64,000 nt of DNA from an uncultured Prevotellaceae bacterium (GTDB lineage Bacteria; Bacteroidota; Bacteroidia; Bacteroidales; Bacteroidaceae). Shown here one piece after another: positions 1 to 64,000 of the stretch. The stretch spans positions 186,001-250,000 of the forward strand of contig CADASP010000002.1 of assembly GCA_902790625.1 (NCBI GenBank), given 5' to 3'. Position numbers and translations under genes: made by a program. The first letter of the stretch is position 1, and every line of letters starts with the position of its first letter. The notes beneath the pieces were generated by a model that did not search any database, was not told the origin of the DNA, and saw only the letters and a program-made list of their open reading frames with translations.

Positions 1-370
1 CGTCGGGGGTATCGGCCCAGTCATCGTCGGCTGTGCTCACGTTGATGGTGAGGAAGAACTCACGCTCGTCGGAGCGGTCGGGAATCTGCACACGGCCATC
101 GAAGGTGTTGGTGAACTTGGTGTCGAAGCGGGCATCGATGAGATAGCCGCCACGGGTGATGGCCAGGCAGTCGACGGCTTCGACATCGACGAAGCCCTTG
201 GCCACGCTCATTTGCAGAAGGAACGGACGGGCGGCAGACAGCAGTCCGAAGCGGCCACCAGCACCCAACAACAGGGCCTGACTGATGTGCTCGTAAGAGC
301 AGGCATCGGCAGCAAGCAGCACCTCGTCGGTCAGGCGCATGCCTTTTTTCCAGCTGATTCTTTTTGGCAT
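1..370 (-). CDS. tssK: TssK-like T6SS baseplate protein, N-terminal part (cut by window edge)
   Basis: An ORF opens with ATG at 370 and stays open for 123 codons to the left edge, so only the N-terminus is seen. It begins MPKRISWKKGMRLTDEVL and continues with VDVEAVDCLAITRGGYLIDA. This resembles the TssK start (a W-x-x-G-M/L aromatic motif, then a lipocalin-like shell domain with LRCLAITxDGYLID). TssK links the T6SS baseplate to the membrane complex. It starts 3 bases after the stop of the TssG-like gene, which supports a baseplate pair. Family assignment from so short a piece is moderately sure; the rest of the gene would settle it. Confidence 0.6.
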   Translation of the reverse strand, partial: MPKRISWKKGMRLTDEVLLAADACSYEHISQALLLGAGGRFGLLSAARPFLLQMSVAKGFVDVEAVDCLAITRGGYLIDARFDTKFTNTFDGRVQIPDRSDEREFFLTINVSTADDDWADTPD

Positions 371-373
371 AGT

Positions 374-1261
374 CTATATGTTTGTATTATATCCTAAGTA
401 ATTATAAAAGACTTCGTCGGAGAGGCGCAGCGGCGGCTCATCCTGACTGACGGTGAACACCAAGTCTTCCTCGACACTGAGGAAGTAGTCCTTGACAAAC
501 AGGCGCAACAACTCCACATCGTCGAGCAGTTCCATGAAATGCTCGCGGCACTCGTCGTCGCTCCAGTAGTGGATGTCGTAGTAGCTCACGGGCTGGCTCC
601 ACGTGTTGCCCACGAAGCCCTGGCCGAGCGTCATGTCGAGCTTGTCCTCGTAGCGGGGATGGTCGTCGGCAAACTGGCGCACATCGCTACGCGGCTGAAT
701 GGTCAGCCCCTCCTCCATCAGCACCTTGCGCAGCAGCAGGGTGAGCAGGGTGCGGTTGCCCCGGATATACTTGCAGCAGGGCAGGAAAGGGATGATTTGC
801 GCGATGAAGCGGTTGTGGCGCTGCTCGTCGGTGAGGCTGTCGCCAATAATCTGCTGCAGCACCACATTGCCGTCCTTTGCCAGCGGCTCCAGCGTGGAGC
901 GCACGTCGCTGCGCAACTTCAGCAGCAACACGTCGAGAGGGGCGAAGAACTGGTAGGCCTTCTTGATCTCCTCGTCCTGTTTCTCCAACTCCTCCTCGAA
1001 ACGCTCCTTCTCCTCATACTTCGGCAGATTGTCGAAGCGGTCGATGGGATGGAACATATACTCGGGCAGCGAGTTGTAGATGCTGTTGCGCCCCACGGTA
1101 ACGTGCATGGTGCCGTCGCCCATCATCTCGGTGTCGATGATGTCGTTGTAGGTGTTGCGCTTGTGCAGACCCTTCAGCTCCACCTTGCACTGCCCCACGG
1201 GATAGTAGGACATGAGCAGCTCCACATTCAGGTCCGGCGGCAAAAAGAGAGGTGTTTGCAT
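374..1261 (-). CDS. tssG: TssG-like T6SS baseplate protein
   Basis: 295 residues, no signal peptide or membrane segment. The last 80 residues follow the TssG C-terminal pattern: a short helical stretch (WSDDECREHFMELLDDVELLRLFVKDY), a beta strand with charged turn, then PPLRLSDEVFYNYLGYNT, comparable to the usual ARLGWxTWL ending of TssG. Residues 80-110 are a charged helix (EEKERFEEELEKQDEEI). TssG pairs with TssF in the baseplate wedge; no TssF-sized gene is seen here. The gene lies between the E1 gene and the TssK-like gene. The length matches TssG (about 300), but sequence similarity by eye is weak, so another baseplate protein is possible. Confidence 0.55.
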   Translation of the reverse strand: MQTPLFLPPDLNVELLMSYYPVGQCKVELKGLHKRNTYNDIIDTEMMGDGTMHVTVGRNSIYNSLPEYMFHPIDRFDNLPKYEEKERFEEELEKQDEEIKKAYQFFAPLDVLLLKLRSDVRSTLEPLAKDGNVVLQQIIGDSLTDEQRHNRFIAQIIPFLPCCKYIRGNRTLLTLLLRKVLMEEGLTIQPRSDVRQFADDHPRYEDKLDMTLGQGFVGNTWSQPVSYYDIHYWSDDECREHFMELLDDVELLRLFVKDYFLSVEEDLVFTVSQDEPPLRLSDEVFYNYLGYNTNI

Positions 1262-1309
1262 AACTCCTAACTCCTAACTCCTAACTCTTAACTCCTAACT
1301 CCTAACTCA
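1262..1309. repeat. Tandem 7-bp CTCCTAA repeat between tssG-like and E1 genes
   Basis: About seven near-perfect copies of CTCCTAA fill nearly the whole gap between the E1 stop (1307) and the TssG-like start (1261). Read on the minus (coding) strand it is purine-rich (TTAGGAG), so each unit contains an AGGAG core that could act as a ribosome-binding site. Copy number change would alter spacing before the downstream start codon. Confidence 0.85.
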
Positions 1310-2617
1310 AAAAGCGTCCGCAGTGAGTTCTACATGGAAAGCGCCCTTATCTGTGGTCACCATCAGCACGTCGTAGGGCGGGATGCCTATCTGCTGCAGG
1401 GTGAGGTCCTGATAGGGGAAGCGGTCGTCGATGTTCTCATAGAAGTGCTTGCGGATGACGGTGCGATAGCTGAGCTGGCGCAGCTCGGCATCCTGCTTGA
1501 TGTAGTCGTCGAGCTTCGATTCGGGCAGCATCACACGGAACTCCTTCTCAGGACGGTCGGAGACGATGACATCGATGAACTTGTTGTTCACCATATTGAT
1601 TTCCACCGTCTCGGCACCCAGCAGCTGCTGCAACTTAGCCAGCGTGTCGGCCACGGTCATCTGTGCCGAGAGCTGCGGGCACTCCATCACGTCGTCCCAA
1701 CGCTCATGTGCAGGACAGTTGGCCTTCCACGAAGCGAAACGGTAGATGCTGGTGGTGCAGGTCATGCCTTCGTAGCGCAGCATCTTGCCGCTCAGGGTCT
1801 TGAAGGGCTGGGCGGGCTTCAGTGCCTTCACGGGCTTCACGGTGCCTATGGGCTTCACCAACTGTATCAGCGGTTTCTCGGCCTTCTCGGCTTCTGCCTC
1901 CTGTTTGGCAGCAGCATCGGCAGCGTCGTTGTCGGCATCGAGCGTGTCGAGGTGAATCAGCTTCATGGCCTCCTGCACCTGCAGCGCGCCGATGATGCTG
2001 GCGCTGATGGGTGTGGTGGCTATGCGGCCGTGCTCGGTCTGCGTGCGCACCACGTCGGCACAGCCCGTGCGCAACATGATGTTGTTGAACTCCTCGCGCG
2101 AGAGGCCACACTCGTAGCAGCTCACGCCCGGGGTGTAGACCTTCACGGCACCCGTCAGGTTCTCTATGCTGCCATCAATCCAGCTCTTGCCGGCACGCAT
2201 GGCCATGCGGTTGAGCAGATAGCGGGCCAGACGACTGTCGAGGCAGCCGATGATGACATCGACAGAGCGATAGAGGCCGAAGCCCACCTCGGAGAAGAGG
2301 TTGCCCACGATGGGCGTCACCTCAATCTGCGGATTGATCTCGCGGGCACGCTTGGCCACGATGTCGGCCTTGAAGGCGTGACTGTAGGCATCCTCCTCGC
2401 GGAAGAGGATGGAGCGGGTGAGGTTCGACAGCTCGATGCGGTCGAAGTCGACCACGTAGATATGGCCGATGCCGAAGAGGGCGAGGTTCTTCACTACCTC
2501 GTTGCCCAAGGCACCGGCACCAGCCACCAGCACGCGGGCCTGCTTCACACGGTCTTTCTTGAACCAGGAGAGGAGCGTGAACACGCCCTCTCCCCATTCA
2601 TATTGCTGTTTATTCAT
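1307..2617 (-). CDS. E1-like Ubl-activating enzyme (ThiF/MoeB fold) with C-terminal extension
   Basis: 436 residues, cytoplasmic. The adenylation domain is intact: nucleotide loop GAGALG (33-38), VVDFD with Asp57/Asp59, SNLTR (64-68) with the conserved Arg, and GCLDS with Asp127. CYEC (167-170) and CPAH (301-304) could form one zinc site of CxxC plus CxxH type. Cys186 in RTGCADV lies where UBA3-type E1 enzymes carry the thioester cysteine, before TTPISASIIGALQVQEAMKL. A charged linker (225-250) leads to a C-terminal region (about 318-436) that may be a ubiquitin-fold-like E2-recruiting domain. Expected reaction: ATP-dependent adenylation of the Ubl C-terminus, then transfer to the E2. It starts 3 bases after the RING gene stop. 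The catalytic Cys is inferred by position only. Confidence 0.85.
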   Translation of the reverse strand: MNKQQYEWGEGVFTLLSWFKKDRVKQARVLVAGAGALGNEVVKNLALFGIGHIYVVDFDRIELSNLTRSILFREEDAYSHAFKADIVAKRAREINPQIEVTPIVGNLFSEVGFGLYRSVDVIIGCLDSRLARYLLNRMAMRAGKSWIDGSIENLTGAVKVYTPGVSCYECGLSREEFNNIMLRTGCADVVRTQTEHGRIATTPISASIIGALQVQEAMKLIHLDTLDADNDAADAAAKQEAEAEKAEKPLIQLVKPIGTVKPVKALKPAQPFKTLSGKMLRYEGMTCTTSIYRFASWKANCPAHERWDDVMECPQLSAQMTVADTLAKLQQLLGAETVEINMVNNKFIDVIVSDRPEKEFRVMLPESKLDDYIKQDAELRQLSYRTVIRKHFYENIDDRFPYQDLTLQQIGIPPYDVLMVTTDKGAFHVELTADAF

Positions 2618-2620
2618 AGC

Positions 2621-4999
2621 TTACGATTCTACATACTCAAAGATGGTGTCGCCAATCTTGAAGGTGTCGCCATTATTCAGGACGGCAGTCTTGCTCACCG
2701 GCAGCTCGGTGCGCATGTTGTAGAGCACGCCAGCGGCCAGTGCCTTCAGCATGGGCAGCGTCTTCTGCTGGTCGATGTAGAGCTGCACGTGCTCCTTGGC
2801 CACCTTGTTGCTCTTCTCCCAGTTCATCTGCACCTCGCAGTCGCCAGTGGCACCGATGGTCACCTTGTTGCCGCCACCCGTGGCATTCATCCACTTGTGG
2901 ATAGGAATCTTCTGGCCAGCCTTCACGCCATTCTTGATGACGAGGAAGTAGCGCTCGGCGAGCATACGCACGGTGACGAGCGAAGCGCCCAGGCCACCAC
3001 CGAAGATGATGAAGTCGAGCAGCATGTTGAGCCAGCCCACGTTGCCGATGGAGCCGCACATCAGCACCACAAAGCCGATGGCTGCAGCGATGAGGCCACC
3101 CAGCAAAGCGCTCTTCATGGGAATCGACGACTTGATGGTGAGGCTCAGGGGGACGCATACTGCGAAGAGGATATAGGCGGGCAGCGAGCAATACCAAGGG
3201 ATGTAGGTGGTGCCCACCATGGAGAGCAGCAAGCAGAAGATGATGCCTCCCACAGCCATGGCAGCCATGCCGATGACACCAGAGAGCAGCGAGAAACCGA
3301 TGATCTTCAGATAGACCATCGCGTCCTTCTTGCGATACTCGTCGAACCAGCGGAACACCAACGACAGGAAGAATCCCAACAGCAGACCGATGGTGAGCAG
3401 CGCCGACACCTTGTTGACGCAGTCGCCCATCAGGTTCAGCTTCTGCTCCTCGTTGGTGAAGAAGGTGTTGGCGATGCCCTCACCAATGCCATGGAACAAT
3501 CCACGACCTGTCATCTCGAAGATAATCCAGCTCACCAGTGCGGCCAGGATGCCGGCCAGCGTCTGGTAGGTGTCGCGCAGCGTGGACTTCGAGAACATCT
3601 CCTTCCAGTCCACGTGGTCTTGTATGCCATCCTTGCAGTTCTGGCCATACTCCACGCACTTGTAGCCATTCTGCTGCCAGCAGGCCACGTGCATGATGTG
3701 CTTGCACTTGGTCACCACCAGCTGGCCTGGCTCGATGTTCTGACGGCAATAGGTGCAGATGCGACGCGAGACGTTGGCCTCAGGCTCATATTTCTTATAG
3801 TACCGCATGCTGAAGCGCTTCGACTTGACGAAGGGCACGAGCACCTTCATGACAAAGAAGAAGAAGACGAAGGTGAGCAGGGCGACGAGCAGGGCCACCA
3901 ACAGTTTGGTGACGGTGTCGCCAGTGCTCTCGGCCTTGATGGGCCACGGTGTCTCGGCCGAGCCGATGGTGTAGTCGCCTCTGCCAGCCTCGCCGCTCTT
4001 CCACTCCGCCATATAGTTGACGAGGCCCGTGTAGGTCTTGTCCTTGGTGGCACGATAGACGAAGGCATAGTCGTACATGGCATCCTTCACCACCTGCTTG
4101 AAGTTGTTCAGCACGCTGTTGAGGTCTTCGCTCGGAGTGTAGGCACCCTGACGGTCGGCCAGCACGTTGCCATCGGCATCGCGCGGAGCCGACACGCCCT
4201 GCAGCGTGAGTTCCACATTCTCGTCGACACCCTCGCCTGTGTAGTAGAGCGCGTAGACCTTGGGCACGTTGTGCGTGGCATTCGACTGGTAGTCGGTCAC
4301 CTCGATGAAGGATATCAGCTCGTCGGCAGGGCGCATGTTGCCCTCGGTGAAGACGAAGAGCAGGTTCTTGTCCTTCGCCATCTGTGCACGCTTGGCGATA
4401 ACGGCATTGCGCTCATAGCCCATGGCGGTGCGCACGCTGTCCTCCAGTTCTGCCTTCTCTGTGGCAAACTCTGCCAGCTTGGCGTAGAGCGCGCCATAGA
4501 AGTATTTGTTCTCGGAGTGCTGGTGGAACAGCGGCTCAAAGTCCTTCAGGTTGCGCTTGGTGACGAGCTGTGTCTGCGTGACATCATTGCCAAAGAATGA
4601 GAGATAGACGCAGCTGTCGGGGGCGCTCTGCACCAGTTGTCCCACGGCATCGTAGATTTGTCCCTTGCCCTCCTCGGGGATGCTCAGGTCGACGAGCACG
4701 GAGAAGGTGAAGTCGTTGGGAATTCGCTGCCCCGAACTCAGCTCCACGATGGTGCGCCTGTCGTTGGCAATCATGGCCTCGTCTTCATACATCACCAAGT
4801 ACTTCTCCAAGTCGGCAGCAGTGACATCCTGGCTCGACTTGCCCTTGGCATCGAGCACCTTCAGGAACAGCGTGATGCTGTCACGGCCTTGTGCATACTC
4901 ATATTTCTTGTCGCAGAACTGAATCTTGCTCACGTCCTGTGCTTGCGTCTGCACCAAGCATGCCAGCATGGCGCAGACCATCCAAAGTCTCTTCATCAT
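2621..4999 (-). CDS. Membrane protein with vWA-like, RING-finger and FHA-like domains (candidate E3 ligase)
   Basis: 792 residues. Signal peptide 1-20. Residues 95-260 resemble a von Willebrand A fold with a degenerate metal site (DLSIP, Asp104). TM1 spans 364-390 and is followed by basic residues, placing the next part in the cytoplasm. Cys415, Cys418, Cys432, His434, His437, Cys440, Cys448 and Cys455 form a RING-like C-C-C-H-H-C-C-C set; the last pair is spaced by six residues, wider than usual. About six further membrane segments (481-680) follow. The C-terminal 80 residues look FHA-like (VTIGATGDCEV, later NNGDTFKIGD) but lack the usual phosphothreonine-binding Arg and Ser. The start overlaps the JAMM gene stop by one base, suggesting coupling. 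E3 activity is inferred from the RING and the neighbouring Ubl, E1 and E2 genes. Confidence 0.8.
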   Translation of the reverse strand: MMKRLWMVCAMLACLVQTQAQDVSKIQFCDKKYEYAQGRDSITLFLKVLDAKGKSSQDVTAADLEKYLVMYEDEAMIANDRRTIVELSSGQRIPNDFTFSVLVDLSIPEEGKGQIYDAVGQLVQSAPDSCVYLSFFGNDVTQTQLVTKRNLKDFEPLFHQHSENKYFYGALYAKLAEFATEKAELEDSVRTAMGYERNAVIAKRAQMAKDKNLLFVFTEGNMRPADELISFIEVTDYQSNATHNVPKVYALYYTGEGVDENVELTLQGVSAPRDADGNVLADRQGAYTPSEDLNSVLNNFKQVVKDAMYDYAFVYRATKDKTYTGLVNYMAEWKSGEAGRGDYTIGSAETPWPIKAESTGDTVTKLLVALLVALLTFVFFFFVMKVLVPFVKSKRFSMRYYKKYEPEANVSRRICTYCRQNIEPGQLVVTKCKHIMHVACWQQNGYKCVEYGQNCKDGIQDHVDWKEMFSKSTLRDTYQTLAGILAALVSWIIFEMTGRGLFHGIGEGIANTFFTNEEQKLNLMGDCVNKVSALLTIGLLLGFFLSLVFRWFDEYRKKDAMVYLKIIGFSLLSGVIGMAAMAVGGIIFCLLLSMVGTTYIPWYCSLPAYILFAVCVPLSLTIKSSIPMKSALLGGLIAAAIGFVVLMCGSIGNVGWLNMLLDFIIFGGGLGASLVTVRMLAERYFLVIKNGVKAGQKIPIHKWMNATGGGNKVTIGATGDCEVQMNWEKSNKVAKEHVQLYIDQQKTLPMLKALAAGVLYNMRTELPVSKTAVLNNGDTFKIGDTIFEYVES

Positions 5000-6798
5000 T
5001 ATTTGTTTTGTTTAATCCAAGTTTTCAATTCTTCCAGATTCTGTTCGCCATAGAACTCCTGCTCGGTGCAGAGGTCGCCATTCAGCACGGGAATGGTGGT
5101 GAGCAGCCCGTCGGTGGGTGTGTAGACCAGCACATAGCGTATGCGGTCGAGATAGCCCTGCACGGCACGCCTCACGGTGGGGATGCTGCAATGGGGTGCC
5201 GACACGAAGCAGCCCGTGAGACTCAGCTTCGGCTCCACATCCTTGTCCGACACCTGCTCGGCCACATATTCCACCTGCGAGCCATGCTGGCTGGCATAGC
5301 CGTGGAACATCGAGATGATGTCATCGGCCTGTCCTGGCCCTGTGAGGTCCATGCAGATGTCCATCACCACATTCTTGCTCAGCTGCACCCCGGCGCATGC
5401 GTCGTCGCGCTTCGGGGCCGTCTGCAACGTGTTGTAGAATTCCCCTGGCGTGAACTCCTTGGGCGTGGACACTACGGGGCGCTGGACCGACGTCTTCAGG
5501 CTCTCTTCGGCCCAGTGGTACCAGTCGATGAGCGAGTACATCTTCTTCAGGTCGCTCTTTGAGTTGATGGTGGCGTCGCGGCGATAGGTGAAGATGCCCA
5601 CGTCCTGCATCGGCGTGAGGATGTCGACGACGATGGCGGTGAGGAAGTTGGGATGGGTGGCGTGCTTCAGCTGGTCCTGCACGCTGGTGTCGCTGTTGCT
5701 GAAGAACACGCCCAGCCCGGGATGCGAGTGCACCCAGCAAGTGAGGTCGTACTGCAGGTTGGTGTCGCGGCGCAGCTTGCGCAGCTGCTCCAGCACCTTC
5801 AGCTTGATTTTGCCGCCGAAGTTCAGGGCGTACTCCTCGAACACGGCATCGTCGCCGGGCAGCACGATCTCTTCGAGCGAGACATAGTACTCGCTGCTCT
5901 CATTGTCGTAGACCCAGCGCCCCAGCACCATGCAGCCGTCCTCCTTCGGGCTTTCGGGGTTGCGCAGGTCTTCGGCATACATATTATATATGTCGATGAT
6001 GCAGCTGTTCTTGATATACATGCGGCGCACAGCACTCTCGTAGGTGAAGTCGATGGAATCCACCTGCAAGTAGTTGGGATTGTCGATGACATCCTCCAAG
6101 CTCTGCTTCTTCAGGATGGTGGCCGTCTTGCGTCGCACGATGATGCCCCCATCTGCCGACTGCTGCCCCCCTACCCCAGTGGCGGGCCTCACGTTGCTGC
6201 GCGGTTTCACCGGGACGGGTTTTCCCCCCTTTTTGCTCTTGCTGGCAATGGCAATGATGACCACCAGCAGCACCAAGGCACCAGCAATGATTCCGATGAG
6301 CTTCCAGTCGAAGGGTTTGTCGGGTTCCACCTGAATCTCGTTCTTCAGGCTGATGAGCTTCTCGCCCAGCTTGGTGAACTTGCCATTGAGGACATCTTCC
6401 ATCTGCTTGCGGAAGGATACGGTAGCCTCGGCATTGAGTTCGGTGTAGTTCTGCATCACCTTCTCGATGATGAGGGGCGTATCATCCTTATACTTCTGCA
6501 GCCGCTGCTCCATCTCCTGCACATAGGCATTCAAATCGTTGTTTTGCACATAGTCGGCCTTGTCGGTGCGATGTAGTAGGTCGTCGAGATATTTCCCTAT
6601 CTCCCCAAGTATGCGCTGCTGCGTCTCGTCGGCGAGGAAGGGGTCGGCCTGCACGTACTGGTTGAAGGCGTCCATGACCTCCATTTTCGACTCTGGCACG
6701 GTCTTTTGGACCTTTGGCTTGGCTGCCCACGCCTCAGTGGCGAAGACGGCCATGAGTGCCATGACGAAGAATCGTGCTAATACTTGAATCTTTTTCAT
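4999..6798 (-). CDS. Membrane-anchored JAMM/MPN metallo-isopeptidase
   Basis: 599 residues. Signal peptide 1-25, a helical periplasmic part (30-160), one membrane span (167-186), then SKSKKGGK marking the cytoplasmic side. The JAMM domain (about 250-420) has a complete metal signature, HSHPGLGVFFSNSD, with His357, His359, Ser367 and Asp370; Glu286 in KEDGCMVLGRW is the likely catalytic Glu. Residues 440-599 form a further domain I cannot identify. JAMM enzymes cut Ubl-lysine isopeptide bonds. Because the Ubl of this cluster already ends in Gly, deconjugation is a likelier job than precursor processing. A JAMM fused behind a signal peptide and periplasmic region is unusual and fits a component of the secretion envelope complex. 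Confidence 0.9.
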   Translation of the reverse strand: MKKIQVLARFFVMALMAVFATEAWAAKPKVQKTVPESKMEVMDAFNQYVQADPFLADETQQRILGEIGKYLDDLLHRTDKADYVQNNDLNAYVQEMEQRLQKYKDDTPLIIEKVMQNYTELNAEATVSFRKQMEDVLNGKFTKLGEKLISLKNEIQVEPDKPFDWKLIGIIAGALVLLVVIIAIASKSKKGGKPVPVKPRSNVRPATGVGGQQSADGGIIVRRKTATILKKQSLEDVIDNPNYLQVDSIDFTYESAVRRMYIKNSCIIDIYNMYAEDLRNPESPKEDGCMVLGRWVYDNESSEYYVSLEEIVLPGDDAVFEEYALNFGGKIKLKVLEQLRKLRRDTNLQYDLTCWVHSHPGLGVFFSNSDTSVQDQLKHATHPNFLTAIVVDILTPMQDVGIFTYRRDATINSKSDLKKMYSLIDWYHWAEESLKTSVQRPVVSTPKEFTPGEFYNTLQTAPKRDDACAGVQLSKNVVMDICMDLTGPGQADDIISMFHGYASQHGSQVEYVAEQVSDKDVEPKLSLTGCFVSAPHCSIPTVRRAVQGYLDRIRYVLVYTPTDGLLTTIPVLNGDLCTEQEFYGEQNLEELKTWIKQNK

Positions 6799-6815
6799 AT
6801 TTTGATGTTTATAAA

Positions 6816-8348
6816 TTACTTGGCATTATTGGTGGTATTGTCAGAGCCCGGCTTGCGCCAACGCTTGTATTTGGCGGGAATGGCATCGTTGAGCGACTGA
6901 TGCTTGCCCCCTCCCACGGTAATTCCTGCACTGGCGATGCCCGCTGCGGCCTTCACTTCGCTGGCCGTCCTCAGTGGTCGCTTGCCTGGCGTGGTGGGTT
7001 TGCCATCAGCGGCAGGCTGCTGAGCGGGTGCCGACGGCTGGGCAGCAGGATTGGCCTGTGGGGCTGCTGAAGCGGCTTTCTGGGCAGCGGGTTTCTTGGC
7101 GGCATCGCCGCCGGCGCCCTTGCCCAGTCCTTTCAGCTTCTCCATGGCAGCGTCGCCATCGGCATTCATCTTCTTGCGGGCCTCGCGCTGCAACTGTGCG
7201 TTGACATCCTTCGTCAGCGGGTTGTCGTCGAGTCCTGGAATCTTCACATTGCCGAGCGCCTGCTCCTGCGCCTTCTTGATGTTGTCCATCATCATCTTCT
7301 GCATCTTGTTGTTCTTGATGGTCTGGAACACTTGCTTTCCTGCCATGAGGAGCATGCCCAGTCCGGCGATGCCTCCGATGAGCCACATCATGTCCTTCTT
7401 GTCGTCGCTGGCCTGCTTGGCCTGTGCCGCCTGAATGCTGTCCTGTCGTGCCTGCTGCTGCTGTGCCTGCTGCTGTGCGGCGGCCTGTTGTGCTGCCGCT
7501 GCCGCCTGCTGGTTCTGCTCGGCCTGGGTCTCCAGCTCGGCCTTCTTGGTGTCGTAGGCCTCGAGCACCTTGGCAATCTGGTCGCCCACCTCTGGGTCGG
7601 CAATCTTGTAGCGCAGTTCGCGCAGCATCGCCGCCTCGTGGGTGAGTTCCTCAGAGAAGGGAACCTTCGTGGCCTTGTCGAGCATCGACTGCACGGTGGC
7701 GACGCGGATGAGTGCCTCGTCGACAGGCGACAGTCCGTCGTCGATGAGTTCCTCGGTGGTGGTGACGATGTCGTCGGCATTGGCAGCCCTGTCATCATCG
7801 TCAGCAGCAGCGCCGCCACCCTTGCTGGCCTTGGCACCGCCGCCACCGCCCTTCACCTTGGTCGAGAACACCAGCGGCTCCATCTGGCTGAACAGCTTGT
7901 AGTGACGCTTCTTCTCGTAGTGGGCCAGATAGACGGGTATGCTGATTTGCACCTCGTTGCTTGTGGTGAACGTCAGCTGGGGATTGTCTTGCAGCAGGAA
8001 GTAGCCGTCGTTGGAGAAGGAGTACTGCACCCCTGCCGGCACCATGAAGGTGCAGGGCGTGATGCCTTCGAACTTCATGTCGTTGTAGGAGCCGGTGCGG
8101 TCGAAGATGACCACGGCCACCTCGTCCAGCTTCTTATACTCTTTCTGGTTCTTGGTGCCCAGTTTCTTCTGCACGCTGTTGAAGCGCAGCGAGGTCTGTC
8201 CACCCGTCTGCTGGATGGTGTAGTCGATGATGATGCGGTCGCCAGCCTCTGAGAAGAGCGTGTCGACGACGTCCTTCGCCATTGCCGTGTTGCTCCCCGC
8301 CGCCATCGCAACGATGGCAGCCAGGAGCGTTAGCCATTTCTTCGTCAT
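6816..8348 (-). CDS. Envelope protein: periplasmic beta domain, Ala/Gln coiled coil, one TM
   Basis: 510 residues, family not recognised. Signal peptide 1-24 (AMA-KD). Residues 30-165 look beta-rich and end with ISIPVYLAHYEKKRHYKLFS, a pattern also seen in the next upstream gene product (LPIYLAKGKKG). A Gly/Ala and Asp-rich stretch (167-190), helices, and an Ala/Gln run (278-312) lead to a membrane span (321-339). The C-terminal 170 residues are basic, then Ala/Pro-rich and probably cytoplasmic. It overlaps the upstream gene by 4 bases (ATGA), so translation is likely coupled. The topology would suit a trans-envelope T6SS protein comparable in role to TssN/O/P of Bacteroidetes systems; that is inference. 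Confidence 0.7.
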   Translation of the reverse strand: MTKKWLTLLAAIVAMAAGSNTAMAKDVVDTLFSEAGDRIIIDYTIQQTGGQTSLRFNSVQKKLGTKNQKEYKKLDEVAVVIFDRTGSYNDMKFEGITPCTFMVPAGVQYSFSNDGYFLLQDNPQLTFTTSNEVQISIPVYLAHYEKKRHYKLFSQMEPLVFSTKVKGGGGGAKASKGGGAAADDDDRAANADDIVTTTEELIDDGLSPVDEALIRVATVQSMLDKATKVPFSEELTHEAAMLRELRYKIADPEVGDQIAKVLEAYDTKKAELETQAEQNQQAAAAAQQAAAQQQAQQQQARQDSIQAAQAKQASDDKKDMMWLIGGIAGLGMLLMAGKQVFQTIKNNKMQKMMMDNIKKAQEQALGNVKIPGLDDNPLTKDVNAQLQREARKKMNADGDAAMEKLKGLGKGAGGDAAKKPAAQKAASAAPQANPAAQPSAPAQQPAADGKPTTPGKRPLRTASEVKAAAGIASAGITVGGGKHQSLNDAIPAKYKRWRKPGSDNTTNNAK

Positions 8349-9430
8349 AGGCCTTGTATACGGTTGTAGCGTTCAATGATTTTGCTCTTGTAGTCGCCCC
8401 CGCGCTTCCACTGCGAGGCATGCTTGGCGCAGTCGGCGGCAGTGCAACAGCCATAGAGTGCGTTCACCTGGCCCATCACGCTCTGCTTGGTGGCCTTACG
8501 GTCGGCGCTGGTGTAGATCTTCTTGTAGAGGTCGTCCAAGCGGTGATAAATCTGCTGCAGCGATAGGTTGCAGTAGCTGCACTGGTGCGAGGGCTTGGGT
8601 TCTGACCGGTGCTGACGGCAGATGCCTTTTTGTGCATCGAGGTCGATGTCCTTGTCCAGGTCGTCCTTCAGGGCGGCATAGTTCTTGTAGCCTTTGTCGC
8701 CGGTGTTCCATCCGTGTGCGCTGATGGCAGCGTCAATCTTCGATTTCAGGTCGTTGATCTTCTGCTTGTAGGGTTCCTGCTGCTCTTCCACGCTCTCCTT
8801 GTGCTTTTTGGCTGTGCAGAACAGGGCATTCTTCACCTCGCGCTTCAGGCTCTCGCACTCCTCTTGCAACGACAGGTACTCGGCCGAGGGCTTGGTGGTG
8901 ATGTCGATGTCGATTTCAATCACCTGCTTGCGCAGCAGCAGCAGCTTCTCCTTGCCCAGCACACGCCCCACGATGCCTTTCTTGCCCTTGGCCAGATAGA
9001 TGGGCAACTTCACCACGAGTTGCTTATCGGCCTCACATCTGAAGGAGCCCAGTGTGTACTTGCCCGAGGGTTCGATGAAGAAGTCGTTGTCGGTGCTGGG
9101 GCTGTAGGGGTCGATGATGCGCTTGCCCTTGGTGCCTCCGAAGAGTTTGTCGTACTGGAACGAGGGTTTCAGCTTCTTCACCTGTTTCTCGGTATATGGC
9201 TGGCAGAAGAGTGCCAGCAGCTTCGTCTCGTCGAGGTTTTCCACCTCTACCTGCACCATAGGTGGGTCGTCGCTGTCGGGATTGAGCAGCGCGACGAAGA
9301 TGTTGCAATACGACAGGTTGATGGTTTCGCTGGTGTTGTCGCTACCCAGCGTCATCTTGCGCTGCTCGTCGGCCCAGCCGTAAAGAACGGCCAAACAAAG
9401 CAAAGGTATAATCAATACTTTTTTCATCAT
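8345..9430 (-). CDS. Secreted periplasmic protein with Cys-rich C-terminal half
   Basis: 361 residues, family not recognised. A signal peptide covers about 1-20 (VLIIPLLCLAVLYGWA). The N-terminal half (30-185) is beta-rich and ends LVVKLPIYLAKGKKG followed by hydrophobic strands, like the N-terminal half of the neighbouring 510-residue protein, so the two may be paralogous. The C-terminal half is helical and carries ICRQH, CSYC, GCC and DCAKH, enough Cys/His for disulfides or a metal site. There is no TM beyond the signal, so the protein is probably periplasmic. It is the first gene after the E2 and overlaps the 510-residue gene by 4 bases. A role in the secretion envelope complex is inferred from position. 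Confidence 0.65.
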   Translation of the reverse strand: MMKKVLIIPLLCLAVLYGWADEQRKMTLGSDNTSETINLSYCNIFVALLNPDSDDPPMVQVEVENLDETKLLALFCQPYTEKQVKKLKPSFQYDKLFGGTKGKRIIDPYSPSTDNDFFIEPSGKYTLGSFRCEADKQLVVKLPIYLAKGKKGIVGRVLGKEKLLLLRKQVIEIDIDITTKPSAEYLSLQEECESLKREVKNALFCTAKKHKESVEEQQEPYKQKINDLKSKIDAAISAHGWNTGDKGYKNYAALKDDLDKDIDLDAQKGICRQHRSEPKPSHQCSYCNLSLQQIYHRLDDLYKKIYTSADRKATKQSVMGQVNALYGCCTAADCAKHASQWKRGGDYKSKIIERYNRIQGL

Positions 9431-9528
9431 TTATGCACTTTAGTTTTTATAGTTTTTGTCTTTAGATTCTTTGGTTTCTATGGCCTCGAAACCGACTTTC
9501 CATCAAAAAGCCATCGTCGTTGAAAAAA

Positions 9529-9591
9529 GGCGTTGACTTTTTAAAATTTGGCGTTGACTTTTTTCAAAAAGGCGTTGACTTTTTGAAAAAA
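9529..9591. repeat. Three tandem 21-bp repeats with GGCGTTGACTTTTT core
   Basis: The core GGCGTTGACTTTTT begins at 9529, 9550 and 9571, an exact 21-bp period; the spacers between cores are A/T-rich and vary. The array sits in the 219-bp gap between the E2 stop (9650) and the next minus-strand start (9430). The same box occurs singly or paired at 28,243-28,256, 62,145-62,158 and 62,171-62,185. On the coding strand it reads AAAAAGTCAACGCC. I see no reading-frame support for the small plus-strand ORF across it. Confidence 0.85.
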
Positions 9592-9649
9592 GTCGCGTTC
9601 CTTTTTTTGCTCGCCATTTTTCCGCCCCACATCAAGCCTCCCAAAGCCG

Positions 9650-10312
9650 TCAGATGCTCAGCGAAATCTTCTTCTTTGGCTCTGCGCCTTCGGGCGTTTC
9701 GGGTGCGGGCTTAGGCTGTGGCTTTGGTTCCTCGGGCATGTCCTGTGGGAATTTCACCCATCCGTTGGGTTCGCCCTCTTCGCGCACCCACTCTGCCACG
9801 GCCTGGTCTTCAGGATAGGGATAGGTGTTCTGGGCGTGATACATCTGATACTTCAGATAGCGCTCCACACGCAGCACCAAGTCCTTGATGCTGGCCATGA
9901 CGCCCATCTCCTTGATGGTGAGGCAGACGTGTCCCTTGAACGAGCCGCTATAGCGGATGTTGGGGTGCCATACGTCGCTGATGAAAGTGAACACGGGGTT
10001 GCCATCGGCCGACGGGTAGTTGTTGGGCAGCACGATGCTCATCTTGTGCAGATAGCCGAAGATGGGCTTGCGTGGCGGCTCGGTGTCCTCGACACCCACG
10101 ATGCACTTGCAGCGATACCATATCTCGAACTCTGTGGGCAGTCCTGTGGCATTCTTGCGCCGGATGATGTACGACAATGACGGTTTCAGCGGGTTGGCGG
10201 CCTCGGCCCTGCGCTTGCTGCAGAGTGCGTCCAGTTCCTTCCACTCTTGGAACAGACGGGCGTCGCGTCCTTTCAATTCCTTCAAGTTGAAATTATTTAA
10301 TGCGGGATTCAT
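9650..10312 (-). CDS. E2-like Ubl-conjugating enzyme (UBC fold)
   Basis: 220 residues, cytoplasmic. The UBC core is unusually close to eukaryotic E2 enzymes: LPNNYPSADGNPVFTFISDV matches the YPxxPPxVxF region, then His116-Pro117-Asn118 (HPN) and the active-site Cys130 in GHVCLTI, 12 residues after Asn118. HPN Asn stabilises the oxyanion during lysine attack, so lysine conjugation is plausible. A Pro/Ala-rich tail (190-220) follows the fold. The neighbours are the Ubl upstream and the envelope proteins downstream. The start lies 98 bp after the Ubl stop, across simple repeats. The family is secure; the substrate is unknown. Confidence 0.92.
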   Translation of the reverse strand: MNPALNNFNLKELKGRDARLFQEWKELDALCSKRRAEAANPLKPSLSYIIRRKNATGLPTEFEIWYRCKCIVGVEDTEPPRKPIFGYLHKMSIVLPNNYPSADGNPVFTFISDVWHPNIRYSGSFKGHVCLTIKEMGVMASIKDLVLRVERYLKYQMYHAQNTYPYPEDQAVAEWVREEGEPNGWVKFPQDMPEEPKPQPKPAPETPEGAEPKKKISLSI

Positions 10313-10410
10313 AATTATTTTCGATTTGAGGGTTGAGATTTGAGGTTTGAAGTTTGAGATTTTTCAAGTTAGGAGTGAGGAAGCAAATTCTTCACTTATC
10401 ACTTATCATT

Positions 10411-10737
10411 TCATCCAGCGATGGGTACTGAGATGAGGTGCAGATGGTCCATGGGCTGGATGTCGTAGTCGATGAGGGCCATTTCGCGCCCGTCCTCGTC
10501 TTCAAACTCCAGAATCACGGGTTCCTCCTCGTCTTCCATCAGTTTGCCCAGCAAGTACTGAATGGGGTTGCCGCCGTTGTCCATTTTCGGCAGTTCAAAC
10601 ACCTGCACGATGCTGTTGATCTGGTCGCGGATGGTTTTGTTCGGGTCGGTGACCTTCACTTCGATTTCGTCATACGATGTGCCGTCGATGGTGAGCATGA
10701 CGATAAATTCCTCTTGATAAAATTCTTGGTCTGTCAT
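10411..10737 (-). CDS. Ubiquitin-like modifier, YukD-like beta-grasp protein
   Basis: 108 residues, acidic, no signal. Residues 10-106 show beta-grasp spacing: strand FIVMLTI, turn, strand EIEVKV, helix KTIRDQINSIVQVFELP, then REMALIDYDIQPMDHLHLISV, which matches the ubiquitin and YukD ending (short loop, acidic pair, final strand). The protein ends VPIAG with a free terminal Gly and nothing after it, so it could be activated by the E1 without processing. It is encoded directly upstream of the E2. Without this context it could be an ordinary YukD-like protein; the E1, E2 and JAMM neighbours make a modifier role likely. Confidence 0.8.
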   Translation of the reverse strand: MTDQEFYQEEFIVMLTIDGTSYDEIEVKVTDPNKTIRDQINSIVQVFELPKMDNGGNPIQYLLGKLMEDEEEPVILEFEDEDGREMALIDYDIQPMDHLHLISVPIAG

Positions 10738-10793
10738 AGTTGTTTATTTATTAGTTATAATTATAGATTATCTTATTGTTATTGTTTGTTTTT

Positions 10794-11849
10794 TTACCAA
10801 TTCCAAGACCCATCTTCTTGGGCGAAATTTGGGCTCTTGAACAGCTCATGTCCGTCCTTGAAGACGATAAGTTGGTAGGCCTCCTGCGGAATGTCGAGGG
10901 CCTGTTGTTGCATCTCGCCACCTTTCAGCGCCATCTCATAGCGATTGTGGCGGCTGTCGCAGCGTAGCAGCAAGTCCGCACGTGCACTGGGATCGAAGCT
11001 GAAGAAGCGGTGCAGGATGGGATAGAGCACCTGGGCGTCTATCCACCAGTAGGCCGAGAGGTGGCTGCGCCCCTCGTCCCAGCGCAGAGCCAGCCGCTTG
11101 GGCATCCCCGCCTCATGGTATTTCAACAACGAGATGTCATCGGGCTGCTGATGGTGGGTGCCGTCGTAGCGCTGCACATGCAGCTCGTTCAGCATCATAT
11201 CATCGTAGAACATGTCGTCCTCGTCGTACTCTTGCCAAGCCTCGCCATCCCAATACTCCTCCAATGGCACATAACAATATTCCATTTGCTCCATCCAATG
11301 GTCGAAAAGGTCGGTGGGGGGAAGTCCATTGTCAATGAGATTCTGCTTGACAATATCATCATTGTCAACACACAACTGACAGTATTGCTGCATGCTGTAT
11401 TTTCCTATACGATTGCCCAAATTCCTTTCATCCACCTCTCTCCCTTGCAGCCAATGTATGAGCACAGACTTATAGTGTCCTCGCAGCCAAATGGCCACCT
11501 TGCCGTAGGGAGCCGCACCAACAACGACGAACTCGTATTGAGCGTTTCCTTCCTTGTCTTTATCCTCCAAGAGCTTTTCTATCTTTTTGCTATCAATGGG
11601 TGCATCCAGCCAATACAGCTTCACTTCGGTCAAGGCAATCCAAAGCATGTTGATGCCACTGGGAGAGGGATAGGTGTTATTGTCAATGATGACGGGCGAT
11701 GTGGAATCCCCCCACTGGGCACGCTTATAGTTGCCGCGCGAAATCATGAGCGGCTCATGCTCATCCCCCTCAAAAGTCAAATTCCCCAAAAAGGTGGAGA
11801 TAGGATAGAGACGGGGAACACACTCGGATGTCGAATAAGTAAAAGCCAT
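10794..11849 (-). CDS. DUF2931-like protein, probable immunity partner of the upstream effector
   Basis: 351 residues, cytoplasmic as read (no signal). The central stretch YEFVVVGAAPYGKVAIWL resembles the GxAPGGxVxVWLSG core of DUF2931 proteins, which are common in Bacteroidetes and often sit beside T6SS toxins. The N-terminal part has aromatic beta-like segments; the middle (205-225) is very acidic with many Tyr. It starts 8 bases after the stop of the 640-residue putative effector, the usual arrangement for an immunity gene. Base use is more A+T-rich than in the Ubl genes. Both family and immunity role are moderately supported by eye. Confidence 0.55.
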   Translation of the reverse strand: MAFTYSTSECVPRLYPISTFLGNLTFEGDEHEPLMISRGNYKRAQWGDSTSPVIIDNNTYPSPSGINMLWIALTEVKLYWLDAPIDSKKIEKLLEDKDKEGNAQYEFVVVGAAPYGKVAIWLRGHYKSVLIHWLQGREVDERNLGNRIGKYSMQQYCQLCVDNDDIVKQNLIDNGLPPTDLFDHWMEQMEYCYVPLEEYWDGEAWQEYDEDDMFYDDMMLNELHVQRYDGTHHQQPDDISLLKYHEAGMPKRLALRWDEGRSHLSAYWWIDAQVLYPILHRFFSFDPSARADLLLRCDSRHNRYEMALKGGEMQQQALDIPQEAYQLIVFKDGHELFKSPNFAQEDGSWNW

Positions 11850-11857
11850 GAGACCTT

Positions 11858-13780
11858 CTATAGTTTCAATTTACCATCTTCACTAAAAGCGGAGCCTCCA
11901 TCGTTGGTGCTGTAGCCATAGTCGTACATAGACGAGTGATTGGGTTCACTTTCGTTCTTCGGCTCACTGCTACTTATTGGTTTTCCGTCGGTGCTATAAG
12001 CAGTCTTTCCATCGTCCTTGCTTAAGCCATAGTCGTGTACCGACGAATGGTCGGAGGCACTTTCGTTTTTCGGCTTGCTGCTGTCAGTCGGATTTCCGTC
12101 GGTGCTATAAGCAGTCTTTCCATCGTCCTTGCTTAAGCCATAGTCGTATATCGAAGAATGGTTGGGATTGACATCCAACTGCGGTTCCTCATAGTTTTCG
12201 AACGAAGTATCTCCATCGTTGCTACCATTATTGACATCAGGAGCTGTTGACTGCTCCAAATCACTACTGGATGACGGGGACGTTGGTGCTGTTTCCTTAA
12301 CAGTGGAAGAATCGCCAACTGCAGATTGCGAATTATTACCGGTGGCTCTTTTATAGAGTGACACACCTTCATTACCAACAGACACCACATACTGAAACTT
12401 GCCAAATCCATCCATATTCTTCCAAGGTTCACTGAATCCTTTGGCCCATAAATCTTTCATCTTGGAACCATAAGTGGATTTGGAAGCTGTAGAACCGGCA
12501 GGAGCGGACGGGGCTTTAGGAGCAGGAGCTGGCGGGGCTTTAGGAGGAACAGGGTCAAAGTCCATTCCTTCAACATTGTCTATTTCTTCTTCAAGGCCAT
12601 CGTAATTCTTTTGAGCTTCTGCGGCTTTGGTGGCTTTTTCCTCTGCAGCTTTGGTGGCTTTTTCCTCCGCGGCTTGTGTAGCTTTCTTTTTTGCTGTATC
12701 TTTTGCTTTTTTTTCAGCAGCAGCTCTGGCTTCTGCTGAAAGGCCGTATTTCATGGCATCATCACCTTCTTCCCTTATCGCTTGTTGTAAGGCCTTTTGA
12801 TACTCTATATCGAAAGTTTGCTTATAAACATCATCATAAGTCGCTTTATAAGTTTGTTCATAAGTCGTTTTATAGGTTTGGTCATAAACCGTCTTGACTG
12901 CTTTGTCATTAGTTCCTTTGGTTGCGACATTCTTTGCTTGGTTCTTTGCTTGTGCCTTCGCTTGTGCTTCTGCTGCATCTCCAGCCATCTCTATTTCCAA
13001 GGACAAGGCGTTATCAGCCATTGCTTGCCCAGCTTTTCCTGGCATCTTTGACCCCAATTTAAACAATCTCATGCCCAACTGCTTGGCACCAGGCACGGCT
13101 TTCGCAGCCTTAATGTAAGACGGTCCAGGAATAGAACAGGCAGCGGAGATGGCGGCTCCAATAGCTTCGCCTTTCGCTAATTCCATTTTTTCTTTGTCTG
13201 CAGAGTATTTATAATGCGTCTCCACTTCCTTTATTGGTTTCCCGTCAGCATCGAGAACAAGATCTCCGTTGTCATCAGTTTTGTATATTGTTACTTTCAC
13301 TTCTTCACGCTTGACAGAAGCCATAGCTTCGGCCATATTTTCCATACCTTCCACCGACTGCCAAATGGCATCGACAGGCCCAACTATGAACGAGGCTCCC
13401 GGAACGGCTCCCGCAATACCCATTATATCGTGCCGTGCATCCCAGACAGCATCACTCGCCTCCTTTACTGCAGGAACATTATTCTTCAACACCTGAATCC
13501 CAAGACCTATTACTGGATTACCTCCAGACATCACCACATTTTCAACAATAGCCCTTGTGATGGGTGCGTCTTTTCCGTATTGGGATTCCAGTTCATCTTT
13601 ATTGGCTTCGTAAACGAGTCCAACAGCATGAACAGCGGGTATGGCAGCATATACACCATCACGCATTTTCACGGGGTCGTCGTTAATCCACCCATCAACA
13701 TATTTCACCACACCTTTTGCCGTATTTAAACCCGGCATCCAGTCTGAAACATTGTCTGCGATTTCAGTCCAATCTGCCAT
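11858..13780 (-). CDS. Putative T6SS effector with C-terminal 38-residue repeats
   Basis: 640 residues, no signal peptide. The N-terminal 180 residues are Ala/Gly/Val-rich with weakly hydrophobic helices (AIPAVHAVGLVYEA, MGIAGAVPGASFIVGPVDAI). Residues about 300-345 hold eight-residue Tyr-Lys repeats (YDQTYKTT, YEQTYKAT, YDDVYKQT). An Ala/Lys helix (365-405) and a Pro/Ala linker (425-450) follow. The C-terminus has three 38-residue repeats (538-575, 576-613, and a partial 614-640) containing YDYGLSKDDGKTAYSTDG. Position after the PAAR-like gene and before a probable immunity gene suggests a secreted effector. No catalytic motif is recognised. Codon use is clearly more A+T-rich than the flanking T6SS genes, consistent with transfer. 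Confidence 0.5.
   Translation of the reverse strand: MADWTEIADNVSDWMPGLNTAKGVVKYVDGWINDDPVKMRDGVYAAIPAVHAVGLVYEANKDELESQYGKDAPITRAIVENVVMSGGNPVIGLGIQVLKNNVPAVKEASDAVWDARHDIMGIAGAVPGASFIVGPVDAIWQSVEGMENMAEAMASVKREEVKVTIYKTDDNGDLVLDADGKPIKEVETHYKYSADKEKMELAKGEAIGAAISAACSIPGPSYIKAAKAVPGAKQLGMRLFKLGSKMPGKAGQAMADNALSLEIEMAGDAAEAQAKAQAKNQAKNVATKGTNDKAVKTVYDQTYKTTYEQTYKATYDDVYKQTFDIEYQKALQQAIREEGDDAMKYGLSAEARAAAEKKAKDTAKKKATQAAEEKATKAAEEKATKAAEAQKNYDGLEEEIDNVEGMDFDPVPPKAPPAPAPKAPSAPAGSTASKSTYGSKMKDLWAKGFSEPWKNMDGFGKFQYVVSVGNEGVSLYKRATGNNSQSAVGDSSTVKETAPTSPSSSSDLEQSTAPDVNNGSNDGDTSFENYEEPQLDVNPNHSSIYDYGLSKDDGKTAYSTDGNPTDSSKPKNESASDHSSVHDYGLSKDDGKTAYSTDGKPISSSEPKNESEPNHSSMYDYGYSTNDGGSAFSEDGKLKL
11861..12169 (-). 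repeat. 114-bp in-frame repeats encoding the effector tail
   Basis: Two full and one partial 114-bp unit, nearly identical at DNA level over GGTTTTCCGTCGGTGCTATA and the neighbouring block around 11,977-12,020 and 12,090-12,135. They encode the 38-residue Ser/Asp-rich repeats of the putative effector. Similarity at silent positions points to recent duplication. Confidence 0.85.
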
Positions 13781-13816
13781 AGATCAACTCTAAGTATTTA
13801 AGACTCCAATTATAAA

Positions 13817-14458
13817 TCATGCTGGCATAGCTGGCGCATACACTAAATCAACATCGAAAAGGGCAGTATAATCGGCTTTGAAAGAGCAACCTTTCTTCTC
13901 CAATTGCTGAAAAGCCTTTGAGTAGGTTTTCATTACGTCGCTGCTGAACTCCTTGTCTTTCATATTGGCCAGCATGCTCTTCTCGCAAAGATAATTCATG
14001 GCATAAGCCAAATCTGCCACTTCCGCATCAGCCCCAACGATGAGATGCACATTCATGTTTTGCCCTTTTTTGATAGACAACGATACAGTACTCTTCACCT
14101 CGTCGATGGTTCTAACAAGGATGTTTCCCATTTCCTGCGAGTCTTGAACATCTCCGGTGTCCAAGTTGAAGATTACTTCCGAGCAATCAACAAACATGGA
14201 TTTGTCAATCTTGTTCTTGTCAAACGACCCATTTTCCCACTTCGGTTTGGTGGAATGGATAAAAGAATAACCTTGGAACTTCCTGTTGCCTATCATATAT
14301 TCTGATACGCGGTAAGACGTCATCATCTCGTAGGGAATAACCGAGAACATCACACTGATATAGAGGTCTTTGTCCTGGGAGTCCTTGTCGTCTTTGCTCT
14401 GCTTTTCCTCTTTCTGCTCCGGCTCGTTGCTGGGCTTGCTCGATCCTGTTCCTGTCAT
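13817..14458 (-). CDS. Unrecognised T6SS accessory protein (between PAAR and effector)
   Basis: 213 residues with a polar, charged N-terminal 30 residues (EQKEEKQSKDDKDSQDKD), then alternating beta strands (LYISVMFSVIPYEMM, TVSLSIKKG, NVHLIVGA) and helices. It has no signal or TM. It lies 36 bp upstream of the putative effector and downstream of the PAAR-like gene. That position is where loading adaptors or chaperones are found in other T6SS, but I do not see the DUF1795 or DUF4123 signature, so this is only a guess. Base composition is A+T-rich like the effector, suggesting that the two moved together. Confidence 0.5.
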   Translation of the reverse strand: MTGTGSSKPSNEPEQKEEKQSKDDKDSQDKDLYISVMFSVIPYEMMTSYRVSEYMIGNRKFQGYSFIHSTKPKWENGSFDKNKIDKSMFVDCSEVIFNLDTGDVQDSQEMGNILVRTIDEVKSTVSLSIKKGQNMNVHLIVGADAEVADLAYAMNYLCEKSMLANMKDKEFSSDVMKTYSKAFQQLEKKGCSFKADYTALFDVDLVYAPAMPA

Positions 14459-14728
14459 GATGAGTTATATTTGGTTTGCTCAAAGCTTTCGCATGCGTTT
14501 TGTGTCACGTCTCTGATGAAAACTGCTCTTTCGTACTTCAGCATCGTTAACGCGTATCTAACACAAATGCAGCACTTTCAACCTTCTGTCCATTGTCGAC
14601 TTTCGAATGATAGCATCTGCTCCAAAAAGGCAACGCCGTTTTTAAAAACGGTAATGCCTTTTTTCTAAATGGTAACGTCATTCTTTCGCCAGAAGCCACT
14701 ATTTTCCCCTTTCGTCAGTTCATTCATT
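14459..14728. other. 270-bp gap within the T6SS cluster
   Basis: No ORF with support on either strand. The gap holds the inverted repeat at 14,624-14,664 and A/T-rich DNA. It separates the conserved spike genes from the A+T-rich effector segment, so it may be an insertion boundary. Confidence 0.6.
14624..14664. terminator. Inverted repeat with A/T ends, terminator-like in both directions
   Basis: AAAAAGGCAACGCCGTTTTT is followed directly by AAAAACGGTAATGCCTTTTT; the arms pair except at three central positions. A GC stem flanked by A and T runs would work as an intrinsic terminator on either strand. It lies inside the T6SS cluster, downstream of the PAAR-like gene, where it could attenuate transcription into the effector, Ubl and baseplate genes unless overridden. 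Confidence 0.65.
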
Positions 14729-15478
14729 TCAACCCTTCTGTATAGCAGCCTGTTTTCCCTCGTTTTCCTTCACTTCTTTGTCGCTGGCAGGACGGTATTT
14801 GTCGTTCACCTTTCCTATGGCCTCCGCCTGCTTCTTGGCGGCGTTCTCGCGATAGGTCTGGCTGGCCTCGCGTGCTTTCTGTGCCTTGGCGGTGCTGCCT
14901 TCGGTCGCATATTTCTCTGCCATGCGATCCAGGTCGGAAGCGAAGGCGATGTCGCTGGCTCCGGCATGCTGGGCCGATTCCATCTCACTGTCATACTGCT
15001 GCTGCTCCGAGGGTGACATTTGCTGTCTCTGCATGGGCGACAGTGGCAGGGGGATGGACACATCAACCGACACGTCGGGGGTGATGACCGGCGGCACACC
15101 CGGCATCTGACCATCGGTGGTGAACTTGATGACTCCGCCCCACATGCAGAGGCACTGGCTGTTGCGCGTCAGTGCGGGCTGGCCCTGAATGAGGCACTGC
15201 GGGTTACCGGGCATCCAAGGGGCGGTGATGGCTGGGATGCAGGGCATAGGGGTAAGCACGCCCATGGCGGCGGCCGTGGCGGCGGCCACAGTGGGGTTGC
15301 TGGGGGTGTTGCACATGCCAAATGGCATGATGTTCACCATGGGCGAGAAGTCCATGATGTTGGCGCGCGGCACATTGCAGAGCATCTTGGTACGTGCCGG
15401 CAGTACAACGAGCGACGATGGCGCCAGCCCAAAAGTGCAGGTCATCATGGCTCCGAGGGTTACGTAGCTATCTCCCAT
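14729..15478 (-). CDS. PAAR-like spike protein (DUF4280)
   Basis: 249 residues. The N-terminal 130 residues closely follow the DUF4280 pattern: GAMMTCTFGLAPSSLVVLP, IMDFSPMVNIMPFGMC, NPTVAAATAAAMGVLTPMPC, then PQCLIQGQPALTRNSQC ending CMWGGVIKF. DUF4280 proteins take the place of PAAR tips that sharpen the VgrG spike in Bacteroidetes T6SS. The C-terminal 110 residues are polar and helical with many Gln, Lys and Glu and no known toxin motif, so they may be an adaptor tail. It lies 6 bp after the 329-residue accessory gene and downstream of VgrG. Confidence 0.85.
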   Translation of the reverse strand: MGDSYVTLGAMMTCTFGLAPSSLVVLPARTKMLCNVPRANIMDFSPMVNIMPFGMCNTPSNPTVAAATAAAMGVLTPMPCIPAITAPWMPGNPQCLIQGQPALTRNSQCLCMWGGVIKFTTDGQMPGVPPVITPDVSVDVSIPLPLSPMQRQQMSPSEQQQYDSEMESAQHAGASDIAFASDLDRMAEKYATEGSTAKAQKAREASQTYRENAAKKQAEAIGKVNDKYRPASDKEVKENEGKQAAIQKG

Positions 15479-15484
15479 TGTTTC

Positions 15485-16474
15485 TTATTGCTTTTCTTCT
15501 TCTACCAGACTGGTTATTAGTCTGTCGAGGATGTCGTCAATGGTCTGCTGGTCGCCGTTGGCCCTGGCTTCGAGCATGGCCTTGGCCTCGCCCACGGGCA
15601 CCACCACCTGCCCTGTAAGTCGCATAGCATGGTCGATGTGTGCCATGCTGTCGACATCACCTTGGTCAGCAATCATGCTGAAGAGTGCCAGCTGTCCGTC
15701 AGGGTCGGGATAGTTGGAGGTGGTCTCGCAGAGTGCCGCTGCCAAGTCGCGGGCATCGTCCTGCATGCTCATGGCCTGCTGTTTCAACAATCGTGCCACA
15801 GCATTGGCCTCATCCTTGTCGCCCTCGCCGAGGGCCATCTGCATGTCGCCGATGATTACCTTCGTTTTCGGAGCCTTGCGCTCATTGTTCCTCTTCACCT
15901 TTTTAAAAATGGAGCGGAAACGGCTGGCCTCCAGCGTGTCGAAGACTTCTGGGCGTGCTGTCGAAGCTAATGTTTCCACAACGGTCTTAGCGGCAAGCAT
16001 CACCTGCACATAGTCTTCCATGCGGCGCAGTGCACTCTTTACGCCCTTAACATGGGTTGCACTGCTTTCCACCATCTGTTCTATTTGGGTCATCATGGCC
16101 TGGGCAGCATCCGCCTGCTGCGCCAGCTGATTTGCGATTTCCAACAGTTCCTTGGCCGAATCTTGAGGGTCTTTTGTCGTGGGTTCATCAGCCTTATAGG
16201 GGTTGGGGTTCCTCTTCTCCTTCCGTTGCTCCTCTATCTGGCGCAGCTTTTCTTCCATCTCCTTGATGCTGGCTTCCATGCCCATGTCGTCATCGGCATC
16301 CTCGGTGGAATCAATGGGCTGAATGGGGTCAGCTGGGGCTATGGGTTCGGTAGGGGCGACTTCGAGGATGTCGACGGGAGAATCGTCGGCCACCGACTCC
16401 TCGGCAGCTGGCGTGGGGGAACTGATCAAGTCGATGTCGAAAGACGCGAATTCGTCGTCCCAGTTGTTGGTCAT
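15485..16474 (-). CDS. Unrecognised acidic coiled-coil protein between VgrG and PAAR-like genes
   Basis: 329 residues, no signal. The first 75 residues are acidic and Pro-rich, probably disordered. Residues 65-90 are a charged helix (ASIKEMEEKLRQIEEQRKEK). The rest is predicted by composition to be helical (KELLEIANQLAQQADAAQAM, later ARLLKQQAMSMQDDARDLAA). It sits 15 bp after VgrG and 6 bp before the PAAR-like gene, so translation with the spike proteins is likely. It may be a spike adaptor or chaperone; no family motif supports that. It could alternatively be an effector. Confidence 0.55.
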   Translation of the reverse strand: MTNNWDDEFASFDIDLISSPTPAAEESVADDSPVDILEVAPTEPIAPADPIQPIDSTEDADDDMGMEASIKEMEEKLRQIEEQRKEKRNPNPYKADEPTTKDPQDSAKELLEIANQLAQQADAAQAMMTQIEQMVESSATHVKGVKSALRRMEDYVQVMLAAKTVVETLASTARPEVFDTLEASRFRSIFKKVKRNNERKAPKTKVIIGDMQMALGEGDKDEANAVARLLKQQAMSMQDDARDLAAALCETTSNYPDPDGQLALFSMIADQGDVDSMAHIDHAMRLTGQVVVPVGEAKAMLEARANGDQQTIDDILDRLITSLVEEEKQ

Positions 16475-16489
16475 GTGCGTATAGGGGGG

Positions 16490-18688
16490 TTAGCTTTCCT
16501 TGATGATGGGCGCATTGATGTCGATGCTGGCCGAGGCGGCAATCTTGGCCGAGGCGCTGGCGTTCACCTCCACCTGCATGCCCTGCATCTTAGCTTTCTG
16601 GTCCGACAGGTAACTGCTGTTCATGCCCTTGAGCTTCACATTCTGTTTTGCTTGAGCACTGAAGTTGTTGGCTGAAATCTTGCAGTCCTTGTCTACTTTG
16701 ACGATCTGGTCTTCCTTAACGTTGACATTTTGCTTCTTCTTCGATGTGATAGTCATGTCTTTCTCGGAATCGACAATCAGCTCTTTACCCGAACTGATGT
16801 TCATGTTATCGTCAGACGACTGCCACAATTCCTTTCCAGCTTCAATGTAGATGTTTTCGCCCGCCGTGGTCGACGAGTTTTTATTCACGCCAGTGTTCAT
16901 GTCGTTGTCCACATCGATAGTCATGTCGTGCTTGGCTTTCATCTTGATGTCATGTCCAGCCTCCAACTTGATGTCTTTGTCGGCATACAGCTCTATGTTT
17001 CCTTTCGACTTCAGCTTGATGAGCTTTTGGTCGGTGGAGATGAGGATGTCGTAGTTGTGCGTCTGGTTGTCGTAGATTTGGATGAAGCCGCCCTTTCCCC
17101 ACGAGTCGCCACTCTCGTTGTCGTGGATTTCAATAGTGTGTCCGCTGGCGGTTCGTATGGCCTTCACGTTGTTGCTGCCAGGGTTCCATCCGCTGTCGAC
17201 GGGGTGCTGCGGGCCGAAGAGCGACCCAACGACGTAGGGCCGCTCAAAGTTGCCATCCTCGAAGTCGACGAAGACCTCGGTGAACTTTTCGGGAATGAGA
17301 TGCACGCCGAAGCACGGGTCGTTGCCCCCCACGTATTGCTGCGTCACGTGTATCCATGGTGTATTGCCATTGGGATTGCCTTCTTTGTATTCATTCATCT
17401 GCCAATGGAAACGCACTTTCACGCGGCCCCAGTGCTTGGGGTCGTCGGTTTCCACCACCATGGCACGCACGGGGTGGTCGCAGTGTGGGAACACGGTGGG
17501 GTTGTAATAAGGGGGATAGCTGATTTTGGCGGTGATGCCCTGGAACTGGTTGCGATACTCATCGTCGACGCCGAAGGTGTGGATGACGTCGGTGATGAGG
17601 ATTTCTTCTTGCTGCACCTCGCTCTTCTCGGTCGATGTGCCGCTGATGTAGTTGTCGAGGATGGTGAGCTTGGTGCCTATGCGCATCTTCGAGCAGAAGG
17701 TGGTGCCCTGATAGATGAGCATGTTGGAGCGCAGCGCATGCTGCTCGGCAGTGAACTGCTCCTTGTGCGTGCCCGGCTGGGGTTTCTTACCCTCGGCCTC
17801 GCTGTCCTCCTCGATGCTGGCTCCGTCGACGAACAGGCGTGTTCGCGCCGGATATACCTTCTTGGAAGCAGCAAAGGTGGCGTCGTTGAGCTTGTTGCCG
17901 GTGTCGCCCTGATCTTCGCCCAGGAATGCGTTGGCGCAGCCCATCTCGTTATAAGTCATGACGGCATAGCCAAACATCTGGTGCGATGTGCGCAGCGACA
18001 CACTGTAGTCCTCGATGTCGAGGCTGGGGTATTTCAGTTGCAGCGACTCGGTGGTTTTGTCGTCGAGCTTTCCGAAGAAGAGCTTCTTGCCATTGCAGAA
18101 CATCCACTCGCCGTAGCGCTGCGCCAGCCGCTGCAGAAACTGGCAGTCGGTTTCTTTGTACTGCACCGTGTAGAAGATGTTGTCGGTGTGCTGCGGCGTA
18201 CCCTCCACCTCGATGTTGTTGCGCTCCTTTGCCACGGCCGAGACGATGCCCTGCAGCGTGGAGGCGTTGTACATGTGGCAATTGGGATGGTTGACCATGG
18301 CGGCATCCTTAGAGAGGCACTCCACCTGAATGACGTACTCGCTGTCGTGGCGTGCCGCATGCGCCGAGGCCACAACCCCCTGGAACTCCAGGTCGGCCGT
18401 CTTGCCGCCGCCGTCGGAGTAGTTGGTCTGCTGCTTCTCGATGACATCGGTCTGCAAGGTGAGCGTCACCTCCTGACCGATGATGGCCGAGCAGGCCGAG
18501 AACTGTATCTCGCTGATGTCTTCTTCAGGGTCTTTGCGCAACTCGAACGACAACGTGCATGGCTTCAGCAGTTGCTGGTGCATCTTGAAAGCGTCGAGAC
18601 GATAGGGAGCACCGGCGATGTCGATTTTGAAGCCTTTCGACTCGGTGCCCGCGATGCTGACTCGTATTTGGTTGACGGAAATGGACAT
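16490..18688 (-). CDS. tssI: VgrG spike protein (TssI)
   Basis: 732 residues. Residues 1-370 resemble the gp27-like hub (FYTVQYKETDCQFLQRLAQRYGEWMF is the typical tail-hub motif). Residues about 400-500 form the gp5-type OB region (HPVRAMVVETDDPKHWGRVKVRFHW, TPWIHVTQQYVGG, GSLFGPQHP). The rest is a long beta-helix needle with short Lys/Asp repeats (KSKGNIELYADKDIKLEAGH). VgrG caps the Hcp tube and carries the PAAR tip and effectors. No extra C-terminal toxin domain is present, so cargo is probably carried by partner proteins. Typical length for Bacteroidetes VgrG. Confidence 0.93.
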   Translation of the reverse strand: MSISVNQIRVSIAGTESKGFKIDIAGAPYRLDAFKMHQQLLKPCTLSFELRKDPEEDISEIQFSACSAIIGQEVTLTLQTDVIEKQQTNYSDGGGKTADLEFQGVVASAHAARHDSEYVIQVECLSKDAAMVNHPNCHMYNASTLQGIVSAVAKERNNIEVEGTPQHTDNIFYTVQYKETDCQFLQRLAQRYGEWMFCNGKKLFFGKLDDKTTESLQLKYPSLDIEDYSVSLRTSHQMFGYAVMTYNEMGCANAFLGEDQGDTGNKLNDATFAASKKVYPARTRLFVDGASIEEDSEAEGKKPQPGTHKEQFTAEQHALRSNMLIYQGTTFCSKMRIGTKLTILDNYISGTSTEKSEVQQEEILITDVIHTFGVDDEYRNQFQGITAKISYPPYYNPTVFPHCDHPVRAMVVETDDPKHWGRVKVRFHWQMNEYKEGNPNGNTPWIHVTQQYVGGNDPCFGVHLIPEKFTEVFVDFEDGNFERPYVVGSLFGPQHPVDSGWNPGSNNVKAIRTASGHTIEIHDNESGDSWGKGGFIQIYDNQTHNYDILISTDQKLIKLKSKGNIELYADKDIKLEAGHDIKMKAKHDMTIDVDNDMNTGVNKNSSTTAGENIYIEAGKELWQSSDDNMNISSGKELIVDSEKDMTITSKKKQNVNVKEDQIVKVDKDCKISANNFSAQAKQNVKLKGMNSSYLSDQKAKMQGMQVEVNASASAKIAASASIDINAPIIKES

Positions 18689-18756
18689 GGGCGTTTTATT
18701 TCAGAATGACGAATGATGAACCAAAACAGTGATGACGTAAGCAGCTGATGCCCAGC

Positions 18757-21700
18757 CTACGTCCACTTGTTGTCGAAGGTGGCCGTTTCGTTGACTCCCA
18801 CGACGATCACCTCGGCGGCGATGGTAATCTGCGAATACATCAGCTTCGAGTCGCTGTCGTTGAAATAGTCGCGCAGCCCCACGCAGTAGGCGTTCTTGAA
18901 ATTCACCGTCTTGAAGCAGCGTTTGTTCTGTCGCGCCCACACCACGAACTTCAGGTAGCCGTCGTAGACGAGCGTCTTCTCGAACATCCAGTTGTAGAAG
19001 AACACGTCGTCGTCGCTGGTGGCGGGCATGGTGAAGGTGATGCGCCCTCCACGCGGACGTGCCGATGGCTTGCCGGTGCTGTCGCAGAGCTGCGAGAAGT
19101 CGTAGCTGCACTCCACGATGCCATATTTCTTGTTGTTGATGACCACCTTTCCGTGGAAGGCGTCGTTGTCGTTGGCCGAAGGAGCCTTCGGCACGTCGCC
19201 CAGCCCCGCTGCGAGGTTGTCGACGGCACCCTTGGCCGATGCCTTGAGGTCGCCGCCTAAGCCCAGTGCCTCGGCAAAGCCATTGGCAATGTTGTCCACG
19301 GCATCCTTCGCCAGGTTCTTCAGTTGGGCGGTGAGGTTGTTCAGCGTGTTCGTCACCTGCTCCTTCAACTTGTTGACGGCGTTGTTGACAGCCTCCTTGC
19401 CCTTGTTGAGCAGTTCCTGCCCTTTCTCCTTCACGGCATTGGCCACCTCTTTCGCCTTCTCCTTGGCCTGGTTCACGGCATCCTTGGCACCGTTGACCAG
19501 CTTCTGGGCCTCATCCTTGATTTCCTGTGCCGCCTTCTTCACGCCATCCTTAATCTGGTTCACCGTGTTGAGGGCTTCCTCCTTGATGGCGTTATAGGTC
19601 TCCACCACCTCTTTCTTGGCGGCCTCGTAGGCTTCCTTGGCCTCAGCCTTCACGGCGTTGTAGGTCTCAGTGACCTCCTTCTTGGCGGCATCATAGGTCT
19701 TCTTGGCCTCATCCTTCACGGCGTTGTAGGCCTTTTGGGCCTCGTCCTTGGCGGCGTTGTAGGCCTCCTGGGCTTTCCCCTTGGCGGCGTTGTAGGCCGC
19801 TTCGGCCTCGCCCTTCACCGAGTTGTACACCTCCTGGGCCTTTCCCTTGGCAGCGTTATAGGCATCCTCGGCCTTGCCCTTCACCGAGTTGTAGACCTCC
19901 TCGGCCTTCGCCTTGGCCGTGTTGTAGGCATCTTCGGCCTTTCCCTTCACCTGGTTGTAGACTTCTTCGGCCTTCGCCTTGGCATTGTTGTAGGCCTCCT
20001 CGGCCTTGCCCTTCACCTGGTTGTATGCCTCCTCGGCCTTCGCCTTGGCGGTGTTGTAAGCCTCCTCGGCCTTTCCCTTCACCTGATTGTACACCTCCTC
20101 GGCCTTCGCCTTGGCAGTGTTGTAAGCCTGCTGCGCCTTCTCCTTGGCGGTGTCGTATGCCTTCTGCGCCGTTTCCTTGGCAGAGTTGTAGACCTCTTGC
20201 GCCTTCTTCTTGGCGGCATCCAAGGTCTCCTGTGCCTTCTGCTTCAACTGGTTGTAGGCTTGCTCGGCCTTCTGCTTGGCTGCATCGAGGGTCTCACGTG
20301 CCTTTTGCATGGCAGCGTCGTAAGCCTGCTGTGCCCTCTGCATGGCATCGTTGTAGGCTTGCGAAGCCCTGTCGTAGAGCTGCCCTGCCTGTTGCTTGGC
20401 GTTTTCGTAGGCCTGCTTGGCCGCTTGCGATGCGCTGTCGTAGGCCTGTTGGGCAGTCTGCTTGGCCTGTTCGCAAGTGTCCTTGGCCTTGCTCACCGCC
20501 TGGTTGAAGGCTTGCTGGGCTTGCTGCTGGGCGCTGTCGAAGGTCTGCTGGGCTTGCTGCAAGGCTCCGTCGAGTGCTTGCTGGGCCTGCTGGGTAGCGC
20601 TGCTCAGGGTCTGCTGGGCTTGCTGCATGGTGCTGTCGAGCGTCTGCTTGGCATCCTGCATGGTGCTTTCGAGAGCTTGCTGGGCTTGCTGCGTGGCGTT
20701 ATCGAGCGTCTGCTTGGCCTCCTGCATGGTGCTGTCGAGGGTCTGCTGAGCCTCCTGCATCGTGTTCTCGAGGGTCTGCTTGGCCTCCTGCGTGGCACTG
20801 TCGAGTGTCTGCTTGGCCTCCTGCATGGTGTTCTCGAACTCTTGCTTGGCCTCCTGCGTGGCACTGTCGAGCGTCTGCTGTGCCTCCTGCATGGAGCTTT
20901 CGAGCGTTTGCTTGGCTTGCTGTGTGGAGCTGTCGAACGACTGCTGTGCATCCTGCTGCATCGAGGCGAGGGCCTGCTGGGCCTGCTGCGTGGCGTTGTC
21001 GAGCGTCTGCTGGGCTTGCTGTATGGTGTCCTCGTAGGCCTCCTTGGCTTCCGAAGCCACCTCCTGGCCCATCTCCTGAGCCTGCTCCACCAGCTCGTTG
21101 ATTCTCTGCTCAGCAGCATCGCAAGCCTCCAAGGCCTTCTGCTGAGCCTGGTCCACGACCTCGTTCACCTTCGACTCCAGTTCGGCGGCCGCCTCTTCAG
21201 CCTTCTGCTGCATCTGCTCGGCCGCCTGTTCGGCCTGTTGCTGCACCTGGCTGGCCACCTCGTCGGCTTGCTGCTGAGCTTGGTCGTAGGCATCGCTGGC
21301 GGCGCTTTCCACTTCCGAAATCTTGTCGCCCAGCTGTTGCCCCGCCTGGTCGATGGCGTTCTGCGCCATCTGCTGCATCCCCTCAGTGGCATTCTGCACC
21401 GTGTTGGACACCTGCGACAGCGTGTCCTGCACCTGTGGCTTCACGGCATCGAGAGCCCCCTGCGCCTGTTGCTGTGCGGTGCTGGCCACATCGGTGAGCT
21501 GCTGCTGCACCCCAGCGCCAGCATCCTGCATCTGCTGCTGGGCAGCTTCGGTAGCTTCGTTAATCTGCTGCTGGGCTTCGGCCATCATCTGCTGCGTCTG
21601 CGCCTTGGCTTCATCCATGGTAGCCTGTGCCGTTGACTGTGCGTCCTGTATGGCAGCATCAATCTGTCCTTTCAAGTCGCCCATCTGGTCGCCAGCGGCT

Positions 21701-22245
21701 CCCATGGCATCGCCAGCCATCTGCTGGGCTTGTCCCGCTGCCTCGCCAACGGCTTGCTGTGCTTGTGCCATGGCATCACCAGCCATCTGCTGAGCTTGGG
21801 CAGCAGCTTGACCAGCGGCTTGTTCGACTGCACTCGCAGCTTCACCTGCGACCTGCTGTGCGGCTCCCGCTGCTTGACCTGCGGCTTGCTGGGCAGCCCC
21901 TGCGGCTTGTTCGGCTGCACTTGCGGCTTGTTGGGCGGCACCTGCGGCTTGACCTGCTGCTTGTTCGGCTGCACCCGCTGCTTGCCCCGCAGCTTGCTGA
22001 GCGGCACCTGCGGCTTGACTCGCAGCTTGTTCTGCTGCACCTGCAACTTGCCCAGCTGCCTGCTGAGCGGCTCCTGCGGCCTGTGCTGCTGCGCCTTGCG
22101 CGGCATCAGCGGCACTGGCTGCAGCACCTGCCGCGTGCTTTGCAGCACCAGCAGCTTGTTGTGCGGCACCCGCTACGCCATTCTTTGCGGCACCAGCGGC
22201 TTCGGCGGCCTCGTTAATGATTGAGTCGAAATTAAGAAAGTCCAT
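18757..22245 (-). CDS. Giant 11-residue-repeat protein with C-terminal Hcp (TssD) domain
   Basis: 1,162 residues from ATG at 22,245; a start at 22,335 would add 30 atypical residues. After MDFLNFDSIINEA, residues about 15-980 are continuous hendecad repeats: first AAGAAQQAAGQ types, then TMQEAKQTLDS types, then VKGKAEEAYNQ and AKAKAEEVYNS types, like LEA group 3 or tape-measure helices. The last 133 residues (1030-1162) match the Hcp/TssD fold: VVINNKKYGIVECSYDF, GGRITFTMPATSD, FVVWARQNKR, ending VNETATFDNKWT. As one helix the repeat part could span about 150 nm. It lies between the normal Hcp and VgrG. A tube-length, lumen or surface role is inferred; a known evolved-Hcp toxin domain is not seen. 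Confidence 0.85.
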   Translation of the reverse strand: MDFLNFDSIINEAAEAAGAAKNGVAGAAQQAAGAAKHAAGAAASAADAAQGAAAQAAGAAQQAAGQVAGAAEQAASQAAGAAQQAAGQAAGAAEQAAGQAAGAAQQAASAAEQAAGAAQQAAGQAAGAAQQVAGEAASAVEQAAGQAAAQAQQMAGDAMAQAQQAVGEAAGQAQQMAGDAMGAAGDQMGDLKGQIDAAIQDAQSTAQATMDEAKAQTQQMMAEAQQQINEATEAAQQQMQDAGAGVQQQLTDVASTAQQQAQGALDAVKPQVQDTLSQVSNTVQNATEGMQQMAQNAIDQAGQQLGDKISEVESAASDAYDQAQQQADEVASQVQQQAEQAAEQMQQKAEEAAAELESKVNEVVDQAQQKALEACDAAEQRINELVEQAQEMGQEVASEAKEAYEDTIQQAQQTLDNATQQAQQALASMQQDAQQSFDSSTQQAKQTLESSMQEAQQTLDSATQEAKQEFENTMQEAKQTLDSATQEAKQTLENTMQEAQQTLDSTMQEAKQTLDNATQQAQQALESTMQDAKQTLDSTMQQAQQTLSSATQQAQQALDGALQQAQQTFDSAQQQAQQAFNQAVSKAKDTCEQAKQTAQQAYDSASQAAKQAYENAKQQAGQLYDRASQAYNDAMQRAQQAYDAAMQKARETLDAAKQKAEQAYNQLKQKAQETLDAAKKKAQEVYNSAKETAQKAYDTAKEKAQQAYNTAKAKAEEVYNQVKGKAEEAYNTAKAKAEEAYNQVKGKAEEAYNNAKAKAEEVYNQVKGKAEDAYNTAKAKAEEVYNSVKGKAEDAYNAAKGKAQEVYNSVKGEAEAAYNAAKGKAQEAYNAAKDEAQKAYNAVKDEAKKTYDAAKKEVTETYNAVKAEAKEAYEAAKKEVVETYNAIKEEALNTVNQIKDGVKKAAQEIKDEAQKLVNGAKDAVNQAKEKAKEVANAVKEKGQELLNKGKEAVNNAVNKLKEQVTNTLNNLTAQLKNLAKDAVDNIANGFAEALGLGGDLKASAKGAVDNLAAGLGDVPKAPSANDNDAFHGKVVINNKKYGIVECSYDFSQLCDSTGKPSARPRGGRITFTMPATSDDDVFFYNWMFEKTLVYDGYLKFVVWARQNKRCFKTVNFKNAYCVGLRDYFNDSDSKLMYSQITIAAEVIVVGVNETATFDNKWT
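19600..22200 (-). repeat. 33-bp periodic coding repeats in the Hcp-fusion gene
   Basis: About 80 tandem units of 33 bp encode the 11-residue repeats. Three blocks differ in sequence: Ala/Gln/Gly-rich (about 21,700-22,200), Gln/Thr/Ser-rich (about 20,500-21,100) and Lys/Glu/Tyr-rich (about 19,600-20,300). Neighbouring units are very alike at DNA level, so copy number is likely to vary between strains and to be collapsed in short-read assemblies. Confidence 0.85.
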
Positions 22246-22434
22246 ATATAATAATGTATAGAGATGAGGGGAGACTATTATCGTATCAGCAATTGCAGCC
22301 TTCACAACCAAAGAGGCACTTTTGGCATTTGGCATGCAGTGAAGGATTGTAGGGGGAAGGAACGAAAATAAAAGCGGAAAGGCTTGAGGTCTGGGTCTTC
22401 GTCAGGCCCAAACCCCAAACCCATGAGGATAGAC

Positions 22435-22842
22435 TTAGTTGTCGATGGTCCAGCGGTTGTTGTGCTGGGCATTGCCCATCTTGATGACTTTAGCCGAGAT
22501 GCAGAACTCCTCGTACTGCTGTACCTCGTTCTTGTTGTCGTAGGTCTCGGCATACTCCACCATGTAGCCCTCTTCGAAGTCGAGGTGCTTCATCTCGCCA
22601 CCCTGGCGGTTGGGCCATGAGATGGTGCCGTTCTTCGACATGTAGGTGTCGCACATCCACTCGAGCAGGTCGGTGTTGCCATCATCGTTTGACTTCACTT
22701 TCACGTAGATCTTGCCGCCACGGGTGGTGCCAGTGGGCTGACCCTCGACATCGGTCTGCTGGTTGAGTTCGTAACGAACATACATTACTTCGCGCTCGGC
22801 AATGCCATCAGCATTGATGGTTACAGTTCTCTGTGCTGCCAT
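22435..22842 (-). CDS. tssD: Hcp tube protein (TssD)
   Basis: 135 residues, no signal. The Bacteroidetes TssD pattern is clear: VMYVRYELNQQTDVEGQPTG, TRGGKIYVKVKS, DLLEWMCDTYMSK, GYMVEYAETYDN and the final AKVIKMGNAQHNNRW. Hcp hexamers stack into the inner tube that is expelled on sheath contraction. It follows TssC by 114 bp and precedes the giant Hcp fusion, so the locus encodes two different Hcp-fold proteins. The length is standard. Confidence 0.92.
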   Translation of the reverse strand: MAAQRTVTINADGIAEREVMYVRYELNQQTDVEGQPTGTTRGGKIYVKVKSNDDGNTDLLEWMCDTYMSKNGTISWPNRQGGEMKHLDFEEGYMVEYAETYDNKNEVQQYEEFCISAKVIKMGNAQHNNRWTIDN

Positions 22843-22956
22843 AATTGAAATGTTTTAAAGGGTTAATAATAAAAGCTTTTAAAAAAGGTTGTTAATAAGA
22901 ACAAACGAGAGGGAATAGGATTCTGCACGGGTGCAGAATCCTACTGAGAGATTAGA

Positions 22957-24336
22957 TTAAGACACGCTGGTGTCCCACTCGGTGCCGGCGTCGCCGTTGT
23001 GGCCGGTGAGCGAGATAAAGAAGTTCTTGGCGGCGAAGAAAGGCTTCAGCTCCACCTCGATCTTGATGTCCTTCGTCTTGGGATCCTGGTTGATGCTCTT
23101 CAGGTTGTAGTTCTCGATGAGTCGGCCCGGGCCTTTGTAGTCGCTCAGGAAGTCGTGGACGGCCTGCTGCAACTCGGCCTTCACGCTGCTGTTCCAGTTG
23201 ATGAACGCCTCGTCGTTGAAGAAGTTCTGGAACACCTTTCCAATCCAGTCGAAGACACGCACGATGGGATACTCCTGCAGTCCGATGGTGGCTCCGTTGT
23301 AGAGCGAGCGGTTCGAGAAGGCCATGGTGCGTCCGTCCTCCTCGACCATGGGGATGACACCCATGTCGATGATGGCAGCAATCTCGCTCTTGCGCAAATC
23401 CATGCGAGCACCCTTCACATTCGACAGCGTGCCATACTTCTTGCCGGCGCAGCCCTGAGCGATGACGGTCTCCTCGGTGTTGGTCATGCGACCGGCCAGT
23501 GCTGCCGAAGCGGGGATGTAGAGGTCGTCGTCCTCACCTGCCAGCTCACTCTTCTTGCGGCCGAGGATGTAGTTGGCGGTCATCACCACGTTGGCCATCT
23601 TGGCCTCCTGGCTCTGGATGTTGGCATCGTCGAGTTCGTCCTTCAGCATCGAGAAGTTCAGACTGTCCTTGAAGTCGGTGAGCATGATGACCTTGTTACG
23701 ATAGGCCGTGTCGGCCCACATGCGGGTGACGGTGGCATCGCCGATATATCCAGGCATAATGAGCAGCGAGTAGTTGTTCTTCAGGCTCAGACGGTCGTAG
23801 TAGCGCTCCAGCTCGTCGCGGATGGCGAGTGTGTCCTCCGAGTCGTGGTACTCCAACTCTTCCTTGTTCACGTTCATCAGCGTGAGGCAGTCAATCTTGC
23901 CCTGTCCGGCATTGGCGAAGAAGGAGTCGAGTGCACGGTAGGTGATCTCCAGCTTCTGCACCTCGTCGTGCACGGTGAAGAGGTTGTTCTTCAGGTTGGT
24001 CTCAGCCTTGGCCAGCTTCTCCTTGCACTGGTCGATGATCTCCATGGGGTCGCTGCCGCCCTCTTCGAGGATGCTCACCCAGAGTTCCAGCTCGTTCTTC
24101 AGCTTCTTGCGTCCATCGGCATAAGCAGCGTCGTTGAGGAAGATATTCTTCACGGCCTTGCGGCGGGGATCCATGTTCTCAACGCCCTTGATGAGGCCCT
24201 TGAGCATCTGGAAGCCTCCAAACTTGCTCAGCCCATTAACGCTGGTATCGAGCAATTGTGAAGGGTTCTCTATTTTTTCTCTTTCACGAAGTCCGAGGGC
24301 TTGGCCCTGCTCTTCTTGTTTCAGTTCTTCTGCCAT
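22957..24336 (-). CDS. tssC: T6SS contractile sheath large subunit (TssC)
   Basis: 459 residues. It shows features of Bacteroidetes TssC: KFGGFQMLKGLIKGVENM near the start, YSLLIMPGYIGDATVTRMWAD, a conserved GRMTNTEETVIAQG region, and a C-terminal handshake part (NYNLKSINQDPKTKDIKIEV, ELKPFFAAKNFFISLTG). TssB and TssC heterodimers form the contractile sheath around the Hcp tube. Order ClpV, TssB, TssC, Hcp supports the call. No frame damage is seen. Confidence 0.92.
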   Translation of the reverse strand: MAEELKQEEQGQALGLREREKIENPSQLLDTSVNGLSKFGGFQMLKGLIKGVENMDPRRKAVKNIFLNDAAYADGRKKLKNELELWVSILEEGGSDPMEIIDQCKEKLAKAETNLKNNLFTVHDEVQKLEITYRALDSFFANAGQGKIDCLTLMNVNKEELEYHDSEDTLAIRDELERYYDRLSLKNNYSLLIMPGYIGDATVTRMWADTAYRNKVIMLTDFKDSLNFSMLKDELDDANIQSQEAKMANVVMTANYILGRKKSELAGEDDDLYIPASAALAGRMTNTEETVIAQGCAGKKYGTLSNVKGARMDLRKSEIAAIIDMGVIPMVEEDGRTMAFSNRSLYNGATIGLQEYPIVRVFDWIGKVFQNFFNDEAFINWNSSVKAELQQAVHDFLSDYKGPGRLIENYNLKSINQDPKTKDIKIEVELKPFFAAKNFFISLTGHNGDAGTEWDTSVS

Positions 24337-24401
24337 AGTTTTTTTATGGGTTTTTATGGGATTAATGAGTTTAATGGGTTGGATGAGAGAGGGGGCGAGG
24401 A

Positions 24402-24857
24402 TTACTCGGCGGCCTCTATTTCGGCGAGGAGAGCCTTGAGGGCGTTCTTCAGGTTGCCGCGTGCAGCCTCGTCCTTGAGTGCGGTGCGCAGCGACTTGTT
24501 CTTCTCCAGCTGGCGGATGACGCTGTTGTAAGCATCAATCTTCGACTTTGCGCCACTCATCAGTGCGCTGTTGGCGATGAGTGCCTCGTCCTCGAAGTCC
24601 TTGATCGACTTGAAATCAAAGTCCTCGTAAACGGCTCCACCTTCTTCGTTCTCCAAGGCCACGTCCTTCTTGGAGGGCTGGTAGTGCTCAAACACGTCCT
24701 TCATGCTCTTGGCCTTGAAGCCTTCGCGGTCCTCGTCGCTCTGTGGAGCTTCGTCGGTGAACTGGTCGGCGTAGAGAGCCCGGTTCTGTGGGAACTCGAT
24801 GATGCCGTCTTGTGCCTCTACATCAAGCACCTTGGTGATAACAGTTTTTCTTGCCAT
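24402..24857 (-). CDS. tssB: T6SS contractile sheath small subunit (TssB)
   Basis: 151 residues. VFEHYQPSKKDVALENEEGG, then YEDFDFKSIKDFEDEALIAN and a helical C-terminus (YNSVIRQLEKNKSLRTALKD) match TssB, whose C-terminal strand and helix interlock with TssC and expose the ClpV-binding helix. It lies 65 bp upstream of TssC. Length is typical. Confidence 0.9.
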   Translation of the reverse strand: MARKTVITKVLDVEAQDGIIEFPQNRALYADQFTDEAPQSDEDREGFKAKSMKDVFEHYQPSKKDVALENEEGGAVYEDFDFKSIKDFEDEALIANSALMSGAKSKIDAYNSVIRQLEKNKSLRTALKDEAARGNLKNALKALLAEIEAAE

Positions 24858-24947
24858 AATTGTTTTGGGGGTTTATAAGTTAATAATAAAGGATGATTGC
24901 TGTTGGGTGATGCCGTGTGATGTCTTGTCCACGGCGTTCATTTCGTT

Positions 24948-27302
24948 CTACTGCTGGGTCGGTGCCGATGGGGCTGCGGGTTCGGCAGTGGGTTCGGCGG
25001 CGGGGGCGCTGTCATCATCGGGGCTTTCAATGTCCCAGATGATTTGCTTCTTCTCCTCGTCGTACTTCATCGTCACCTTGTCGCCAGCCACAATGTCGCC
25101 AGCGATGATGAGCTTCGACAGCGGGCGGCGTATCTCCTTGCGGATGATGCCCAGGATGGGACGTGCGCCATAGTGTGCGTTGAAGCCCACGCTGGTGACG
25201 TACTTGCGTGCCGACTCGTCGATTTCGAGCGTGATGTTCTGCTCGTTAAGCGTCTTCAGCAGGTTCTTGATATGGATGTCGAAGATGCGGTTGATCATCT
25301 CGGTGGTGATGGGCGAGAAGGGTACAATCTCGGTGAGGCGCGCCAGGAACTCTGGGCGGAAGTTGCCCTGCATCACCTCCAAGAGCTGGTCGTGGGTGGG
25401 CACACGGCCCTCGCCAAACGACTTGAAGATATATTCCGAGCCGATGTTCGAGGTGAAGATGATGAGCGAGTTGGAGAAGTCGCCCACGCGGCCCAGGCGG
25501 TCGTGCAGCTTACCCTCGTCGAGGATCTGTAGGAAGAGGTCGAAGACGCTCTTGTGGGCTTTCTCAATCTCGTCGAAGAGCACCACGCTGTAGGGATGCT
25601 GACGAATCTGGTTCACCAGCAAGCCGCCTTCTTCGTAGCCCACATATCCCGGAGGCGCACCATAGAGCAGTGCCACGGAGTGCTCCTCCTTATACTCCGA
25701 CATGTCGAAGCGGAGCATGGCCGTCTCGTCGTCGAAGAGGAAATTGGCCAACGACTTGGCCAGCTCGGTCTTACCCGTTCCCGTGGGGCCGAGGAAGAAG
25801 AACGAACCCATGGGCTGACCCTTCTTGTTCAGGCCCGAGCGGCTCTCGAAGATGGCATCGAGGATGCTCTTGATGGCATGGTTCTGCCCCACCACGCGCT
25901 GGTGGAGTATCTGCTCGGCATTGCCCAGCTTCTCGCGCTCCTCGCTCTGGATGTTGCCCATGGGGATGCCCGTCATCTTGGCAACGACATCGCGGACGGC
26001 TTCCTTCATGAGGGTAGGTGTGGTAGGTGGAGTAGGTGCTGTAGGTTCGGTAGGTGAGGTGGAGGAGAGGGCGGCCAGCTCGTTGGCTATCTTCACGGAC
26101 GACATGGCACGGTCGAGCAGGTCGAGGGCCGACGACGGCAGACGGCGGTCGGGCATGTAGCGCTTGGCCAGACGGACAATCTCGGCGGGCACATCGTCGT
26201 CGATGGGCAGGTGGTGGAAGTCCTCGTAGCTCTGGCGCTTGGCCAACAGGATGTTGATGGCCTGCTCCTCGTTGGGCTCTTCCACGGTGATCTTCTCGAA
26301 GAACGCCGTCAGCTCCTTGTCCTTCTCGATGTCCTTGGTATATCCGTCGATGGTCGAGGTGATGACCACTTGCAACTGGTTCTTCGAGAGCAGTTTCTTC
26401 AGTCCGGGCAGAATGCCGTTCAGCGTCGACTGCTTGTCCTCCACGCGATGGAAGTTCTCCACGATGAGCAGGGGCTGCGTCAGCTGCATCAGCTGCTCGC
26501 TCACCTGCTTGAAGCGGTCTTCAATCTCGCCCTTGTAGCTGACGCCCTGGCTGAGGGCGATGAGGTCGAGCTCGTAAGGCTGCATGTTCTCCAATGAGGC
26601 CGGCACCTTCTTGTCGCGCACCCGCTGCAGGATGGCATCGATGAGGCTGGTCTTTCCCACGCCCGTCTCGCCCACGATGAGCAGGTTGGCGCGGTCCTTG
26701 CGGGCCAGCACCTCGGTCATGGAGCGCACCTCGCCATCGAAGCCGATGACGGGAGCCTCGGGCAATTCCACCAGCATGTCGACGCAGTAGCCATTGTCGG
26801 CGGGCATGCCAGCAGCCGAGGCTGTGGGTGCGGCACCACCTGCCGGAGCAGCTTTCACGGGCGCGCCAGTTCCTATCTGTTTCTTTATCTTCTCAGCCGA
26901 GAGGGGCAGCGTCTTCAGCTGGTCGTAGCTGAATCCCACACCGGGGCTGACGAGGGCTGCCAGCAGACAGGGGCCATCGATGTCGGCCTTTCCTGCGGCA
27001 TCGGCAATCTCCTTGGCCTCCTTCACCACGTTCTGTGCGTCGTGCGACAGCTCGAAGCCCTTCATGGCGTATGGCGACTTGTCGCACTGCTTCATGCGCA
27101 TGTCGGCCCAGTCCACCAAGTAGTAATAATCCTCGTCGAGGGTGTCCTCGATGTAGTTCACCAAGCCGGCGCTACGATGCAGCAACGCCCGCAGCATGTG
27201 GGCAGGTTCAATCTTTGGCGACTTGTTGTCGTTGGCAAACGACTGTGCGATGTGCAACAGGTCGAATGGCAGTCCGGCTAATAGTTCTGTGTACTTGTCC
27301 AT
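24948..27302 (-). CDS. clpV: ClpV-type AAA+ sheath unfoldase (TssH), with altered D1 and short linker
   Basis: 784 residues, shorter than typical ClpV (about 870). A Clp-N-like helical domain (1-140) is followed by D1 with Walker A GETGVGKT (211-218) but Walker B read as LLIVENF, lacking the usual Asp-Glu pair. The middle coiled-coil domain seems replaced by a short Thr/Pro stretch (414-431). D2 is intact: GPTGTGKT (505-512), VVLFDEIE (573-580), and ClpB/ClpV pore loop GAPPGYVGYEEGG. The C-terminus is Pro/Ala-rich. ClpV disassembles contracted TssBC sheath. D2 probably supplies the power stroke; D1 may bind ATP structurally. Confidence 0.9.
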   Translation of the reverse strand: MDKYTELLAGLPFDLLHIAQSFANDNKSPKIEPAHMLRALLHRSAGLVNYIEDTLDEDYYYLVDWADMRMKQCDKSPYAMKGFELSHDAQNVVKEAKEIADAAGKADIDGPCLLAALVSPGVGFSYDQLKTLPLSAEKIKKQIGTGAPVKAAPAGGAAPTASAAGMPADNGYCVDMLVELPEAPVIGFDGEVRSMTEVLARKDRANLLIVGETGVGKTSLIDAILQRVRDKKVPASLENMQPYELDLIALSQGVSYKGEIEDRFKQVSEQLMQLTQPLLIVENFHRVEDKQSTLNGILPGLKKLLSKNQLQVVITSTIDGYTKDIEKDKELTAFFEKITVEEPNEEQAINILLAKRQSYEDFHHLPIDDDVPAEIVRLAKRYMPDRRLPSSALDLLDRAMSSVKIANELAALSSTSPTEPTAPTPPTTPTLMKEAVRDVVAKMTGIPMGNIQSEEREKLGNAEQILHQRVVGQNHAIKSILDAIFESRSGLNKKGQPMGSFFFLGPTGTGKTELAKSLANFLFDDETAMLRFDMSEYKEEHSVALLYGAPPGYVGYEEGGLLVNQIRQHPYSVVLFDEIEKAHKSVFDLFLQILDEGKLHDRLGRVGDFSNSLIIFTSNIGSEYIFKSFGEGRVPTHDQLLEVMQGNFRPEFLARLTEIVPFSPITTEMINRIFDIHIKNLLKTLNEQNITLEIDESARKYVTSVGFNAHYGARPILGIIRKEIRRPLSKLIIAGDIVAGDKVTMKYDEEKKQIIWDIESPDDDSAPAAEPTAEPAAPSAPTQQ
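26005..26062. repeat. GGTAGGTG-type simple repeat inside clpV
   Basis: A G/T-rich simple repeat (units of GTAGGTG and variants) encodes the Thr/Pro linker between the two AAA+ domains of ClpV. It stays in frame. Slippage here would change linker length or break the gene. Confidence 0.7.
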
Positions 27303-27334
27303 ATTTTTCGTTTTAGGGTTAATTAAATTCGTTA

Positions 27335-28033
27335 TTATCCGGCTTCATCGGTGTCCTTTTGCAAGAATGCGCTTGGCACATAGGCGGTGGCCACCGAGCA
27401 GAGTCCTTTCAGCGTGACCACCACGCGCTGCTGGCCTGCCACGCGTGCCACCAGCCCCTTCACGCCCACAAACGGCCCGTCAACGACCTTCACGATGTCG
27501 CCACTCTTGAAGTGGCAATGCTCTGGCTGCACCAGCCGCACATGCAGGCTATTGGTAGTGGTGGCGAGCACGAAGTTGCGCATCTCACTGTCAGGCACCA
27601 CCAGCGGGGGGTTCTTTCCTTCTTCCTGCCGGAAATGGTCGTAATAATAGGAAAGGAATGACAGCTGTGGGGTGTTCTTTACGTATTCGTCGGCCTGCTC
27701 GCGTGAGGCATAGACAAACAAGATGTTGGGCACCAGAGGCTCAGCCACTGTCACGTTCTTGCCATTGCGCTGCTTGTTGACAAGGTGCTTGGGCAGGAAG
27801 GTCAGCGTGCCATGCTCCACCATGTAGTCAGAGGCCTTCTGCTCTCGGCCGTATGAGGCCCTCATCACAAACCATCCGTGACTTGGCAGAGGCGCATATT
27901 CTACCGACACCCCAGTTTGCGAGCTTGTGGCCTTGGGGATGATGCTGCGACTGTCAGTAGGTTGGCAGATTCTATCAGTTTCCTCAGTTTCAGCACTATA
28001 GGGCTTCATATCCACATTAGTCAATGTGCTCAT
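27335..28033 (-). CDS. Specialised NusG paralogue (UpxY-like antiterminator), first gene of the cluster
   Basis: 232 residues from ATG at 28,033; GTG at 28,039 is an alternative, but AAAGAGG lies well placed before the ATG. The NGN domain starts at HGWFVMRASYGREQKASDYM (52-71), with PNILFVYAS, and a KOW motif occupies about 178-205 (SGDIVKVVDGPFVGVKGLVARV). It carries a 50-residue N-terminal extension. Specialised NusG paralogues such as UpxY and RfaH let RNA polymerase read through long operons from a leader. Sitting first before a 28-kb cluster with internal hairpins, it probably controls full-length transcription of the T6SS and Ubl genes. Confidence 0.85.
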   Translation of the reverse strand: MSTLTNVDMKPYSAETEETDRICQPTDSRSIIPKATSSQTGVSVEYAPLPSHGWFVMRASYGREQKASDYMVEHGTLTFLPKHLVNKQRNGKNVTVAEPLVPNILFVYASREQADEYVKNTPQLSFLSYYYDHFRQEEGKNPPLVVPDSEMRNFVLATTTNSLHVRLVQPEHCHFKSGDIVKVVDGPFVGVKGLVARVAGQQRVVVTLKGLCSVATAYVPSAFLQKDTDEAG

Positions 28034-28084
28034 ACACACCCTCTTTTTAGCTATGCCATCAGGGCATTATGCCAATATTGCCTA

Positions 28085-28112
28085 CAAAGTTAACAAAAAA
28101 AATAGACTCTGG
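28085..28112 (-). promoter_or_regulatory. Probable promoter of the T6SS cluster
   Basis: On the minus strand TAACTTTG (28,085-28,092) matches the Bacteroidetes -7 box TAnnTTTG. A weak upstream element (ATGTG) lies about 21 bp further. The distance to the ATG at 28,033 leaves a leader of roughly 45 nt. Confidence 0.5.
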
Positions 28113-28121
28113 TACACATTT

Positions 28122-28167
28122 CGTCGTTTTTTTTGAAAAAAAATTTATTTTTCGAAAAAAAACGACG
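28122..28167. terminator. Long A/T inverted repeat upstream of the cluster promoter
   Basis: CGTCGTTTTTTTTGAAAAA and TTTTTCGAAAAAAAACGACG pair almost perfectly around a short loop. Each strand has a U-rich side, so it could end transcription arriving from either direction and insulate the T6SS promoter. Confidence 0.6.
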
Positions 28168-28462
28168 GTTTGAAAAAGGTTCCAGCACCGTTTGCTGGAA
28201 GATGCTCTGTCTCACGCGACAATTTGGAGCACTCCAAATCTTAAAAAGTCAACGCCCCAAAAAGGTGTTCTTAAAGCATTTGTCGCCTTCGGGTGATAAT
28301 GCCGTATCGCTCCATATTCTCGTAAATGATGTTCCGCAATCAGGTGACAAGGACGCTAAAATCGTCCACGCCCTCCTCGCCATGTTTTTCGAGTGCCGCT
28401 TCAGCGGATTTAGTCCACCGCAAATTGGGAACAGGCGATGGGGAAGCGGGGAAAAACACCGT

Positions 28463-28567
28463 GCCTTTTTGGTTGGCAGCGGGCGGGGACATGATTGGCA
28501 GCGGCCGCTGCCAATCATGGCAGCGAACGCCGCCAATGATGGCAGCGGCCGCTGCCAACCGATTTTT
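28463..28567. repeat. Dispersed palindromic element, copy 1 (GGCAGCGGCCGCTGCC)
   Basis: Contains GGTTGGCAGCGGGCGGGGAC, two copies of the perfect palindrome GGCAGCGGCCGCTGCC and the end GCTGCCAACCGATTTTT. A second copy lies inverted at 46,338-46,443. Both are intergenic. The shared ends and internal palindromes suggest a REP- or MITE-like family. Confidence 0.8.
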
Positions 28568-28691
28568 CCACCTTGTCCACATAAAAATATGATTATCCGC
28601 ATGTGCCCGCACAAAACGGCGGAGCCAGGAAGAAGGAGGATGCATCCCTTCTTTCTGGCTCCGCCACATCTGCCCCCTTGGGGCATTGTTG

Positions 28692-30608
28692 TTACTGCTT
28701 GGCAGCGTTCTCCTGGTCGATGGCCTTGATCTTGTCCTTCACCAGCTGCATGTCGTCCTTCAGCTTCTGCACCTTGCGGTTCATCTCGTCGATGAGCGAG
28801 TTGCCCTTCTTCGAGCTGGCGCTAAGGAATCCCAGGTTGTTCTCGTAGGTCTGTGCCTCCTGCTTCAGCTGCTCATACTGCTTCATCAGGCGAGCACGCT
28901 CATTGTCGAGGGCACCTTCGCCGCGCTCTGCCACCTGCTTCAGGTTCTGCTTGAAGTTGTTCAGACGGCGGCGCTGCACATTGATGTTCAGCTCCTTGTA
29001 GAGATGGTCGAGCACCTTGTGATACTCCTCGAACAGCTTGTCCTTCTCTCTAAATGGCACGTGGCCGATGGCGTTGTATTCCTCCACCAGCTGCTGCACC
29101 TTCTGCTGCAGGTCGTCGCCGCCCTCTTCGGCAGCAGCCTTGATGCGGGCGATGACGTCGCGCTTCTTCTCTAAGTTCTGGCGCTCCTCGCCGCGCTGAC
29201 CGGCACCGGCAGCATTGCGTGCCTCGAAGAACTTGTTGCAGGCTCCGAGGAACTCCTCCCAAAGCTGGTCGCCAAGGCGCTTAGGCACCATGCCAATGGT
29301 CTTCCACTCCTTCTGCAGCGCAATGAGCTTATCGCTGGTGGAGCGCCATTCGGTGCTGTCTTGCAGTGCCTTGGCCTTCTCGATGAGGGCGCGTTTCTTC
29401 TCGGCATTCTCGCGATAGCTGTCCTTCAGCGAGCGGAAATGCTCAGCCTTGGCGGCAAAGAAACCGTCGCAGGCGGCACGGAAGCGCTCGAAAATCTTCA
29501 CGTTCATCTTCTGCGGAGCGAAGCCGATGGTCTTCCACTCCTGCTGCAGGGCAATGATTTCCTGCGTGTGGCGCTCCCAGTCGTTGCCGCTCTTGTTCTC
29601 CTCGGCTGCCACGGCCTCCACCTTCTCGCAGAGCGCCGTCTTCTTCTCCAGGTTCTCCTCTTCACGAGCGCGAAGGTCCTCGAAATGCTGCTGATGGCGC
29701 TTGTTGATGACGGTGCTGGCGGCCTTGAAGCGCTGCCACACCTCCTCGCGCAGCTCCTTGCTCACGGGGCCTATCTCGCGATACTCCTGATGCAGCTTCT
29801 GCAACTGGTGGAAGGCGCTGATGATGTCGTTCTCCTCGGCCAGCTTCTCGGCAGCCTCGCAGAGACGCTCCTTCGCCTCCAGGTTCTTCTTGAAGTCAAG
29901 CTCGCGAGCCTCGCTGTTCAGCTTCAGCAAATCGTAGAACTGCTCCACATAGAGCTGGTAGTTGCGCCACAGCTCATTGGCCTTCTCGGCGGGCACAGCC
30001 TTGATGTCGCGCCACTCCTGCTGCAGGGCCTTGAACTCCTGGTAGGTCTTGCTGGCCTCTTCGGGCGAGGTCACCATCCCTTTTATCTTCTCAATGATGG
30101 ACAGCTTCTTCTTCAGGTTCTCCTCTTTCTCTGCCTCTTGCTCGCGGAAGATTTGCTGACGTCGCTCCTTGATGATGCCCATCTCGGCCTTGAACACATC
30201 CTCGTCCTCATCGGGCGTAATCTGGTAGGCTTCGGGGTCGCCACCACCGTCGATGTATTCCTTCAACTTGGCTTCACGCTCGGCAATGTGCAGCTTGTAG
30301 AAGACGGTCTTCAGATAGTCCACCTCGTCCTTCTGCGGGATTTCCTCGCCATGGGCAATTTCCTTCACACGCTCCAACACTTCAGCCTTGGAGGTGTAGA
30401 GTTTATGCTCCTCTTCGGCCGCCGCAACTTCCTCGCCTTCAGCCGCATCCACTGCAGGAGCATCCTCTTGTGCGAGTGCTTCGGCGTTCTCCACTACAGA
30501 AGTTTCGGGGGTTGCCACCACCTGCTCTTCCACGTTTGTCACTTCCTGGTTTCCCGTCTCTTCGACTGGCGAAGCATTGACGAGAACATTCTCTTGAGAG
30601 TCCATCAT
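28692..30608 (-). CDS. DUF349 repeat protein
   Basis: 638 residues, cytoplasmic. An acidic, Val/Glu-rich N-terminal tail (1-75) is followed by about five DUF349 repeats, each with a core like LQQEWRDIKAVPAEKANELWRNY or LQKEWKTIGMVPKRLGDQLW and a following charged helix. The C-terminus is a coiled coil (MKQYEQLKQEAQTYENNLG). DUF349 proteins are conserved in Bacteroidetes; their function is not established. It is transcribed toward the T6SS promoter region but separated from it by 0.65 kb and the hairpin, so probably independent. The call is by repeat pattern. Confidence 0.88.
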   Translation of the reverse strand: MMDSQENVLVNASPVEETGNQEVTNVEEQVVATPETSVVENAEALAQEDAPAVDAAEGEEVAAAEEEHKLYTSKAEVLERVKEIAHGEEIPQKDEVDYLKTVFYKLHIAEREAKLKEYIDGGGDPEAYQITPDEDEDVFKAEMGIIKERRQQIFREQEAEKEENLKKKLSIIEKIKGMVTSPEEASKTYQEFKALQQEWRDIKAVPAEKANELWRNYQLYVEQFYDLLKLNSEARELDFKKNLEAKERLCEAAEKLAEENDIISAFHQLQKLHQEYREIGPVSKELREEVWQRFKAASTVINKRHQQHFEDLRAREEENLEKKTALCEKVEAVAAEENKSGNDWERHTQEIIALQQEWKTIGFAPQKMNVKIFERFRAACDGFFAAKAEHFRSLKDSYRENAEKKRALIEKAKALQDSTEWRSTSDKLIALQKEWKTIGMVPKRLGDQLWEEFLGACNKFFEARNAAGAGQRGEERQNLEKKRDVIARIKAAAEEGGDDLQQKVQQLVEEYNAIGHVPFREKDKLFEEYHKVLDHLYKELNINVQRRRLNNFKQNLKQVAERGEGALDNERARLMKQYEQLKQEAQTYENNLGFLSASSKKGNSLIDEMNRKVQKLKDDMQLVKDKIKAIDQENAAKQ

Positions 30609-30762
30609 TTAACTGTTTTGAGTTACTGATTTGATTGGTATGTTCACATTTCGTGACAAAAGTAGTAAAAAGTTGGGAGTTTAAGCGCAAAGCAGCCAAG
30701 AATTGTTCGTTTATTTAATGATTTTTAACGGCGTGAGGCCCAAAAAACAATTATCGAAAGCC

Positions 30763-30791
30763 ATTGTTAAGCCTTTTTTTTCGTAACTTTG
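30763..30791 (+). promoter_or_regulatory. Promoter of the CAP-domain lipoprotein gene
   Basis: ATTG (30,763-30,766) and TAACTTTG (30,784-30,791) are spaced 17 bp, fitting the Bacteroidetes housekeeping promoter. The ATG follows 22 bp downstream. Confidence 0.6.
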
Positions 30792-30813
30792 CAGCGAAAT
30801 AATACACGCGATA

Positions 30814-31512
30814 ATGAAAAAACTGCTTATACTGATGGGGCTGATGGCCCTGATGAGTGTGTCGTGCAGCGACGACAGAGAGAAACATATAACTGAAACG
30901 CTGGAAGACAGGAACCGAAGCGCACAAGAAGCCCTCGACCAGCAGTTTGTAGGCCAGTGGAGCGTAGAAGAGCAACTGGAAGCCAACAGCGCGGCCAGGG
31001 TCAGCTATCTTGCCGTGGCCGAGCGCGAAGTGTTCTACTATCTGAACCTTATGCGACTGAACCCTGCGCGCTTTGCCGACACCTATGCCAATGCCTACAA
31101 CGGCATGATTGGGTGGAAGAACTCGTATGCCTTCGACGAACGGAAGGCATCACTGATTCGCGAACTGAAGCTGATGAAGCCCATACCCATCCTGCGCCCC
31201 GACGACCGTCTCTTCGAGTCGGCCGAATGCCTTGCCAGCAAAGGCGGGGTCATGGGGCTGACGGGGCACGACCGCAAGGGCACAGGATGCGAAGACAACA
31301 TCGGGCTGGCCGAGTGTTGCTCGTCGAAAGGATATTCGGGCGGACTGGCCATCGTGATGGACCTGCTCATCGATGCCGGCGAGAACAACGCTGCGCTGGG
31401 CCATCGACGCATTCTGCTGAACGAAAAGTATGAATGGATGGGTGTGGCCATCAGGCCACACCGCGACTACGGAAGCATGGTGGTGATGGACTTCCACGTC
31501 CTGCAGCCATGA
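30814..31512 (+). CDS. CAP/SCP-domain lipoprotein
   Basis: 232 residues. The lipobox MSVSC puts the lipidated Cys at 18, followed by SDD, so envelope-anchored. The CAP domain spans about 60-230: YYLNLMRLNPARFADTY, SAECLASKGGVMGLTGHDR, NIGLAECCSSKGYSGGLAIV, AALGHRRILLNEKYEWMGVA. Function of bacterial CAP proteins is mostly unknown. Single gene with its own promoter; the next gene is convergent and ends 9 bp away. Confidence 0.85.
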   Translation: MKKLLILMGLMALMSVSCSDDREKHITETLEDRNRSAQEALDQQFVGQWSVEEQLEANSAARVSYLAVAEREVFYYLNLMRLNPARFADTYANAYNGMIGWKNSYAFDERKASLIRELKLMKPIPILRPDDRLFESAECLASKGGVMGLTGHDRKGTGCEDNIGLAECCSSKGYSGGLAIVMDLLIDAGENNAALGHRRILLNEKYEWMGVAIRPHRDYGSMVVMDFHVLQP

Positions 31513-31521
31513 ACTGCCGAG

Positions 31522-32394
31522 CTATCCGCCAATCTCAATGGTATATTCCGACATGAACGAGCTGCCTGGCTGCAGGTGGTTCATGTAGTATTTGTCGCAG
31601 AACTCGCCCTTCCAGCCGCGCGGGTCGCCCAGTCCATACCAAGGCTCGATGCACACGAAGGGGGCCTTCTTCTTATAGGGACTCCAGAAGGCGATGATAG
31701 GGCACTTGAAGCTGACGGTGACGGCGGGTGAGCCATCAGCATTGAGCAATGATGCCTGGTGCACTTGGCAGTCGTGAATCTTCACCGAGTCGTTGGCAAA
31801 GAACTCGTCGTTGAAAGCGATGAGGCCCTCGTGGATGTCGTCGAGGCTGATTTCGGTCATCTCGTGTGAGCCGTCGATATAGCTCTTCAAGCCCCGCAGC
31901 GGCTGGTGGTTGTCAAGGGCAATGACGCCTTTCAACTCCTCGTCCTCACGGCAGCCGGGAGCCAAGAAAGCGGGATGTCCGCCAATCTGGAAATGGATGT
32001 CGCGCACATCGGTGTTCTCCACATGCCACACCACATGGATTTTCCGTCCACTCAAGCGATAGCTCACCGCCAGATTGAAATGATAAGGATAGACCTTCAG
32101 CGTCTCTTCCGTCTCGTGAAGGGCATACGTCACCTTATGCTCACCCTGAGCGACAAGTTTGAAGCGGGTGTCGCGGGCAAAGCCATGGCGAGGCAGATGA
32201 TACTCCTGGCCGTCGACGGTGTAGGTGTCGTCGTTCACACTGCACACAAGGGGAAAGAGGATGGGCGAGCGACGGGGCCACTTGTCGCCTCCTTGCCACA
32301 AATATTCGCGTCCGTCACTGTCCTTAATGCTTTGGAGCTCGGCTCCCATCTCCGATACCTCGACCGTGAGATGTTCGTTCTTGATTGTTTCCAT
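31522..32394 (-). CDS. Aldose 1-epimerase (galactose mutarotase) family protein
   Basis: 290 residues, cytoplasmic. It shows the LacX-like mutarotase pattern: MGAELQSIKDSDGREYLWQG, SPILFPLVCSVND, LPRHGFARDTRF with the His, FQIGGHPAFLAPG, and FVCIEPWYGLGD near the end. These enzymes interconvert alpha and beta anomers of sugars. Close members act on hexose 6-phosphates or unknown sugars, so the substrate is not fixed by sequence. It shares a divergent upstream region with ribD. Confidence 0.88.
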   Translation of the reverse strand: METIKNEHLTVEVSEMGAELQSIKDSDGREYLWQGGDKWPRRSPILFPLVCSVNDDTYTVDGQEYHLPRHGFARDTRFKLVAQGEHKVTYALHETEETLKVYPYHFNLAVSYRLSGRKIHVVWHVENTDVRDIHFQIGGHPAFLAPGCREDEELKGVIALDNHQPLRGLKSYIDGSHEMTEISLDDIHEGLIAFNDEFFANDSVKIHDCQVHQASLLNADGSPAVTVSFKCPIIAFWSPYKKKAPFVCIEPWYGLGDPRGWKGEFCDKYYMNHLQPGSSFMSEYTIEIGG

Positions 32395-32467
32395 GCTATT
32401 GCTAATAGTTGTTAGAGGGTCATTCTTTTCGCATGCAAATTTAACAACTATTTTTTACATGGCAAAA

Positions 32468-32499
32468 TTTGGAGCGGAACTTTTTTTTGTGTATTTTTG
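32468..32499 (+). promoter_or_regulatory. Promoter of ribD
   Basis: TTTG (32,468-32,471), then 20 bp, then TATTTTTG (32,492-32,499): a full match to the Bacteroidetes promoter. It lies over the first codons of the longest ORF and so rules out the start at 32,497. Confidence 0.7.
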
Positions 32500-32544
32500 C
32501 AAGCAATTTCTACGACGCAACAGATGCTTCATTCCAACAGCCAA

Positions 32545-33465
32545 ATGAACAACGACGAGATTTACATGAGCCGCTGCCTGCAGCTGGCCCAATGCGGGAG
32601 ACAAAACGCCAAGCCCAATCCCATGGTGGGGGCGGTGATTGTGGCAAACAATATAATCATTGGCGAAGGCTACCACGTTCGGTGTGGCGAAGGCCATGCC
32701 GAGGTGATGGCCTTCGCTTCTGTCAGCGCCGACGACGAAGCGCTGCTCGGCCAAGCCACCATGTATGTCTCGCTGGAGCCTTGTTCGCACTATGGCAAGA
32801 CACCGCCCTGCGCCGACCTCATTATTAACAAAGGAATAAAGAGAGTGATAGTGGGCTGCATCGACGAATTTTCCGAGGTGAAAGGCCGAGGGATAGAAAA
32901 GCTGCGACGGGCTGGCATCGACGTGACGGTGGGCGTGATGGAGAAGGAGTGCCGCTGGCTGAACCGTCGGTTCTTCACCTTCCACAGCCAGCATCGACCC
33001 TACATCATACTGAAATGGGCACAGACGGCAAACGGCTTCATCGATGCCGATGGCCAGGCGATAGCTATCTCCACCCCCTTCACACAGATGCTCAACCACA
33101 AGATGCGCTCAGAGGAAGACGCCATCCTGGTGGGCCGCGTCACCGACGACCGCGAGCATCCACAACTCAACGTGCGCCACTGGGTAGGGCCATCGCCCAG
33201 CCGACTGGTGGTCGACCGCCAGCATCCCCTCAATCTGGAGAGCCTCTACCACCACAATGTGCAGTCGCTCATCGTGGAAGGAGGCCGCAAAACCCTTGAG
33301 TCGTTCCTGGTACAAGGGCTGTGGGATGAGATACGGGTGGAGACCAACACGCTGCTCACCGTGGCGGGCGGCACACGCGCACCCCAGTTGCCCGCCAATG
33401 CTTTCGTAGCACAAAAAGAAGTCTACGACGGCAACGTCATCATCCTCTACGCAAGAGTCCTCTAA
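32545..33465 (+). CDS. ribD: Riboflavin biosynthesis protein RibD (deaminase/reductase), short reductase domain
   Basis: 306 residues from ATG at 32,545; a start at 32,524 is also possible, but the promoter excludes earlier ones. The deaminase domain has zinc ligands His51 (HAE), Cys80 (PCSHYG) and Cys89 (PPC). The reductase domain has RPYIILKWAQTANGFI, DAILVGRVT and IVEGGRKTLESFL. It converts the diaminopyrimidine product of GTP cyclohydrolase II by deamination and then reduction. The protein is about 40 residues shorter than usual: the segment between VVDR and the SLIVEGG helix is almost missing. The frame is otherwise intact. It ends 6 bp from the convergent RNase H gene. Confidence 0.92.
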   Translation: MNNDEIYMSRCLQLAQCGRQNAKPNPMVGAVIVANNIIIGEGYHVRCGEGHAEVMAFASVSADDEALLGQATMYVSLEPCSHYGKTPPCADLIINKGIKRVIVGCIDEFSEVKGRGIEKLRRAGIDVTVGVMEKECRWLNRRFFTFHSQHRPYIILKWAQTANGFIDADGQAIAISTPFTQMLNHKMRSEEDAILVGRVTDDREHPQLNVRHWVGPSPSRLVVDRQHPLNLESLYHHNVQSLIVEGGRKTLESFLVQGLWDEIRVETNTLLTVAGGTRAPQLPANAFVAQKEVYDGNVIILYARVL

Positions 33466-33471
33466 CCTACC

Positions 33472-33930
33472 CTATTTCCGGCCAAAGTCGGCGGGCACTT
33501 CGCCCCAGCGGCCTGTGTCCCACTTCACGATGGGATTCTGATAGTTGTGCGTACGCAGCCAGTTTTCCGCGCGTACAATAATATTATATAGCTGCTCGGT
33601 CTGCGGCGTCCGCTCCAGCTTTGTCTTGCACTGCCGCTTCTTCACCCAGAGGATAGCATTGTAGCTGTCGCTGTAGATGGTCTTATGGTGTAGTCCCTTC
33701 TGCCAGCAGAGGGCGAGGGCGTGCACAATGGCAAGGAACTCCCCGATGTTATTGGTGCCGTGGACAGGGCCGAAGTGGAACACCTGCGCCCCCGTGGCCA
33801 GGTCGATGGCTTGATACTCCATCGGTCCGGGGTTGCCACTGCACGCCGCGTCCACCGCCCACGCGTCTGCCGTCACCTCAAGTGGCAACGGCAACACGGT
33901 ATCGTTCCTATAGCCGGGAGAGTTCTGCAT
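33472..33930 (-). CDS. rnhA: Ribonuclease H family protein
   Basis: 152 residues from ATG at 33,930, four bases after argS; the longer ORF start lies inside argS. The four acidic catalytic residues are present: Asp27 (VDAACSGNPG), Glu64 (NIGEF), Asp88 (YSDSY) and Asp148 (PADFGRK). The WGEVPADFGRK ending is typical of Bacteroidetes RNase H. It would degrade RNA in RNA-DNA hybrids. Probably cotranscribed with argS. Confidence 0.88.
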   Translation of the reverse strand: MQNSPGYRNDTVLPLPLEVTADAWAVDAACSGNPGPMEYQAIDLATGAQVFHFGPVHGTNNIGEFLAIVHALALCWQKGLHHKTIYSDSYNAILWVKKRQCKTKLERTPQTEQLYNIIVRAENWLRTHNYQNPIVKWDTGRWGEVPADFGRK

Positions 33931-33934
33931 AGCG

Positions 33935-35728
33935 TCACATCCTCTCTGGCACCTCGATGCCCAGCATGGCCATGCCACTCTTCAATATCTTGGCCACGTT
34001 GCGGGCAATCATCAGACGCACAGCACGCTTCTGTTCATCAGGTTCGTTGAGGATGCTATAGTCGTGGTAGAACTGGTTGAAGAGCTTGGTCAGCTCATAG
34101 CAATAGTTGGCGATGCCGCTGGGCGAATAGTCAGCGCCAGCCTGCTCCACCACCGCCGTGAACTCATTCATCTTCTGGATAAGCTCCACTTCTTTTCCTG
34201 ACAATCCGGATTGTCCGGATATTCCTGAAATTCCGGACAACCCAGCACTTTCGGCCTTCCGCAGAATCGAGCGGATACGGGCGTGGGTGTATTGGATGAA
34301 AGGCCCAGTGTTGCCGTTGAAGTCGATCGACTCTTCGGGATTGAAGAGCATGTTCTTGCGTGCATCGACCTTCAGGATGAAATACTTTAGGGCACCCATG
34401 CCCACGATGCGGGCAATGTCGCGGCGTTCCTCCTCGGTCATGTCGGCAAACTTGCCCAGCTCCATCGAGGTCTGGTAGGCATCGTCCACCATCAGCTGCA
34501 TCAGGTCGTCGGCATCCACCACCGTTCCCTCGCGGCTCTTCATCTTGCCGTTGGGCAGCTCTACCATGCCGTAGCTGAAGTGCACCAAGTCCTTGCCCCA
34601 GCTGAAGCCCAGCCTGTCGAGCAACAGCGAGAGCACCTGGAAGTGGTAGTTCTGCTCGTTGCCCACCACATAAATCATCTTGTCGATGGGATAGTCGTGG
34701 AAGCGCATCTCGGCTGTGCCAATGTCCTGGGTCATGTAGACGCTGGTGCCGTCAGAGCGCAGCAGCAGCTTCTGGTCGAGACCGGCATCGGTGAGGTCGG
34801 CCCACACGCTGCCGTCGTCTTTGCGGAAGAAAAGTCCTTTCTGCAGTCCCTCCTCCACCTTGTCCTTTCCACGCAGATAGGTCTGGCTCTCGTAATAAAT
34901 CTTGTCGAACTTCACGCCCATCTTCTTGTAGGTCTCATCGAATCCGGCATAGACCCAGCCGTTCATCATCTCCCACAGTGAGCGCACCTGCTGGTCGCCC
35001 TGTTCCCATTTCACCAGCATATCGTGGGCCTCCTTGATGAGGGGAGCCTCCTGCTTGGCCTTCTCCTCGTCCATGCCTTGCGCCACCAGTTCTTTCACCT
35101 CCTCACGGTAGTGCTTGTCGAAGAGCACGTAGTAGTCGCCGATGAGATGGTCGCCCTTCTTGCCCGATGATTCGGGTGTCTCGCCATTGCCCCACTTCTG
35201 CCAAGCCAACATCGACTTGCAGATGTGTATGCCACGGTCGTTCACGATGTTGGTCTTCACCACACGGTTGCCATTGGCCTCCATAATCTGCGCCAAGCTC
35301 CAGCCCAGAAGGTTGTTGCGCACATGGCCCAGATGCAACGGTTTGTTGGTGTTGGGCGATGAATATTCAATCATCACGAGGGGCGAATCCTCGTGCACTG
35401 CCTTGCAACCGAAATGCTCGTCGTGGTCGATGGCCTCGAGCAGCTGGAGCCATGCCCCCTGCCCTACGCTGATGTTGAGGAAGCCCTTCACCACGTTGAA
35501 GCTCTCCACAGCCGGGCAGTGGTCCACCAAATACTGGCCAATCTCGTTGGCCGTCATCTCCGGGCTTTTGCGTGCAGCCTTGACAAAGGGGAACACCACG
35601 AGCGTGAGGTTTCCCTCAAACTCGCTGCGCGTCTTCTGTAGTTGCAGCATCTTTTCATTGGGTTCTAAACCATACAGCGCCTTCACGGCCTCGCCAGCAG
35701 CTTGGCTAATCAATGTCTCTATATTCAT
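33935..35728 (-). CDS. argS: Arginyl-tRNA synthetase
   Basis: 597 residues, class I synthetase. The HIGH motif reads HLGH in SSPNTNKPLHLGHVRNN, preceded by VMIEYSSPNT; the FSYGMVELPNGKMKSREGTVV region replaces KMSKS as usual for ArgS. The N-terminal Add1-type domain (1-110) and C-terminal DALR domain (from about 475) are present. A Ser-Gly-rich insertion (LSGISGISGQSGLSG) lies just before the DALR anticodon-binding helices and is encoded by five 9-bp repeats. Charges tRNA-Arg. Confidence 0.95.
   Translation of the reverse strand: MNIETLISQAAGEAVKALYGLEPNEKMLQLQKTRSEFEGNLTLVVFPFVKAARKSPEMTANEIGQYLVDHCPAVESFNVVKGFLNISVGQGAWLQLLEAIDHDEHFGCKAVHEDSPLVMIEYSSPNTNKPLHLGHVRNNLLGWSLAQIMEANGNRVVKTNIVNDRGIHICKSMLAWQKWGNGETPESSGKKGDHLIGDYYVLFDKHYREEVKELVAQGMDEEKAKQEAPLIKEAHDMLVKWEQGDQQVRSLWEMMNGWVYAGFDETYKKMGVKFDKIYYESQTYLRGKDKVEEGLQKGLFFRKDDGSVWADLTDAGLDQKLLLRSDGTSVYMTQDIGTAEMRFHDYPIDKMIYVVGNEQNYHFQVLSLLLDRLGFSWGKDLVHFSYGMVELPNGKMKSREGTVVDADDLMQLMVDDAYQTSMELGKFADMTEEERRDIARIVGMGALKYFILKVDARKNMLFNPEESIDFNGNTGPFIQYTHARIRSILRKAESAGLSGISGISGQSGLSGKEVELIQKMNEFTAVVEQAGADYSPSGIANYCYELTKLFNQFYHDYSILNEPDEQKRAVRLMIARNVAKILKSGMAMLGIEVPERM
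34196..34240 (-). repeat. Five 9-bp repeats inside argS
   Basis: Five in-frame units of type nnnTCCGGA or nnnTCAGGA encode a Ser-Gly-hydrophobic triplet repeat in ArgS at a domain boundary. In-frame period means copy changes keep the gene intact. Confidence 0.85.
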
Positions 35729-35861
35729 GGCAACAATTACTGATGAATGATGGGTTGAGGATTAGGAAAGAAAGGGGAAACAAACAAATCCGCATCCGTC
35801 CATCAACTGCACGGAAGCGGAAATGCATATTCCCAAAAGTTTGTGATTTGCTATCTTCTGA

Positions 35862-36233
35862 TTACTCCTGGGGAGCCTCCTGTGCAGGAGCAGCAGGTGC
35901 TTCGGCGGCAGCGGCAGGTGTCTCAATGGGAGCAGCCTCGATGCCCTGGGCATTGTTGGGGTTCACGGCCGGAGCTTGGATCTCGTTCACGACGGCACCC
36001 TGCTGTCCGCTCTTGGGAGCAGTATAGGCACAGAGCACGCTGATGATAACCATGGCAGCTGCCAAGCTCCATGTGGTCTTCTCGATGAAGTCGGTCGTCT
36101 TGCGCACGCCACCGATTTGGTTGTAGGAAGAGAAGTTGGAAGCCAGGCCACCGCCTTTTGACTCCTGAATCAGCACAATGCCAACCATGAGGATGGCAGC
36201 AATCACAATGATGATCAATAAAATTGGATACAT
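35862..36233 (-). CDS. secG: Preprotein translocase subunit SecG
   Basis: 123 residues. Two membrane helices (3-22 and 52-70) flank the conserved loop QESKGGGLASNFSSYNQIGGVRKTTDFIEKTTW, the SecG signature. The C-terminal 50 residues are a Pro/Ala/Glu-rich tail common in Bacteroidetes SecG. It is part of the SecYEG channel. It starts 3 bp after the TPR-like gene. Confidence 0.93.
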   Translation of the reverse strand: MYPILLIIIVIAAILMVGIVLIQESKGGGLASNFSSYNQIGGVRKTTDFIEKTTWSLAAAMVIISVLCAYTAPKSGQQGAVVNEIQAPAVNPNNAQGIEAAPIETPAAAAEAPAAPAQEAPQE

Positions 36234-36236
36234 TTT

Positions 36237-37007
36237 TTACGCTTTATTTTTGTTGTTATTGATGATCAATTTTTCGAGAAATCGAATTTGGTCTGCAAAG
36301 TAAGCACTTTTTTTTGGAAAATCCAAATTTAATTGCTTAATTATTTCCAAAGCACGCAAATAATTGCCCTGTTTGATATAAATACGGGCCAAAGTCTCGG
36401 TAAAAACGTTATTTTCGGTCTTTTCTGCACTTTCTTCGCTCTCTGGTTCCACCTCGGGTTTCAGCACGGGATTTTGGTTGAGCACAATCTTCCCCTTGTC
36501 GTTCTCGATGAAGCTGTCGATGAGCTGCTGGCCGATGAGCTGTGGTGCCATCAAAGCCTGCTGTCGCTCCTCGTCGGTCTCGGTTTCGAGCAGATAGGCC
36601 ACATAGTCCACGGCGGCATCGGCGGGTGTGGGCTTCCGCTCGTTCTTCTTTTCGGCTTCTTCCTCCTCCTTGGGCAGCGAATCCAGGAAGTCGTCGATGA
36701 GCGACAGCGTGCGGCTGTCATCGGCCCGCTGCGGCTGTGGGGCAGCGCTTTCTGCGGCTTCCTTGTCATGCGTCAGCTGATAGTGGGCCGCCTCAATCAT
36801 CTGGAACAGCACGCGACGGTCGCCGATATAGATGGCGGCGCGGCGCAACTCTTCGTCGAACGATGGGTCGTGGAGCAGGAAGAGGTTCTGCAGCAACAGC
36901 AGACGAGCGCTCTGAAAATACGGGTACAACGCCAGCACCGACCGCAACTCATAGAGTGTGTCGCGGTCCATCTGCCCTGGGTTCTTGATGAGTTCTGCTA
37001 TGTCCAT
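36237..37007 (-). CDS. TPR-like protein of unknown function
   Basis: 256 residues from ATG at 37,007 (MDIAELIKNPGQM); the longer start lacks support. The N-terminal part is helical (TLYELRSVLALYPYFQSARLLLLQNL). The middle is charged and low-complexity (KEEEEAEKKNERKP). The C-terminus has a TPR-like helix pair (FTETLARIYIKQGNYLRALEIIKQLN, then FPKKSAYFADQIRFLEKLI). No signal peptide. It sits between lptE and secG, probably in one operon. Function unknown; an adaptor role for envelope assembly is only a guess. Confidence 0.7.
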   Translation of the reverse strand: MDIAELIKNPGQMDRDTLYELRSVLALYPYFQSARLLLLQNLFLLHDPSFDEELRRAAIYIGDRRVLFQMIEAAHYQLTHDKEAAESAAPQPQRADDSRTLSLIDDFLDSLPKEEEEAEKKNERKPTPADAAVDYVAYLLETETDEERQQALMAPQLIGQQLIDSFIENDKGKIVLNQNPVLKPEVEPESEESAEKTENNVFTETLARIYIKQGNYLRALEIIKQLNLDFPKKSAYFADQIRFLEKLIINNNKNKA

Positions 37008-37041
37008 ATCTCGCTCACGTATCTTCCTCCGCCGCTGCGTG

Positions 37042-37587
37042 CTACCACTTGGCCACGGTGGCATTGAATATCTGGTCGGTGATGTCTTTCACCATCTGCG
37101 TCACCAGCTCCTCCTGCACGGCATTGAGACTCAACTTCGAGTCGTAGCTTTGACTGGCGGTGAATGACTGTTCGAAGTCGTCGCTATGCTTGGTATTGTT
37201 GGTAAAACGCACATTCACCGTGAGCGACAGCTCCACTTGTGCCGAACTGCCCTCGGCCGACACCGACTTGTTGCGCTGCTCGTAGCGGGTGATCTCGCCC
37301 TCCAGCTTCAGGTCGCCGTTGCGCTTCACCTGCTGCAGCTTGGTGTGGTTGGCATACTGGTCTTTCAGTTGGTTGTTGAAGATGCTCGACATGGGACCCC
37401 ACACATAGTTGGAGCGTATGGGGAAGTCGGCAATCTGGATGGTCTTCACCTTCGTGTAGTCGATGCTGGCACCATTGAAGGTGTAGCTCACCTTGCAGGA
37501 AGTGAGAAGAGAAAAGTGAAAAGTGATAAGCACCACGATGATGCCTATCCACTTCAATCTTTCAACAGTCAGCTTCGAACTTTTCAT
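37042..37587 (-). CDS. lptE: LPS-assembly lipoprotein LptE-like
   Basis: 181 residues from ATG at 37,587. A hydrophobic signal (WIGIIVVLITFHFSLLTSC) places the lipid Cys near residue 24. The beta-alpha LptE-like fold is suggested by SYTFNGASIDYTKVKTIQIADFPIRS, LEGEITRYEQRNKSVSAE, VNVRFTNNTKH and a final helix (EELVTQMVKDITDQIFNATVAKW). Known role: plug partner of LptD in inserting lipopolysaccharide into the outer membrane. Its start overlaps the last codons of the sigma-54 activator gene. Confidence 0.8.
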   Translation of the reverse strand: MKSSKLTVERLKWIGIIVVLITFHFSLLTSCKVSYTFNGASIDYTKVKTIQIADFPIRSNYVWGPMSSIFNNQLKDQYANHTKLQQVKRNGDLKLEGEITRYEQRNKSVSAEGSSAQVELSLTVNVRFTNNTKHSDDFEQSFTASQSYDSKLSLNAVQEELVTQMVKDITDQIFNATVAKW

Positions 37588-37594
37588 TTCCCTT

Positions 37595-38803
37595 TCACTT
37601 GTCCATCCCATATTGCTTCAGCCGCCGATAGAGCGTGCGGTCGCTAATGCCCAGCTCGGTGGCGGCCTTCTTGCGGTTGCCGCCGTTGCGGTCCAAGGCT
37701 TTCTCCAGCATCTGTCGACTGATGTCGTTCAGGTTCAGGTTCTCATGCTCCGTAGCCGGCTCTATGTACTCCTCGGCCACGGCATCCTCCACGGTAGGCG
37801 CAGATGTCAGCGGCTGCAGCGTCGAGGCAGGGCCAATGATGGTGGGCTTGGTCTGCACGTCCTCCAACTGCTTCTTCAGCTGGCTCATCTCGCGCCGCAT
37901 GTCGTTCACGTTTCCGCGCAGCTCGAACAATATCTTATATAACAACTCGCGCTCGTTCTCAAACGAGTGGTCGCCGCCCTGTCGAGAGAGCACCGTTAGC
38001 TGGGTGCTCTCGCGGTCTTGCGGGATGAACTTCCCCAGCACCTCCGGCGTGATGATGCGCTCCTGGCTGAAGATGGATATCTGCTCGGTGACGCTCTTTA
38101 GCTGTCGGATATTGCCCGGCCACTTGTAGCGCATCAGCATCTGCTTGGCTTCCTCGGTGAGCTGCACACGCTCCATCTTGTACTTCTGCGACATCTCCAT
38201 GGCGAAGAGTCTGAAGAGCATCACCACGTCCTCGCCGCGCTCGCGCAGCGGGGGCATCTGTATGTTCACGCGGTTCAGTCGATAGTAGAGGTCGCTGCGG
38301 AATCGGCTCTCGCTGATGGCCTGCTCAATGTTCACGTTGGTGGCGGCCACCACGCGCACGTCGGTGTGTCGCACCTCGGTGCCTCCCACAGGGATATACT
38401 CCCCATTCTCCAGCACGCGCAGCAGTCGGGCTTGCGTGGCCATGGGCAGCTCGCCCACCTCGTCGAGAAACAACGTGCCCTTGTTGGCCACGCCGAAATA
38501 GCCGGGCGAGTCGTTGATGGCACCAGTGAACGAACCCTTCACATGACCGAAGAGCTCGCTGTCGATAGTGCCTTGGGGGATGGCGCCACAGTTGATGGCA
38601 AAATATTTTTCGCGTCGGCGCGGCGAATTGTCGTGAATGAGCCGGGGCAGGATGTCCTTTCCCACACCGCTCTCGCCGATGATGAGCACACTGATGTCTA
38701 TCGGTGCCACCTTCAGGGCGTCCGACAGCGCATTGTTCAGAGCCTCGCAGTTGCCCACGATGTTATACCTCTGCTTGATGCCTTGCAGCTCCTCGTATTT
38801 CAT
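37595..38803 (-). CDS. Sigma-54-interacting transcriptional activator (Fis-type HTH)
   Basis: 402 residues from ATG at 38,803 (MKYEELQGIKQRYNIVG). An AAA+ domain with Walker A GESGVGKD (43-50), the sigma-54 loop read as GSFTGA instead of GAFTGA, Walker B GTLFLDEVGEL, and an arginine-finger region (FRSDLYYRLN). The C-terminal Fis helix-turn-helix is LEKALDRNGGNRKKAATELG. There is no N-terminal receiver, GAF or PAS domain, so activity is probably set by other means. Its place before lptE is suggestive of envelope-stress control, but the sequence does not prove it. Confidence 0.92.
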   Translation of the reverse strand: MKYEELQGIKQRYNIVGNCEALNNALSDALKVAPIDISVLIIGESGVGKDILPRLIHDNSPRRREKYFAINCGAIPQGTIDSELFGHVKGSFTGAINDSPGYFGVANKGTLFLDEVGELPMATQARLLRVLENGEYIPVGGTEVRHTDVRVVAATNVNIEQAISESRFRSDLYYRLNRVNIQMPPLRERGEDVVMLFRLFAMEMSQKYKMERVQLTEEAKQMLMRYKWPGNIRQLKSVTEQISIFSQERIITPEVLGKFIPQDRESTQLTVLSRQGGDHSFENERELLYKILFELRGNVNDMRREMSQLKKQLEDVQTKPTIIGPASTLQPLTSAPTVEDAVAEEYIEPATEHENLNLNDISRQMLEKALDRNGGNRKKAATELGISDRTLYRRLKQYGMDK

Positions 38804-38974
38804 AACAGCTGACAAAATTACACATTTTTCCCGAAACGGCTGCAATTTTGCAGAAAATTAACCGTCTTTAACCCGAGCGACTATCCGCCAGGAAAAAGGA
38901 TCTGCCGTTTTTGGGGAGCTGAACACAAGCGATGGACGGCGCGAATACGCGCCGCACCCAACCGCTGGCGCGCT

Positions 38975-41209
38975 TCAGGCGTAGCTGTGCATGCCACCCA
39001 ACAGATGGTTTACGCCGAAATAGGTGATGAGGACGGCGAGGAAGGCGCTCACCATATATATATGGTAGAAGCGGGGTCTGTTGAAGGCGGGGATAGACGC
39101 CCTATGCAGCGGCACAGCATAGACCATGAGCGTGATGAGCGCCCACGACTCCTTGGGGTCCCACGACCAGTAGTTGCCCCACGACACATTGGCCCAGACG
39201 GCACCGAGGAAGATGCCAATGGCCAACAGGAACACGGCGGGATAGAGCATCAGCTGCGACAAGGCGGTGATTTTATCGAGGGGGGCTTCGACAGATGACA
39301 GCTGAGAGTTCCTCTTCCCTTTCCTCATGATGACCAGGGCATGCAGGCCCAGCAGCAGTTGCAGGGCAAAGAGGGCGTAGGCACACATCACCGTCATGAC
39401 GTGGATGGAGAGCAGCGGCGACTGCAGCACCGGCATCAACGGGGTGAGCTGAGAGCTGCTGCCACCCAGCATGGCCACCAGCAGACAGAAGGAGCCCACC
39501 AACGGACCGAAGGCGACAATGATGGGAAACTTCCTACACAGCAGGAAGGTGAGCAGCAACAGCACCCACGCCATGAACAGCATGGTCTCTGGGCCGTTGC
39601 TCACCGGGATATGTCCGCTGAGCCACCAGCGCAGGGCCAGCTGCAACGTGAGATAAACAAGAAGAAGGGCAGCAAACACAAGCGCAACCACCTTGAGCCG
39701 CTTGCCGCCGAAGGAAGCGAGCAAGGCCACGCAGAGCAGCAGACTGAGCGTCAGCGAGAGGAACACGGGCCACTTCTGGCTGCGCAAGGTGTTGTAGAAT
39801 ATCTCCACCTGCATCTTGTGCTCGCTGGGCAGCAGCTCGCCAATCATCTCGCGCTGAAAGAGTTTTATCTTGGCAATAATCTCGAAAGCCCTGTCGCGCT
39901 GGCCTGTGACGATGCTCTCGGTGAGGAAGTCCATCGCCTGCTTGATGAAGAACTGTTCCTTCACAGGGATTTCTTTTGGCAAAGTCTGCGCCCCTGGCGA
40001 GAACCAATTGACGGTGGAGCCCTCGAAGACACCCTCTCCGCCCCCGAGTGGGCTTGGGCTTTGATAGGGGAACATGCGGATGAACTGCCCATTGTAGAAC
40101 ATCTCCACGAGGTGATACTTCTCGTCGGCTTCCATCAGGGCTTTGGTGTCCACGGTGGCGTGGCCCGTCCTCTGCGCTTCGAGTGCCGCCTGCAGCTTAT
40201 ACTCATGATAGTCGTTGATGAAATCGGTGTAGGATGCCCACTGCCCGCTGATGCCCAGCAGCTGCTGCACGTCGCTGTTCTTCACGCGAATCAGCTTCTG
40301 CTGCTCCCAAGGCGAATAGTAAATCATCCAACTGGCGAAAATCTCATCGGCGGAATAGCCTTCCCACGAGGCGCTCCCCGTCAGTTTGGTGACGAAGTCG
40401 GTGGCCACCGTGTTGAGCGGACAGATGCGGTTGTTGTAGAGCACGGGGATGGTGCCCAAGCGGTGGGCGATGTCCTTGTCGACGGTCTGCAGATTGGCAT
40501 GGGCGTTGATGCTCACCAACAGCAGCATCATCGCCGTTGCCCTGCGATAGAGTGCCCTCATCTGCGTCTTGCGCGACAGCAGCGTGGCGATAATCCCCAG
40601 CAGCAGCATGAGATAGCCCACATAGGTGATGGCGATGCCGTAGGGGTCGTAGCTCAAGCCCAGCGTGACACCCGCCCCATCGTAGTCGTAGCTCGACTGG
40701 AACAGGCGATAGCCGTCGACATGTCCGATGTTGTTCATCGACACAACGAACTCCTTGCCGTCAGAGCAGCGAATGACGCTTTGGTAGTCTAACGGGGCGT
40801 CGGTGCCGGGGTAGTTGACGATGCGAAACTCCTTCAGCTCCAGCGAGAAGGGCAACTGGTGCACCCGGCTCTCGTGGTCGACGAAGAAAGCCTCGGGCAC
40901 ATTCGTATGCAGCCTGACGATGCCTCGGCGGGCAAAGAGATGCGTGGTGAGCGCACCAGCCAGAATGACCACAAACGACAGATGGAGCAGCATGACGGCC
41001 AAACGCTTGTAGAGCCGCTGCTGCAACATATAGGCACAGGCCACCACCGTGAGCACGGCCCACAGCGCCGAGAACCACCACGAGCCATAGATGTGTTCAC
41101 CCACAAACGACGTGCCGTGGTATTTCTCAACGACCGTGGCAAGCCCTATACACACCACGATGAGTATGTATAGGGCAAGGAGAAGGCATTTTGTTTTACT
41201 ATTCGACAA
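38975..41209 (-). CDS. ccsBA: Cytochrome c biogenesis protein CcsBA (ResB-CcsA fusion)
   Basis: 744 residues, about ten membrane segments. The N-terminal ResB/CcsB-like part (1-230) contains VILAGALTTHLFARRGIVRL; a large periplasmic region (240-480) follows. The C-terminal CcsA part carries the haem-handling WWD region WGNYWSWDPKESWALITLMVYA and conserved His residues. System II exports haem and attaches it to CxxCH motifs. It lies just downstream of a di-heme c-type protein gene, a likely substrate. Fused CcsBA is normal in Bacteroidetes. Confidence 0.92.
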   Translation of the reverse strand: MSNSKTKCLLLALYILIVVCIGLATVVEKYHGTSFVGEHIYGSWWFSALWAVLTVVACAYMLQQRLYKRLAVMLLHLSFVVILAGALTTHLFARRGIVRLHTNVPEAFFVDHESRVHQLPFSLELKEFRIVNYPGTDAPLDYQSVIRCSDGKEFVVSMNNIGHVDGYRLFQSSYDYDGAGVTLGLSYDPYGIAITYVGYLMLLLGIIATLLSRKTQMRALYRRATAMMLLLVSINAHANLQTVDKDIAHRLGTIPVLYNNRICPLNTVATDFVTKLTGSASWEGYSADEIFASWMIYYSPWEQQKLIRVKNSDVQQLLGISGQWASYTDFINDYHEYKLQAALEAQRTGHATVDTKALMEADEKYHLVEMFYNGQFIRMFPYQSPSPLGGGEGVFEGSTVNWFSPGAQTLPKEIPVKEQFFIKQAMDFLTESIVTGQRDRAFEIIAKIKLFQREMIGELLPSEHKMQVEIFYNTLRSQKWPVFLSLTLSLLLCVALLASFGGKRLKVVALVFAALLLVYLTLQLALRWWLSGHIPVSNGPETMLFMAWVLLLLTFLLCRKFPIIVAFGPLVGSFCLLVAMLGGSSSQLTPLMPVLQSPLLSIHVMTVMCAYALFALQLLLGLHALVIMRKGKRNSQLSSVEAPLDKITALSQLMLYPAVFLLAIGIFLGAVWANVSWGNYWSWDPKESWALITLMVYAVPLHRASIPAFNRPRFYHIYMVSAFLAVLITYFGVNHLLGGMHSYA

Positions 41210-41274
41210 TGTGCTATCTGTTACATTTTATCAACGTAGAAGGTGCACGTTTTATTGTTCTGCGCCTACAGGAT

Positions 41275-43023
41275 TCAGATGGATTCGATGAAATAGATGA
41301 TTTGGTCGCGCTCCTTCTTCGTCAGGTTGCGGAATTTCTCCACCGTACTGTAGGCGTCGCTCACGCCACCCTCGTTCTTGCAACCGTGCCACATGATGGC
41401 CTCCACCACGTTGCGGGCCCTACAGTCGTGCAGCCGCTCCACGCCACTGCCACACTTAGCGGCCAGCCCACGTCCCCACAGCGGAGTGGTGCGGCACCAG
41501 CCCGTGCGGATGTCGTTCTTCATCCACAGGCGATGTTGCACAAAGTCGGTGTAGGGCCATATCTTCTGGTGAGGATAGCGCGGCATGTCGCTGTCGGCGG
41601 TGAAGAACTTGGCAGGATCCTGGATGTGGTCGTCGCCCGTCTGCCACGACGGGCGGTGGCAGGATGCGCAGCCAATCTGTGCAAACAGGCGCTTGCCCTC
41701 CTGGAAATCTTTGGTGGTGGTGTTGCGCGCTGCGGGCACGGCCAGGCCACGGTGCCATATCATCAGATTCTTATACTGCGCATCGGTCATCTCGGCGTCG
41801 AGCTTCTTGCTGGTGAGATAGGCATAGATGTCCTTCTGCAGGTCGCCGGTATGCCACTCGGGATGGGCCTTCGAGGGGTCCACGCGGTTGATGTAGTCGG
41901 TGAATCCGGCCTGCACCTCGGGGTCGTTCGAAGCGGTGGTGGCATAGTAGGTGCCGGCCAGGTCGAGATAGTGGTAGCGTCGGTCGCTGCGGGTGACGTT
42001 GGTGATGTTCCAGATGGCGTTGGCGCCAGCGGCATCGAGGATGGGTCCACGCGAGAGGGCGTAGGTGTAGCGGCGCACATACTTGGTGCCGTCGCCCTGC
42101 AGCGAGTTGCTGTAGTAGCTCTTCCAGGTGCCGGCGGCCTGGTCCCACATGGCGGGGTTGAGGGCGTCGGTGCGGCCGATGCTGTTGTAGTAGTCGCTCT
42201 CCTGCTTCCACTGTGCGGTGATGGCCTCGTCGGGGATGGCATCGGTGAGGCCCGTGCCGTAGATGCCGATGGTCGACTCGAGCAGCACACCTATCTCATT
42301 ATTATATTGGTCGGCAGTGAGCGTCACGTCGCTGCCGCCACGGCTCACCACCACGGGAGCGTAGTAGGCGCTGTAGGGGATGGTAACCTCAGGATAGATG
42401 AGCGAGTAGGTCTCGCCGTCGGGGAAGCGGTTGCCCCATTCGTCGGTGTAGTTGTTCCATGCTATGCGTATCTGGTTCTCGTCGATGGGTGCCTTGAAGG
42501 GCTTCACGGCTCCCGTCTGCGGCATGCCGGCCACCGAGCGGATATAGGCGTTGGTGGTCTTGTCGTAGACCACGAGCAGATAGCCGTTGCGGTGGGTGTC
42601 GGCCTTATACTCCGTCTGGCGGGCACCATGGCCGTAGCCGGGATGGCAGTAGAGACAGCCGCGACGCACGTAGACGGGCCCCAGGCCGTGGAAGGCACCG
42701 TCGGTGTTGGTGTTGTAGTCTTTCTCAAAGAGGTACTCGCCCTCGTTGAAGGCGGTCATCATCCCCGCCGTCTCCACTGCCTTGGTGGGCTGCTCGAAGG
42801 CGGTGGCGGTGTTCACGGTGGTGGTGCCGAGCAGGCCACCGGCATAGTAATCCTCGGGATAGTCGCTGGTGGCGGGGTCGCCGATTTCCCATGTGGTGGG
42901 CGAGTCGGCATCATCGTTGTCAGAGCATGCAGCGATGAAGGCATTGCCGCAAAGCACAACGGTGGCGGCGAACATCATCCGCCCCCACCCTCTTATTGTG
43001 GTAGTTAATAATTCACTTTTCAT
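41275..43023 (-). CDS. Di-heme c-type oxidoreductase (DUF1111/DHOR family), lipoprotein
   Basis: 582 residues. Signal peptide with lipobox AAC at Cys33. Two canonical haem c sites: CLYCH (123-127) and CASCH (452-456). The C-terminal FAMILY-type block ERLHDCRARNVVEAIMWHG matches the FLHDGRARTLEEAIxWHGG motif of the di-heme oxidoreductase family; extra Cys flank it. These periplasmic proteins resemble bacterial cytochrome c peroxidases and often pair with imelysins. Likely electron transfer or peroxidase work linked to iron handling. Cotranscribed downstream of imelysin across a repeat-filled 204-bp gap; CcsBA follows. Confidence 0.85.
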   Translation of the reverse strand: MKSELLTTTIRGWGRMMFAATVVLCGNAFIAACSDNDDADSPTTWEIGDPATSDYPEDYYAGGLLGTTTVNTATAFEQPTKAVETAGMMTAFNEGEYLFEKDYNTNTDGAFHGLGPVYVRRGCLYCHPGYGHGARQTEYKADTHRNGYLLVVYDKTTNAYIRSVAGMPQTGAVKPFKAPIDENQIRIAWNNYTDEWGNRFPDGETYSLIYPEVTIPYSAYYAPVVVSRGGSDVTLTADQYNNEIGVLLESTIGIYGTGLTDAIPDEAITAQWKQESDYYNSIGRTDALNPAMWDQAAGTWKSYYSNSLQGDGTKYVRRYTYALSRGPILDAAGANAIWNITNVTRSDRRYHYLDLAGTYYATTASNDPEVQAGFTDYINRVDPSKAHPEWHTGDLQKDIYAYLTSKKLDAEMTDAQYKNLMIWHRGLAVPAARNTTTKDFQEGKRLFAQIGCASCHRPSWQTGDDHIQDPAKFFTADSDMPRYPHQKIWPYTDFVQHRLWMKNDIRTGWCRTTPLWGRGLAAKCGSGVERLHDCRARNVVEAIMWHGCKNEGGVSDAYSTVEKFRNLTKKERDQIIYFIESI

Positions 43024-43047
43024 TGTTTATTCTTTTTTTTTAATTTT

Positions 43048-43235
43048 GGGAGTGTGGGAGTTTAGGAGTGTGGGAGTTTGGGAGTTTAGGAGTTTGGGAG
43101 TGTGGACGTTAGTTTTAGGGGCGGAATGGCGTATCGACGCACTATCGGGAAAAGACTATTGTCCAAACTCCTAAACTCCTACACTCCCATACTCCTCAAC
43201 TACTACACTCCTCAACTCCTACACTCCTCAATTCC
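43048..43235. repeat. Simple repeats forming an inverted pair between imelysin and DHOR genes
   Basis: GGGAGTGTGGGAGTTTAGGA-type repeats (43,048-43,105) face complementary CTCCTAAACTCCTACACTCC-type repeats (43,163-43,235) across a 58-bp spacer. They could form a long imperfect RNA hairpin between the imelysin and di-heme genes. Confidence 0.75.
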
Positions 43236-44424
43236 TCACCTTCACAATAGCCTGATAGAGCTTCTGCGCATTGTCGGCCAGCGTGCGATAGGTGGCCAGC
43301 ACCACGTTGTCTACATAGTTCTCGTTGATCACCTTGCACTGTGCCTCCACGGTGGCGTTGCCGGCATATCCCTTCAGCGTCTCCGACATCTCCTCCAGTG
43401 CATCGTCCAGGTCGCCCAGTGCGTCGATGGCCACCTTGCATGAAGCATCTGAATAGTAGAGGGCAAACGGAGCCTTCATGGCCTTTATCTTGCCGAGGGC
43501 AGCGTCGAGCTTCGTCACCACGTTCTTGGCCTGGGCGGCCAGCGTGGCGTTGCCGGCGTTCTGACAGAAATAGATGAGCGACTGCTGTGTGGGCGTGGTG
43601 GCTCCCATCTGTCCGTAGAGGGCGTTCTTGCACGACACGATGTTGTCGTAGAAGTCGGTGATGGAGTTGTAGGCGTAAGGCGACTCAATGTAGGTGGCAT
43701 CCTCTCCGGTGAAGGGCAGACCAATCTTCGAGTCACCCACCTCGCCGATGATGTCCTGACAGCCCGAGATAATCTCCAGCGTGGCCTCCAGGGCGGTGTC
43801 CCAGTCGCCGGTGCCGGGGTTCTTGAACGCCTTTCCGAAGTTCTGGAACGAGCCGAGGGCGCCCTCTACGTCGCCATCGTCGTTGATGGAGTTGTGGGTG
43901 GCCACGTAGTTCACGGCTATCTGATGGCGCTCGGCATTGCTCTCTTTCGAGTCCCAGGCAGCCTCCAGCGTGGCGGTGGCATTGTAGAGGTCCTTGGCCA
44001 CGGCGCAGATGTAGCTGTACTCAAGTGTGGTGATTTGACTGATTTGTCGCGGCTGGCCCTGCCGGAACAGCACATACTCCAGACCGTGATAGCCCAGGAT
44101 GCCGGAATTAGCGGTCTTGATAAACTGGTCGAGGTTCGACATGGCCTTCGTGTCGCGCAGCACGTCGGCCAGGTCGTTGGCGGCCACGGGCCACGTGTCG
44201 GTGTGGGGGTCGATGGAGTACACATCGGCAGCGCCGAAGAGGAAGGCCTCCGACTGCTCCCAGTTGGCGCGGGCCACCTTCCAGTCACTACAAGCCTGGT
44301 CGAGGGCTGCCTGAGAGCCCGTCACAACACTGTTGTCGGCATCGTCATCGTCGGAACACGAAACGAAACCGGTGGACAACACGGCAGCAATGGCTGCCAC
44401 TTTCAAGAGATTCTTGTTCATCAT
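43228..44424 (-). CDS. Imelysin family (peptidase M75-like) lipoprotein
   Basis: 398 residues. Lipobox FVSC gives Cys23, followed by SDDDDAD. The imelysin GxHxxE motif appears as GYHGLEYVLFR (near residue 115), followed by paired helices typical of the family (VAKDLYNATATLEAAWDSKE). Imelysins are envelope proteins tied to iron or haem binding; peptidase activity is doubtful for most. The operon order porin, imelysin, di-heme oxidoreductase supports an iron or haem role. Confidence 0.88.
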   Translation of the reverse strand: MMNKNLLKVAAIAAVLSTGFVSCSDDDDADNSVVTGSQAALDQACSDWKVARANWEQSEAFLFGAADVYSIDPHTDTWPVAANDLADVLRDTKAMSNLDQFIKTANSGILGYHGLEYVLFRQGQPRQISQITTLEYSYICAVAKDLYNATATLEAAWDSKESNAERHQIAVNYVATHNSINDDGDVEGALGSFQNFGKAFKNPGTGDWDTALEATLEIISGCQDIIGEVGDSKIGLPFTGEDATYIESPYAYNSITDFYDNIVSCKNALYGQMGATTPTQQSLIYFCQNAGNATLAAQAKNVVTKLDAALGKIKAMKAPFALYYSDASCKVAIDALGDLDDALEEMSETLKGYAGNATVEAQCKVINENYVDNVVLATYRTLADNAQKLYQAIVKVRN

Positions 44425-44715
44425 AGTTTTAAACTTTTATTTTATGTTTGTTTTGATAGTATTTTTTGGGAGGGGACAACTCAGCTGTCTATTCCTTTTA
44501 ACAACGAATTTTACGAATTAAGCTAATTACACTGCCTATTGTTTTAAAAACGAATTTTACGAATTAAACGAATTGAAGGCAGAAGGATGACTCATATTGT
44601 CTTTCTATGCCATGTCTTCTATACTTCAAATCTCTATTACTCCTATTATTACTATTTCTACTATTACTACTATCTCTACTATTACTACTATTTCTACTAT
44701 TACTCCTCCACTCCC
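44425..44715. repeat. Intergenic repeats between porin and imelysin genes
   Basis: Two copies of an AACGAATTTTACGAATTAA motif (about 44,503-44,575) are followed by a long TACTATTACTACTATTTC-type simple repeat (44,629-44,705). The AACGAATT motif recurs at about 58,304-58,375. No gene is seen. Confidence 0.75.
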
Positions 44716-46113
44716 TCACAGCAGTTTCCCGCTGTAGGTCACTCCCACGCTCACGCTCGGCTCGTTGTTGTAGGGCTGCTTGTAGAGCGGACTGTCGGCC
44801 TGGAGGCCGTTGTTGTTCGGTTTCTCGAAGAAGCGGTAGGAGTACTCGCCCTTGATGGTGATTGGCTTCACGGGCGAGTAGTTCAGGCCGAAGGCGCAGC
44901 GGTATTTCTTCGAATACTTGTACATCGACTGGTAGGTGCCGCTGGCCATCGTGTTGTAGTGCTCGAAACGCCCGAAGACCACCAGCTTGCTGCTCCCCCT
45001 GTCGGCACTACAGAGCACGGGCACGACATCGTAGCCGGCCTCTACGGCATAGGCCAGGGCATGGCTGCCAATGTTCGAGTAGTGGTGCGGGTTGCCGTCC
45101 TGATACTTGTGGTGCGTCCAGTTGGCCTGGTTGTAGGCCGAGATGGCATCGGCATCGCCGAAGTGTGCATAGTCCACATTGCCGCGCACCGTCCAGTTCC
45201 AGCGCTGCAGCGTGAAGTCGAGGGCCACGATGGCCAGTGCGCCCGTCACGTCGTCGTATTTCGTGCCCGGCGTGCGCAGAGTGTTGCGGAAGGTGTAGCC
45301 GTAATAGCCGCTCAAGCCCACGCGCAGACCCGGGAGGGAGTAGTTGTCGACGCGAAAGGCTCCGGCGTAGTTGTTGGCCACCTTAAACTCGTAGGGACTG
45401 GTGGCGCCGTAGTGCACGAAGTCCTCGGCGGTGAAGCTCTCGCTGTTCAGACCCGACAGCAACTGCACCTCGTAGCGCCAGTCCTTCAACCGTCCCCACA
45501 GTGCTACGCCCACCTGGTGCCACGTGTTGGGCATGATGGTGGCCTCGCCCTCGGGACGATAGACGGTGAAGAACTGATGGGGCTCGTGGTAGGCGTTGCT
45601 GTAGCCCACGGGCACGATGATTTCGCCTGCCTTCACATTCAGCTTGCCGCCCGCAAACTCCTTGTTAATCCAGAACTGCTCGATGTTCACCTCGCCGCCC
45701 TTCTCCACCTCGGCCTCGTATTCGCCGGCCTCCTCGGCCTCTATCTCCACGGCGGTGCCGTTGCCGCCATGCTCAAACTCCATCTCGCCGCCCAGCGTCC
45801 AGCCCTTGCCAAAGTCGTAGCCCAGGTTCAGGCACACGTGGGGCAGGTCGAAGCGTCCGTGGCTCTTGTCGCCAGCATAGTTCTCGGGCTTCTTGTAGCG
45901 GTTGAAGCTCTGGCTGTAGAAGTTGCGGGTCATCACGGCCTCGCCATAGCCGCCGATGTACAGGCGCTGCAGGGCCTCGCCCTTGGGGCTGGCTTGCGCG
46001 GCCTGGCTCGTGGCACCCGTGATGGCGTCCACGTCCTTCGTGTCCGATTCCTGCCCCAGGGCGCAGAGGCTCCATGCGGCGAGGACAACAGTAATAAAAG
46101 ATGTTTTCATCAT
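44716..46113 (-). CDS. Outer-membrane porin-like beta-barrel protein
   Basis: About 466 residues from the ATG at 46,113 (46,122 also possible); the longer ORF would start above the promoter. Signal peptide MMKTSFITVVLAAWSLCALG. The mature protein has many alternating aromatic strands (FDLPHVCLNLGYDFGKGWTL, VGLSGYYGYTFRNTL) and ends in strands closing VSVGVTYSGKLL. An acidic loop (EIEAEEAGEYEAEVEKGGE) lies near residues 140-160. Residues IGGYGEAVMTRNF resemble phosphate- and metal-type porins of Bacteroidetes. With imelysin next door, metal or anion uptake is plausible. Confidence 0.82.
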   Translation of the reverse strand: MMKTSFITVVLAAWSLCALGQESDTKDVDAITGATSQAAQASPKGEALQRLYIGGYGEAVMTRNFYSQSFNRYKKPENYAGDKSHGRFDLPHVCLNLGYDFGKGWTLGGEMEFEHGGNGTAVEIEAEEAGEYEAEVEKGGEVNIEQFWINKEFAGGKLNVKAGEIIVPVGYSNAYHEPHQFFTVYRPEGEATIMPNTWHQVGVALWGRLKDWRYEVQLLSGLNSESFTAEDFVHYGATSPYEFKVANNYAGAFRVDNYSLPGLRVGLSGYYGYTFRNTLRTPGTKYDDVTGALAIVALDFTLQRWNWTVRGNVDYAHFGDADAISAYNQANWTHHKYQDGNPHHYSNIGSHALAYAVEAGYDVVPVLCSADRGSSKLVVFGRFEHYNTMASGTYQSMYKYSKKYRCAFGLNYSPVKPITIKGEYSYRFFEKPNNNGLQADSPLYKQPYNNEPSVSVGVTYSGKLL

Positions 46114-46142
46114 ATACATCATCGTTTCGTCATTTGCGGGTG

Positions 46143-46173
46143 CAAAGGTACGGCAATCCGGCAAAACAGGCAA
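46143..46173 (-). promoter_or_regulatory. Promoter of the porin-imelysin operon
   Basis: On the minus strand TTG (46,171-46,173), a 20-bp spacer and TACCTTTG (46,143-46,150) fit the Bacteroidetes promoter. The start codon lies about 30 bp downstream. Confidence 0.6.
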
Positions 46174-46337
46174 TACCCAAAAATAGTGAAATTCTATTGG
46201 GTTTTTGGAAGACACGAAGCGTAATCTGTGCCAGCAGTCATGAATAATGCAGACCAAAGTGATGCAAGAACGCCAAATCCGCTATCGCGAGGGCCGCACG
46301 CTACACTATTCATTGCTGCAGGATGCTCCCACAGAAT

Positions 46338-46443
46338 AAAAATCGGTTGGCAGCGAACGCTGCCAACCATTTCCCCGACCGCTGCCATCATTGGCAGCGG
46401 CCGCTGCCAATCATGTCCCCGCCCGCTGCCAACCGAAAAAGCA
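46338..46443. repeat. Dispersed palindromic element, copy 2 (inverted)
   Basis: Inverted copy of the element at 28,463-28,567. It shares AAATCGGTTGGCAGCG, GGCAGCGGCCGCTGCC and GTCCCCGCCCGCTGCCAACC. One of the two palindromes has diverged (GACCGCTGCCATC). Confidence 0.8.
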
Positions 46444-46736
46444 TGGCTTTTTTCCCGTTTGGTCATGCGTACATCCCAATTTGCCCACACCTCTCTCCCT
46501 ATTGCCCTGCGCCTATCAATCAGCCATACCAACGTTTCCCATTTTTGCGGCTCTTTTTTGCGGAATGATTCCCCCACTCAGTCGGATTTGGGGAGCTGCG
46601 GAGGTATTTCTTGTTAGGAAAACAGATAAAAACAAAAAGTACAGATAAAAACCTTTTTCCTGTTTTTCTTGTTTTTTCCTGTTTTTCAAAATCCAACTGA
46701 GCGGGGTGCGTTCAGTCGGATTCATGCGTACATTCG

Positions 46737-46805
46737 GTAGGGACGGAACTTGTGTCCGTCCGCAAGCAATTTGCCCACGCGGACGGACACAAGGTCCGTC
46801 CCTAC
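46737..46805. repeat. 27-bp-arm inverted repeat (GTAGGGACGG ... CCGTCCCTAC)
   Basis: The arms 46,737-46,763 and 46,779-46,805 match at 26 of 27 positions around a 15-bp loop. Similar GGACGGACACAAGGTCCGTC sequences are common dispersed repeats in many bacteria, so it is probably a mobile or REP-like element rather than a terminator. Confidence 0.8.
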
Positions 46806-46972
46806 GGTGCCGTTCGGGCGGCAAATCTGGCCAAGCGGTCGAACGGTACGTGAGTGCCCCGACCCCAGCCCATCCCCTTACAGGGGCGGGGGGAGCGGCG
46901 AGACATTATTAAATTAAAACGGTGAAGAAGCAAATCCTTCACTATACCGAGCAGAGCGGGGGCGCAGCAAAA

Positions 46973-47182
46973 GCCCCAGAGGGGCGACGGAATACAGGCA
47001 GGAGCACGCCCCTGTGAAAGCAGACGGAACGAAAGCCCCGGAGGGGCGACGGAATACAGGCAGGGGCATCGCCCCTGTGAAAGCAGACAGAACGAAAGCC
47101 CCGGAGGGGCAACGGAATACAGGCAGGGGCATCGCCCCTGTGAAAGCAGACGGAACGAAAGCCCCGGAGGGGCGACGGAATA
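46973..47182. repeat. 63-bp tandem repeat, about 3.3 copies
   Basis: Units begin at 46,973, 47,035, 47,098 and 47,161. Each holds two small palindromes, GCCCCGGAGGGGC and CAGGGGCATCGCCCCTG, so the transcript would fold into repeated hairpins. Inverted and partial pieces follow at 47,249-47,340. Unit length and internal palindromes argue against CRISPR. Confidence 0.88.
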
Positions 47183-47399
47183 TCCTGCCAATCTTCTGGG
47201 TTTTACATGGGCGATGCCCTTATTGGACGATTAGTGCTCACCATCGGCGTCCGTCGCCCCTCCGGGGCTATTGGGGGGGGGGCACCTTTACAGGGGCATC
47301 GCCCCTGTGAAAGCAGACGGAACAAAAGCCCCGAAGCAGAGCCGAAAGCCCCCGAAAAGGGCGGTTTGGCAACTCGCAGGAGAAAAAGATGACGAAAGT

Positions 47400-47431
47400 T
47401 TTGGCTGTTTGCAAAAAATAACTTATCTTTG
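47400..47431 (+). promoter_or_regulatory. Promoter of the SusC/SusD operon
   Basis: TTTG (47,400-47,403), 20-bp spacer, TATCTTTG (47,424-47,431), a full match to the Bacteroidetes consensus. It leaves a leader of about 55 nt before the SusC ATG. Confidence 0.72.
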
Positions 47432-47491
47432 CAAACTGAAACTAACAATTACTGATTAACAACTAATAATTTTATAAACAATTTTTATTCT

Positions 47492-50400
47492 ATGTCTTTC
47501 AAACTGAAAAGCTTGATCCGGCTGGGCGACACCGCTCGGCGGACGATGCTGTTGGCATTGCTCGCCATGGGCGGCACCCTGCTGACGAATGCACAGACAA
47601 AGGTGACAGTCGTGGACGCCACAGGCGAAGCTGTGATTGGAGCCAGCGTGATTGAGAAGGGCACCCGCAACGGCGGCGTGACCGACCTGGACGGCAACTA
47701 CACCATCACGGTGAAGACCGACAACCCCATCGTCATCTCCTACATTGGCATGAAGAGCCAGACACTGAGCGTGAAGGGAAAGAGCACGCTGAAGGTGGTG
47801 CTCGAGGACGACAACACCACACTGAACGACGTGGTGGTGATTGGCTACGGCTCGGTGCGCAAGAAGGACCTGACGGGCTCGGTGGCCACTGTGAACAGCG
47901 AGCAGCTGCAGGCAGTGCCCGTGGCCAACGCCTCCGAGGCACTGACGGGTAAGATGCCCGGCGTGCAAATCACCAGCACCGAAGGTTCGCCCGATGCCGA
48001 GGTGAAGATTCGCGTGCGCGGCGGCGGCTCCATCACACAGAGCAACGACCCGCTCTACATCGTCGACGGATTCCCCGTGGACGGCATCAGCGACATCCCT
48101 GCCAACGACATCGAGGACATCACCGTGCTGAAGGATGCCTCCAGCACCGCCATCTACGGTAGCCGAGGCGCCAACGGCGTCATCCTCGTCACCACCAAGA
48201 GCGGTAAGGCCGGACAGACCAAGGTAAGCTACAACGCCTACTACAGCTGGAAGAAGATTGCCAAGACGATGGACGTGCTCAGCGCCTACGACTATGCCAA
48301 CTGGCAGTATGAGCTAGCCCTGCTGAAGAATGGAAACGACCCTCAGAAGATTTCGTCGTACACCGACTACTTCGGCAACTATCAGGACATTGACCTCTAC
48401 AAGAACATTGAGGAGAACGACTGGCAGGACATCACCTTCGGGCGCACCGGTCACACCTTCAACCACAACGTGAACGTGAACGGCGGTACGGAGAGCATCA
48501 AGTACGCCTTCAGCTATGCCCACATGAACGATAAGGCCATCATGATTGGCTCCAGCTTCAAGCGCGACAACTTCAGCCTGAAGCTGAACACCAAGCCCTC
48601 GAAGCGCACCACCTTCGACCTGCAGGCCCGCTATGCTATCACCGACATTCGGGGCGGCGGCGCCAACGAGGCCACGGGTGCCTACGACACCGACCGTCGT
48701 CTGGCCTATTCGGTCATCTACACCCCCATCCCATTGGCTAACCTTGATCCGACCGCCGGCACCGACGACGACCTGGGCAACCTCTACAACCCCGTGCAAG
48801 CCGCTGCCGACAACGACCGCAAGAAGGAGCGCAAGAACCTGAACCTGGGCGGCGCCTTCGGATGGGAGGTCATCGACGACCTGAAGCTGAAGACCGAGTT
48901 CGGCTACGACGACTACACAGAGTACGACCAGCGCTTCTGGGGACTCACCACCTATTATATTAAGAATGTGCCGGCCAACGAGAACCAGAACCACCCAGCC
49001 ATCAACCTGGTGAACACCAGTCGCCACCGTTTCCGCAACACCAACACCGCCAACTACGACTTCAAGAAGCTGCTGAACAGCGAAGACCACTCGCTCAACC
49101 TGCTGGTAGGACACGAGTATGTCATCACCAAGAAGCATGCCAACACCAACACGGTGCATGGATTCCCTGTGGACTACGACTCCGACACCGCCTGGAAGCT
49201 CACCTCGCAGGGTGTGCCCTTCACTGTCGACGACTCGTATGCCGCCGACGACAAGCTGCTTTCATGGTTCGGCCGCATGAACTACAACTACCAAGACAAG
49301 TACCTCGTGAGCGCCACCTTCCGTGCCGACGCCTCGTCGAAGTTTGCCAAGCAGAACCGCTGGGGTTACTTCCCCTCGGCAGCACTGGCATGGCGCGTCA
49401 GCTCAGAGCCCTTCATGAAGAGCACCGAAAACTGGCTCGACGACTTGAAGCTGCGCGTGAGCTATGGTACCGCCGGTAACAACAACATCCCCACCGGACA
49501 GCTGGTGCAGATGTATGAGAACAAGGCCACGTCGTGGGTGAACGGCATCAGCAACTACTGGGCACCATCGAAGACCATGGCCAACCCCGACCTGAAGTGG
49601 GAGACCACCATCACCCGCAACATGGGTATCGACTTCACCCTCTTCGGAGGCAAACTGAACGGTACCATCGAAGGCTACATCAACACCACGAAGGACCTGC
49701 TCATCCAGTTCCCCACACAGGGAACAGGCTACGACAACCAGTACCGCAACCTGGGTAAGACCGAAAACAAGGGTGTGGAAGTGAGCTTCACCTACCATAT
49801 TATTAACAAGAAGGACTACGGACTGGACTTCAGCGCCAACTGGGGCCTGAACAAGTCGAAGATCAAGAGCCTCGGCATCATGGAGGACTTCGGCAAGGAC
49901 TCGCGCTGGGCTTCGACCGAGATTGGCAACGACTACTGGATTGCAGTGGGCGGCGCCGTGGGCGAAATCTACGGTTTCAAGGCCGACGGCCGCTATGAGG
50001 TGAGCGACTTCACGGGCTACAACGAGGCTACCGATACCTGGACGCTGAAAGACGGCGTGGCCGACGCCAGCTCCGTGGTGGGCAAGGTGCGTCCTGGCTC
50101 GCTGAAGATTAAGAACATTGCCGACAACGAGGGCGAGACCAACAAGATTGGCAATGAGGACATCACCACCATCGGCAACGTGAAGCCCGACTTCTTCGGC
50201 GGATTCAGCCTCACCGGCCGCGCCTACGGATTCGACCTCGTGGCCAACTTCAACTACAGCGTGGGCAACAAGGAGTACAACGCCAACAAGATCATGTACA
50301 CACAGACTGGCAAGTACCAGTATCGCAACATGATCAGCGACATGGAAGCCGGCAAGCGCTGGACCAACCTCGATCCTGTGACCGGACTGCTGAGCAATGA

Positions 50401-50737
50401 CCCCGACCGTCTGGCCGAGCTGAACCGCAACACCACCATGTGGAGCCCCTACACCAGCAAGATGATTCTTACGGATTGGGCTGTGGAAGACGCCTCGTTC
50501 CTGCGACTGAACACCCTGTTGCTGGGCTACACCATCCCCGCCAAGCTGACCAAGCGCGCCGGCATCAACAGTCTGCGATGCTACGTCACAGCCTACAACG
50601 TGTTCACCATCACCGGCTATGAGGGCTACGACCCCGAAGCCGACTGCATACGCCGCGACCAGCTCACTCCCAATGTGGACTACTCGGGCTATCCCCGCAG
50701 CCGCTCATTCGTCGTTGGACTGAATTTGAATTTCTAA
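47492..50737 (+). CDS. susC: SusC-like TonB-dependent outer-membrane glycan transporter
   Basis: 1,081 residues. Signal peptide near residues 1-35, a carboxypeptidase-D regulatory-like domain (VTVVDATGEAVIGASVIEKG), TonB-box-like segment (LNDVVVIGYGSVRKKDLTGS), plug domain (SEALTGKMPGVQI, PLYIVDGFPV, DASSTAIYGSRGANGVILVT) and a 22-strand-type barrel ending YPRSRSFVVGLNLNF. Imports glycan oligosaccharides together with SusD using TonB energy. First gene of a small PUL. No linked sensor is visible in the window. Confidence 0.96.
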   Translation: MSFKLKSLIRLGDTARRTMLLALLAMGGTLLTNAQTKVTVVDATGEAVIGASVIEKGTRNGGVTDLDGNYTITVKTDNPIVISYIGMKSQTLSVKGKSTLKVVLEDDNTTLNDVVVIGYGSVRKKDLTGSVATVNSEQLQAVPVANASEALTGKMPGVQITSTEGSPDAEVKIRVRGGGSITQSNDPLYIVDGFPVDGISDIPANDIEDITVLKDASSTAIYGSRGANGVILVTTKSGKAGQTKVSYNAYYSWKKIAKTMDVLSAYDYANWQYELALLKNGNDPQKISSYTDYFGNYQDIDLYKNIEENDWQDITFGRTGHTFNHNVNVNGGTESIKYAFSYAHMNDKAIMIGSSFKRDNFSLKLNTKPSKRTTFDLQARYAITDIRGGGANEATGAYDTDRRLAYSVIYTPIPLANLDPTAGTDDDLGNLYNPVQAAADNDRKKERKNLNLGGAFGWEVIDDLKLKTEFGYDDYTEYDQRFWGLTTYYIKNVPANENQNHPAINLVNTSRHRFRNTNTANYDFKKLLNSEDHSLNLLVGHEYVITKKHANTNTVHGFPVDYDSDTAWKLTSQGVPFTVDDSYAADDKLLSWFGRMNYNYQDKYLVSATFRADASSKFAKQNRWGYFPSAALAWRVSSEPFMKSTENWLDDLKLRVSYGTAGNNNIPTGQLVQMYENKATSWVNGISNYWAPSKTMANPDLKWETTITRNMGIDFTLFGGKLNGTIEGYINTTKDLLIQFPTQGTGYDNQYRNLGKTENKGVEVSFTYHIINKKDYGLDFSANWGLNKSKIKSLGIMEDFGKDSRWASTEIGNDYWIAVGGAVGEIYGFKADGRYEVSDFTGYNEATDTWTLKDGVADASSVVGKVRPGSLKIKNIADNEGETNKIGNEDITTIGNVKPDFFGGFSLTGRAYGFDLVANFNYSVGNKEYNANKIMYTQTGKYQYRNMISDMEAGKRWTNLDPVTGLLSNDPDRLAELNRNTTMWSPYTSKMILTDWAVEDASFLRLNTLLLGYTIPAKLTKRAGINSLRCYVTAYNVFTITGYEGYDPEADCIRRDQLTPNVDYSGYPRSRSFVVGLNLNF

Positions 50738-50758
50738 ACTTAAAGGAGGAAACATAAG

Positions 50759-52567
50759 ATGAAAAACAAGATAAAACTTTCCATGATGGCCCTGTCGCTC
50801 GTCGCGTTCACCTCGTGCGACATGGACGCCCCCAGCATTTCCTCGCTCGACGGTGAGACGGTCTACTCCACCTACTCGCTGGCCGAAGCCGAGGTCATGT
50901 CCATTCACGTCTCTTTCGGTGAAACCAACTCCTACCGCGGACGATTCCTGCCCTACTATGGCGTGAACACCGACGTGGAGGTGGGCAACTCGCCCGACGT
51001 TACCAAGGCCGGCGACGACAACAAGAACGACCTCTGGGACTACAACACATCGCCCACCAACGGACAGATGAACACCGACAACAACGCCTACGCCAAGTTC
51101 TACGAGGGCATCGAGCGCGCCAACCTCGCCATCGAGGGACTGCGCCGCTTCGGCAACATCGAGACCAACAAGGACATGGCTCAGCTTTTAGGCGAAGCGC
51201 TGACGCTGCGCGCCGTCATCTACAACGACCTCATCAAGGCATGGGGCGACGTGCCCGCACGCTTCGAGCCCAACAACTCGGACAACATGTACCTGCCACG
51301 AACCAATCGCGACGTCATCTACAAGCAGCTGCTGGCCGACCTGTTGGAGGCCGAGAACTACTGCTACTGGCCTAACGAGAACAAGATTACACAGAGCACC
51401 GAGCGCGTGAGCAAGGCCTTCGTGAAGGCACTGCGTGCCCGCCTGGCCCTCTACGCCGGTGGCTACGGCCTGCGTGGCGACGGCTACCGTCTGTCGAAAG
51501 ACCCTGAGCTGGCACCGCAGCTGATGTACGAGATTGCCCGCCAGGAGTGCGAGGACATCATCAAGCAGGGCTGCAACACGCTCGGCGCCTTCAAGGACAA
51601 CTTCATCAAGCTCTGTCAGGACAACGTCGCTGCCGGCGGTGAGAGCCTCTGGGAGATTCCCTTCTCGGCCGGACGCGGACGCGTGCTCTACACCTGGGGC
51701 GTGAAGCACAACTCCAAGGACCAGTACACCCAGCAGGCACAGGGCGGCGTGAACGGCCCCATCGCCTACCTGTACTACGACTACGATGCCGACGACATCC
51801 GCCGCGACATCACCTGCGTGCCCTACGAGTGGAGCAAGGAGCTGAACAACGGTAATGCACACGTCACCTTCCGCGCCATCAACAAGTGGTGCTTCGGCAA
51901 GCTGCGCTACGAGTGGATGAACCGCATCGTCACCTCGACCAACGACGACGGCGTGAACTTCCAGTACATGCGCTTGGCCGACGTCTACCTGATGGCTGCC
52001 GAGGCCGAGAACGAACTGGGCAACACCTCCGTGGCATGGGGTTACATGAAGCCCGTGCTCGACCGTGTCCTGCCCGCCTCAAAGGTGAGCGCCCTGCAGG
52101 CAAAGTACACCGCCAGCAAGGAAGCCTTCCGCGAGGGTATCTACGACCAGCGCGCTCTGGAGTTTGCCGGTGAGGCATTGCGCAAGCCCGACCTGGTGCG
52201 CTGGGGCAACATCGACAAGAAGATGGAGGAGGCCAAGAGCAAGCTGCGCGCACTGCAGCAGCGCACCGGAGCCTACGAGGGACTGCCCGACAAGGCATAC
52301 ATCAACAACGCCGAGGACGCCAACGCCATCCAGATCTACGGTCTGAACAAGGGCGAAGACAGCCCCTCCGACCTCATCAAGGCCGACTGGGAGTCGAAGA
52401 ACTGGTTTGTCAGCAGCGACAAGTTTGTGCTCACCGACGCCTACATCGACGGACTCTACACCGTGCAGCCCAGCACTCACTGCCTATGGCCCATCTGGCA
52501 AACCTTCATCAACAGCAGCAACAACATGCTCAACAATGATGGCATCTACGGCCAGCTGTCGGATTGA
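50759..52567 (+). CDS. susD: SusD-like surface glycan-binding lipoprotein
   Basis: 602 residues. Lipobox FTSC gives Cys20. SusD TPR-type features: ALTLRAVIYNDLIKAWGDVP, NRDVIYKQLLADLLEAENYC, VSKAFVKALRARLALYAGGY and the C-terminal RLADVYLMAAEAENELGN, then YDQRALEFAGEALRKPDLVRWG. Lies 21 bp after SusC and forms the lid of the transporter. Glycan specificity cannot be read from the sequence. Confidence 0.96.
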   Translation: MKNKIKLSMMALSLVAFTSCDMDAPSISSLDGETVYSTYSLAEAEVMSIHVSFGETNSYRGRFLPYYGVNTDVEVGNSPDVTKAGDDNKNDLWDYNTSPTNGQMNTDNNAYAKFYEGIERANLAIEGLRRFGNIETNKDMAQLLGEALTLRAVIYNDLIKAWGDVPARFEPNNSDNMYLPRTNRDVIYKQLLADLLEAENYCYWPNENKITQSTERVSKAFVKALRARLALYAGGYGLRGDGYRLSKDPELAPQLMYEIARQECEDIIKQGCNTLGAFKDNFIKLCQDNVAAGGESLWEIPFSAGRGRVLYTWGVKHNSKDQYTQQAQGGVNGPIAYLYYDYDADDIRRDITCVPYEWSKELNNGNAHVTFRAINKWCFGKLRYEWMNRIVTSTNDDGVNFQYMRLADVYLMAAEAENELGNTSVAWGYMKPVLDRVLPASKVSALQAKYTASKEAFREGIYDQRALEFAGEALRKPDLVRWGNIDKKMEEAKSKLRALQQRTGAYEGLPDKAYINNAEDANAIQIYGLNKGEDSPSDLIKADWESKNWFVSSDKFVLTDAYIDGLYTVQPSTHCLWPIWQTFINSSNNMLNNDGIYGQLSD

Positions 52568-52600
52568 ACGTTGAACGTTGAACAATAATAATTGACCATT

Positions 52601-54190
52601 ATGAAAAAGAATATAATTAGCAAGTTTATCATGGCCGGGGTGGCAGTGCTGACGCTCGCTGCCTGCGGTGAGCCCGACAACGAGATCACCAGCATCAACT
52701 ACGGCCGTAACTTCTCGCCCACCGACATGAAAGCCAGCGTGCGCAATCGCACCAACGTGGAACTGTCGTGGACCGTGCTGCCGGGCATCACCACCTACAA
52801 CGTCGAGGTGTTCGCCAACGACAGCCTTACTTTCAGCGGAAGCCCCGTACAGTCGTTCACCGTAGGCCCCGACCAGGTGCCCGTCACCATCAAGGGACTG
52901 GAGGGCGAGACCGCCTACTCCTTCCGCGTTCAAGCACTCGACGGCAACGAGAGCCGCAATTCCAAGTGGAGCACGGCCTACGCCAAGACCGATTCTGAAC
53001 AAATCCTGAAGGCTGTGGCCGAGGAAGACATCAAGGGAACATCCGTCACCCTGCGCTGGCCTGCCGGCGAGGAAGCTGCCAAGATTACCCTCAACCCCGG
53101 CAACATCGAATACAACATCACCCCTGCCGACATCGCAGCCGGAGCAGCCACTATCACAGGCCTGACACCTGAGACCGACTACACCGCCGTGATGACACGT
53201 GCCAGCGGCAAGACGCGCGGCAAGATTAGCTTCAAGACTGGCATCGACCTCGCCGACACCGACATCCTGGTGAAGGCTGGTGAGGACATCGCCACCGCTG
53301 TGGCTAATGCCCCCGAGGGCTTCCGCCTCATCTTGGAGCCTGGTGAATATGGTGTGACGAAGGGCGGCGACGAGCCGGCCGACTTCGGTGGAGCACTGAA
53401 AATCACCAAGAAGATTGCCATCAAGGGACTGCGCCAGAACGAGCATCCCGTCATCAAGGGACGCGTGGAAGTACAGGCAGACCTCGACATCGACCAGGTT
53501 AGCTTCGACGGAACGGGCACCGATGGCGGACAGTGCTTCAACTTCAATGGCGAGACCAACCTCGACCACCTGAACATCACGAACAGTGAAATCAGCAACT
53601 ACACCAAGGGATTCTTCTACCTGAACGTGGCCATCGTCGTCAACACCATCAACATCGACAACTGCGTCATCAGCAACATCGAGTGCTCGGGCGGCGACTT
53701 CTTCGATAGCCGTAAGGGTGGCTACAACACCTTCAACCTGAAGAACAGCACCATCTACGAGTGTGCCAAGGAGCGCGACATCTTCCGCATGGACGACGCT
53801 TCCGAGGCTGTCAGCGCTACGCCCGTCATCACAGTCGACCAAAACACGTTCTACAACGTGGGTAGCGGCGGTGCCAACTATCGCGTGTTCTACATCCGCT
53901 TCGTAGGCAACAAGATCACCTACACCAACAACATCATGGTGGGCACCAACTACAAGCGCGGCTTTGCCAACCAGAGCAAGACCGACCAGGAGCCTACGCT
54001 CGAGAACAACGTCTACTTCAACACCGAGAACCTCATCGAAGCTGGTGCCACTGCCGACGCCTCCATCTCCTGGTTCGACGAAAAGGGAAAGAATCTCGAC
54101 CCGCAGTTCAAGGATGCCGCCAAGGGCGACTTCACTGTGCAGAACGACAACGTGAAGGACACCAAGGCCGGCGCTCCCCGCTGGATGTAA
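52601..54190 (+). CDS. SusE-position lipoprotein: fibronectin III-like plus DUF4957/DUF5123-like beta-helix
   Basis: 529 residues from ATG at 52,601. Lipobox TLAAC. Residues 30-125 look like a fibronectin type III module (NVELSWTVLPGITTYNVEVF, AYSFRVQALDGNE); a second (130-215) follows. The C-terminal half (225-529) is a right-handed beta-helix (ITKKIAIKGLRQNEHPVIKG, DNCVISNIECSGGDFF), as in DUF4957/DUF5123 proteins of pectin-type PULs. Pectate-lyase residues are not evident, so glycan binding is more likely than cleavage. Third gene of the SusCD operon. Confidence 0.85.
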   Translation: MKKNIISKFIMAGVAVLTLAACGEPDNEITSINYGRNFSPTDMKASVRNRTNVELSWTVLPGITTYNVEVFANDSLTFSGSPVQSFTVGPDQVPVTIKGLEGETAYSFRVQALDGNESRNSKWSTAYAKTDSEQILKAVAEEDIKGTSVTLRWPAGEEAAKITLNPGNIEYNITPADIAAGAATITGLTPETDYTAVMTRASGKTRGKISFKTGIDLADTDILVKAGEDIATAVANAPEGFRLILEPGEYGVTKGGDEPADFGGALKITKKIAIKGLRQNEHPVIKGRVEVQADLDIDQVSFDGTGTDGGQCFNFNGETNLDHLNITNSEISNYTKGFFYLNVAIVVNTINIDNCVISNIECSGGDFFDSRKGGYNTFNLKNSTIYECAKERDIFRMDDASEAVSATPVITVDQNTFYNVGSGGANYRVFYIRFVGNKITYTNNIMVGTNYKRGFANQSKTDQEPTLENNVYFNTENLIEAGATADASISWFDEKGKNLDPQFKDAAKGDFTVQNDNVKDTKAGAPRWM

Positions 54191-54263
54191 CAAGCTGAAC
54201 ACAATCTCTTCGGAAGACACGGGAAATCAAGCGTTCCCGTGTCTTCTGCTTTTGCCCCACAGT

Positions 54264-54463
54264 TTACTCGGATAGCAATTCTTTTATCACCAAGTCTTTG
54301 TTTGTTACGAATGCCAACATATCACGAAAGATATAACAATCATTGTACGAGGTACTATTCAATACACCATTTTCTGCAACGTATATCTCCGCATCTGGAT
54401 ATGCGAGAATTACGGGAGAGTGGGTTGAGATAATGATTTGTGACCCACGCTGGTATTGATATC
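54264..54463 (-). pseudogene. C-terminal remnant of an AAA/ABC-type ATPase
   Basis: On the minus strand an open frame without start reads RGSQIIISTHSPVILAYPDA and then EIYVAENG, ending ...DLVIKELLSE stop. This is the H-loop region (xxxSTHSPxLLAYPxAxIY) of OLD/RecF-like ATP-binding proteins. The N-terminal part is gone and simple repeats start directly upstream at about 54,465. So it is a degraded fragment, perhaps left by deletion at the repeats. Frame and length rule out a complete gene. Confidence 0.7.
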
Positions 54464-54476
54464 AGTGAGAAGTAAG

Positions 54477-54551
54477 AAGTGAGAGGTGAGAAGTTTGGTT
54501 ACAATTCAAGCAAAAATGCTGAAGGCAACCAAACTTCTCACCTCTCACTTC
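54477..54551. terminator. 24-bp-stem hairpin downstream of the GH127 gene
   Basis: AAGTGAGAGGTGAGAAGTTT continues into GGTT (54,477-54,500) and pairs perfectly with 54,528-54,551; the arms are part of longer GTGAGAAGT-type repeats. It lies just after the GH127 stop on the minus strand and may end that transcript or protect it. Confidence 0.65.
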
Positions 54552-54558
54552 TCACCTC

Positions 54559-56649
54559 TTACTCCTCACAATCGGGGGTGGTAGCGTTGATGTCGGCACG
54601 GGGAAAGGCTGACATGCGCAGACGGGCGGCTCCCATGGGAACCAGACGGATGGTCTCCACCTCGGTGGCGCGGGGCACGAAACGGGTGGGCAGCACATCG
54701 GTCATGCCCGTAGCGTCGAAGCCCCAGGCAGGAATCTTTCGGCCTTTGGCTGTAAACTCTAAGGGCACCGACTCCAAGGTGAAAGGATAGTTGTCGGCAG
54801 GCCATGGCTTACGGCTCACGGTGATGTCAAGGGGAAGGTTTTGGTCGTCCACGCTCAGGGCATAGTTCCATGGGGAATCAGCAAACAGCTCGTAGGCGGG
54901 CCATCGGCTCTTGTCGACGCTCTCCTGCCAGTGAGAGTCGTCCTGCACTATCTCGGGGTCGCTGCTGTCGCGCTGCTTCAGACGTTCCTCGATGCGCAGC
55001 GAGAGGGTCAGCGGACCATAGTTCACGCTGATGCTCCCTTTGTTTTGAGGCCATACGTCGGTGGTGATGGCCATGGGCAACGTGAGCACGACCTGGTCGC
55101 CGTCGGTCCATTCCCGTTGAACTTTATAATAGGCAGCCCTACCCTGCCTTAATGCCCCCGAAGGAACTACAGGCTGGCCATTGATGCTGAGGATGGAAGC
55201 CCCTGAAGCCCATGCAGGAATTCTCAGATAGAGCGGGAAGCTGACGGGCAGGTCTGTATGAATGGTCATTCGGATTTCCTCCTCAAAGGGATAGTGGGTG
55301 TCTACCGTCATGCGCACGGTCTGACCATCGGCCACCTGTGACGTGGTCTCGTTGGCGGCATAGAGCATAGCGCAAAGGCCTCCGTCGCTGGTGCCCATGA
55401 CCAGATGCTCGGTGAAGTAAGGCCAGCCCATGCCGTGGTTGTGCTGACAGCAGCGGCTGCTGAAGGGACTCATGGAGAGCATGCCGCGCAGACTGTTGTC
55501 GATGCTGGGCGCATGGTTCTTGCCATCGCTGATGGCCATGTTGGGCGAGGTGATGTAGCGCAGGGCACGCATATCACTGGTCATGGCTGCGGGCAGGGTG
55601 TTGAAAGCCACTTGTTCGCAGTGGTCGGCCCAGAAGGGGTCGCCCGTGATGCCCATCATCAGCTCGTCGCTGGCCATCTGCTCCACCACGGCACAGGTCT
55701 CGGTTCCCTGTCGTGGGTCGATATATCCCTGCCGCGCATTCTCGTCGGCCCCGTACATGCCACCCGGCACCTGTCCGTAGCGCTGGCGCATGGTGTGGTG
55801 GTTGTCGTAGGCAGCCTGCAGCATCCGCTCATCGCCATTCAGCACATAGTACGTCGCAGGTTCGCGAAATCCCTGCGCCACATTCACGCCGTGCCAGTTG
55901 GGCAGGTCGTCCTTCATGGTCCAGTCCACTCCGCCACGGTGCAACTTATCGATGAGTGGCAGGATAGCCTCATCGCCCGTATGGTTGTAGAGCCACACCA
56001 CGCTCCACTCGTTGTCGCCGCCTCTCTTCGACTGCCATAGCCCTTTCAGGAAATGGTCGTCGGCAATGGTCAGCTCCCATTTGAAATAGTTTGTCATGGC
56101 TGTCAGCACCCGCTCGTCGGCTGTCGCCTCATAGTAGGTTTGCAAAGCCCATAGCATAGGCATCTTCGCCCATAGGTCGGGTGTGTTGGGGTCGCCGTCG
56201 GTGCCGCTGGGCCCCAGCTCGCCGTTGGCTTTCAGGTGTGTCAGCACCGCCTCGAACCACACCTCGGCCTCCTGCTTCATCTCCTCATCGTCCAAGATAT
56301 AGGCCAGCGATGAGTAGCCGCGCAACCAGTAAGGCACCTCTTCCCAACCGTGGTCGCCCCTGTCGCTGAGCCACTGGTTGCTGCGCTTGTCGAGCCATGC
56401 GCTCACCGTGCCTAATTGTCCGTTCAGGCCCGAGCGCTGGCGGTGGAGTATCTCGCGCAGCCAACCTCGCGGCTGCACCCGTCCCACAGGCAGTTTCCTC
56501 AGATAGCCGCCATGCAGCGGAGCACGATAACCGCCCGATGCGGTCATGTCGGGGCTCTCCACAATGCTCACCATTGTTTCCTGAGCTTGCACGCCCATCG
56601 TGGCAAAGAGGCCAAGAGCCATCATCCCAAAGAGTTTGCTTACTTGCAT
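54559..56649 (-). CDS. GH127-type (DUF1680) glycoside hydrolase, secreted
   Basis: 696 residues. Signal peptide 1-22 (ATMGVQA-QE). The DUF1680 alpha/alpha barrel begins GRVQPRGWLREILHRQRSGL. Putative zinc and catalytic residues of GH127 are present: Glu317 and Cys319 in TETCAVVE, Cys400-Cys401 in SSRCCQHN. Known GH127 enzymes release beta-L-arabinofuranose; relatives have other specificities, so the substrate is not certain. Convergent to the SusCD operon and likely part of the same PUL. It starts 6 bp after the stop of the small secreted-protein gene, so the two form an operon. Confidence 0.88.
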   Translation of the reverse strand: MQVSKLFGMMALGLFATMGVQAQETMVSIVESPDMTASGGYRAPLHGGYLRKLPVGRVQPRGWLREILHRQRSGLNGQLGTVSAWLDKRSNQWLSDRGDHGWEEVPYWLRGYSSLAYILDDEEMKQEAEVWFEAVLTHLKANGELGPSGTDGDPNTPDLWAKMPMLWALQTYYEATADERVLTAMTNYFKWELTIADDHFLKGLWQSKRGGDNEWSVVWLYNHTGDEAILPLIDKLHRGGVDWTMKDDLPNWHGVNVAQGFREPATYYVLNGDERMLQAAYDNHHTMRQRYGQVPGGMYGADENARQGYIDPRQGTETCAVVEQMASDELMMGITGDPFWADHCEQVAFNTLPAAMTSDMRALRYITSPNMAISDGKNHAPSIDNSLRGMLSMSPFSSRCCQHNHGMGWPYFTEHLVMGTSDGGLCAMLYAANETTSQVADGQTVRMTVDTHYPFEEEIRMTIHTDLPVSFPLYLRIPAWASGASILSINGQPVVPSGALRQGRAAYYKVQREWTDGDQVVLTLPMAITTDVWPQNKGSISVNYGPLTLSLRIEERLKQRDSSDPEIVQDDSHWQESVDKSRWPAYELFADSPWNYALSVDDQNLPLDITVSRKPWPADNYPFTLESVPLEFTAKGRKIPAWGFDATGMTDVLPTRFVPRATEVETIRLVPMGAARLRMSAFPRADINATTPDCEE

Positions 56650-56655
56650 CGTCTG

Positions 56656-57348
56656 TTACTTTTTGGTGAATTTCTTGTTTCTTACGATATAGACGCCAGA
56701 AGTATCCCTCTGCCGTATGCCTTTTAAGTCGTAGGCCGCCTCATCGCTGCCGTCGTCGGTAGCCCTGACGGAACGAATAGCGTCGGCATTTTCGGGGCGA
56801 GTCAGCGTCAGTCCCATGTCAATGTGTCCGCCACCAGCCCCCTGCATCAGCGAGACGGCCAGCACATTGTCGCCCTCGCGCAGCAGTGCCTTATGGCGCG
56901 GGGTGAAGGTGCGCGTGGCATAGTCGTTGTCGTTCCAGCCATTGTAGACCCACAGCAGCACGCCATTCAGGTAGAGGCGTGGATTCTCATCATAACTGCA
57001 CGTCAGCGTCAAGGCGCTTTTGTCCAACATGGCCACATCGTCGGCTGATAGTGTGAAGTGCCGCCTGACGAGCAGCGGCTGCACCTCGCTGCCCCATGGC
57101 GTGATGCGGAAAGCGTCGGGCGAATTGCTCAGCGGCCCATAGCCCAAGACCCAGTCGCCCTCGTCAACACAGCGCCCCGCCCAGGACTTTGGTTCCAACC
57201 GTCCCAGCTCCTCATTACTGTTCAACAAATAATAAGCACACGGCCACGGCCCATCCTCCTTGGTGGATAGCAGTTGCAAGGTGGTGTTCTGGGCCTCGGC
57301 GGCAGTCACGGCCAGCAACAAAAGTGCACAAATGATTATCCTTTTCAT
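56656..57348 (-). CDS. Small secreted protein with galactose-binding-like fold and YDLxG tail
   Basis: 230 residues from ATG at 57,348. Signal peptide 1-20. Residues 90-200 look like a jelly-roll glycan-binding domain (LTLTCSYDENPRLYLNGVLL, LREGDNVLAVSLMQGAGGG), as found at the end of large hydrolases. The tail AYDLKGIRQRDTSGVYIVRN resembles the C-terminal sorting-type tail of Prevotella secreted proteins. It is directly upstream of the GH127 gene. Perhaps a detached binding module that aids the enzyme. Confidence 0.72.
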   Translation of the reverse strand: MKRIIICALLLLAVTAAEAQNTTLQLLSTKEDGPWPCAYYLLNSNEELGRLEPKSWAGRCVDEGDWVLGYGPLSNSPDAFRITPWGSEVQPLLVRRHFTLSADDVAMLDKSALTLTCSYDENPRLYLNGVLLWVYNGWNDNDYATRTFTPRHKALLREGDNVLAVSLMQGAGGGHIDMGLTLTRPENADAIRSVRATDDGSDEAAYDLKGIRQRDTSGVYIVRNKKFTKK

Positions 57349-57517
57349 TTTTTTCTGCAAAGTTATGGAATAAAATTGGCCACGCACAAAATAAACTGTT
57401 CAGATAATGAAACTGTTCATTCAAAACGAGGAATAACAACATTTTTGGCATAGCCGCTGACAGTGTGCGCCGTTTTTGCCCTGTTTTTTCGCCCTCACTT
57501 GAAAAAAAAGGGAATAA

Positions 57518-57550
57518 TTGTGCGTAATTCAGAATTAATGCTTAACTTTG
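57518..57550 (+). promoter_or_regulatory. Promoter of the outer-membrane barrel gene
   Basis: TTG (57,518-57,520), 22-bp spacer, TAACTTTG (57,543-57,550). It places the start of transcription inside the longer ORF, supporting the ATG at 57,596. Confidence 0.55.
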
Positions 57551-57595
57551 CCCTGAAAAAAAGAAATGATAACATTTATTAAAAACAAAAACGCT

Positions 57596-58288
57596 ATGAA
57601 AAAGGTTTTTGCTCTGGCAGCAGCCGCCATGATGACTGCACTCTGCGTGAACGCGCAGACTCGTTTTGATTCAGGCACCTTCACCCTGCAACCCCGCTTG
57701 GGTGGAACGGGTTCGATGTTCATCAACGCCCCCGACAGGACTATCAACGGCGAGAAAGTAGATGCTACTGCCGCTGGAGGCACTTTCACCGGACTCGACC
57801 TGGAGTATTACCTCAGCGAGCGCATCGGCATCGCTGCCGGCGTCAACTACGCTGGCAGTGGCACAGGATGGGAGAACTTCGACTACAAAGGTGCCAGTGG
57901 CGCGAAGATGGAAGTGAAGGAGATTGCTTGGAAGACCGAGTACATCAACATTCCGCTGACCCTCAACTGGTATGTGCTGAAAGGCTTTGCCCTCAAAACG
58001 GGCGTGCAGTTTGGCTTCCTCGTTTACGCCAAGGACTTCTCACTGACAGAGTACAGCACGGGCGACACGGACTTCACGCTGACGGAAGAGACCGACATCA
58101 AGGACGACCTCAACAAATTCGACATCTCGATACCCATTGGTCTGAGCTACGAGTTCAAGTTCCCCATTGTCATCGACTTCCGCTTCAACATTGGCCTAAA
58201 CAAGGTGAACAAGAAAGCTACCTTCGACGGCAAGGACTACAAGAACATGCAGGCTGCCCTCACCTTCGGCTATAAGTTCAAGCTCTAA
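57596..58288 (+). CDS. Outer-membrane beta-barrel protein (OmpX/PorT-like)
   Basis: 230 residues from ATG at 57,596. Signal peptide MKKVFALAAAAMMTALCVNA. Alternating strands (GLDLEYYLSERIGIAAGVNY, YINIPLTLNWYVLKGFALKT, LPVVIDFRFN-like) end in MQAALTFGYKFKL, a typical barrel-closing strand with terminal aromatic and hydrophobic residues. The general family is the outer-membrane beta-barrel domain group of Bacteroidetes. Specific function unknown. Confidence 0.85.
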   Translation: MKKVFALAAAAMMTALCVNAQTRFDSGTFTLQPRLGGTGSMFINAPDRTINGEKVDATAAGGTFTGLDLEYYLSERIGIAAGVNYAGSGTGWENFDYKGASGAKMEVKEIAWKTEYINIPLTLNWYVLKGFALKTGVQFGFLVYAKDFSLTEYSTGDTDFTLTEETDIKDDLNKFDISIPIGLSYEFKFPIVIDFRFNIGLNKVNKKATFDGKDYKNMQAALTFGYKFKL

Positions 58289-58559
58289 ACTGTATTAGAT
58301 TATAACAACGAATTTCACTTCGCAAGGGATGGTCGCGTGAAACAACGAATTAAACGATTTTCACGAATTACACTAATTAAACAGATTTCACTGACCATCA
58401 CTATTTCACTGATTGTTCTTGATGTCGAGGATAATCATATCGTTCAACATGGGAGCGCGTGCGTCCTTGCCCAACATTGATGCGGGCAGGGATGCACGCG
58501 CTCCCCAATAAACAGCATGAATAATACCATCCTATGATGGGATGTCATCAAAAAGAAAC
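58289..58559. other. Intergenic region with AACGAATT repeats and a long hairpin
   Basis: AACGAATT-type repeats (about 58,304-58,375) resemble those at 44,503-44,575. A 22-bp stem follows: GGGAGCGCGTGCGTCCTTGC (58,451-58,472) pairs with 58,484-58,505 at 20 of 22 positions. No gene. Confidence 0.7.
58451..58505. repeat. Imperfect 22-bp-stem hairpin
   Basis: The arms are 58,451-58,472 and 58,484-58,505 with an 11-nt loop. No T run follows, so it is probably not a simple terminator. It lies 55 bp before the phosphatase start and could shape its leader. Confidence 0.65.
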
Positions 58560-59972
58560 ATGAGACAGCAATTGATTGGAATGCTTGCCGCCATCCTGAC
58601 ACTCAGCGGCACCAGCGCACAAGCGCAGAGACAACGCAGCGACGAATTCCACGCCAAGTATGAACTGAAAGAGGTGGTGGTGATGAGCCGCCACAACATC
58701 CGCTCACCCCTGACGTCGGGCGGCGCAGCCTATCAGCGTGTCACGCCGCATAGCTGGTTCCAGTGGTCGTCGCCCAGCAGCCAGCTGTCGTCGCGTGGCG
58801 GCGTGCTCGAGACAGAGATGGGACAGTTCTTCCGCAAGTGGGTGGTCAGCGAGGGGCTGCTGCCCGATAACTACCGCCCCGAGGGCGACGAGGTGCTGTT
58901 CTATGCCAACTCGCGCCAGCGCACCTTTGCCACGGCCAAGTATTTCTCGGCTGGATTCCTGCCCTTCGCCAACGTGGAGATTACCCACAAGTACGAGGAG
59001 GACAAGATGGACCCCGTCTTCACGCCTCAGTTTACGAAGATGAACGACACCTATCGCCAGCAGGTGTTGGCCGAGATTCAGGCCATGAACGGTGGCCCAC
59101 AGGCATGGATGGCCGCTCAGCAGCCCACCCTCGACCTGATGGAGGAGGTGCTCGACATGGCCCATTCGCCCGCCGCCCTGCAGGGCGACACCACCCACTT
59201 CTGGTATGACGACGTGCAGTTCAAGATTGAGAAGGGCAGCGAGCCCAAGATGAGTGGCGGCTATACCCTGGCCAACAGTGTGGCCGACGCCCTGGTGCTG
59301 CAGTGCTACGAATCGGAGAGCATGACGGCCTTCGGCCATGAACTGACCAGGGAGCAGTGGCGGGCCATCTGCCAAGTGAAGGTGGTTTACGATGCCCTGC
59401 TCTTCACCGCCCATGTAGCCGCCGTCAACCTGGCCCATCCGCTGGTGAGCCGCATCCGCGAGGAGCTGCAGCGCAACGACCGCAAGTTCATGTTCCTTTG
59501 TGGCCACGACTCCAACCTGTGCAGCATCGCGGCAGCACTCGGCATCGAGTTCCCCGAAGCCGAGGGCGCACTGGAGCTGCACACACCCATCGGCTCCAAG
59601 CTGGTGTTCGAGAAGTGGAGCGACGGCTCTGAGGATTATGTGGCCATCAACTTGGTCTATCAGGCCATCGACCAGCTGCAGGGTCGCACCCTGCTCTCGC
59701 TCGACGAGCCGCCGATGGTGATGCCTATCACGGTGAAAGGACTCACCGCCAACAGCGACGGTCTTTACAGCTGGGCCGACCTCGACGCCCGCTTTGCTGA
59801 GGCGATGGCCGAGTACGAGGCTATTGACGACGTGACGACCGATGCTGAGGCCGCCCCACTGTCAGAACCTACCCAGCCCGCCGCCATCTATAACCTGCAA
59901 GGCCAGCGACTCGACGTCCCCCAACATGGTGTCAACATCATCGGTGGAAAGAGTGTAAGAGTGGAGAGGTGA
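58560..59972 (+). CDS. agp: Histidine acid phosphatase, glucose-1-phosphatase (Agp)-like
   Basis: 470 residues from ATG at 58,560 (58,542 possible). Signal peptide 1-22 (SAQA-QR). Catalytic motif RHNIRSP (44-50), the Agp variant with Asn in place of Gly, and the second motif GHDSN with His316 and Asp317. Other Agp-like blocks: TPHSWFQWSSPSSQLSSRGG and NSRQRTFATAKYFSAGFLP. Hydrolyses sugar phosphates or phytate in the periplasm or outside. The C-terminal IYNLQGQRLDVPQHGVNIIG is a Prevotella-type tail. Not linked to other phosphate genes. Confidence 0.9.
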   Translation: MRQQLIGMLAAILTLSGTSAQAQRQRSDEFHAKYELKEVVVMSRHNIRSPLTSGGAAYQRVTPHSWFQWSSPSSQLSSRGGVLETEMGQFFRKWVVSEGLLPDNYRPEGDEVLFYANSRQRTFATAKYFSAGFLPFANVEITHKYEEDKMDPVFTPQFTKMNDTYRQQVLAEIQAMNGGPQAWMAAQQPTLDLMEEVLDMAHSPAALQGDTTHFWYDDVQFKIEKGSEPKMSGGYTLANSVADALVLQCYESESMTAFGHELTREQWRAICQVKVVYDALLFTAHVAAVNLAHPLVSRIREELQRNDRKFMFLCGHDSNLCSIAAALGIEFPEAEGALELHTPIGSKLVFEKWSDGSEDYVAINLVYQAIDQLQGRTLLSLDEPPMVMPITVKGLTANSDGLYSWADLDARFAEAMAEYEAIDDVTTDAEAAPLSEPTQPAAIYNLQGQRLDVPQHGVNIIGGKSVRVER

Positions 59973-60215
59973 GGGGTGAGAGGTGAGAGGTGAGGGGTGA
60001 GAGGTGAGAGGATACCTCTTCCGCTTCATTTTTCATCATTCTCATCTGGGCGTGCAAACTATTCTCTCACCCTCACCTCTCGCCACTCACCACTCACCAC
60101 TCACCTCTCACCACTCACCACTCACCACTCACTTCTCACCACTCACCACTCACTTCTCACCACTCACCACTCACTTCTCACCACTCACCACTCACCACTA
60201 TAAAAGAAAAGACGT
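59973..60215. repeat. CACTCACCA/TCACTTCTCA simple repeats before luxS
   Basis: GGTGAGAGGTGAG-type repeats (59,968-60,011) are followed by many CACTCACCACTCACTTCTCA units (60,070-60,200), complementary to the first block, so a long hairpin can form. A 21-bp higher-order period (CACTCACCACTCACTTCTCAC) is repeated about four times. It fills the gap between the phosphatase and luxS. Confidence 0.88.
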
Positions 60216-60710
60216 ATGGAAGTAATTCAGAGTTTCACCATCGACCACACCCACCTGAAGCCGGGTATCTATGTGTCGCGCCAAGACAAGGGGTTCACCA
60301 CCTTCGACCTGCGCATCACTGAACCTAACGCCGAGCCAGCCGTGGCCCCGTCGGCCATGCACAGTCTGGAGCATCTGATGGCCACCTGGTTTCGCAACAG
60401 CGAGGCGAAGGAGGATGTGGTGTATGTGGGTCCCATGGGGTGCCTCACGGGAATGTATATCATCATGACGGGCGACTACAGCGTCGACGACATGCGCCGC
60501 CTCACCATCGAGTGCCTCCAGTGGATTCTCACCCAGACGGAGGTGCCAGCCGCCAGTCCCGAGTCGTGTGGCAACTACCTGCTCCACGACCTGCCGATGT
60601 GTCATTGGGAGAGTGCCCGCTACCTCGACCGCCTGAAGAATGATTTCCACTGCGAGTACACCAAGCTACGCATCACCCTCGCCGACGGCAAGACATTTGC
60701 CGACGCATAG
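60216..60710 (+). CDS. luxS: S-ribosylhomocysteine lyase LuxS
   Basis: 164 residues. Metal ligands His49 and His53 (HSLEH) and Cys118 (ESCGNYLLHD); catalytic Cys76 in MGCLTGMY. HTHLKPGIYVSRQD and TFDLRITEPN match the N-terminal family signature. It cleaves S-ribosylhomocysteine to homocysteine and the AI-2 precursor. Here the usual GCRTG reads GCLTG, a change next to the catalytic Cys. Not beside a nucleosidase (pfs) gene. A simple-repeat leader precedes it. Confidence 0.94.
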   Translation: MEVIQSFTIDHTHLKPGIYVSRQDKGFTTFDLRITEPNAEPAVAPSAMHSLEHLMATWFRNSEAKEDVVYVGPMGCLTGMYIIMTGDYSVDDMRRLTIECLQWILTQTEVPAASPESCGNYLLHDLPMCHWESARYLDRLKNDFHCEYTKLRITLADGKTFADA

Positions 60711-60731
60711 CCACGAGCCACTGCCCAGCGC

Positions 60732-61859
60732 ATGAGGAGGTTACTTGCCATTCTATTGGTGCTTGCCGTCGGCGGGCATTGCTCAGCACAGGGAGATGCC
60801 ACCAGCATCTTTCGCAAGTTGGGCACGCTGATCGACTCCATGTCGGTCAGCGGTGTCGACCGCCGCTACATCGATGCGCCCACGAAACCCTGGCAGCTCA
60901 TCGTGAAGGGCAACGTGAACCAAAGCAGCCTGAAGATGAACGCCACGGGCACCGTCAACGAGGTGTATTACCAAGCCAAGCCCTACCTGAAGACCGAGCC
61001 GTCGAAGTATGTAGGGCTATGGGCGGGCTACAGGGGCTATGGCCTGGGCTACACCGTGAACGTTGGGGGCGACAAAGGCAGCTATCTCACCTTTGGTGCC
61101 ACGGGTGGTGCTTACGGCCTCAACGTTCGCATCCATTCGTTCAAGAACAACCATCCGAACTTTGGGCTGGATTCCAACTTGATTCCCGAAGAGGAGAAGG
61201 AAGGCTGGATGGAGGTGCAGCTCATCGACCCCATCAAGGTGCGCACCCTCATTGCCGACGGCTATTATCTATTCAACGGCAAGCGCTTCTCCTACGCCGC
61301 AGCCTACGACCAGTCAGTGCTGCAGAAGCATTCGGCAGGCTCGCTCATGGCGGGTGCGATGTACTACTACGGTCACATCAACTATGCGTCCGACTACAAC
61401 GGCGACCTCATCTACATCATGAATGGCCTGGGCCGCGTAAAGCTGTGGCAAGGCAGCATCGGCGTGGGTTATGCCTACAACTGGGTGCCCACGCAGGGAC
61501 TGCTGGTGAGCGCCATGGCCATGCCCATGCTCACCGTTGTGAACAAAATCAAAGCCTTCGGCTATGCCACCAACGTGCCCGAGCTGGCAAAAGACCCCAG
61601 GTTCCTCAGCGAAGAGATTGACGATGAAGAGTGGGATGAATGGTTCTACAGCAACCTGCGCATCAACCCATTGGGGCAAAAGACGTTCAACAGCGGTATG
61701 ACGCTCAACATCGACGCACGTCTGTCGCTGACCTACAACTTCGGGCGATATTTCGTCAATGCCTACGGACAGTTCAACAATTTCCGCTATCAGCACAACA
61801 ACAGCCACGGCCACCTGAACGACTGGTTTGTCAACACCTCCATAGGCATCAGGCTATAA
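60732..61859 (+). CDS. DUF4421-like outer-membrane protein
   Basis: 375 residues. Signal peptide 1-19. DUF4421 features: RYIDAPTKPWQLIVKGNVNQ, YVGLWAGYRGYGLGYTVN, GAMYYYGHINYASDYN and long amphipathic strands ending FVNTSIGIRL. Probably an outer-membrane barrel of unknown function, common in Bacteroidales. It starts 21 bp after luxS and is likely cotranscribed. Confidence 0.75.
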   Translation: MRRLLAILLVLAVGGHCSAQGDATSIFRKLGTLIDSMSVSGVDRRYIDAPTKPWQLIVKGNVNQSSLKMNATGTVNEVYYQAKPYLKTEPSKYVGLWAGYRGYGLGYTVNVGGDKGSYLTFGATGGAYGLNVRIHSFKNNHPNFGLDSNLIPEEEKEGWMEVQLIDPIKVRTLIADGYYLFNGKRFSYAAAYDQSVLQKHSAGSLMAGAMYYYGHINYASDYNGDLIYIMNGLGRVKLWQGSIGVGYAYNWVPTQGLLVSAMAMPMLTVVNKIKAFGYATNVPELAKDPRFLSEEIDDEEWDEWFYSNLRINPLGQKTFNSGMTLNIDARLSLTYNFGRYFVNAYGQFNNFRYQHNNSHGHLNDWFVNTSIGIRL

Positions 61860-62144
61860 CATCATTCGCACCGTTTTTTCCCACGGCCTGGGATTTTTCT
61901 AGGCGTTGCCAAATTTACCGCCGACAAGGGAAGTGCAAAAGGATGTGAAAAGGACATTCCTGAATTCTTACAAAAAAAATTTTCATTCTAGAACAAAACA
62001 ACGCACACTTTAAGCTGTTTGAGCAAGGCGAACAATGAGGGAAAATCGACTGCCGACACCATTTTTGCACAATCACGCTGGTTTTGTGCAGGATTTTAGC
62101 CGTTTTTTAGGCCATTTTTCGTTTCTGCGGACACGCCAAAAAAG

Positions 62145-62185
62145 AAAAAGTCAACGTCATTTTTTTGGGGGGCGTTGACTTTTTT
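62145..62185. repeat. Paired AAAAAGTCAACG boxes forming a hairpin
   Basis: AAAAAGTCAACGTC (62,145-62,158) and GGCGTTGACTTTTTT (62,171-62,185) are inverted copies of the box seen at 9,529-9,584 and 28,243. The hairpin has a T run on each strand, so it may terminate transcription in either direction. Confidence 0.7.
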
Positions 62186-62562
62186 GAGCCAATCATGGCT
62201 TTTTATCGCCAAAACGAACCTATACCACTGAAAACCAGAGGCTTGCCAAAGCCCCTCAAAACTCGCTTATTTTCGGCCAATTATTTTTTTGTTGAAAACA
62301 AGCGAGTTTTGAAGGCCTTCGGCTGTTTTAAGGCACCTTCCGCCTTAACAATTTTTATTTGTTTTTACTAATGAATGTTTAATCCTTCCTCTCCCATTGA
62401 ACTTCTTTATACACATCTCATCGAGTGTCCACCGCCGCCCTCCCAAAAGGCAAAAACGTGTTCTTGTACCGACATTATCTTTGTTCTCTTCCGTCGCAAC
62501 ATCACGTTCGACGGGCAAGGATGATTTAAAAAGAACAAAAGCTCTCAACCTAAGTTGAGACT

Positions 62563-62603
62563 TTCACCCTCGGCAACCGATTTTCGGGTTCGCCGAGGGT
62601 GAA
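62563..62603. terminator. Hairpin TTCACCCTCGGC ... GCCGAGGGTGAA
   Basis: 12-bp perfect outer stem plus four more pairs with one bulge; an ATTATTGTGG tail follows. Candidate terminator or RNA element in the hairpin-rich gap. Confidence 0.5.
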
Positions 62604-62653
62604 TTATTGTGGTTATTTGGGACAGATAAGAACCTAATCAGAATCTAAGAAGA

Positions 62654-62684
62654 GTAGCGGCGTTCAACTCCAGAACGCCGCTAC
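62654..62684. terminator. Perfect 12-bp hairpin GTAGCGGCGTTC
   Basis: The arms 62,654-62,665 and 62,673-62,684 are perfectly complementary around a 7-nt loop, followed by TTTCGTT. It lies 70 bp beyond the stop of the minus-strand CDF gene and could end that transcript. Confidence 0.6.
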
Positions 62685-62753
62685 TTTCGTTAGTATGGGG
62701 CTTATGTAAGGGAAAAGAGTGTTATCTTGTCAACAGATGGTGCGGAACCGCCA

Positions 62754-63656
62754 CTACCCAGCAACAGTGTTCTCCTTTACCGGCTCCATGTGCAGGGTGA
62801 CGTGCGTGTTGTCACCGAAGCGCTCTTTCAGCTTTCGCTCTATGGTGGTGGCACGCTCATGAACAGTGTTCAGCGTCAGCCGCCCGTCCATGCGCACATG
62901 GGCCTCGATGGCGATGCGGTTGCCAATGCGACGGGTGCGCAGATGGTGGGGCTGCTGCACATCGCCGAACGACAGGATGATTTGCTCAATCTCCTGCTCC
63001 GTCTCTGCTGGCAGCGAGCACTCCGTCAGCTCGTTGACGCTCGTCTTGAGCAACTCGTAGGCCACCTTCACCAGCATCAAGCCCACCACGATAGAGGCCA
63101 AGGGGTCGAGCACCGTCCAGCGCCGCCCCAGCGCAATGGCCAAGCCAATGCCCAAGGCAGCACCTATCGACGAGAGGGCGTCGCTGCGATGATGCCAGGC
63201 GTTGGCTATCATCACCTGCGACTGCAAGTCCTTGCCCCGGCGAGCCGTGTACTGATAGAGCAGCTCCTTGATGGCAATCGACAGCAAGGCGGCCCATAGC
63301 GCTATCCAGCCCGGAGCTTCAAGCTCATGGCCCTGGCACCACGACAGGAATTTCAACACGCCCGACACCACGATGCCCGTGGCAGCGGCAATGAGCGCCA
63401 GGCCAATGAGAAACGAGGCGATGGTCTCGAACTTGCCGTGCCCATAGTCGTGCGACTGGTCTTGAGGCTTGGCGCTGATGCTTACAAACACCAGCACCAG
63501 GATGTCGGTCACGAAGTCGGAGAGCGAGTGCACGGCATCGGCAATCATGGCCGAGCTGTTGCCCAGTATGCCAGCGATAAACTTGAAGGTCAGCAGTGCC
63601 GCATTGCCCGCACTGCCCACCAGCGTCACCTTGTATATTTCTTTCTCCCGGTTCAT
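62754..63656 (-). CDS. Cation diffusion facilitator family metal transporter
   Basis: 300 residues from ATG at 63,656 (MNREKEIYKVTLVGSAGN); the longer ORF start lies in the regulator gene. Six membrane segments. Metal-site motifs: DAVHSLSD (40-47), HDYGHGKFE (69-77) and ANAWHHRSDALSS in TM5. A soluble C-terminal domain follows (HHLRTRRIGNRIAIEAHVRM). Exports divalent metals such as zinc or iron in exchange for protons. It starts 17 bp after the AraC-type gene, likely the same operon. Confidence 0.93.
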   Translation of the reverse strand: MNREKEIYKVTLVGSAGNAALLTFKFIAGILGNSSAMIADAVHSLSDFVTDILVLVFVSISAKPQDQSHDYGHGKFETIASFLIGLALIAAATGIVVSGVLKFLSWCQGHELEAPGWIALWAALLSIAIKELLYQYTARRGKDLQSQVMIANAWHHRSDALSSIGAALGIGLAIALGRRWTVLDPLASIVVGLMLVKVAYELLKTSVNELTECSLPAETEQEIEQIILSFGDVQQPHHLRTRRIGNRIAIEAHVRMDGRLTLNTVHERATTIERKLKERFGDNTHVTLHMEPVKENTVAG

Positions 63657-63672
63657 CTGTAGGGTATGGTCA

Positions 63673-64000
63673 TCATTCCTCTTTGTTTTCCTTGTTCCTG
63701 GCCCACTGCAACGGCGTGGTGTGGTAGTAGCGGCGGAAGGCATGCGAGAAGTGGGCATTGTCAGAGAACCCTAAGCGCTCGGCCACATCGGCGATGGTCA
63801 CAGTAGGATAGTCTAATAGCATCACACATGCCTGCTCCATGCGTAGGCGCATGATATACTGTGCCGGTGGCATGCCCGTGACGGCCATCATTTTCCTTCG
63901 GAACGTCGATGGGTGCATGAAGAACTGCGCCGCCAGATGCTCCACGTCGGCCTCGCCCTTTGGCATCAGCTCGGCGATGAAGCCATCCACTTTCTTCAGG
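63673..64000 (-). CDS. AraC-type HTH regulator, C-terminal part (cut by window edge)
   Basis: The frame is open to the right edge (codons LKK precede the GTG at 63,990), so this is the C-terminal end of a longer protein. A double helix-turn-helix of AraC type: VEHLAAQFFMHPSTFRRKM, PPAQYIMRLRMEQACVMLLD, TIADVAERLGFSDNAHFSHA. The visible part would fit either a stand-alone regulator or the output domain of a hybrid two-component system. It may control the CDF gene next to it. Confidence 0.85.
   Translation of the reverse strand, partial: LKKVDGFIAELMPKGEADVEHLAAQFFMHPSTFRRKMMAVTGMPPAQYIMRLRMEQACVMLLDYPTVTIADVAERLGFSDNAHFSHAFRRYYHTTPLQWARNKENKEE

Follow-up and report, generated by a model that had tools for sequence, protein, structure and literature searches.

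A putative ubiquitin-like conjugation module serving contractile injection systems of Bacteroidota

A complete, catalytically intact set of proteins for ubiquitin-like (Ubl) conjugation is strongly supported, on sequence grounds, as belonging to a contractile secretion machine, a type VI secretion system (T6SS), in a Prevotella-like genome. The window (the whole stretch of DNA analysed, 64,000 nucleotides) carries on one strand (minus) genes for (i) a Ubl; (ii) an E2; (iii) two envelope proteins, p361 and p510; (iv) a membrane JAMM metallopeptidase; (v) a membrane RING protein; and (vi) an E1. This module is flanked by T6SS spike/effector genes on one side and by TssG/K/E/F on the other. Linkage, recurrence, gene order, conservation of catalytic residues and the finding of no TssN at the loci are directly established. 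On this basis, we read the genes as encoding a membrane module that conjugates Ubl and serves contractile injection machines specifically; its conjugation, substrate and membrane role are inferred. The following genes are relevant:

374..1261, minus strand: TssG-like baseplate protein (position; family profile against canonical T6SS loci)
1307..2617, minus strand: E1 with ThiF-type adenylation domain (Pfam ThiF, 5e-47), invariant Cys186, CYxC...CxxH and a C-terminal extension
2621..4999, minus strand: RING membrane protein with signal peptide, vWA (88-309), TM segment, RING (415-455), six TM segments and FHA (682-792)
4999..6798, minus strand: JAMM metallopeptidase with signal peptide and one TM segment (167-185); RPN11 profile
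6816..8348, minus strand: p510, with predicted exported N-terminal domain, one likely TM segment and cytosolic tail
8345..9430, minus strand: p361, predicted exported protein with no later TM segment, its N-terminal part homologous to p510
9650..10312, minus strand: E2 with HPN (116-118), Cys130 and C-terminal KKISLSI tail; UQ_con sub-threshold, UBE2K profile
10411..10737, minus strand: Ubl of 108 aa ending in ...SVPIAG, with predicted ubiquitin fold (AF2, Foldseek, PDB profile)
10794..11849, minus strand: DUF2931 protein (PF11153, 1e-10), a possible immunity protein
11858..13780, minus strand: effector-like protein without family match
14729..15478, minus strand: PAAR-like spike tip, DUF4280 (PF14107, 2e-34)
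16490..18688, minus strand: VgrG (PF05954, PF04717)
18757..22335, minus strand: long helical protein with terminal Hcp domain (PF17642 at residues 1060-1191, 2e-28)
22435..22842, minus strand: Hcp/TssD (PF17642, 6e-32)
22957..24336, minus strand: TssC sheath (PF17541, 1e-129)
24402..24857, minus strand: TssB (family profile to the canonical G149 protein, 3.6e-30)
24948..27302, minus strand: ClpV/TssH-type AAA ATPase (TIGR03345, 467.9 bits; ClpB, 583 bits; both below their own cut-offs)

The RING and JAMM genes overlap by 1 nt and those of p510 and p361 by 4 nt, and 3 nt separate the E1 and RING genes. Long antisense frames (e.g., 1334-4600, plus strand) overlap every gene; chance or misannotated frames were rejected, as family profiles, synteny and models favour the minus-strand set only. 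Pfam matches in the window are clear for E1, VgrG, the PAAR-like DUF4280 protein, Hcp, TssC and the ClpV-type AAA ATPase. The product of 374..1261, which we take from gene position to be TssG, had no match in Pfam and NCBIfam searches, and its family profile hits a protein encoded in canonical T6SS loci (2e-11 and 4e-13). Of the T6SSiii components, genes for the TssB/C sheath, Hcp, VgrG, spike, baseplate and ClpV are all present. A sequence-only reading of this DNA had placed the module between spike/effector genes and TssG/TssK-like genes: the former and the TssG-like gene are indeed in the window, but TssK, together with TssE and TssF, lies beyond it, after the TssG-like gene (L002:13057-16370).

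That same reading had located a Ubl ending in Gly, an E2 with HPN and Cys130, an E1, a RING protein and a JAMM protein on the minus strand, as coordinates and profiles confirm. E1, E2, RING and JAB occur together at the locus, E1 and E2 being separate genes and not an E1-E2 fusion. The AlphaFold2 model of the Ubl (pLDDT 84.6) has a ubiquitin-like fold, Foldseek matches ubiquitins, and the family profile matches ubiquitin in the PDB; the window protein, a single Ubl domain, had no meaningful Pfam match. Its C-terminal Gly is invariant in 23 aligned rows, and among 76 Ubl-length matches 72 end in Gly, three carry Gly plus a few residues and one is an accessory protein. The E2 reaches Pfam UQ_con at 9e-6 (25.7 bits, slightly below the 27-bit cut-off), its family profile matches UBE2K (1.6e-8), and HPN...C is kept in 80/80 sequences. 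The E1, whose family profile matches UBA7 (2e-34) and whose catalytic residues are kept in 72/72 sequences, is the sole Pfam ThiF match in its own genome. A sulfur-carrier (ThiF/MoeB) role for it was discarded, given that such NCBIfam models matched far below their cut-offs and that E2, RING and JAMM accompany it. The JAMM family profile matches RPN11 (9e-12), and E286, H357, H359, S367 and D370 are invariant across 16 rows. The RING and Prok-JAB Pfam matches in the window are sub-threshold, and the RING family profile reaches RNF165 only weakly (0.0075). On any predicted conjugate, trypsin cutting at the last Ubl site would leave a 24-residue branch, EMALIDYDIQPMDHLHLISVPIAG; hence, a search for AG remnants with trypsin would fail.

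The conserved catalytic residues bear on a structural use without conjugation, in which the Ubl, E1 and E2 folds would serve as a scaffold, like the baseplate-docking ubiquitin-fold domain of TssN. The ubiquitin-like cytosolic domain of TssN is described as a baseplate hub (PMC10781749) and YukD itself is reported not to be conjugated (PMC1779556). Nevertheless, the active-site Cys, HPN, the nucleotide motif, the JAMM ligands and the C-terminal Gly are all conserved, and this is the least probable of the alternatives considered here.

Relatives were fetched by their E2, and the best 79 of 189 confirmed, ranked by score, were retained. In 76 of these 79 loci, T6SS core genes lie within 10 kb of the module, in two arrangements, and even divergent members retain the catalytic residues. 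Eight of 251 family genomes have the E2, the same eight have the RING protein, and all eight have TssC; with TssC present in 21 of the 251, chance would confine all eight to that set with a probability of 6e-10, relatedness being ignored. Both counts overlap, with at least three genomes apparently in common (G033, G122, G113). Cultured isolates carrying the module are Xylanibacter muris PMUR, Palleniella intestinalis PINT and Barnesiella sp. An22. The proposal of a contractile machine with its own conjugation set is strongly supported by its recurrence, gene order and conserved residues, and Ub genes away from T6SS, which would count against it, are few (3/79 loci, plus two genomes with extracellular contractile injection systems, eCIS). 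In one genome, G098, a type-A-like TssC is present without E2 or RING in an assembly whose contig ends after PAAR. A phylum draw gave three genomes with E2, two of them without TssC. The labels STK, PP2C, FHA, DsbD, WG and U-box on non-window proteins come mostly from sequence reading, not family search.

It is very improbable that the module is an independent Bil- or Bub-like defence or stress system merely travelling with T6SS genes. Bil and Bub do show that Ubl operons of bacteria can have an immune role, and two MAGs carry the module without a TssC or VgrG match (L046, on a 6.7-kb contig, and L094, with full flanks). But 76/79 loci adjoin T6SS core genes in two arrangements, PADLOC matches the E1 only, via its generic adenylation domain, and an E2 search of 72,556 plasmids gave no match. 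The E1 reaches only 3/50,697 phage records, at ~32-33% identity, two of them annotated as MoeB. A known defence system was rejected on the PADLOC, plasmid and phage results.

The only membrane complex reported for Bacteroidota T6SS is TssNQOPR, with TssN as its core (PMC10781749). TssN was not found by profile search at any of the 79 fetched relatives' loci (best 79 of 189), nor over the cut-off in the own genome, whose only match (24.6 bits against a 30.3 cut-off) was rejected as a sub-threshold, DsbD-like frame by sequence reading. Profiles of TssO, TssP, TssQ and TssR (3-4 sequences each) found no match in the 79 relatives' loci, and among the locus proteins scanned with Pfam none matched the TssJLM membrane complex of T6SSi. 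TssC scores about 340-440 bits against PF17541 in Ub-type systems vs about 750 in the TssN type. The TssN-type genomes G249 and G149 gave no E1, E2, Ubl or RING match; one weak JAMM-profile match in G149 (0.0003) was not taken as a JAMM call. T6SS loci lacking the Ubl genes had been named as counter-evidence and do exist in the TssN type, but these fall in a TssC clade of their own in a tree of 29 rows. That tree, which has long branches, does not support a single origin for the TssC of Ub-type systems, as its 20 Ub rows need two changes. Type C T6SSs (G196, G013, G168 and the fragment G041) have neither TssN nor Ub genes; therefore, missing TssN alone does not demand a Ubl module.

The RING protein, the JAMM protein and p510 are predicted membrane proteins, which models and sequence would place across the inner membrane: the periplasmic side would hold vWA or other domains, while the RING, FHA and JAMM domains would probably face the cytosol. 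The TM segment of p510 lies at about 323-341; its hydropathy is borderline in the window copy (1.54), and a hydrophobic segment further along is present in 50/62 members of the family. The N-terminal part of p361 is homologous to p510 (hhalign 97%). Since no sequence relation was found between envelope proteins and TssNQOPR (hhalign under 2%; few Tss sequences), it is position and topology that argue for replacement of that complex. A TssN hidden inside the RING protein was rejected in a weak test with few Tss sequences (hhalign 0.3%, other envelope proteins no better). The envelope proteins (8345-9430 and 6816-8348), the RING/JAMM membrane topology, the missing TssNQOPR and the eCIS relatives go beyond the sequence-only reading.

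We consider it about evenly balanced whether the module works at the inner membrane, attaching its Ubl to some T6SS component, likely the baseplate, and likely replacing the TssNQOPR complex there. The E1 would charge the Ubl and hand it to Cys130 of the E2; the RING protein would place the charged E2 beside the baseplate proteins TssK, TssG, TssE and TssF, encoded next door; conjugation might then aid docking or stabilise the docked baseplate; and the JAMM protein, where present, would strip the tag and trim those few Ubls that extend past the Gly. Against this reading stand the type C systems with neither TssN nor Ub genes, the type B loci at which no JAMM was found, the eCIS RING regions lacking zinc ligands, the MAGs L094 and L046, genome G098 and the two E2 genomes of the phylum draw that have no TssC. 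More tentatively, and with doubt prevailing, this would be a separate class of Bacteroidota contractile machine in which (i) a membrane-embedded ubiquitin ligase is the anchor, with RING, JAMM, p510 and p361 forming the membrane complex instead of TssNQOPR; (ii) Ubl cycles on the baseplate switch docking and firing; and (iii) T6SS and eCIS share one ligase module, the profiles of its five components being nearest to eukaryotic counterparts among solved structures.

Two alternatives concern the substrate. Control of cargo, whereby the Ubl system would mark or load effectors or adaptors, not the baseplate (e.g., choosing the spike-borne effector to be mounted), appears unlikely. PAAR, effector and immunity-like genes directly precede the module, eCIS genomes have it beside PAAR and eCIS_core effectors, and a Gly-less Ubl-domain accessory protein is encoded just upstream of the Ubl gene in 4/79 loci. 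However, in type B loci the module adjoins TssG/K/E/F, away from PAAR; the module is constant while effectors vary; and cytosolic loading needs no membrane-anchored RING and JAMM. Recycling after firing, with Ubl on the contracted sheath or baseplate marking release or ClpV action, is quite improbable: ClpV, sheath and module share an operon and a JAMM, where present, would reset the cycle, but a membrane location is predicted for RING and JAMM and, in a search of the loci, no JAMM was found in type B.

If baseplate conjugation at the membrane is true, the building or firing of a contractile weapon would include protein conjugation as an inherent step, the claim of TssNQOPR as the only membrane complex of the phylum would need revision, and a compact, cultivable, full bacterial ubiquitin cascade acting on a defined machine would become available. 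We know of no secretion system that carries its own E1-E2-E3-deubiquitinase cascade, and no report joining T6SS with a bacterial Ubl cascade was found in the literature, covered mainly through titles and abstracts.

Regarding known systems, operons of YukD-like Ubl, E1, E2, RING and JAB genes were reportedly surveyed by comparative genomics by Burroughs, Iyer and Aravind in 2011. That survey may include some of these genes. Those tri-ligase operons share with the window a complete Ubl set with JAB and possibly a YukD-related Ubl: that of an eCIS relative reaches Pfam YukD at 1.3e-5 (26.3 bits, cut-off 27), while the window Ubl has no match. Unlike them, the window module sits inside a contractile injection locus, its RING and JAMM are membrane proteins, its Ubl and E2 genes are separate, and no FtsH or caspase was seen; related FtsH-ternary systems are described in PMC7159879. 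The T6SSiii with TssNQOPR, from the same phylum, likewise comprises sheath, Hcp, VgrG and PAAR-like proteins, a TssK/E/F/G-type baseplate and ClpV (PMC10781749); the window system differs by its full Ubl cascade and by having no TssN over the cut-off. Bil (BilABCD) likewise has Ubl, E1, E2 and JAB, and a tail-like target would be a parallel; the window differs in its single-domain Ubl (vs tandem-Ubl BilA), its HPN-type E2 (vs the CEHH motif given for BilB; PMC11354881, PMC11364771), its RING and membrane parts, and its T6SS context. Bub is also a bacterial Ubl conjugation system, and the E1 profile reaches BubCD in the PDB at 1.7e-10, but the window E1 and E2 are separate, the E1 scores far higher against eukaryotic E1s, and the context is a T6SS. 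In contrast to Cap2 of CBASS type II, E1 and E2 are not fused, and the PADLOC E1-E2 models match only the E1 adenylation part. Finally, in two genomes the same module adjoins genes for PAAR and eCIS_core effectors, with a sheath on the same contig; in these genomes the RING region has no zinc ligands, and each encodes one protein matching the TssP profile (2e-10, 3e-7), perhaps through a PKD-type domain. The window system, with no Phage_sheath_1 (eCIS sheath) match in its own genome (G000), is instead a T6SS, with Hcp, VgrG and TssC.

The sequence-only reading had claimed a Ubl-E1-E2-RING-JAMM set within a type VI secretion system (T6SS) operon, and this was borne out: the genes lie on one strand, preceded by T6SS effector-like and DUF2931 genes and followed by a TssG-like gene. 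In order of transcription, the minus strand encodes (i) a ClpV-type ATPase, TssB, TssC, Hcp, a long protein with a terminal Hcp domain and VgrG; (ii) an unmatched protein, a PAAR-like tip, another unmatched protein, an effector-like protein and a DUF2931 protein; and (iii) Ubl, E2, the envelope proteins p361 and p510, JAMM, RING, E1 and TssG-like. The proposed TssG/TssK-like flank stands in part: TssG-like is in the window, while TssK (NCBIfam 5e-7) lies beyond its edge, as do TssE (1e-4) and TssF. Gene spacing is operon-like (the E2-p361 gap is 219 nt), and the E1 is the one ThiF-family match in the window's genome. At 18757-22335 of the window, a 1192-aa protein has a long apolipoprotein-like helical stretch and an Hcp domain at its end. 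A NusG-like protein (27335-28039), immediately upstream of ClpV, is possibly an operon-specific antiterminator.

From GTDB genomes, 189 E2 relatives were confirmed, and the best 80 yielded 79 loci, mainly from Prevotellaceae, and also from Muribaculaceae, Barnesiella, a Dysgonomonadaceae-type group, Lentimicrobiaceae and a Sphingobacteriia MAG; among these best 80, the closest named relative locus belongs to a Prevotella sp. MAG (E2 96% identical). Ubl is found at 77 loci, JAMM at 75, RING at 74 and E1 at 72, at least some absences being due to contig ends. The anticipated co-occurrence with T6SSs holds, since core genes are present at 76/79 loci. The other three are L046 (a 6.7-kb contig; no TssC or VgrG match in its MAG), L109 (a contig end; TssC elsewhere in the genome) and L094 (full flanks; no TssC, VgrG or sheath match in its 2.0-Mb MAG).

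Three arrangements can be distinguished: (i) type A, Ubl-E2-p361-p510-JAMM-RING-E1-TssG-TssK-TssE-TssF; (ii) type B, E1-TssG-TssK-TssE-TssF-Ubl-E2-two envelope proteins-RING (G224, G222, G034, G006, L122), where no JAMM was seen; and (iii) in genomes G317 and G411, STAND NTPase, E1, Ubl, E2, JAMM and a RING-type membrane protein. Intermediates (L108-L121) mostly keep type A order and have JAMM. The G317/G411 module adjoins PAAR and an eCIS_core protein (Pfam on G317 only), eCIS being the extracellular contractile injection system; each contig also carries a sheath match (about 22 and 45 kb off), scoring 30.6 (below the 31.4 cut-off) and 33.4 bits, with neighbours. In their RING-type proteins (L139:2346-4727, L141:2324-4672), the RING-site sequence, DPITQDAFEEGD, is without zinc ligands and presumably resembles a U-box. 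Type A E2s (window 9650-9710) end in a proline-rich linker and a conserved ...KKxSLSI, reminiscent of a short Ubl-binding peptide.

Among loci from the best 80 relatives, catalytic residues are kept: E2 HPN...C in 80/80; E1 G-x-GALGNE, CYxC...C...TT and CYxC plus CxxH, each in 72/72; and JAMM HxHP...SxxD in 74/75, the miss being cut at the L046 contig end. RING ligands have strict spacing in 72/74, the other two having one or two inserted residues. This invariance spans types A and B, with E2s 37-43% identical to that of the window. Leaving four longer matches apart, 72 of 76 Ubl-length matches end in Gly, three in Gly plus a few residues (L110 AGGR, L121 PGAK, L054 PIAGGSKK) and one is an accessory protein. 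The three extended Ubls, whose loci have JAMM, look as if they need trimming. Four of the 79 loci encode accessory proteins, which may act as decoys, immunity proteins or cargo that exploits the docking site of the Ubl.

Accessory Ubl-domain proteins that lack a terminal Gly and are encoded upstream of Ubl
L077:5050-5769
L082:8710-9633
L093:8094-8477
L104:8668-9483

By hydropathy across family members, the RING protein has a signal segment, vWA outside, one TM, RING, six helices (TM by model) and FHA, with 5-8 later hydrophobic segments in 74/74 members. Later segments also occur in JAMM (at least one in 73/74) and p510 (50/62); p361 is without them in 64/65, and E1, E2 and Ubl have almost none. 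Given a predicted exported N-terminus, the RING, FHA and JAMM domains would be cytosolic.

RING relatives (E <= 0.001) number 849 among 7996 scored proteins, and E2 relatives 528/700. In the family survey (251 genomes), E2 and RING occur in the same eight genomes, TssC in 21 (22 loci) and TssN over cut-off in nine. The TssC loci score 737-759 (nine, all in TssN genomes), 418-441 (nine) or 338-347 bits (four). Ub genomes own four middle-score and all four low-score loci; G224 carries two T6SSs, one of each kind. TssN and Ub genes are both absent from the other five middle-score loci, which comprise three complete type C loci, a fragment of this type (G041) and G098; the contig of G098 stops after PAAR, yet its TssC groups with the Ub type. 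In the phylum survey (296 genomes), TssC occurs in 18 genomes; 16 of these also carry TssN above its cut-off, which leaves the window's genome and G276 (100 bits). E2 occurs in three (the window's, G317, G411).

A published survey of complete genomes describes TssNQOPR as the phylum's sole membrane complex type, with a T6SSiii model that demanded one TssNQOPR gene and a second that tolerated absence (PMC10781749). Profiles of TssN, O, P, Q and R, made from four canonical loci, found no match in the 79 loci, other Ub loci or type C loci, except one TssP-profile match per eCIS genome, and hhalign found no relation between TssNQOPR and the module's envelope proteins. Hence, the module's membrane proteins are candidates to fill its place through position, topology and exclusion, not homology. 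Type C (G196:C6, G013:C1, G168:C33; L024-L029) warns of another solution: judged from their sequences, the proteins flanking its T6SSs look like Ser/Thr kinases, a PP2C phosphatase, FHA membrane proteins and WG-repeat proteins. Relatives of three of these flank the Ub module of L094.

The module is very probably dedicated to contractile injection machines, and real Ubl conjugation is likely. E1 would adenylate Ubl and hand it to E2 Cys130; the charged E2 would be held beneath the membrane by the RING protein, and JAMM would undo conjugation. A membrane-complex role has about even chances. The leading target would be a baseplate protein arriving to dock, an assignment we make tentatively. No description of the combination with T6SS and eCIS, or of the membrane embedding, was found in the literature searched, which does not include the 2011 RING paper; the individual components are of known kinds.
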